In this document: positions 1 through 36,915 of the stretch, in pieces | Numbering within the stretch: the first letter of the stretch is position 1 | How the letters are laid out: every line of letters begins with the position of its first letter | Source of the DNA: Bacteroidota bacterium | GTDB taxonomy: Bacteria; Bacteroidota; Bacteroidia; Bacteroidales; UBA12077 | NCBI GenBank assembly: GCA_020049295.1 | Contig: JAIFLC010000131.1 | Coordinates: forward strand, 1-36,915 | Length of the DNA stretch: 36,915 nt | Reading direction: 5' to 3' | Made by a program: the position numbers and the translations under genes | The notes under the pieces: generated by a model | What the model was told of the DNA's origin: nothing | Databases searched by the model: none | Seen by the model: only the letters and a program-made list of their open reading frames with translations

Positions 1-258
1 CCATTCAACAATTTTTTTATGCTCCGGATGATTCTGATATTTCTTTAGTGCATCGTAATCTTCGAAATAAGTATCTAGAACCATATCGTAATTAGCGAAT
101 TCCGAATTCTCTAAGGTTATTCCAACCTCCAACTCCTTAATCTCAGGAATTTTTAATTTCAACTCTTCGAGTTTTTCCTTTGTGATTTGCAGATTTTCGT
201 TTCTTGATTTTCCTTCGGCGAAATCCTTAAATTTCCACATTACAATATGATGCAACAT
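1..258 (-). CDS. Dabb-family (stress-responsive alpha/beta-barrel) protein, 3' end cut by window
   Basis: The first 86 codons of a minus-strand gene lie here and run off the left edge, so the C-terminus is missing. The product begins MLHHIVMWKFKD and continues with a heptad-like helix (about residues 17-38), the strand IKELEVGITLE, and then YDMVLDTYFEDYDALKKYQ followed by HPEHKKIVEW. This is the order expected of the dimeric ferredoxin-like Dabb fold (PF07876, about 95-100 residues), so only some ten residues should be absent. Proteins of this family are small cytoplasmic dimers, mostly of unknown function; the stress-response label comes from plant members. The start is the only ATG before the conserved HHIVMWKF strand. 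The neighbouring gene on the same strand ends 150 bases upstream with a terminator between, so it is probably transcribed separately. No catalytic residue can be named. Confidence 0.85.
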   Translation of the reverse strand, partial: MLHHIVMWKFKDFAEGKSRNENLQITKEKLEELKLKIPEIKELEVGITLENSEFANYDMVLDTYFEDYDALKKYQNHPEHKKIVEW

Positions 259-352
259 AACAAAACAATTTTAGGTTAATAATAAGTGATGTAAATTTAA
301 CCAAATGATTACAGAATTGTGTTAAGAAAAGAGATATTCTTTTTTCACAGAA

Positions 353-384
353 TACAAAAACAAAAGCGGGCTTTTATGCCCGCT
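353..384 (-). terminator. Rho-independent terminator after the GldM-C lipoprotein gene
   Basis: Read on the minus strand, a perfect 7-bp GC-rich stem (AGCGGGC/GCCCGCT, plus-strand 365-371 and 378-384) with a 6-base loop is followed by a T-rich tract (complement of 353-365). It lies 25 bases beyond the stop codon of the minus-strand gene ending at 409. Confidence 0.85.
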
Positions 385-408
385 CAGCTGGTAAATTGTT
401 TTCGGTTT

Positions 409-1089
409 TTATATTATTTCAAAGACAATTGAAGGTAAATCTCTTATGCCTCCATCGGGACCAATAACTTTAATATCCTCAATATTAAATCGTTCTCCAC
501 TTTTAATATTTTTAAAGAGATTTAATAACTCCTGAGAAAATACACTTCCCTGAACAGGAAGAGACCTATAATATCCTTTTTTGTTCGTTGTAGAAAATGT
601 AAAACTTTGAATAGTGAATTTCAAATCAAAATCGAAGTTTTCCATTACAACAGAAATTTCTTTTTGCTCCAATAAAACATCTTTTTCTATTTTGCCACCT
701 TTTTTACCGGCAACCATTGCTACAGGATCGGGCATCGCTTTAACTCTGAACATTGCTTCCTGCATCACAACTCCTTTTGCTTTAACAACCATTGTAAGTG
801 TTCCCGGTCTTTTAGGATTTAAAATATATTGACCTTTCTCACCAGTAACAGTAATTTTAGCAGCCTCATCGAGAACAGAAACTTCAATTTCATCGCTATT
901 ATATCCTGAGACAGCAACTACCACAGGGTTATCTACACCAACATAAAGAACATTCATTTTGGTAAGACTGATTGATGTTACCACATTGTCTGTTCCTTTT
1001 TGAGTACATGATGGACTTAAAAGAAGGACTAAAATAATTACTGAACAAGCTACAAATAGTAGCCTTGCATTTGGATTTAGTTTTTTCAT
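409..1089 (-). CDS. Free-standing GldM C-terminal domain lipoprotein
   Basis: The 226-residue product starts with a lysine-containing signal peptide and hydrophobic stretch (residues 10-25) ending LLLSPSC, so Cys28 is a likely lipidation site. The rest matches the C-terminal periplasmic domains of the gliding/type IX secretion protein GldM (PF12080 region). KMNVLYVGVDNPVVVAVSG opens the third domain, GQYILNPKRPGTLTMVVKA follows, then FRVKAMPDPVA, KKGGKI, and ENFDFDLKFTIQSF with IKVIGPDGGIRDLPSIVF at the end. Real GldM is about 500 residues with an N-terminal transmembrane helix and works with GldL as the proton-driven motor of the T9SS. This copy lacks the helix, the N-terminal coiled domains and any gldKLN neighbours, so it is a paralogous fragment made into a lipoprotein. 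The role is unknown; binding the T9SS translocon or a surface partner is inference. Confidence 0.85.
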   Translation of the reverse strand: MKKLNPNARLLFVACSVIILVLLLSPSCTQKGTDNVVTSISLTKMNVLYVGVDNPVVVAVSGYNSDEIEVSVLDEAAKITVTGEKGQYILNPKRPGTLTMVVKAKGVVMQEAMFRVKAMPDPVAMVAGKKGGKIEKDVLLEQKEISVVMENFDFDLKFTIQSFTFSTTNKKGYYRSLPVQGSVFSQELLNLFKNIKSGERFNIEDIKVIGPDGGIRDLPSIVFEII

Positions 1090-1359
1090 ACGCTTACGTT
1101 TTTAGGTTTTATGTTAATCAATTTAGAACTTATTGTGATTCATTAACGATAAAAATCCGCATATCTTATTTAAAATTAAGACATTAATTTTAAAAACACA
1201 AACAATTTAATAAAGATTTGATACTAATGAGTTGGAATAAGAGAAACTCAATTATTCTTTATAAAAAAGAGAAATCTAAATTAATCTATGAGAGAATTTG
1301 CCCAAATTAATTTTGTATTGCACGTTTAAAAATCTTAATCATTATTATTCCCCGTTTTC

Positions 1360-1782
1360 TTAACTGTACTTTTTTTGAAGAAAATCAATTGTTGTTTGTA
1401 TTATTTTTTTCAGTGTATACTGGTCGATGTCGGATAATTTTTTGATATAAATACAGCCCTTACCCATTTTGAATTTTCCCAATTCGTTTAGCATCTCTTC
1501 TTGCCCCGAACATCCCGAATAAACATAAAGCGAAATTGCTGCTTTGCGAGGTGAGAATCCGACAAGTGGCCAATCTCCTTCCTGACGGCTTTTTTCAGAT
1601 TTGTAATGATAACTTCCAAATCCGATCATCGTAGCACCCCACATCTTGGGTTCGTAACCAGTAAAATTCTGCATTAGTTTGAGGATTTCAAAACTATCTT
1701 TTTTCTTTTGTTCGGTATCTGCAAATGAGTTGATAAAATCACTCACATCTGCATCGTTCTTTTTTGTTTTTAATTCGGCCAT
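1360..1782 (-). CDS. DUF1801 (YdhG-like) domain protein
   Basis: This 140-residue cytoplasmic protein carries the DUF1801/YdhG signature: an acidic N-terminal helix with EQKKKDSFEILKLMQNFTG, then PKMWGATMIGFGSYHYKSE and GFSPRKAAISLYVYSG, ending with KGCIYIKKLSDID and a C-terminal helix. The family has a small alpha/beta fold of unknown activity; members are sometimes annotated as iron-chaperone-like from distant frataxin resemblance, which is weak. The reading frame stays open upstream to 1848, but the ATG at 1782 (MAELKTKK) is chosen because the extra 22 residues do not fit the family and would overlap the preceding gene. It lies 44 bases after the DUF2200 gene on the same strand and is probably co-transcribed with it. 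Confidence 0.85.
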   Translation of the reverse strand: MAELKTKKNDADVSDFINSFADTEQKKKDSFEILKLMQNFTGYEPKMWGATMIGFGSYHYKSEKSRQEGDWPLVGFSPRKAAISLYVYSGCSGQEEMLNELGKFKMGKGCIYIKKLSDIDQYTLKKIIQTTIDFLQKKYS

Positions 1783-1826
1783 ACGATATGTATTTAATTG
1801 CTTTCTGCAATGGTATGAATTTAGTA

Positions 1827-2207
1827 TCAAGTTTCTACAATGAAACAAATTTTCCCTTTCCTCCTTAAAATCTTATCCATTGTTTTACCTTTAGCCAATT
1901 CGTCGATCAGCTTATCTAAATAACGAATCTTTTGCATCAGTTGGTCTTCGATTTCTTCCACACGATAACCGCAAATTAAACCAGTAATTTTTGAAACATT
2001 GGGGTTAATTTTTGGGGCTTTGGAAAAGAAAGTTTCAACATCACTTTTATCGTTTATGAGTTGTTGCAATGCAGGTTTATCATATCCTGTAAGCCAGCAA
2101 ATAATTTCATCTACTTCGGCTTTTGTACGTCCTTTTTTCTCTGCTTTTTGCACGTACAGTTTATATACACTGGCAAAAGTCATTCGGTAAACTTTTGTAT
2201 TATCCAT
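1827..2207 (-). CDS. DUF2200 family protein
   Basis: The 126-residue product matches DUF2200 (PF09966). It begins [20 protein letters not shown] and continues with [19 protein letters not shown], a phenylalanine-rich turn [30 protein letters not shown], and a basic tail [12 protein letters not shown]. The family is small and all-helical, widespread in Bacteroidota and Firmicutes, and has no assigned activity. The length is complete for the family. It is followed 44 bases downstream by the DUF1801 gene; both belong to families usually found as single accessory genes, so this pair could be a movable insertion between the lipoprotein gene and era. The upstream 377 bases are non-coding and repeat-like, which fits that view but does not prove it. 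Confidence 0.85.
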
Positions 2208-2584
2208 TTTTGTTGTTTTTGATGTTCGCGTTTATAAAACGTTGTTGGTTGCAAGTTAAAACTTTTTTTTGTTTCGGTGCGATCTGCCAACTACTGCAAA
2301 TAAAGAAAATATTCAATTCAAAACACTTAAAGCACCTTTGCAAGCATTCTAAATTATTAGCCCAGACTGCAACCGGATAGGAACTAGTCCCGCGCTAACA
2401 GAAGTATAATTAAAATTACTAATAATATTTCATGGGATAAATTTATTAAATTAAAAAACTATAAATGAATCACATAGATAATAAGCAAATTAAATTTATA
2501 AATATAAAACGATAAATGCATTAATTTTTAAACTATTATAAGCCAGAAAATTGGCTTATCTTTGCACAAATTAAATAGTTATAG
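2208..2584. other. 377-base non-coding stretch with repeat-like sequence
   Basis: There is no credible gene here. The left part (about 2228-2258) has a short hairpin (CGTTT-ATA-AAACG) followed by GTTGTTGGTTGCAAG. The middle part has a GC-richer island at about 2365-2402 containing the near-palindrome GGAACTAGTCC next to CCGCGCTAACAG, clearly unlike the surrounding AT-rich DNA. The right third (about 2410-2550) is featureless A/T-rich sequence leading to the era promoter. The GC island and the GTTGG/AACG motifs look like the edge of a dispersed intergenic repeat or cassette boundary, but no second copy is visible in this window. Confidence 0.4.
2557..2564 (+). promoter_or_regulatory. -7 promoter box of era (TATCTTTG)
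   Basis: TATCTTTG matches the Bacteroidota primary sigma factor -7 consensus TAnnTTTG exactly and lies 20 bases before the era ATG, giving a leader of only about 14 bases. No good -33 TTTG is visible at the usual distance. Confidence 0.6.
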
Positions 2585-3466
2585 ATGTCACACAAATCAG
2601 GTTTTGTTAATATTTTAGGTAATCCGAATGTTGGTAAATCAACATTAATGAACGCAATGGTGGGCGAAAAACTTTCAATCATTACATCGAAAGCGCAAAC
2701 CACGCGCCATCGTATTATGGGTATTGTTAATGGTGAGGATTTTCAGATTGTTTATTCCGATACTCCGGGTATTCTTAAACCAAACTACAAGCTGCAGGAA
2801 AAAATGATGGGTTATGTAGGTACTGCCTTTGAGGATGCTGATATTATTCTATATTTAACCGATGTAGTTGAAAAATCGGATAAAAATCAAATCTATATCG
2901 ATCGTTTGGCACAAGCCCAAGCTCCTGTATTATTGCTAATAAATAAAATCGATCTATCGAATCCCGATGGACTTAATAAGATCGTTGAAAACTGGAGTAA
3001 AATTCTGCCTAAAGCCGAAATTATTCCTATCTCAGCATTAAAGAATTTTAACCTGGAATACTTACTAAAGCGGATAATCGAAAAACTACCCGAGAATCCG
3101 CCGTTCTTTCCAAAAGACTCGTTGACAGATAAATCCGAACGTTTTTTTGCATCCGAAATTCTTCGCGAAAAAATCTTAACCAACTATCAAAAGGAGATTC
3201 CATACTCTGTTGAGGTTGAGATTGAAGAATTTAATGATACCGAAAAACTATTGCGCATGCGTGCAATAATATATGTTATTCGTAGCTCTCAAAAAGGAAT
3301 AATTATTGGTCATAAGGGTGAAGCACTCAAAAAAACAGCCACAGAAGCACGTAAAGATCTTGAGGATTTTTTCGGAAAAAAGGTCTTTATTGAGATATAT
3401 GTAAAGGTTAGTAAAGACTGGCGCGACAAAGATCGCACACTAAATAGCTTTGGATATAACCGTTAA
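2585..3466 (+). CDS. era: GTPase Era, 16S rRNA/30S assembly factor
   Basis: Era is a GTP-binding protein that binds the 3' end of 16S rRNA and helps 30S maturation at the inner membrane face. The 293-residue product has the full set of G motifs: P-loop GNPNVGKS (12-19), switch threonines at 39-40, DTPG (59-62), NKID (120-123) and SAL (150-152). It also has the Era-specific middle segment with ERFFASEILREKIL (185-198) and a C-terminal type II KH domain whose GxxG loop is GHKG (242-245). The length is normal for Era. It has its own -7 promoter and is followed 105 bases later by der, another ribosome-assembly GTPase, so the two form a natural functional pair and probably an operon. Confidence 0.97.
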   Translation: MSHKSGFVNILGNPNVGKSTLMNAMVGEKLSIITSKAQTTRHRIMGIVNGEDFQIVYSDTPGILKPNYKLQEKMMGYVGTAFEDADIILYLTDVVEKSDKNQIYIDRLAQAQAPVLLLINKIDLSNPDGLNKIVENWSKILPKAEIIPISALKNFNLEYLLKRIIEKLPENPPFFPKDSLTDKSERFFASEILREKILTNYQKEIPYSVEVEIEEFNDTEKLLRMRAIIYVIRSSQKGIIIGHKGEALKKTATEARKDLEDFFGKKVFIEIYVKVSKDWRDKDRTLNSFGYNR

Positions 3467-3571
3467 ACTCTTTGCAAAAAAAATCAATAGTATATTACAT
3501 TTAAAAATATAGAAATCTATTGATATTCAGATATTAATAAAAATAAAATTTATCAAACAACATATTTTAAG

Positions 3572-4870
3572 ATGATTGTAGCAATTGTAGGAAGGCCAAA
3601 CGTAGGAAAATCAACACTTTTTAATCGATTAACAGGGACAAAACACGCCATAGTTGACGAAACAGCAGGTGTTACACGCGACAGAATTTATGGCAAAGCA
3701 GAATGGGGTGGAAAAGATTTTTCGGTTATCGATACCGGTGGTTATGTTCGTAATTCGGATGATATTTTTGAAGAAGAAATCCGTAAGCAAGTCGATATTG
3801 CAATAAACGAATCAAATGTTGTACTTTTTGTTGTTGATGTAACAAATGGAATAACCGATCTCGACATGTCTGTTGCCGAGATACTTCGAAAATCGAAAAA
3901 GAAAGTTATTCTTGTCGTAAATAAGGTTGATACCAATAGTCGTATTGTCGATTCGCATGTATTTTACAAATTCGGACTTGGTGAGCCATTTTGTATATCA
4001 TCAATAAACGGAAGTGGTACAGGAGAGCTACTCGACGAAGTAATAAAGTACGTTGAAGCAGATCTACCTCCCGAACTCGATATTCCTAAATTTGCTGTTG
4101 TTGGTCGTCCAAATGTTGGTAAATCGTCGCTTGTAAATGCGTTGCTTGGCGAAGACCGTAATATAGTTACATCTATTGCAGGCACAACACGCGATTCGAT
4201 ATATACACGATACAATAAATATGGTCATGATTTTTACCTGGTGGATACTGCCGGTTTGCGAAAGAAAGGCAAGGTAAATGAAGATCTTGAGTTCTTTTCT
4301 GTTATGAGGTCAATTCGTGCTATTGAAAATGCTGATGTTTGTTTATTAATGATCGATGCTGCAACAGGGATCGAATCGCAAGACATGAGCATTATTAAAG
4401 TAATTCTTAAGAACAATAAGGGATTAGTTTTACTTGTAAATAAATGGGATTTGTACGAAAAAGAAACCAATACTACCAAGCATTATTCCGAAGAAATTAA
4501 GCAAAAAATGGCTCCATTTGTTGATGTACCGATCATTTATACTTCGGCAATAACAAAACAAAGGATTAACAAGGTATTGGAAGAAGCAGTAAGGGTTCAC
4601 CTAAATCGTACGCGTCGTATACCAACCGCCAAACTTAACGAAATAATGCTCGACGAAATAATTGCAAATTATCCACCACCAGCATTAAAAGGAAAATATG
4701 TTAAGGTAAAATATGTAACACAATTACCATTGCATTATCCGGCTTTTGTATTTTTTTGTAATCTACCGCAGTATGTAAAGGATCCATACAAACGATATCT
4801 TGAAAATAAACTGAGAGAAAAATTCGATTTTGCTGGTACACCCATACAAATTTTTATGAGAAAAAAATAA
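3572..4870 (+). CDS. der: GTPase Der (EngA), 50S assembly factor
   Basis: Der is the double-GTPase protein needed for 50S subunit assembly. The 432-residue product has two tandem G domains. The first has GRPNVGKST (7-15), DTGG (54-57) and NKVD (117-120). The second has GRPNVGKSS (178-186), DTAG (225-228) and NKWD (290-293). A KH-like C-terminal domain follows (about 350-432) containing [20 protein letters not shown] and ending FMRKK. All nucleotide-binding motifs are intact and the length is typical. The start is an ATG directly followed by the conserved strand VAIVGRPN. No consensus promoter was found in the 105-base gap after era, so read-through from the era promoter is likely. Confidence 0.97.
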
Positions 4871-4896
4871 AATTAGTGATTTGTGAATAGTGATTA

Positions 4897-5388
4897 GTGA
4901 TAAGTAAATTATACATATTAGTTGTAGTTTTAGTAGTTGTCCTTTTCGCCTCGTGCGAAAAGACCGAGGAATTCTCTGAGATTCCAGAGATAAAATACAA
5001 AGAATTTTACTTAACACCCGGAATTGATGGAATGACAATAGCTACCGGCAATCTTGTTTTTTCTTTTGTTGATGGTGATGGAGATATTGGTAATTTTAAT
5101 AATCCTGATGAAAATAACGATTCCAACTCCTTAAATATGTTCATTTTTGGTTCATATAAAAGCGGTGGTGATTTTATGCCCTTTTATACTAATAGCCTTA
5201 ATTTACCATTTGTTGAAGGAGGCGTTTACCGAAAAACTGTTCAGGGTGATATAAAAATCGAGATCGATTTAACCATTCAAACTCCTGATACACTTTTTTA
5301 TTCGTTTTATATGATTGATAGGGCCGGACATCAAAGTAATACAGAAACTACACCGATACTAATTATATCGAAGCTGATCCAACATTAA
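4897..5388 (+). CDS. Hypothetical lipoprotein with DGDGDIG motif
   Basis: The 163-residue product has a very hydrophobic signal peptide (residues 5-18, valine-rich) ending LFASC, so Cys20 is the predicted lipid-bearing residue. The mature part has FSFVDGDGDIGNF (a DxDxD acidic loop of the type that often binds calcium, seen in many Bacteroidota surface lipoproteins), a run of beta-strand segments, and an end near TTPILIISK. No enzyme family is recognised. The only workable start is GTG at 4897, since an in-frame TGA lies two codons upstream. The start sits inside a short AGTGAT-rich repeat (4874-4900). The gene follows der by 26 bases and precedes the di-iron protein gene by 40 bases; co-transcription is likely, functional linkage unknown. 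Confidence 0.7.
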   Translation: MISKLYILVVVLVVVLFASCEKTEEFSEIPEIKYKEFYLTPGIDGMTIATGNLVFSFVDGDGDIGNFNNPDENNDSNSLNMFIFGSYKSGGDFMPFYTNSLNLPFVEGGVYRKTVQGDIKIEIDLTIQTPDTLFYSFYMIDRAGHQSNTETTPILIISKLIQH

Positions 5389-5428
5389 TAAACCTTAGCT
5401 GTTAAATACAAAACAAATTTTTACAATT

Positions 5429-6169
5429 ATGCTGGTTACTAAAGATCTTAAAATGGCTGATGTGGTGCATATGAACCACTTTAGCCTTTCAATTCTTGAC
5501 CGCTTTGGTATTGAGCTTGGATTTGGTGATAAAACAGTAGAAGAAACCTGCACTGAATTTAATGTTGATCCCTCATTTTTTCTCGAAATAATTAATGCAT
5601 TTATTGATAAGGACTATTTTCCAAAAAAGCAATTACAGGGTTTTTCTGTTAAACTAATTACTGATTATTTGCAGAAAACACACAAATACTATATCGAAAT
5701 AAAGGTACCCGAGATTGAATCTCATATTGATGAATTGGTAAATACCTGTTATTCGCAAAAGGAGAATATGAGTTTACTTAAACGTTTTTTTGAAGAATAT
5801 AATACCGAACTACATCATCATATTTTACGCGAAGAAACGGTAGTTTTCCCATATACACAGATGATTGAGGATGCTTTTTATGCGGATAAAATTGATATCG
5901 GTATAATTAAACACATGAAGGAATATTCAATTGATATTTTTGAGAAAGAACATGATGATATTGAAGAAAAACTTTATGATTTAAAAAATATAATAATAAA
6001 ATATTTGCCTCAACCGAACAATAAAGCTCTTTGTCAACATCTTTTACACGAGCTATTTGGTTTAGAAAAGGATATCAACGACCATTCGAGAATCGAAGAT
6101 AAAGTGCTAGTTCCAAAAATTCGAGCGATGGAAAAGGAAATTAAAAAGAAGGCTGGATTAAAATCATAA
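5429..6169 (+). CDS. Hemerythrin/RIC-like di-iron protein
   Basis: The 246-residue product resembles the RIC/YtfE/ScdA family, cytoplasmic di-iron proteins linked to nitrosative-stress iron-sulfur repair or NO/O2 sensing. An N-terminal DUF542-like segment (about 1-60) is followed by a hemerythrin-like four-helix domain. Candidate iron ligands are spaced as in YtfE: His85, His99, His131 with Glu135 (HHHILREE), His175 (KEHDDIE), and His219 with Glu223 (DHSRIEDK). Unlike ScdA, the N-terminal segment has ELGFGD where the family's Cys-Cys pair would be, so that motif is lost. The gene is followed after 6 bases by a LuxR-type regulator, making a tight two-gene unit. The alternative is a sensory rather than repair role; the pairing with a regulator favours sensing, but this is inference. 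Confidence 0.85.
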   Translation: MLVTKDLKMADVVHMNHFSLSILDRFGIELGFGDKTVEETCTEFNVDPSFFLEIINAFIDKDYFPKKQLQGFSVKLITDYLQKTHKYYIEIKVPEIESHIDELVNTCYSQKENMSLLKRFFEEYNTELHHHILREETVVFPYTQMIEDAFYADKIDIGIIKHMKEYSIDIFEKEHDDIEEKLYDLKNIIIKYLPQPNNKALCQHLLHELFGLEKDINDHSRIEDKVLVPKIRAMEKEIKKKAGLKS

Positions 6170-6175
6170 GTAATA

Positions 6176-6769
6176 ATGACGAGAGCACAAATAATAATTT
6201 CCGATAAGTCACCGCTTATTCTTCTTGGATTATCTACGATTATTGAAAAAATATCAGTTGCTCATGAATTGAAAACAACAAATTCTGCTATCGAATTAAT
6301 TACTTTTTTAAAAAACACTATTCCTGATCTAATTATTGTTAATCCTGAATTCCTCGACAAAAAACAAGTAAAATTATTTAAAGAGATCATTCAGCACAAT
6401 AAAATCAAGTTTATTTTTTTACAAACTGGTAATTTGCTGAATAATAACAATTTAGATTATAATGAGCTCATTACACCGTGTGAGAATGAAGATCAGATTT
6501 TAAAAAAAATCAATACCTTATTGGGAGAAAAGAATCATCAAAAAGCAACAAAACATAATGATTTCATAAGTGCTCGTGAAGAAAATATAGTACGAGAAAT
6601 TGCACTAGGACTTTCCAATAAAGAAATTGCCGACAAGCTCTTTATTAGCCAACATACAGTAATTACCCACCGAAAAAACATAACCCGAAAACTAGGAATA
6701 AAATCCGTTTCGGGTTTAACTATATATGCTATTTTAAATAAGCTGATTAGTCTAGACGAGGTAAAATAA
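6176..6769 (+). CDS. LuxR/NarL-type regulator with degenerate receiver domain
   Basis: The 197-residue product has a response-regulator-like N-terminal half (about 1-115) and a C-terminal LuxR/GerE helix-turn-helix (about 128-190) with SAREENIVREIALGLSNKEI and ADKLFISQHTVITHRKNI. In the receiver half the acidic pocket is reduced to Asp10, the phosphoacceptor position is Asn56 (DLIIVNPEF), Thr84 is kept (FLQT), and the conserved lysine near residue 104 is not present. It is therefore probably not controlled by Asp phosphorylation. It starts 6 bases after the di-iron protein gene and ends one base short of the convergent propeller-SpoIIE gene. The likely role is transcriptional control coupled to the di-iron protein; the target genes cannot be seen. 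Confidence 0.85.
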   Translation: MTRAQIIISDKSPLILLGLSTIIEKISVAHELKTTNSAIELITFLKNTIPDLIIVNPEFLDKKQVKLFKEIIQHNKIKFIFLQTGNLLNNNNLDYNELITPCENEDQILKKINTLLGEKNHQKATKHNDFISAREENIVREIALGLSNKEIADKLFISQHTVITHRKNITRKLGIKSVSGLTIYAILNKLISLDEVK

Positions 6770-6770
6770 A

Positions 6771-9700
6771 TTAGATTTTTACTCCCATAAATAACACATC
6801 ATCAACCTGATGAAGGTTTCCTCTCCAATCGTTAAACGATTTATTAATATGGCTTTGTTGTTCTTCTAAACTTTTATCACAAACATCAGCAAGCATATTT
6901 TTGGTTCTATCAATTTTAAATTTCTTTCCCCTAGGGCCACCAAATTGATCAGTAAATCCATCAGAAAACATATAAATGATATCTCCCTTTTCGAGCTGAA
7001 ATCCAATGTTTTCAAACTTTTTAATGGTTTTTGAATCTCCACCAATAGATGATCGGTTACCATTAACATACTGTAATTTTTTACCTTTATAAATAATTAA
7101 TGGTCTCATTGCTGATGCAAAACGCATGTAATGAGTATTTATATCAATTTCACAAACAATAATATCCATTCCGTCATTCGCTCTCTCAGCATCAATATTC
7201 TGATTTAATGTACTCTGGAGGTCTTTATCGAGCATCTCCAATACTTCCGATGGCGATTTAATATTTGACCTCAAACAGATATCTTTAATTAAGGTAGTAC
7301 CAATCATCGACATAAATGCACCTGGTACGCCATGACCAGTTGAGTCGGCACAAACGATCATAAACTTATCTTCATTCACCTTATCGTACCAATAAAAGTC
7401 GCCACTTACAATATCTCGTGGTTGATAGTATACAAAAGCACCAGAGAAGTATTTATTTATTGTATTTACCGAAGGTAAAATGCTTTGCTGAATACGTTGA
7501 GCATAATTGATACTATCTGTAATATCGCGGTTTTTAACCTCCAACAATTCTTTTTGTGCAACCACCTCTACTGTTCGAGCTTTAAGCTCTGTTTCGAGAT
7601 ATTCTTGCATTGCCTTTTGCTTTCTTTCGCGAGCCTTAATATAGAATACAATAAGACCAATACCTGTAAAAATGGATATCAAAATAAACCACCATGTTTT
7701 CCAGATTGGGGGTTTAACTGAAATTTCGAGCTTTATAGGTTCCTCAACACAAACTCCATCAGCATTACAGGCTTTTAATAAAAATGTAAAATCACCATCT
7801 TCGATTCGCGGATAAAATATCTCACGGTCTTTTGTTATCTCAGACCACTCAAGATCGTATCCATCAAGTTTGTACTGATAAGATACACCATTTGGGTCTG
7901 AAAAACTTAATCCAACATACGAGATTTTAAGTTTATAAACCCCATATGGCAAATAAACTGATTTGTTTATATCGTAAGGTACATCTGAAACCAAGATCTC
8001 TGAAATATTAACTTTTGGAAGTGTGGTGCTTTTCTTTTCCTTTGAGCTATCGTAGCGTATTATACCACTTGTTGTTCCAAATAATAAAACTCCTGATTCC
8101 TGCTTAATTAACGAATTATAATTGCAATCACCTGTAATTCCAATCTCTTTGTCATAGGTTTTTATTTCGAGAGTTTTGGTATCAATACTGCTTAAGGCTA
8201 AACGATGTCCAACCCATATCTTGCCTGCATTATCTGCAATAAGACTGTAACAATAATTCGATTTTAGTCCATTATCAGTCGAGAAATACTGAATTGTATC
8301 TTTTGAAAACTTAAAAACACCGTCACCATATGTTGATGCCCAAATATTACCATCCAAATCCTCTGTTATTGATGAAAAATCAAGTTTTATTGTTCCTTCG
8401 ATTATGTACTTTAACGAATCATTCAACGTAAAAACACCATTGCTTTTTGTTGCTACCCATGGGTTTTTATACGAATCGATATAAATATAACGAATATCGT
8501 TGTGTGGTAATCCCTCGCTTGTACCAAACAAATCTCTACGGCCTGTTTCTAAATTAAAAACAAGAATGCCATTTTTTGTAGCAACATAAACATTTTCATC
8601 GGTTCCTGTAATGGAATTAATTGTATTCTCGAGTGAATTTGTAGATCCGTAATATTTAAGCACATTATTATTTTGAATATTTAACTGATAAATTCCATTT
8701 TTCTCAGTACCAATCCATAATTTTTTGTTCTTATCAAGATAAAGATCAACTACTTTATCCTTAGGTAACCCATTTTTCTGATCAATTATCTTAATTTCAA
8801 AGGTTGCTTTGTCAATTCTCGCAATTACATTTTCACCGCCCAGCCAAACAGTATTTTCTGACTCTTCGATAGACAATATATTGCCATTTAGTGCAGCAAT
8901 GTCCTGATATAAAAAAGCAAAAGCTTCGTCTGATGAAAAAGCAATACCATTTCCATATGTGGCAATCCAGTAGTTTCCTTCCCAATCCTGATAAACCTGT
9001 TTTATAAAATTATTCTGTAAGCCATTTTGAGTTGAAAATTGAATTGTACGCACATAGTTATACTCTTTATTTGGATCTGAGATTAACTTAAAGACCCCTT
9101 TCCCAAATGTACTAACCCAAAGTGTTTTTTCGGGATCTTCTAAAACTGATTGAATATTTTCGAAGGCCAAATTATATTTTTCACCAAAATTTACTAATTC
9201 GTACGACTCAAAATCATCTCTGAATTTAATTAGGTAAAACCCTGAATCTTCGGTTCCTATCCAAAATGAATTTTCTCGTTGACCATTTTCAATGGATTGA
9301 ATAGGAATATACGATAACTCATTAATAATAAGCACTTTCTTAATGGTTTTCTTTTCTATTTTATAAAGATATAGTCCGTCAGAACAACCAACCAGATAAT
9401 TCGAATTTCCGGTATATGCAATCGAGTAAATGATTTTACCCATAAATGCAACCGAAAACGTATCTATCTGGAACTGTTTGTTAACGCGTAATAATCCATT
9501 ATTCTGCGTAGAAATAAAAACATTACCTAGGTCATCAGAATTTATATCTGTTACCGTGCTGGTTAAATATTTTCTAGAATCAAGACGTTTAAATTCTTTC
9601 CCATTATAATAAGTAACATCGCCCGAATTATGTCCAAACCAGAGTAATCCATTTTTATCTAAATAGCTAGAAGATACAAATCCATTGGTTAGCGTATCAT

Positions 9701-9923
9701 TTTCTTTGCATAAATCAAATTTAAAACCATCGAACCGGCATAAACCTTCACCTGTTCCAACCCAGATATAACCATTAATATCATTATTAATAGTATAAAC
9801 AAATGGGTGACTTAATCCGTCTTCGATATTGTATTGCTTAAATTGATATATCTGGCCTTTGGCCAAAGATGCAAAAGCAATAAATACTAAGGTTAACAGA
9901 AACCTTGATCGTAGGCAAAACAT
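6771..9923 (-). CDS. Regulator-propeller sensor with SpoIIE/PP2C phosphatase output
   Basis: The 1050-residue product has a signal peptide (1-23, cleavage before QIYQF) and a periplasmic double propeller with many regulator-propeller repeats (LWIGTEKNGIYQL, PWVATKSNGVFTL, IWASTYGDGVFKF). These are followed by a Y_Y_Y domain (about 665-730), one transmembrane helix (about 743-763), a short coiled linker (about 765-810) and a cytoplasmic SpoIIE-type PP2C domain (about 835-1050). Metal-binding motifs are intact: GDFYWYD near 841, CADSTGHGVPGAFM near 856, and MFSDGFTDQFGG near the end. The architecture is that of hybrid two-component sensors with the kinase replaced by a serine/threonine phosphatase, which usually acts on anti-sigma-factor antagonists. 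It is last in the T9SS operon, 20 bases after the unknown secreted-protein gene. No partner STAS or anti-sigma gene is nearby. Confidence 0.93.
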   Translation of the reverse strand: MFCLRSRFLLTLVFIAFASLAKGQIYQFKQYNIEDGLSHPFVYTINNDINGYIWVGTGEGLCRFDGFKFDLCKENDTLTNGFVSSSYLDKNGLLWFGHNSGDVTYYNGKEFKRLDSRKYLTSTVTDINSDDLGNVFISTQNNGLLRVNKQFQIDTFSVAFMGKIIYSIAYTGNSNYLVGCSDGLYLYKIEKKTIKKVLIINELSYIPIQSIENGQRENSFWIGTEDSGFYLIKFRDDFESYELVNFGEKYNLAFENIQSVLEDPEKTLWVSTFGKGVFKLISDPNKEYNYVRTIQFSTQNGLQNNFIKQVYQDWEGNYWIATYGNGIAFSSDEAFAFLYQDIAALNGNILSIEESENTVWLGGENVIARIDKATFEIKIIDQKNGLPKDKVVDLYLDKNKKLWIGTEKNGIYQLNIQNNNVLKYYGSTNSLENTINSITGTDENVYVATKNGILVFNLETGRRDLFGTSEGLPHNDIRYIYIDSYKNPWVATKSNGVFTLNDSLKYIIEGTIKLDFSSITEDLDGNIWASTYGDGVFKFSKDTIQYFSTDNGLKSNYCYSLIADNAGKIWVGHRLALSSIDTKTLEIKTYDKEIGITGDCNYNSLIKQESGVLLFGTTSGIIRYDSSKEKKSTTLPKVNISEILVSDVPYDINKSVYLPYGVYKLKISYVGLSFSDPNGVSYQYKLDGYDLEWSEITKDREIFYPRIEDGDFTFLLKACNADGVCVEEPIKLEISVKPPIWKTWWFILISIFTGIGLIVFYIKARERKQKAMQEYLETELKARTVEVVAQKELLEVKNRDITDSINYAQRIQQSILPSVNTINKYFSGAFVYYQPRDIVSGDFYWYDKVNEDKFMIVCADSTGHGVPGAFMSMIGTTLIKDICLRSNIKSPSEVLEMLDKDLQSTLNQNIDAERANDGMDIIVCEIDINTHYMRFASAMRPLIIYKGKKLQYVNGNRSSIGGDSKTIKKFENIGFQLEKGDIIYMFSDGFTDQFGGPRGKKFKIDRTKNMLADVCDKSLEEQQSHINKSFNDWRGNLHQVDDVLFMGVKI

Positions 9924-9943
9924 AATTTTTGCAATTTAAATGA

Positions 9944-10909
9944 TTACTCTTTCTTTTTAACTCCAATAGAATATTTATACTTTGGAACTCCTCCGATAGG
10001 TATTGTAAAGAATGGCAATAATTCGCCATACTGGTTTTTAACAGAAACTACCACGTTATTGTTTTTTACAGGAGGACTTTTCTTTTTAATAAACTGAAAA
10101 TCCAATGAAGTCCCAATCTCCTCTTCCAAAATCTTAAATTGATTTTGAGACCAAGTATCATCGCCAGATACAGCACATAATAATCCTTGCCTTGCTACAG
10201 AAACAACCCGAATAAGACCATCAGCATCCCAATCGAAATTCTTTTGCTCAACAGAAATAGTTCGGTCATCGATATATGGATAAATATGCGATACTTCGTT
10301 TGGATCGTTATGCATGCGGAAACTATACTCATAGGCAAATGCATTTGCCCCTTCGATTCGTTTATTTTCTGTACCCGAAGTACTAACAAAATAACGGTAC
10401 ATATTTCCATCGTCGCCTTCAACGCCTTCACATATAATTTTAAAAATATATCCGCCGTATTTTCTTACGAGTTCACCTTCTGTAGGATTAAACGGACCAA
10501 ATGTAAACCAATCATTGTCGTATCGTGGGTTTTCGCCAAAAACTCTTGTGGCCAGCATGTTCCCGCTTTTATAGTTTCCAATTGGGTCGACGCCTGTAGC
10601 CTCTTGATCTGTATAGCATTTTAATCCTCCATAAATAGTGTAGGAAATTTTTGTATCCCAAAAACCATTAATTTCATCCACTTCACCTCCAGCATCAGGA
10701 TCAAAAACTCTGATAAAGATGGGGCTTGTGTGCTCTTCGGGAATTACAAAGAAAAAAGTTTGCGAAAAATCATCATCTCCCCATGAGGTTGCTGCCTTTG
10801 GTCCAAAGGTCATCAGATGAGGAATGTTTTCGTCTTCAGCTGGCACCGGCTGTGCTTTTATGCCTGAATAAACAAAAAGAATCAGAATAAGTAAGAATAG
10901 TTTTTTCAT
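9944..10909 (-). CDS. Secreted protein of unknown function in the T9SS operon
   Basis: The 321-residue product has a clear signal peptide (MKKLFLLILILFVYSGIKAQ). The mature protein is rich in aromatic and acidic residues and probably all-beta, with IPHLMTFGPKAATSWGDDDF, FFFVIPEEHTSPIFIRVFDP, DAGGEVDEINGFWDT and DNDWFTFGPF near the front and basic residues at the end. I do not recognise a named domain. The frame is open to 10930, but the ATG at 10909 is preferred because it begins directly with the signal peptide. It lies 54 bases after the PD40-PKD gene and 20 bases before the propeller-phosphatase gene, and has a consensus promoter directly upstream. Placement suggests an envelope role beside PorP and the PD40-PKD protein. 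Confidence 0.75.
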   Translation of the reverse strand: MKKLFLLILILFVYSGIKAQPVPAEDENIPHLMTFGPKAATSWGDDDFSQTFFFVIPEEHTSPIFIRVFDPDAGGEVDEINGFWDTKISYTIYGGLKCYTDQEATGVDPIGNYKSGNMLATRVFGENPRYDNDWFTFGPFNPTEGELVRKYGGYIFKIICEGVEGDDGNMYRYFVSTSGTENKRIEGANAFAYEYSFRMHNDPNEVSHIYPYIDDRTISVEQKNFDWDADGLIRVVSVARQGLLCAVSGDDTWSQNQFKILEEEIGTSLDFQFIKKKSPPVKNNNVVVSVKNQYGELLPFFTIPIGGVPKYKYSIGVKKKE

Positions 10910-10929
10910 CACATTAAAATTTTCAATCA

Positions 10930-10961
10930 CAAAAATAATTTATCAAAGCACATATTACAAA
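10930..10961 (-). promoter_or_regulatory. Consensus internal promoter of the T9SS operon
   Basis: On the minus strand, TTTG (complement of 10958-10961), a 20-base spacer and TATTTTTG (complement of 10930-10937) form a full Bacteroidota primary promoter (TTTG-n19/21-TAnnTTTG). Transcription would start near 10923, about 14 bases before the ATG of the unknown secreted-protein gene. The -33 box is just beyond the stop codon of the PD40-PKD gene. Confidence 0.65.
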
Positions 10962-10963
10962 AA

Positions 10964-12418
10964 TTATTCCCTTCTTCCTCTTACATTCTGAGCAGGAAGA
11001 ACAACAATATTTTTAAATACACCCATTTTTTCTGCATTACCCTGTTTATCGGGCTTGCTGGCAACGCCAAGCTGAACGATATATTCACCGGGAGCTGTAT
11101 AGATATGAGTGGTTGAAATACCTCTAGTTCTTCTTCCATCACCCATATCCCAATGATATGTTTTTATATCAAAATTTTTCAGGTTTGTTCTTTTTCCGTC
11201 AAATTCAATTTCCTGACCAACAACGACTGTATCCGGACAATTAATATAAACCTGCTCAATATCTTCGACAGGAACCTGATATGCAGCCTCATTAAAGTAA
11301 ACATCTCCAGTCAGTCGATCAATAACATTTAATAATACGGTATATTCTCCAGGTCCAGTATAACAATGGTCTACTTCGTTACCCCGTATTTTGGTTCCAT
11401 CACCAAGATCCCATTCGTACATAAAGTTTAATGAATCGGGATTTTGAGCTCCTTCTTCATAAAAAACATAGCAATAGTTATTTACCTCCATTCGCTTTGT
11501 ATTTTCAAACATCGGATACAATACATTAAAGCTATAAATATCATCACTACGTTGCCTGTCAGACGAGAAAAATCCATCCTTTTTGAATGCATCAATAATA
11601 AATCCATAATCATCAAATCGCGAATTAATTGGCGGCTCCAAAGGTATTGGAGTAATCCATTCATTATTTACTTTCTCGGAATAGTATATATCTAATCTTC
11701 CAACACCTCCGGGTTTATCGGAAGAGAAATACAATCGCCCACTACTATGAATAAATGGGAAAACTTCATTTTGGAGTGTATTAATTTTGGGACCTAGATT
11801 TACTGGTTCGCTCCATCCCCCATTTTTCCATTCACACACGAATAAATCTGATCCTCCAAAACCACCTGGAATATCAGATGAAAAAAACAAGAAACTACCA
11901 TCTTCACTTAACGATGGATGAGCCAAATTATATTCCGGATTATTGTATTGAAATGATGTTGGTGCAACCCATTCACCATCCCTGTTTTGTTTCGAATAAA
12001 AAATGCCCAATTTGTTTTTTCTGTCTATAATATTGCCTATTCTCTTCTTGGTGTTAATATTTCTTGTAAAATAAACGGTATTCTGCCTGTCGTTAAAGGT
12101 TGCAGGACCTTCGTTAAAACTTGTCTTTATCTCTTTTGATAAAAATTTCACTTTCCCCCAGTTGGTTTTTCCTCCCTGTTCAACATAATACAGATTAAAG
12201 AGTGGTTTATCACTCCTATCATCAGTATAATTAATAAAAATTTCTCCTTTTCTATTCGAACAAAAAACTAATCCATCCTCGTAATAAACAGGTGAAAACT
12301 CATCATAGTATCTGGAGTTAAAAGGCAACTGAATAATTGAGTAATCTTGTCCCATGGTTATTGAAAACCATAACATAGCAAAAAAACTCAATATTAATTT
12401 ATTTTTAAATCCAATCAT
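10964..12418 (-). CDS. PD40 beta-propeller plus PKD-domain envelope protein
   Basis: The 484-residue product has a signal peptide (1-23, cleaved before QDYSIIQL). A WD40-like PD40 propeller (about 40-300) follows, with blades such as LFFSSDIPGGFGGSDLFVCE (about 175-195) and LYFSSDKPGGVGRLDIYYSE (about 225-245). Then come two PKD-type domains: YEWDLGDGTKIRG with GPGEYTVLLNV (about 330-376) and YHWDMGDGRRTRG with APGEYIVQLGV (about 418-456). It resembles the PorE/PD40 group that sits with PorP in T9SS loci, but there is no C-terminal OmpA-like peptidoglycan-binding domain; the PKD domains take that place. It starts 2 bases after the PorP gene stop, so translation is probably coupled. A role as a periplasmic partner of PorP at the cell surface attachment complex is inferred from family and order. 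Confidence 0.88.
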   Translation of the reverse strand: MIGFKNKLILSFFAMLWFSITMGQDYSIIQLPFNSRYYDEFSPVYYEDGLVFCSNRKGEIFINYTDDRSDKPLFNLYYVEQGGKTNWGKVKFLSKEIKTSFNEGPATFNDRQNTVYFTRNINTKKRIGNIIDRKNKLGIFYSKQNRDGEWVAPTSFQYNNPEYNLAHPSLSEDGSFLFFSSDIPGGFGGSDLFVCEWKNGGWSEPVNLGPKINTLQNEVFPFIHSSGRLYFSSDKPGGVGRLDIYYSEKVNNEWITPIPLEPPINSRFDDYGFIIDAFKKDGFFSSDRQRSDDIYSFNVLYPMFENTKRMEVNNYCYVFYEEGAQNPDSLNFMYEWDLGDGTKIRGNEVDHCYTGPGEYTVLLNVIDRLTGDVYFNEAAYQVPVEDIEQVYINCPDTVVVGQEIEFDGKRTNLKNFDIKTYHWDMGDGRRTRGISTTHIYTAPGEYIVQLGVASKPDKQGNAEKMGVFKNIVVLPAQNVRGRRE

Positions 12419-12420
12419 TA

Positions 12421-13344
12421 CTAAAAAAATCTAGGGCTTACAGCCATTATTTTATATTTAAATTCGTAACGCAAAATTATTTCAAACGAGCCACTATTCA
12501 TTCCTGCAAGATCGCCTGTAGCCATATCATATGATCCACCCAATCTAATCTGATCGTTGATCTGATATTCAAACATAAAAGCAATTTCATCATTATACCT
12601 ATAGGCAGCACCAATCCAGAAAACATTGTAAAAGATTAGGTTTCCACCGATATCAAGCTGAAAAGTATTATCGAGTCTGTAACGTACCAGGGTAGTTGGG
12701 CGAAATTTAAAAACATCTGATTTACCTAATAGAATTCCAGCAGAAAAAAGAAAATCATAGTTATTTACATTATTGTACATTACATTTTTCCCATTTTCCT
12801 GCTTATAACTCAAAAAAGATGGAATTGATGCTCCTAAATAAAAGGCATCGGTATAATAATACACGCCAAAGCCAACATTTGGTTGATATACGATCTCGTT
12901 TTCGCCCGACGAAAACTCTGGATCGTAAACTTCATCACCAGTTAACACATCCGAATAACTAGCTTGAACAATGGAGGTTCCAGCTTTTAATCCAAGTGCA
13001 AATTTACCTCCTCCCAGTTTAAAGCGAAATGCATAATTTCCGTAAATATCGTAATTATGTGAAATTCCTATTTTTTCGTGAAAAAGCAATAATCCAACAG
13101 AATGCTGTTCATTAAGCAAAGGAGCGTGACTGCTAATTGTTTGGGTTACGGGTGCTCCTTCGAAACCAATCCATTGATTACGATACATAACCGAATTACT
13201 AAAACACTCACGGCTTCCGGCATATGCGGGATTTATTGCTAACCCGTTAATCCAGTACTGACTGTACAAGGGTGTATATCGTTGCCCAGACAATGAAAGA
13301 GTTGCCAAAACGAATAATAGTATATGAATTAATCGCCTAATCAT
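12421..13344 (-). CDS. PorP/SprF family outer-membrane protein
   Basis: The 307-residue product has a signal peptide (MIRRLIHILLFVLATLSLSG) followed by the PorP/SprF hallmark QYWINGLAINPAYAGSRE, then alternating beta strands of an outer-membrane barrel ending YEFKYKIMAVSPRFF. PorP/SprF proteins are partners of type B T9SS cargo: SprF is needed for SprB export in Flavobacterium johnsoniae. The frame stays open upstream to 13485, but the ATG at 13344 is chosen: it directly precedes the signal peptide and overlaps the end of the cargo gene by 8 bases (ATGATTAG), a standard coupling arrangement. The adjacent type B cargo gene is its expected client. The next gene starts 2 bases beyond its stop. 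Confidence 0.93.
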   Translation of the reverse strand: MIRRLIHILLFVLATLSLSGQRYTPLYSQYWINGLAINPAYAGSRECFSNSVMYRNQWIGFEGAPVTQTISSHAPLLNEQHSVGLLLFHEKIGISHNYDIYGNYAFRFKLGGGKFALGLKAGTSIVQASYSDVLTGDEVYDPEFSSGENEIVYQPNVGFGVYYYTDAFYLGASIPSFLSYKQENGKNVMYNNVNNYDFLFSAGILLGKSDVFKFRPTTLVRYRLDNTFQLDIGGNLIFYNVFWIGAAYRYNDEIAFMFEYQINDQIRLGGSYDMATGDLAGMNSGSFEIILRYEFKYKIMAVSPRFF

Positions 13345-16300
13345 TCCCTTGTCCTTTAAGAATAATAAAACCTTTTTCGTTATGAGTTTTATTCTCGAAA
13401 TCAGTATAATTAAAAATATAAAAATATGTATCTTCAGGTAGCATCTTTCCTTTCTTTTTTCCATCCCAGTATTCTCCTTTACCATAATCTTTCATACGAT
13501 AAACTTCTGTACCCCACTTGTTATATATTATCAGTTCGTTTGTTATGCTGTTATGACTCCCTTTAATAACAAAAACATCGTTTATACCATCACCATTTGG
13601 AGAAAATCCTGTTGGTAATAATAAATCTTTAAGAGTTAATATTATTGTATCTGGAATAATAGGACAACCAGGTTTGTTGATATAAAAAATTATTTCAATA
13701 TTTTCTTTATAATGCCCGCCCAAGCCACTAACAATTGCGGTAGCAGAATCGTAATCAACCTGTCCAGGGTCGGATGCAAATACTTTTTCCCAAAACAATT
13801 CAGTTTCGCTTAACTTAATAATATCAGGATATGTAACTTGTCCAAAGATTTGATGATCTGTTTCGTAGTGTAATGTAGTATCGGAACCAGCATTGACTGA
13901 CGCCTTACGATATAAAAGAATTTCAACATAAGCAGAATCGGTACATTGCCAGTTAGTTTCCTTCCACTTTAAAGTATATGTTCCAGAGACATCGATATGC
14001 ATTGGCGAATTAAAAAGTGTGTCATCATCAAAAATAATTATTCCAGGGCCATTGACCTGACTCCAAAAGCCTTTTCCTAGTGATGGTGTAGCATTAAGAA
14101 CATAGGTAGTGTCGCAAATTTCATCATCGATTCCAGGATCTGAAACCGGCCAACCATAAACTAATACTTTTATTTCACCAGCAATATTTGTGGCCATACA
14201 TCCGTTTATATCTTTAAGAGAATCGATGCTGTAGGTATATTGTTTACTTGTTATTAACGATTCCGGGTTCACAGAAATTAATGTGTTTGCTGTATTAATT
14301 GATCTTTGATGAGATAAAAATCCATCATAATAATACAATATATACGGACCTGTTCCTGAAGTTACTAAAAGATCTAAGTCTATCTGTTGCTGACTGCATA
14401 TAGTTGTATCTAAATCAGAAAATGCTGCAATTGGTAATGGCCAGATATCAACAATTATTAAACTGCTAATATTTGTACAGCAATCATTGATTCCTGAGTT
14501 TACAATTCTTCTGTAATATTTTTTTTCGGTTTGAGCAACTGGCTGATAATCTTTGTTTGTTGAATTTTCTAAAATATTTTCCCAAGTTAAATTATCACTG
14601 CTAATTTGCCATTGGTAGCGATATATACCATCACCTCCAACGGGATTAGATCCAACAAGCAGATCAAAAGGAATTTCATAACAGGTATAATTTAAAGCCC
14701 CATTTTCAATTGCATTTGAACCTATAAGTGGCAACACATTTATTTTATGAGGAATACTATAATCTTCGCAATCACCTGAAATAACTCCTCTTCTATAATA
14801 AATTGTTTCAACAAGATTTGATGGAACAAAATCTTTACGGATAGAATCATTTATTATTTGCCAATTAATTCCATCAGGACTCTGCTCCCAAAAGTAACTG
14901 TAGGACCCTATACCAAGTCCATTTGCCGGTAATTGGCCAATAATGGGTTCAGGAATTTGTGCGTTGCAAATCTCTTGATTATCAGGAAGAATATTATTTA
15001 TAATTTTTGGTAATCCTACAATTTCAACTGTATCACTATATGAAAAACAGGCACCAGATGCCACTTTTCTGCGATAAAATGTTGTATCTGAAATTATTCC
15101 ACCCCAACAAACCGTATCATTTACAGGACTAATTGTGTTCCAGCTCGCTTGGTTAAAACTTGATTGCCATAAATAATTATAAATCCCTGATCCATCACCT
15201 CCAATAGATACGGTTGTTCCGAAGAGAGTATCGGCAGAGTTATCAATGCAAATAGTATCTAGTCCCCAAATGTGATTTCCTTCAATTTTTTTATGAATAT
15301 AAATTCCGATTGCAAGACTAGTATCTACAACACCAGCAGAGCTAACTATTCGTCTATAATAAGTAGTATCATAAAGTGCAGGTGGTTGCAAATCTCTTCG
15401 TATAGAGTCGACAATTATACTCCAGCTTGTATAGTTTGTTTTCTGTTGCCATTGGTAAACAAATGTTCCATCACCGCCTTTTGGCATAGAACCATGGATT
15501 ATATGAGGCGCATCACCAATACATATTTTTTGATTTTCGAGTATTGAATTAAAAAGAAAGCCTGTTAGCGGAACAGAATAATTATTTCGAGAAGTTCCAG
15601 GATTTCCGTCTGTAGCTCCAAATGTTATTGTACCTGGCAGGTCTGAAATATAACCAGCTTTACCAGCGTTAGTTTGTGCCTTAAACTTAGAATCAAAACT
15701 TGATAACCCATTTAGAATTATTCCGCCACCACCGCCACCACCTGGTCCTGAAGTATATATCCCTTGAGTATTACCACCATTGCCTCCTTTAACCGAGAGT
15801 ATAAGATCAGACTCAACAGTCTCTACATCGATTACAATTACACCTCCTCCTCCTCCTCCTCCTCCAGAGGCCGTTGCAGGATCTGTAACGGATTGGCCAT
15901 CGGTAATAATTCCAAAACCATTCGGTTTAACATAATTTGACAAGATTATAGCTATTCCGCCTCCATTTCCTCCATTTGAAGCGACCAGAGCGCTAGTATA
16001 TGTTCCTGACCCTCCTCCTCCACCCAGAAAGATAGTTGAATCAGTAAAAAGCATAGGGCTGGTAAATTCTTGGCCACCTCTGCCACCAATACCTAGCCAT
16101 GGAGCAGTATCAATAGGTATTCCTGGCGGATCGTAAATTATTTCTCCTATATATTCTGGGGTAATACAGGTTGTAGAATCCTCTTTACCACCTAATCCAC
16201 CTCTACCGGCATTACTTCCACCACCACCACCAGCAAAACGAGCATTACCACCACCACCACCGTTCGACCATCTTCCTAATCCTTTTGCATATGCAATTAC

Positions 16301-24410: not shown

Positions 24411-25916
24411 TTACATACAATGAATGTATTTCATAACCAGTTCACGAATTGCTTCATTATTACCATAAAGTTTTTCGCTCAATTTATGATCATTATATGA
24501 TTTAAGTTTCTTTATTGTATTATCGATAACACCGGATGGGAAAATTCCATTTTTCTCAAAATCAGCACGACGTGCTTGCAAAACATCCGCAGACTCTGAA
24601 CATGATACGGGCAATTTTTCAAGTTTAGCCAATTTATCCTTATGCTCCTCACTAAAAATATTTACATTCATATATAATTTTTCAGCCATTTCGAGTGCAT
24701 TTGGCATTTCAAGCCCATGCTGAGCAGCAAGTATAATACCAGCCATATAGTTATAAATATCAGCAGAACCATCGCCAGAGCGCAATTCGAAAGTTTGTTT
24801 ACCCGGCACATAAGGTATACGTCCAGTTTCTTGTGGATTGGCATCTTTAATCATACTTGTATCGGCTATCCATCCAAGAGGAACGCGAATAAGCACAGAT
24901 CTGTTTCTGTCGCCCCAGCAAATATTGGTTGGTGCTTCCTGGTGAGGAACTAATCGCAAATAAGATGTTGGAATAGTATTTCCAAAAGCAGTTAAAGGAG
25001 CAGCAAGGTCAAGTATACCAGCAATCATTCTTTTAGCTATGGTGCTTAAACCATTGCCCTCAACCATTACGTTTTCTCCATTTTTCTCAGCCAGCATATG
25101 AATATGCAAGCCGCTACCAGCCTTACCAACTGTAATTTTAGGAGCAAAAGAAATATCCACTCCATATTCGTTACCTAACATTCGAAGAATCCATTTTGCA
25201 ATTACTAATTGATCGACTGCATCTAATGGATTAACCGGCAAAAATTCTATTTCCTGCTGTTCGTAGGCCAAATTACCACTTGTAAAATTTCCAACCTCTG
25301 AATGACCATACTTAATATTGCCTCCGCATTGTGCAATAAAGCTCATTGCATCTTTACGTAAATGTCCATATTTTGTAAATGGAGGTGACTCATGATATCC
25401 TTTCTGATCAACAGCAGGATACATTTCGTCTTTTTCGTAAATTATGTAATACTCCAGTTCGCCCATTGCTTTAAATTCGTATCCCGTAGATTTACAGAAT
25501 TCGGTATAGGCTTTCTTTAAAATGTATTCTGGGGCACTCTCTAATGGCAATCCATCGCGTGTATAAAAGCTACACAAAATATCGAGGGTTGGATATTCGG
25601 AGAATGGATTGACAAATGCAGTTTTAAATCGTGGAATTACATATAAATCGCTCGATCCAGCTTCGATATAAGAAAAAAGGCTTGAACCGTCAACACGTTC
25701 GCCTGTTGAAAGCAAATCTTCGAGGTGTTGTTTACTGTTAATTACAAAATTCAGGGATTTAAGTTTTCCATCTTCACCCACATATCTGAAATTAATCATT
25801 TCAATTTCATTTTCTTCGATAAAGTAAATGATATCCTGACGAGTAAATTCAGATGAAGGTTTCTTTAAAAACTGAACCAATGGATTTGGATTTAACCTTA
25901 TTTCTAATTCTTTCAT
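24411..25916 (-). CDS. Glutamine synthetase, type I-like
   Basis: The 501-residue product is a class I-type glutamine synthetase, which makes glutamine from glutamate, ammonia and ATP. It has an N-terminal beta-grasp part (about 25-115) with GERVDGSSLF and the catalytic domain: GELEYYI (Glu153 and Glu155 in the metal-binding EPEFF position), HSEVGN, EQQEIEF (about 220-225), GKAGSGLHIHM (His271/His273), TSYLRLVPHQEAP, then WGDRNRSVLIRVP and FELRSGDGSADIYNYMAGII. All metal- and glutamate-binding motifs are readable. It is some 30-50 residues longer than enteric GlnA. The C-terminal Tyr-adenylylation motif of enteric GSI is not evident. It follows valS by 103 bases. Gamma-glutamyl-amine ligases related to GS are a less likely alternative. 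Confidence 0.87.
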   Translation of the reverse strand: MKELEIRLNPNPLVQFLKKPSSEFTRQDIIYFIEENEIEMINFRYVGEDGKLKSLNFVINSKQHLEDLLSTGERVDGSSLFSYIEAGSSDLYVIPRFKTAFVNPFSEYPTLDILCSFYTRDGLPLESAPEYILKKAYTEFCKSTGYEFKAMGELEYYIIYEKDEMYPAVDQKGYHESPPFTKYGHLRKDAMSFIAQCGGNIKYGHSEVGNFTSGNLAYEQQEIEFLPVNPLDAVDQLVIAKWILRMLGNEYGVDISFAPKITVGKAGSGLHIHMLAEKNGENVMVEGNGLSTIAKRMIAGILDLAAPLTAFGNTIPTSYLRLVPHQEAPTNICWGDRNRSVLIRVPLGWIADTSMIKDANPQETGRIPYVPGKQTFELRSGDGSADIYNYMAGIILAAQHGLEMPNALEMAEKLYMNVNIFSEEHKDKLAKLEKLPVSCSESADVLQARRADFEKNGIFPSGVIDNTIKKLKSYNDHKLSEKLYGNNEAIRELVMKYIHCM

Positions 25917-26019
25917 AGCTAACTAAAATTAATAATTATGCCACTAAACTACTGATTAAAATTTACATTTCAATGGTTATAAAAGTATGTTTAACAATAC
26001 ATTAAAATGCTTTTATGTG

Positions 26020-28644
26020 TTAAGATTTTTTTATACTGGCAATTCTATCCTGAAGCATTTGAATTTTGGTTTCAGCATCTGCTTTTTTCTGTTTCTCAAC
26101 GGCTACAACACTATCTGGGGCATTTTTAACAAAACGCTCATTGCCAAGCTTTTTCATTACTGAGTCCAAAAATCCTTTATAGTAATTGAGTTCTTCGTTT
26201 AGTTTGATCAGTTCTTCTTCAGCATCAATTAATCCACCAAGCTCAATATAAAATTCGGCTGATTTAACCATAAAAGAAACAGCTCCATCAATTTTCGTTT
26301 CAGTTGGTTTTATTTCTGAAAGGTTTGCCATTTTTCTGATACATGCGTCAAATTCCTTATCGTATTCACCTTTTACTAAAAGATTCAAAACTTCCTTTTG
26401 GGCAATTGAATTTGCATTTCGAACATTTCTTACAGCACTAATCGTTTCTTTTGTAAATTCGAAATCCTCAATTAAGTTTTCGTTATAAGCTCCGGCAACA
26501 GGCATCCTTTCAATCATAATACTCTGACCAGGTTTTCTTTCATCAATTAAATGCCAAATTTCTTCTGTAATAAATGGCATAAATGGGTGCAACAGTTTTA
26601 GAAGATTTTCGAAAAACTCCAATGTTTGATCGTATGTTTTTTTATCAATGGGTTGCTGATATACAGGTTTTATAAATTCGAGATACCATGATGAAAACTC
26701 ATCCCAAAATAATTTGTAAACAGCCATTAGAGCTTCAGAAAGCCTGAATTTTTCGTACAAATCATTAATGTTTTCTATCTCGCAATTTAATTTATGATTA
26801 AACCACTCAATCGTTTTTTGAGCATATTCGGGTTGGGGAATATTCTCATCTACATTCCAGCTTTCAAGTAACCTAAAGGCATTCCAGATTTTATTTCCAA
26901 AATTACGTCCCTGTTCAGTTAAGCTCTCATCAAAAAGCAGGTCGCCACCCGCGGGTGAGCACAGCAACATACCAACACGAACCCCATCAGCGCTATATTT
27001 CTTTATCAGCTCTATTGGGTCGGGCGAGTTACCTAACGATTTTGACATTTTGCGACGCAAATGATCTCTAACTATCCCCGTTAAATAAACATTTTTAAAT
27101 GGTTTCTCGTCACGATATTCATATCCAGCCATAATCATGCGGGCAACCCAGAAGAAAAGTATTTCTGGTGCAGTAACCAAATCATCCGTTGGATAGTAAT
27201 AATTAATATCTTTATTATCAGGGTTTCTTATTCCATCAAAAACAGACAATGGCCATAACCATGAAGAGAACCATGTATCAAGAACATCTTCGTCTTGTCG
27301 TAGGTCCTTTAAAGTGAGGTTTCTGTTTCCAGTTTTAACTTTTGCTATACCAAGAGCTTCTTCGGCAGTTTCAGCAACTACAAATCCTCCTTCGGGCAGG
27401 TAATATGCGGGAATTCTGTGTCCCCACCATAGTTGTCTTGAAACACACCAATCCTTAATGTTTTCCATCCAATGCTTGTATGTATTTTTAAACTTAGGAG
27501 GATGAAACTGAACATTATCATTCAACACATTATCTAATGCAGGTTTAACAAGATTATCCATTTTGCAGAACCATTGCATAGAAAGTTTAGGTTCTATAAT
27601 AGCATCTGTTCTTTCGGAATATCCTACATTATTAATATAATCTTCGAGTTTTACAATATGACCGGCAGCACTAAGATCGTTAACAATAAGGGTGCGAACT
27701 TCAAAGCGGTCTTTACCAATATACAATTGTGCATTCTCATTCAAGGTACCATCATCATTAAAAATATCAATGGTTTCAAGATGATGTTTATCTCCTAAAG
27801 TATAGTCATTAATATCGTGAGCCGGAGTAATTTTTAATGCTCCAGTTCCAAACTCCCGGTCAACATATTCGTCAAGAATTATTGGAATTGATCGATTAAT
27901 CAATGGAACCAATACACGTTTTCCATGTAAATGTCTGAAACGCTCATCACTCGGATGAACACATACAGCAGTATCTCCTAAAATTGTTTCAGGTCGGGTT
28001 GTAGCAACAGTAACAAATCCATCAACACCTTCGACCTTATAGCGAACATAATATAATTTTGATTGAACTTCTTTATAGTTAACTTCTTCATCAGAAACTG
28101 CTGTTTTTGCCTGAGGATCCCAATTTACCATTCGTACACCACGATAAATTAATCCTTTATTATATAAATCAACAAAAACCTTGATAACACTTTCGGACAT
28201 ATCACTGTCCATGGTAAACTTAGTTCGCGACCAATCGCAAGAAGCACCAAGTTTTTTTAATTGCTCAAGGATTATTCCGCCATGTTTTTCTTTCCACTCC
28301 CAGGCATGCTCCAAAAACGCTTCTCTCGAAAGTAAGTTTTTATCAATTCCTGCATCTCTTAGCTTTGATACTACTTTTGCTTCTGTTGCAATTGATGCAT
28401 GATCAGTTCCCGGAACCCAGCATGCATTTTTACCTAGCATTCGTGCACGACGCACTAAAATATCCTGAATAGTATTATTAAGCATATGCCCCATATGCAA
28501 CACTCCGGTAACATTTGGAGGAGGAATAGCTATTGTATAAGGCTCGCGCTCATCAGGCTCTGAATGAAAAAGGTTATTATCCATCCAATACTTATACCAT
28601 TTGTCTTCAGTCAATGAAGGATTGTATTTTGCAGGAATTTCCAT
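26020..28644 (-). CDS. valS: Valyl-tRNA synthetase
   Basis: ValS charges tRNA(Val). The 874-residue product has the class Ia signatures [15 protein letters not shown] (HIGH motif, residues 50-53) and [14 protein letters not shown] (KMSKS near residue 530). The editing (CP1) domain lies between them, with [17 protein letters not shown] and [20 protein letters not shown]. The anticodon-binding helical domain is followed by a C-terminal coiled coil (about 800-870) typical of ValRS, with [19 protein letters not shown]. The N-terminus [19 protein letters not shown] is standard. It begins the minus-strand unit that continues with the glutamine synthetase gene; divergent from DUF1573 across 183 bases. 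No T-box or obvious leader regulator was found upstream. Confidence 0.97.
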
Positions 28645-28794
28645 CGGCTCAACAAAATATAAATTATGTGTTTACTAAATTCAAAAAGTTTGTAAAAATA
28701 TAAATTAATTCCTAAAAAATTCTGATAATTGAAATAAACCTGATCGAATTCATGATAAATATTTAATAACATAGTTAAATTTGTGAATTAAATT

Positions 28795-28802
28795 TAATTT
28801 TG
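28795..28802 (+). promoter_or_regulatory. -7 promoter box of the DUF1573 gene (TAATTTTG)
   Basis: TAATTTTG matches TAnnTTTG 25 bases before the DUF1573 ATG, for a leader of about 20 bases. A TTTG at 28780-28783 is too close to be the -33 element. The 183-base divergent gap with valS is otherwise A/T-rich and featureless. Confidence 0.5.
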
Positions 28803-28827
28803 TGTCGTTAAATTAAAATCTATTACT

Positions 28828-29256
28828 ATGAAAAACATATTCGTTGGTCTTGTTGCATTGTTAACTATTTCGTTTTCGGCTTTTAGCCAGGACGAAATTA
28901 AAACAAACAAAGACGATAAGAATTTACCAGAAATATTCTTCGAAAAGACAGTACATGACTATGGTGTAATAAAATACAATGGAGATGGAACCTGTGAGTT
29001 TACTTTTAAAAACATTGGAAAAGAGCCTTTATTATTAACTCAGGTTCAGGCTTCATGTGGTTGCACAACACCAACATGGCCTAAAGAGCCTATTAAACCA
29101 GGTGAAAAAGGTACTATTGTTGTTAAATATAACACCAAAATCACAAAAGCATTTTCAAAAAGTATCCGTGTTTATTCAAATGCAAAAACAGCTTTAGTTT
29201 CGCTTACAGTTAAAGGAACAGTTGAAGAAAAACAATCCGATCCAGTAAATAAATAA
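28828..29256 (+). CDS. DUF1573 secreted protein
   Basis: The 142-residue product has a signal peptide (MKNIFVGLVALLTISFSAFS, cleaved before QDEIK) and one DUF1573 domain of immunoglobulin-like fold. Its motifs are FEKTVHDYGVIKYNGDGTCE, FTFKNIGKEPLLLTQVQASC followed by GCTTPTWP, then IKPGEKGTIVVKYNTK and a last strand ending TVKGTVEE. The CGC pair (SCGCTTP) is the strongest family hallmark and may bind metal or form a disulfide. The domain is very common in Bacteroidota envelopes, in one to many copies; its function is unsettled. The aminotransferase gene begins 20 bases later and is likely co-transcribed. Confidence 0.92.
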   Translation: MKNIFVGLVALLTISFSAFSQDEIKTNKDDKNLPEIFFEKTVHDYGVIKYNGDGTCEFTFKNIGKEPLLLTQVQASCGCTTPTWPKEPIKPGEKGTIVVKYNTKITKAFSKSIRVYSNAKTALVSLTVKGTVEEKQSDPVNK

Positions 29257-29276
29257 CTTTTAATAAAACTAGTATT

Positions 29277-30476
29277 ATGCCTCAAATTTCAGACAAAGGG
29301 AAATTAATGCCTGCATCTCCCATAAGAAAACTGGTGCCATACGCAGAAGAAGCGAAAAAGAAGGGTGTTAAAGTATATCATCTGAATATTGGACAACCTG
29401 ATATTCCAACACCCGAAGTTGCTCTAAATGCCATTCGCAATATAAACGAAAAAGTTATTGAATATAGTCATTCTGCAGGTAACGAATCGTATCGTAAAGG
29501 CCTGGCAAAATACTATCAGAGTGTTGGTATTACTGTTGATCATAATGAAATGATTATCACTACTGGTGGATCAGAAGCTATTACCATTGCTTTTTTGTCA
29601 ACTCTTAATCCTGGTGATGAGGTAATTATTCCTGAGCCATTTTATGCAAACTATAATGGTTTTGCTGTTTCGACGGGTGTTGTGGTTAAACCAATCACAT
29701 CGTATATAAAAAATGATTTTGCATTACCAGCAATTGAAGAATTTGAAAAACTGATTACTCCTAAAACCAAAGGAATTGTTATTTGCAATCCAAACAATCC
29801 AACCGGATATTTGTATTCAGAAAGTGAATTGCAGCAGCTAAAAACCATCATTAAAAAATATGATTTGTATTTATTTTCAGATGAGGTTTATCGTGAGTTC
29901 TGCTACGATGGGAATGCTCATTTCTCAGCAATGAATTTAAAAGGGATTGAAAACAATGTAATTTTATTGGACTCTGTATCGAAACGATATAGTATGTGTG
30001 GGGTACGCGTTGGTGCTTTAATTACCAAAAACAAAGAAATTCTTTCTGCCGCGATGAAATTTGCTCAGGCACGACTTTGCCCACCATCCTTTGGACAATG
30101 GGCCAGTGAAGCAGCCTTAAATACTCCTAAAGAATATTTTACCGAAGTTTACAATGAGTATATTGGTCGCCGTAACTTTATGGTTGAAGCATTAAATAAA
30201 ATGGAAGGTGTTTATTGCCCAAAACCAAAAGGAGCTTTTTACACGGTAGTTAAATTGCCTATTGATGATGCCGATAAGTTTGCACAATGGTTACTCACCG
30301 ATTTTGAATACAATAAACAAACGGTAATGGTTGCTCCTGCAACAGGATTTTATGCAACTCCCGGTTTAGGTAAAAATGAAGTAAGGATAGCATATGTTTT
30401 GAAAAAAGAAGACCTAGCCCATGCCATGGAAACCCTCGAATTTGCCTTAAAGCAATATCCAGGAAGAACGGTTTAA
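29277..30476 (+). CDS. PLP-dependent aminotransferase, class I/II (aspartate aminotransferase-like)
   Basis: The 399-residue cytoplasmic enzyme belongs to the class I/II aminotransferases. Motifs seen: NIGQPDIPTPEVAL (38-51), YSHSAGNESYRKGLAKYY (63-80), ITTGGSEA (94-101), NPNNPTGYLY (171-180), SDEVYREF (201-208), the PLP lysine Lys236 in DSVSKRYSMCGVRVGAL, and the carboxylate-binding arginine in the C-terminal NEVRIAYVL. The usual lysine-motif glycines are preserved. Substrate cannot be read from sequence; aspartate or another amino acid with 2-oxoglutarate is the family default. It is closed by a hairpin terminator 21 bases after the stop. Confidence 0.93.
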   Translation: MPQISDKGKLMPASPIRKLVPYAEEAKKKGVKVYHLNIGQPDIPTPEVALNAIRNINEKVIEYSHSAGNESYRKGLAKYYQSVGITVDHNEMIITTGGSEAITIAFLSTLNPGDEVIIPEPFYANYNGFAVSTGVVVKPITSYIKNDFALPAIEEFEKLITPKTKGIVICNPNNPTGYLYSESELQQLKTIIKKYDLYLFSDEVYREFCYDGNAHFSAMNLKGIENNVILLDSVSKRYSMCGVRVGALITKNKEILSAAMKFAQARLCPPSFGQWASEAALNTPKEYFTEVYNEYIGRRNFMVEALNKMEGVYCPKPKGAFYTVVKLPIDDADKFAQWLLTDFEYNKQTVMVAPATGFYATPGLGKNEVRIAYVLKKEDLAHAMETLEFALKQYPGRTV

Positions 30477-30496
30477 TTACCTTATTTTAACATTTG

Positions 30497-30527
30497 AACA
30501 GCGGGGTTACTTATCCGCTGTTTTTTT
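30497..30527 (+). terminator. Rho-independent terminator after the aminotransferase gene
   Basis: An 8-bp stem (AACAGCGG at 30497-30504 and CCGCTGTT at 30515-30522) with a 10-base loop is followed by a run of T residues ending at 30527. Confidence 0.9.
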
Positions 30528-30600
30528 ATGTCTTATCTCAAAAAGAAAACAATATATTATTAAAGCATATTTTTACAGTCATTATATAAGTTGATTTTTT

Positions 30601-30608
30601 TATCTTTG
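30601..30608 (+). promoter_or_regulatory. -7 promoter box of the putative porin gene (TATCTTTG)
   Basis: TATCTTTG matches TAnnTTTG and is identical to the era -7 box. It lies 5 bases before the porin ATG, so the leader would be very short or absent. No -33 TTTG at the usual distance. Confidence 0.45.
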
Positions 30609-30613
30609 CCAGC

Positions 30614-32779
30614 ATGAATAGAAAAATACTGGTAATTTTCATAATTTTTAGTTTTTTCACTTTTGATTTATCTGGTCAGATTGATAGTTTGTCTGAAAGA
30701 TTACTCTATAACTGGACAATTAATCCGTTTGGTTTAAATCCAGATTATGCGGATATTGATACAAGCCTTAATGAATTTCAAAAATTCAATCCTTTATTAC
30801 GAAGTACCATTAATAATAATTATTTAGGAAACCTGGGGTCTGCTTCACAATCAACTATTTATTATGACCGAAGAAATAACGAAACTAGTTTCTTATTTAG
30901 TGAACCATATGCTATTTATTTTCTTTTACCATACGAGCATAAGTATTTTAATACAAAGAGACAATTTACAGTAATAAACTATAGTTCAGCGGGACCAAAA
31001 GAAGAGAGCGAGCAGTTTTTAGGTGTTTTACATACTCAAAATGTGACAGAAAATTTCAATGTAGGATTGGGTTATGACTTAACATCATCAGCTGGTCGGT
31101 ATCTAAATCAAAGAACAAAAATACATTCTGCAACTCTATTTTCAAGTTACAAGTATAAAGGATACAATATTTCTGGAAATTATACATTGAATAAAGGAAA
31201 TATTGAGGAAAATGGAGGATTAGATAGTTTATGGTACTTAGGGAGCAAGGAATATACCAGGGCACTTACTATTCCTGTTAAGCTTAGCGATGCAAGCTCA
31301 AAAATACTAAATTCAAGTTTTTATTTGGCTCAGGAATTTAGATTTGGAAAACACGCTGATGCTGAAAGCGATAAAAAGACATCTCTTCCTGCCAGTGAAA
31401 AAAGATCTACAAATCAGAGAGATAAAGAGAGAAAACAACCTGAGTTTAAGAAACCAGGCAAAATAAGCAATCCTGTTACTGATACAATTAGTAAAATAAC
31501 AGAAATTGGTGATGAAACAAAAATTGAAAATCAGGAAATAGTGGTAAAAGATACCATAACCAATAAAAAAGATGAAGAAAGTAAAAATTCTTTTTTACGT
31601 GATTCTTATAATAAACTGAATGATTTTAGCATTTCGCATGAGTTAAATTATAGCAATGACTACAGGAAGTTTTCAGATTCAGATATTGAAGAGAGCTTTT
31701 ACAATAGTTTTGACTCACTAATAAGCAATACAAAAACAAGCGATGCTGTTTTTCAAAACCGGTTTGGAAACAAATTTTCGGCTCATTATCGTTATAAAGA
31801 CCTTTTAAATTTTCGAATATCATACTACAATGAGCAGATAAATTATGAATACAATATTTTACCTGATACCACCTTTATTTTTAACTCACAAGATCAGCCT
31901 GAAGATACTATTTTAACAAGGTATCTTAAAAATGATTTCTCAAACAACAGTGTTTCGGTGTACATGCAAAGCATGATATTTAATCATATCCTCTTTAAAG
32001 GATTTGCTGAATATTTTATTACTGGATATAAAAAAGAGAACTCTCGAATTAATCTTACTTTAGGATATCGGCTATTTCAGGATATACGGTTTGATCTTGA
32101 AGGAGAATATAAGAATCAAAGACCTGATTACTTTTATGAACAATTTCAGTCAAATCATTTTAGTTGGGACAATAATTATCTTATTCGAAAAGAAGAGTGG
32201 GATGCAAATGTTATTATTAAATCAGAAAAATACAGATTTGATTTAAGTGCAGGTTATGGCCAGATTACTGGACATATTTATCTCGATACGTTGGCCAGAG
32301 TGCAACAATATGCTGATCAGATTAATATTCTTACAGCAAGGGCAAATAAAAAATTCACCTTAGGGCCTTTCCATTCAACAACAAAATTCGTTTACCAGAC
32401 CAGTTCTATGGATAGTATATTAAGTATCCCAGAAATAAATTTATACCAATCGTTATATTATGAGAAGCTATTCCATTTCTCATCAACAGGAGGTGAATTA
32501 AGAATGCAGTTAGGGTTTGATTATCGCTATTCGAGCAGTTATTATGCTGATGGATATATGCCTATCACGGGTTTGTTTTATCGTCAATTCGATCAAAAAA
32601 TGGCTGATTATCATTGTGTTGATATTTTTTTAAATTTTGCAATCAAAAGAGCCCGATTATATCTGGTTTACAACTACCTAAACACTGCTATTAATGATTC
32701 TTATTACTTTACCTCGCCCTCATACCCTGCACCACCCGCTGTATTTAAATTTGGTATATCATGGACATTTTATGATTAA
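30614..32779 (+). CDS. Putative_porin family outer-membrane beta-barrel protein
   Basis: The 721-residue product has a signal peptide (about 1-21, ending DLSGQ) and matches the Bacteroidota Putative_porin family (PF14121). FNPLLRSTINNNYLGNLGSA is followed by an outer-membrane barrel of many amphipathic strands: FTVINYSSAGPKEESEQFLG, LHTQNVTENFNVGLGYDL and a series of FRISYYNEQ-like strands. The last strand is FKFGISWTFYD, ending in an aromatic residue as barrel termini usually do. A charged, low-complexity insert at about 245-330, rich in Lys, Glu and Asp, interrupts the strands and is probably a large surface or periplasmic loop. No substrate can be named. It precedes the MltF-like gene by 63 bases; a shared transcript is likely. 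Confidence 0.8.
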   Translation: MNRKILVIFIIFSFFTFDLSGQIDSLSERLLYNWTINPFGLNPDYADIDTSLNEFQKFNPLLRSTINNNYLGNLGSASQSTIYYDRRNNETSFLFSEPYAIYFLLPYEHKYFNTKRQFTVINYSSAGPKEESEQFLGVLHTQNVTENFNVGLGYDLTSSAGRYLNQRTKIHSATLFSSYKYKGYNISGNYTLNKGNIEENGGLDSLWYLGSKEYTRALTIPVKLSDASSKILNSSFYLAQEFRFGKHADAESDKKTSLPASEKRSTNQRDKERKQPEFKKPGKISNPVTDTISKITEIGDETKIENQEIVVKDTITNKKDEESKNSFLRDSYNKLNDFSISHELNYSNDYRKFSDSDIEESFYNSFDSLISNTKTSDAVFQNRFGNKFSAHYRYKDLLNFRISYYNEQINYEYNILPDTTFIFNSQDQPEDTILTRYLKNDFSNNSVSVYMQSMIFNHILFKGFAEYFITGYKKENSRINLTLGYRLFQDIRFDLEGEYKNQRPDYFYEQFQSNHFSWDNNYLIRKEEWDANVIIKSEKYRFDLSAGYGQITGHIYLDTLARVQQYADQINILTARANKKFTLGPFHSTTKFVYQTSSMDSILSIPEINLYQSLYYEKLFHFSSTGGELRMQLGFDYRYSSSYYADGYMPITGLFYRQFDQKMADYHCVDIFLNFAIKRARLYLVYNYLNTAINDSYYFTSPSYPAPPAVFKFGISWTFYD

Positions 32780-32842
32780 CTTGCATTGTAACAATGTTAA
32801 AATAATATCGTAAATTACCTTGTTAAACCAAATCAGATTAAT

Positions 32843-34276
32843 TTGAAAGTAGTTACTTCTTTCGTCAAGTTTACAGTACTTTCCATTATAGTATTCATCC
32901 TATTATTGGGATGTAACCGATTGCAACACAAAAAACCAGAAGAGATTAACTCGTTAGAAAAAATTAAGAAGAATGGAAAAATAACCGCACTTTTTGATTT
33001 TAATTCGACCAATTATTTTATTTACAAAGGTGAGCCAATGGGTTACCAATATGAAATGCTAAGGCTACTTGCAGATCATTTGGGTGTAAAGTTAGAAGTG
33101 GTCGTAGAAAACGATATAAGTAAGTATTTCGATATGCTTAATAACTATCAATGTGACATATTAGCAGTAAATCTAACAGTAACTAAAGAACGAAATGCAG
33201 AAATAGATTTTACCCTACCCCACAGTCAAACAAGACAGGTACTTGTTCAGCGCAAACCCGAAAACTGGAATAAACTTACCGAACGCGAATACGAATCGAT
33301 GCTAATAAGAAATCAGCTCGATTTAGCAGGAAAAACAATCTATGTTCAGAAAGAATCATCTTATTTATCGAGGTTGCAAAATTTATCCGACGAAATTGGA
33401 GCTATTATAAATATTAAACAACTAGATGATCTGGAGGTTGAACAATTGATTCAGCTTGTAGCTAAAGGTGAAATAGATTATACCATTTCCGACGAAAATG
33501 TGGCATTGGTAAATCAGACCTATTACCCTATTATTGATGTTCAAACCGCCATTAGCTTTCCACAAAATCAGGCATGGGGATTAAGAAAAGGAGATGATTC
33601 GTTGCGCATTGAAATAAATAAATGGATAGAGGGAAACAAGTATTCACGTGATTACAATCTTCTATATGCCAAGTATTTTAAGAATAAAAGATCTGTTGGA
33701 ATTGTCGAAAGCGATTATTATGCTCAAACGAGTGGAAAAATCTCAGTTTATGATGATTATATTAAAGAATATTCAAAAATTGTGGATTGGGATTGGCGAT
33801 TATTAGCATCCTTAATTTATCAGGAATCAAGGTTCGATCCATCAGTAAAATCGTGGGCTGGAGCTTACGGTTTAATGCAGTTAATGCCAACAACAGCACA
33901 CAGATATGGAGTTGATCTAAAATCTGCTCCAAATGAGCATATTAGAGCGGGTGTAAGATTTATTAACTGGCTTAACAAGCGATTTGAAAAAAACGGAATA
34001 AAAGATGAGCATGATAGAATTAAATTTATACTTGCATCTTATAATGTAGGTTTAGGCCATGTTTTAGATGCTCAGCGTTTAGCAGAAAAATATGGCAAAG
34101 ATCCCAAAAAGTGGGATGGGAATGTAGACGAATATATTATAAAAAAATCAAATCCAAAATACTTCCTTGATCCTGTGGTAGAATATGGTTACTGTCGGGG
34201 TGACGAAACATATAGTTATGTATCTCAAATAATTGACAGATACGAGCACTACAAAAATTTTATTGAAGAAGATTAG
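32843..34276 (+). CDS. MltF-like membrane-bound lytic transglycosylase
   Basis: The 477-residue product is a lipoprotein (signal peptide ending LLLGC, Cys24). It has an N-terminal periplasmic solute-binding domain (SBP_bac_3, about 40-275; GEPMGYQYEMLRLLADHLGV, CDILAVNLTVTKERNAEIDF) and a C-terminal SLT/lysozyme-like domain (about 305-470). The catalytic glutamate is Glu328 in YQESRFDP, followed by GAYGLMQLMPTTAHRYGVD and ILASYNVGLGHVLDA. This is the MltF architecture; such enzymes cleave peptidoglycan between MurNAc and GlcNAc, forming anhydro-MurNAc ends. The start is a TTG at 32843: the next in-frame ATG would remove the signal peptide. It overlaps the convergent Nudix gene by 17 bases at their 3' ends. 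Confidence 0.93.
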   Translation: MKVVTSFVKFTVLSIIVFILLLGCNRLQHKKPEEINSLEKIKKNGKITALFDFNSTNYFIYKGEPMGYQYEMLRLLADHLGVKLEVVVENDISKYFDMLNNYQCDILAVNLTVTKERNAEIDFTLPHSQTRQVLVQRKPENWNKLTEREYESMLIRNQLDLAGKTIYVQKESSYLSRLQNLSDEIGAIINIKQLDDLEVEQLIQLVAKGEIDYTISDENVALVNQTYYPIIDVQTAISFPQNQAWGLRKGDDSLRIEINKWIEGNKYSRDYNLLYAKYFKNKRSVGIVESDYYAQTSGKISVYDDYIKEYSKIVDWDWRLLASLIYQESRFDPSVKSWAGAYGLMQLMPTTAHRYGVDLKSAPNEHIRAGVRFINWLNKRFEKNGIKDEHDRIKFILASYNVGLGHVLDAQRLAEKYGKDPKKWDGNVDEYIIKKSNPKYFLDPVVEYGYCRGDETYSYVSQIIDRYEHYKNFIEED

Positions 34277-34889
34277 TATCTAATCGGGCTATAATTTCTA
34301 AGAACTCTGATAATATCATTGCTGTAGCTCCCCATATAACCAAGTTGTCTGGTTTATAAATTGGGGCATCAAATTGCACTGTCCCAAATGTAAATTGTTT
34401 GCTCGATTTATTTTCAGGATTCATTAAATCCAATAATCTAATCTCCAAAACTTTTTCAACTTCGTTTAAATCAGCATTAAAAACAGGTGATGATTTGTAT
34501 CGTCCAACAACCGGTTGAACAAAATAATTGCTAACAGAAATTTGCAAAGGAGTAAGTGATCCGAGTATTTCTATCTCATCCGGATTGGCTCCTATTTCTT
34601 CATAACTTTCGCGTATAGCGGTTTGAACAAGTGTTTTGTCATGATCTTCAAATTTCCCTCCAGGTAAAGAAATTTGTCCACTATGAGGTCCATCGTAAGC
34701 CGAACGTTGAATAAGCACCAGATTTATTTCCTGATTATTAAGGTATAATAAAATCAATACTCCTGCTCTAAGACCCTTGCCATTTACTCCAACAGGCCTT
34801 GCTTCCGGTGCCATTTTAAGCTGTGCCGATAATCCAGGGAGTTTTTTTTCTAACTCTTTTCTAAGATCATCAAAGAAATCCGAATGCAT
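34260..34889 (-). CDS. Nudix hydrolase, coenzyme A pyrophosphatase type
   Basis: The 209-residue product belongs to the CoA-diphosphatase (NudL/YeaB-type) Nudix hydrolases, which cleave CoA and its derivatives to phosphopantetheine and 3',5'-ADP. Motifs: LVLIQRSAYDGPHSGQISLP immediately before GGKFEDHDKTLVQTAIRESY with EEIGA (the Nudix box), then GSLTPLQISVSNYFVQPVVG and IWGATAMILSEFLEI. The frame is open upstream to 34946 inside gatD; the ATG at 34889 (MHSDFFDDLRKEL) is preferred because it avoids overlap and lies 13 bases after the gatD stop. The three minus-strand genes gatE-gatD-Nudix are therefore packed as one operon. A metabolic link to GatDE is not evident. Confidence 0.9.
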   Translation of the reverse strand: MHSDFFDDLRKELEKKLPGLSAQLKMAPEARPVGVNGKGLRAGVLILLYLNNQEINLVLIQRSAYDGPHSGQISLPGGKFEDHDKTLVQTAIRESYEEIGANPDEIEILGSLTPLQISVSNYFVQPVVGRYKSSPVFNADLNEVEKVLEIRLLDLMNPENKSSKQFTFGTVQFDAPIYKPDNLVIWGATAMILSEFLEIIARLDTNLLQ

Positions 34890-34902
34890 TGATATCTTTT
34901 TA

Positions 34903-36288
34903 TTATTTTCTGAATTTTTTAATAAAACTTTCAACCTCCGGAACACCTCCCTGATAAATCAAATACCCATTATAGGGTTCCTTTAGGGTTGTTTCATCAT
35001 TAATAGGAGTTAACATAAGCTTTTTCACTTCCTCGCGATCATTTGTCTGGCCAAGAGCCCATCCCAGCTTAATATATGCAACTTCGGGCAACATATTTTC
35101 GGCAGGAATAATTCCTTTATCCATCAAATCACGGCCTGTATCATAAACAAACATATTTACAAAGCCCCATAAGGTTTGAACAGTCATGTAAATATGTACT
35201 CCCTTTTTAGTGGCTCTCTCGATTGCGGGGTATAAGGGTTTATTAATATGCCCAAGCCCTGTTCCAGCAATGATGATCCCTTTATATCCATTTTCAACCA
35301 ACGAATCAATCATATCGGGTTGCATATTTGGGTAATAATATACAATTGCGACTTTCTCTTCGAAGTAGGGTAAAATTTTAACTTTTCTGTCCTTTCTGCG
35401 ATGGTTATATTCTGTTTTAATTGGTGTAACGCTTCCACGACGAACAGTTGCCAAAGGAACATCACTAATAGTTCTAAAAGTTGATCGGTATGATGAATGC
35501 ATTTTGCGAACCCTTGTACCACGATGCAAAAACCCATATTCATCAGATGTAGGACCAAACATGCAAACCATAACTTCGGCAATATCTGAATGACCAGCTG
35601 CATAAGCAGCATGCATTAAATTTAATGCTGCATCTGATGAAGGTCTGTCGGATGATCGTTGTGAACCAACCAGAATTATTGGAACAGGTGAATTTTGAAT
35701 CATAAATGTAAGAGCAGCTGCTGTATGACCTAAGGTATCGGTGCCATGCCCGATAATGATTCCATCAATTCCGTTTTCAATTTCTTTACCAATGGCAATT
35801 GCTAATGCCTTATATTGCTCAGGGCCCATATTTTCGCTGAACACAGCAAATAGTTTTTCTGTTGTCAGGTTGCAAATATCAGCTAATTCGGGAACTGCTC
35901 CATAAAGCTCGCCAGGCGAAAAGGCCGGAATAACAGCTCCTGTGCGATAATCAAGTCGAGAAGCAATTGTTCCCCCTGTACCCAAAAGTTTAACACTGGG
36001 TTTACCTTTTGTATATGGAAATTCTTTCTCGGGAATTTTATAATTGGCTTTCTGGTAACCCGTTTCTTTCATATCCTGAATGGTTTCGATGTCGATACCA
36101 ATATTATAACCAGTTGCGATTTTTAATACAATATGCTTATCATCATCGGTTTCGGATCGAGGCAAAACGGTACCTTTAAAACTACCTCTTGTTGTGACAA
36201 TATTTGTCTGTCCCCAAACCCGAACATTATATTTTTTTAGTACCTCTAGTGATTTACCTTTATATCCCTGGAAAATATCTTCGCTCAT
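34903..36288 (-). CDS. gatD: Glu-tRNA(Gln) amidotransferase subunit D (archaeal-type)
   Basis: GatD is the asparaginase-like subunit that releases ammonia from glutamine or asparagine for GatE, which amidates Glu-tRNA(Gln). The 461-residue product has the GatD-specific N-terminal domain (about 1-90): YKGKSLEVLKKYNVRVWGQ, then GSFKGTVLPRS and TGYNIGIDIETI. The asparaginase domain follows with GTGGTIASRLDYRTGAV (Thr107), HGTDTLGHTAAALTFM (Thr183, Asp184), GSQRSSDRPSSDAALNL and HRGTRVRKMHSS (Lys262). These are the four catalytic positions of Methanothermobacter GatD in their expected contexts. Plain bacterial asparaginases lack the N-terminal domain and the YRTGAV and RSSDRPSSDAA signatures. It overlaps gatE by 29 bases and is followed by the Nudix gene. 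The presence of the partner gatE makes a free asparaginase unlikely. Confidence 0.95.
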   Translation of the reverse strand: MSEDIFQGYKGKSLEVLKKYNVRVWGQTNIVTTRGSFKGTVLPRSETDDDKHIVLKIATGYNIGIDIETIQDMKETGYQKANYKIPEKEFPYTKGKPSVKLLGTGGTIASRLDYRTGAVIPAFSPGELYGAVPELADICNLTTEKLFAVFSENMGPEQYKALAIAIGKEIENGIDGIIIGHGTDTLGHTAAALTFMIQNSPVPIILVGSQRSSDRPSSDAALNLMHAAYAAGHSDIAEVMVCMFGPTSDEYGFLHRGTRVRKMHSSYRSTFRTISDVPLATVRRGSVTPIKTEYNHRRKDRKVKILPYFEEKVAIVYYYPNMQPDMIDSLVENGYKGIIIAGTGLGHINKPLYPAIERATKKGVHIYMTVQTLWGFVNMFVYDTGRDLMDKGIIPAENMLPEVAYIKLGWALGQTNDREEVKKLMLTPINDETTLKEPYNGYLIYQGGVPEVESFIKKFRK

Positions 36289-36915
36289 TGTAATGTATTT
36301 TAATTTTTGATAAAATTATTTTTCTTCGATGGCCATAAAAAGCTACTTGTATTTCTCTAAACTTTTGCTTTAAAAAAGGAACCTTTGATAATATTTCTTC
36401 CTTGGGTACTTGTTTAAAATTAATGCTTGTAAGCAACGAATTGAAATCCATTTTTGGATATTGGTATAGAGTTGGTAACATCCTTTTTGCAAGGGTTATC
36501 TCTAAATTTTTATCGATTAAAAACTTAAACAATTCAAAGATTTTATCATAATTGAAAGTATCGGCTGACTTATAATGCCCTTCGACAAATTTAAGCCTGT
36601 GACCAATAAAAGAACCAACAAACTTAGGATCAAGTTTTAGTTTAGTTACTATTTTCTCAATTAATGGATACAAGTTATTCCTGAAAATATAAGTGTAGGT
36701 ATCTTCCGGGACATTCCATTGTTTAAGTTGATTATATCTGTCAATTATATCTGTGGGCACATTTTTACTCAGTTTCTTAATATACTCATTTTCGAGAGGA
36801 ATTGGAGCCGAATCGGTATCGGGGTACATTCGATCTGCACCAGGAAGTACTCGTTCGAAAATAGTTGTTCCATTGGTAAGGGCTTTTCGTGTTTCTTTTG
36901 GAACCCCTTCGAATG
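36260..36915 (-). CDS. gatE: Glu-tRNA(Gln) amidotransferase subunit E (archaeal-type), 5' part outside the window
   Basis: The last 218 codons of a minus-strand gene are seen, entering from the right edge. The first visible residues read FEGVPKETRKALTNGTT, followed by LPGADRMYPDTDSAPIPL, the hallmark GatB/GatE segment in its archaeal GatE form (GVPxETRKAL...LPGAxRMYPxTDxxPI). After it comes an all-helical tail (about 180 residues) corresponding to the GatE helical/YqeY-like region that binds tRNA(Gln). The last 30 or so residues (from about QVAFYGHRRKI) are basic and do not show the glycine-rich end I expect from archaeal proteins, so the extreme C-terminus may be divergent. The stop overlaps gatD by 29 bases. 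The catalytic kinase/amidase half lies outside the window. GatB is excluded by the GatD partner and by the motif wording. Confidence 0.92.
   Translation of the reverse strand, partial: FEGVPKETRKALTNGTTIFERVLPGADRMYPDTDSAPIPLENEYIKKLSKNVPTDIIDRYNQLKQWNVPEDTYTYIFRNNLYPLIEKIVTKLKLDPKFVGSFIGHRLKFVEGHYKSADTFNYDKIFELFKFLIDKNLEITLAKRMLPTLYQYPKMDFNSLLTSINFKQVPKEEILSKVPFLKQKFREIQVAFYGHRRKIILSKIKIHYNERRYFPGI

Follow-up and report, generated by a model that had tools for sequence, protein, structure and literature searches.

The window, a stretch of 36,915 nucleotides, carries the genes for both subunits of a GatDE amidotransferase in a Bacteroidota genome. GatDE is common, not exceptional, in the order of this genome, which is taken as Bacteroidales from the titles of its nearest relatives (L038, L039). 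With a probability of roughly 0.55, we favour the reading that this is a true bacterial GatDE, which in Bacteroidales would back up GlnRS by amidating Glu-tRNA(Gln), as an additional route or to clear away misacylated tRNA. In known GatDE, GatD hydrolyses glutamine, the ammonia passes to GatE, and GatE phosphorylates and amidates tRNA-bound glutamate. Bacterial GatCAB, whose GatB is homologous to GatE, carries out the same type of reaction. The window corresponds to contig C166, one of the 209 contigs in a MAG of 2.96 Mb (G000; 78.63% complete, 2.68% contaminated). Its features are as follows.

34903..36288, minus strand: complete gatD, an ORF of 461 aa matching the GatD models, with GatD_N and a Thr/Thr/Asp/Lys active site.
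36260..36915, minus strand: 3' part of gatE (C-terminal third of the putative kinase/transamidase subunit), running off the contig end.
36260..36350, minus strand: out-of-frame 3' end of gatE, following an 80-bp gap relative to G514, positioned by MAFFT.

GatD scores 500.9 and 498.2 bits against two NCBIfam GatD equivalog models (cut-offs 310 and 324). Of the asparaginase models, the type I subfamily alone has its cut-off exceeded (374.1 bits, cut-off 260.5), with a score below those of the GatD models. The GatD_N domain (Pfam PF18195) is present, and Thr107, Thr183, Asp184 and Lys262 align with T101, T177, D178 and K254 of Methanothermobacter thermautotrophicus GatD, which we take to be its catalytic residues. 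These four sites are identical in all 98 aligned GatDs, including that of the window and two archaeal ones. The closest solved structures by sequence are two archaeal GatDs, and an AlphaFold2 model of low confidence (mean pLDDT 64.1) matches 1zq1_A and 2d6f_A best. Beyond the end of the archaeal chains, bacterial GatD has a further conserved stretch. The original prediction had recognized GatD by its N-terminal domain and these four residues, and both were confirmed. A type I or II L-asparaginase was considered and rejected, since the GatD models score above the asparaginase ones and GatD structures rank first; a grouping within ordinary asparaginases, which the same prediction had named as contrary evidence, was not found.

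The gatE ORF in the window (36260..36913, minus strand, 217 aa) is open at the contig end. Its product covers positions 400–577 of a 630-position GatE model; being a fragment, it falls short of the curated cut-offs, with scores of 93.5 and 70.1 bits. The motifs earlier quoted in support of GatE are present, but the gene is truncated by the contig end and its reading frame is disturbed. Relative to G514, a congeneric genome (98% complete, 40 contigs), the window has an 80-bp gap near position 36350 that throws roughly the final 30 codons of gatE out of frame, and the shifted end overlaps the start of gatD by 29 bp. The disturbance is either real or an assembly fault.

The 5' part of gatE lies on contig C87 (6728 bp; L004, 5164–6726), with 521 codons up to the contig end. 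The ends of C87 and the window overlap exactly over 91 bp. Beyond the overlap, C87 is without 81 bp (27 codons) present in the window, and 152 of the next 157 bp are identical, a pattern suggesting that the assembly branched between strains of almost the same sequence. The C87 part alone scores 364.6 bits against TIGR00134 (cut-off 319.55) and 414.8 bits against NF003107, under the cut-off of 456 because it is incomplete. The complete gatE of G514 scores 409.1 bits against TIGR00134. Both subunits match GatD and GatE models better than GatB or asparaginase models.

In G514, the gene order ABC permease, gatE (661 aa; L147, 8448–10433), gatD (461 aa) and NUDIX is uninterrupted, a few kb from genes for glutamine synthetase, valS, DUF1573 and an aminotransferase. 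C87 (permease, gatE) and C166 (gatE, gatD, NUDIX) together give the same four-gene order, and C166 has the same further neighbours. The gatDE block is inverted relative to G514, and a porin and a transglycosylase gene separate it from the aminotransferase gene. The shared order and neighbours indicate that gatDE is native to this genome and that C87 and C166 belong together. They also rule out contamination, a possibility for which the original prediction had looked to a composition break; G+C is 0.402 at 35001–36000 and 0.280–0.387 in the other 1-kb steps listed, with no sharp break among the steps of the window. An assembly or binning artefact, in which archaeal DNA had entered a Bacteroidota bin, could draw on the 209 contigs, the 2.68% contamination and the local assembly breaks. 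Relatives in 80 listed loci and in 63 genomes of the order argue against it along with the G514 neighbourhood and the even composition, and we give it almost no weight.

Residues E13, H15, E157, E158 and E184 of GatE (M. thermautotrophicus numbers), presumably those of the active site, are identical in 139 of 139 aligned sequences, two of them archaeal. A loss of the kinase/transamidase residues, against which the original prediction had weighed its GatE call, was therefore not seen at the sites checked. The GatE of L036 aligns with archaeal 2d6f_C over 33–650, the C-terminal domain included. For the GatE of L038, an AlphaFold2 model (mean pLDDT 72.7) is confident in the C-terminal helical region, with parts of the cradle below 50; it matches 1zq1_C and 2d6f_D/C first, GatB next, and AspRS last and weakly (E 0.04 and above). 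Both proteins have the AspRS-like insert and the C-terminal helical/tail domain. The archaeal GatDEs of M. thermautotrophicus (2d6f) and Pyrococcus abyssi (1zq1), with the same two subunits, domains and active-site residues, are the best sequence and structure matches of the bacterial ones.

Between G000 and G514, with dS near or at saturation, dN is 0.060 for gatD and 0.086 and 0.111 for the two gatE parts. Reference values for the same pair are 0.104 (valS), 0.065 (aminotransferase) and 0.36 (the adjacent NUDIX gene). A gatE dN at the level of valS indicates strong conservation and purifying selection in this comparison of sequences.

A scan of species genomes with a GatE alignment found at least 562 relatives among 583 pattern matches. 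The best 80 of these (at least 562) are nearly all titled Bacteroidales or Bacteroidetes, the isolates Perlabentimonas gracilis, two Labilibaculum and Marinifilum flexuosum among them, and two are titled Candidatus Aminicenantes (L055, L061). Fifteen pattern matches in viral contigs included no relative. Of 149 genomes from the window's own order, 63 scored above the cut-off of the archaeal GatE model TIGR00134, as did 30 of 395 genomes drawn from the phylum, namely G000 and 29 of other classes. No other genome of the own class or order passed in the phylum draw; the discrepancy with the order search reflects different draws and an uneven spread of carriers. The GatE cut-off was also passed in four of 14 control genomes (a count that does not name the four). 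Within the class of G403, a genome with the record title Candidatus Aminicenantes, 41 of 80 genomes passed it; this class is Aminicenantia by record titles only. NCBI places an organism of the name Candidatus Aminicenantes in the phylum Candidatus Aminicenantota. Mis-binning of L055 and L061, suggested by three synthetase matches in each bin, was withdrawn as an explanation given the 41 carriers in the class of G403.

The two genes usually travel together. Among the 80 Bacteroidales-type loci, 68 have a gatD downstream of gatE within the fetched locus; gatD is beside gatE in 28 of 29 other-class loci and in all 17 stretches from the class of G403, and the spacing reaches about 2 kb in a few loci. 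For eight of the 12 Bacteroidales-type loci lacking gatD, the contig or locus ends within 1.3 kb. The other four (L054, L077, L103 and L106; 4/80) have no gatD in the 4.3–9.7 kb downstream of gatE. Conservation of other neighbours is low, with the next gene families found in 17, 14, 11, 11 and fewer of 81 loci.

Phylogeny sets bacterial GatD and GatE apart from the few archaeal sequences, a check that had been proposed with the original prediction. In a GatE tree with GatB as outgroup, one side is made up of the three archaeal sequences (SH-aLRT 99). The bacterial sequences split into two clades, one of Bacteroidales (100, stem 1.6) and one of other classes (97); the long row L034 remains unplaced. 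In the GatD tree, all bacterial sequences group together (100), separate from two archaeal rows, and the outgroup is a single very long asparaginase. A second GatE tree adds 17 sequences from the class of G403, omits the long-branched Natrinema and the GatBs, and includes 19 of the 29 other-class rows. In it, that class falls in both bacterial GatE types: nine rows in the other-class type and ten in the Bacteroidales type. The ten are early branches and the nearest sister group, with Bacteroidales nested inside (24-row clade 98, sister 99), and the Bacteroidales-type stem measures 1.28 changes per column. All are quick trees with SH-aLRT in place of bootstrap, and their long branches (L034, Natrinema, archaeal and outgroup rows) are flagged.

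These trees are most simply read as showing a single bacterial family whose genes have passed between the two groups. Between the class of G403 and Bacteroidales, transfer was probably towards Bacteroidales; a single transfer from Bacteroidales to G156, of another class, would most simply account for that genome. The archaeal sample consists of three GatEs (two PDB chains and one from a Natrinema plasmid) and two GatDs, so few that no direction of transfer between the domains can be assigned. Of the two origins first offered for these genes, an old transfer or an under-noticed bacterial branch, the second is borne out by a wide GatDE group in Bacteroidota and at least one other class of bacteria, overlaid by transfers among bacteria.

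Whether the genome also encodes GlnRS had been left as a question, and it does: G000 has one GlnRS (772 bits, cut-off 425.8) and one bacterial-type GluRS. A search of G000 for GatCAB found no amidase/GatA, and the sole GatB_N match is GatE itself. GlnRS is over cut-off in 93 of 102 distinct carriers (49/54 and 44/49). GatA is over cut-off in 22 of 76 genomes, all 22 among the 29 other-class carriers, many of which thus have both systems; it is over cut-off in none of 29 Bacteroidales-type carriers and none of 18 non-carriers of the order. Below-cut-off amidase matches in eight of the 29 Bacteroidales-type carriers were taken for other amidases. Judging by gene content, the Bacteroidales-type carriers tested seem to have no tRNA amidotransferase besides GatDE, leaving no other known one there to repair Glu-tRNA(Gln). 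This does not hold in every carrier of the order: seven of 63 have a GatB-like second match (G427, G431, G468, G502, G506, G543 and G546), all seven lying outside the GatA test set. AsnRS is over cut-off in 73 of the 76 genomes tested, and Bacteroidales-type carriers, with few exceptions, appear able to charge both amide tRNAs directly. In G000 itself, asnS, like gatE, is split between frames.

U1-A72 is found in all 15 tRNA(Gln) genes obtained (10 from carriers, five from non-carriers), with none from G000, one of seven genomes out of 19 in which the tRNA(Gln) pattern matched nothing. There is no sign of co-adaptation with GatDE among these 15 genes. The archaeal setting of the pathway, with no GlnRS and an A1:U72 tRNA(Gln), differs from what we found: G000 and most carriers have GlnRS, and the 15 tRNA(Gln) genes have U1-A72. 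Arg358 of GluRS was tried as a marker of discrimination and set aside as uninformative, being Arg in 18 of 18 sequences, two from genomes without GlnRS.

In the favoured reading, GatD and GatE would form a complex. GatD would free ammonia from glutamine, the ammonia would pass to GatE, and GatE would phosphorylate and then amidate glutamate carried on tRNA. The substrate in Bacteroidales would be Glu-tRNA(Gln) that GluRS produces at a low level or only in certain conditions. GatDE would supplement GlnRS, as another route to Gln-tRNA(Gln) or by cleaning up the mischarged product, its tRNA recognition adapted to the bacterial U1-A72 tRNA(Gln). Several observations count against this. With GlnRS in 93 of 102 carriers, an archaeal-style pathway does not look needed; U1-A72 differs from the A1:U72 read by archaeal GatDE; Bacteroidales and other-class GatEs are only 16% identical in the C-terminal region; and the window's own gatE is out of frame at its end. 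The first and third of these would suit a changed substrate: Bacteroidales-type GatDE would retain its chemistry but amidate a small molecule or a different acylated tRNA, and Gln-tRNA(Gln) would come from GlnRS alone. So would the low dN of gatDE, the long stem of Bacteroidales-type GatE in both trees, the contrast between the 16% and the 63% identity kept in the catalytic cradle, and the single type of tRNA(Gln) in carriers and non-carriers. Yet low C-terminal identity need not mean a new substrate, since other-class and M. thermautotrophicus GatEs are also only 21% identical there. In addition, both archaeal PDB GatEs share 96 residues, located mainly in the cradle, with at least 95% of 48 bacterial ones, and no common neighbour gene indicates another pathway. 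A changed substrate fits almost as well as the Glu-tRNA(Gln) back-up role and is a serious rival, which we nonetheless consider rather unlikely.

The patchy presence in the order (63/149) might instead mark a leftover or salvage function, with GatD mainly a cytoplasmic glutaminase/asparaginase and GatE being lost; the four loci without gatD and the disturbed 3' end of the window's gatE would agree. This is improbable: the GatE residues checked are invariant, gatE has a dN similar to that of valS, GatD carries the N-terminal domain and matches the models specific to its family, and the gatD–gatE pair is mostly kept together. We think it very unlikely that some carriers obtain most of their Gln-tRNA(Gln) through GatDE and a non-discriminating GluRS. 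The candidates are the nine of 102 carriers with GlnRS under cut-off (G314, G287, G251, G402, G408, G577, G587, G596 and G612), three of which are nearly complete (G314 and G287, 99%; G251, 98%). These three have GatA over cut-off, so GatCAB could serve; the GatA test covers the GlnRS-less carriers other than G408, G577, G587, G596 and G612. Fragments of GlnRS are present in G402 and G577, and G596, which shows no synthetase of the GlnRS/GluRS family at all, is probably incomplete. G408 is 1.4 Mb, and similarly distant GatDs (68–70% where listed) occur in the GlnRS-bearing G565, G566, G568 and G569. A broader statement, which we hold tentatively and at somewhat less than even odds, is that GatDE, rather than being an archaeal signature, is a family that archaea share with a broad clade of bacteria. 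Its two GatE types would occur in at least two bacterial phyla, the second of them identified by record title. The Bacteroidales type would have acquired a role other than bulk Gln-tRNA(Gln) synthesis, either on a different substrate or in the conditional repair of misacylated tRNA, and beside GlnRS this role would be under selection at a housekeeping level.

Passages of reviews from 2021–2022 place GatDE in archaea only (PMC8007984, PMC8762117, PMC9499178). One of them terms it an archaeal signature protein and outlines the amidotransferase reaction (PMC8762117). The archaea-only distribution also enters arguments on LUCA and on why archaea did not take up GlnRS, in a text that describes archaeal GatDE as reading A1:U72 and the D-loop of tRNA(Gln) (PMC9499178). 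The C-terminal tail of archaeal GatE meets the tRNA elbow, according to an excerpt of PMC4810234. A survey of bacterial GlxRS from 2014 lists GatCAB in tabular form, and the word GatDE is absent from the part available (PMC3927822). Bacterial carriers are named in none of the titles or abstract openings of the open-licence papers found to mention GatDE. Bacterial GatDE is probably already annotated in databases via the NCBIfam models, though apparently without discussion in the open-licence papers searched.

A wide bacterial GatDE group, mostly beside GlnRS, alters the archaea-only distribution, and statements on its occurrence need correcting. A partial parallel is GatCAB beside AsnRS and GlnRS in Bdellovibrio, Deinococcus and Thermus, where, in the portion of the source available, an amidotransferase is likewise kept despite direct synthetases; there GatCAB makes asparagine on tRNA(Asn), whereas here the enzyme is GatDE (PMC4206432). 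The bacterial GatDE offers a test case for what an amidotransferase does when bulk aminoacylation does not need it. Cultured Bacteroidales carriers exist in Marinifilum, Labilibaculum and Perlabentimonas, in which the two routes could be separated by gene deletion.

GatDE may coexist with GatCAB, the other bacterial tRNA amidotransferase, in seven genomes of the source organism's own order that carry GatE above the cut-off (G427, G431, G468, G502, G506, G543 and G546); each has a GatB-like gene with an open frame of about 480–490 aa. In two further genomes, G314 (locus L010) and G287 (locus L011), GatDE, GatA and a GatB-like gene are all present. Both genomes are given as 99% complete, neither has a GlnRS above the cut-off, and the tRNA(Gln) of each carries G73.

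The Bacteroidales clade of GatE includes the protein of G156 (locus L036), a genome of another class, and the GatD of this genome is 83% identical to that of the window. This Bacteroidales-type GatDE reflects either a transfer or a contaminated bin. At four other loci (L054, L077, L103 and L106), GatE is without a partner nearby: gatD was not found in the 4.3–9.7 kb downstream of gatE.

Besides gatDE, the window contains:
34260–34946, NUDIX gene, immediately behind gatD
6771–20815, type IX secretion-like genes: PorP/SprF, a CHU_C signal protein, a PKD/PD40 protein and two large sensor proteins

The NUDIX gene lies beside gatD at only 10 of 81 loci and evolves far faster than gatD (dN of 0.36). 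Relative to the same-genus genome G514, the permease-gatE-gatD-NUDIX block of the source genome is inverted with respect to the aminotransferase side (window 28828–34276 versus 3611–12489 of L147, the G514 gatE locus).

Contig C87 of the source MAG, which holds the 5' part of gatE, lacks 81 bp (27 codons) of window 36739–36824 (compare L004 6567–6571). The conserved motif PDTDSAPIPL falls in these codons. The difference is either a strain variant or an assembly branch. The asnS gene of this MAG is split over two reading frames (G000:C204:7897–9205), the second indication that the assembly contains small frame errors.

G514 has a second tRNA(Gln) (L138 1294–1369) with anticodon CUG, an encoded CCA and a longer D-loop; its usual UUG tRNA(Gln) lies directly downstream.
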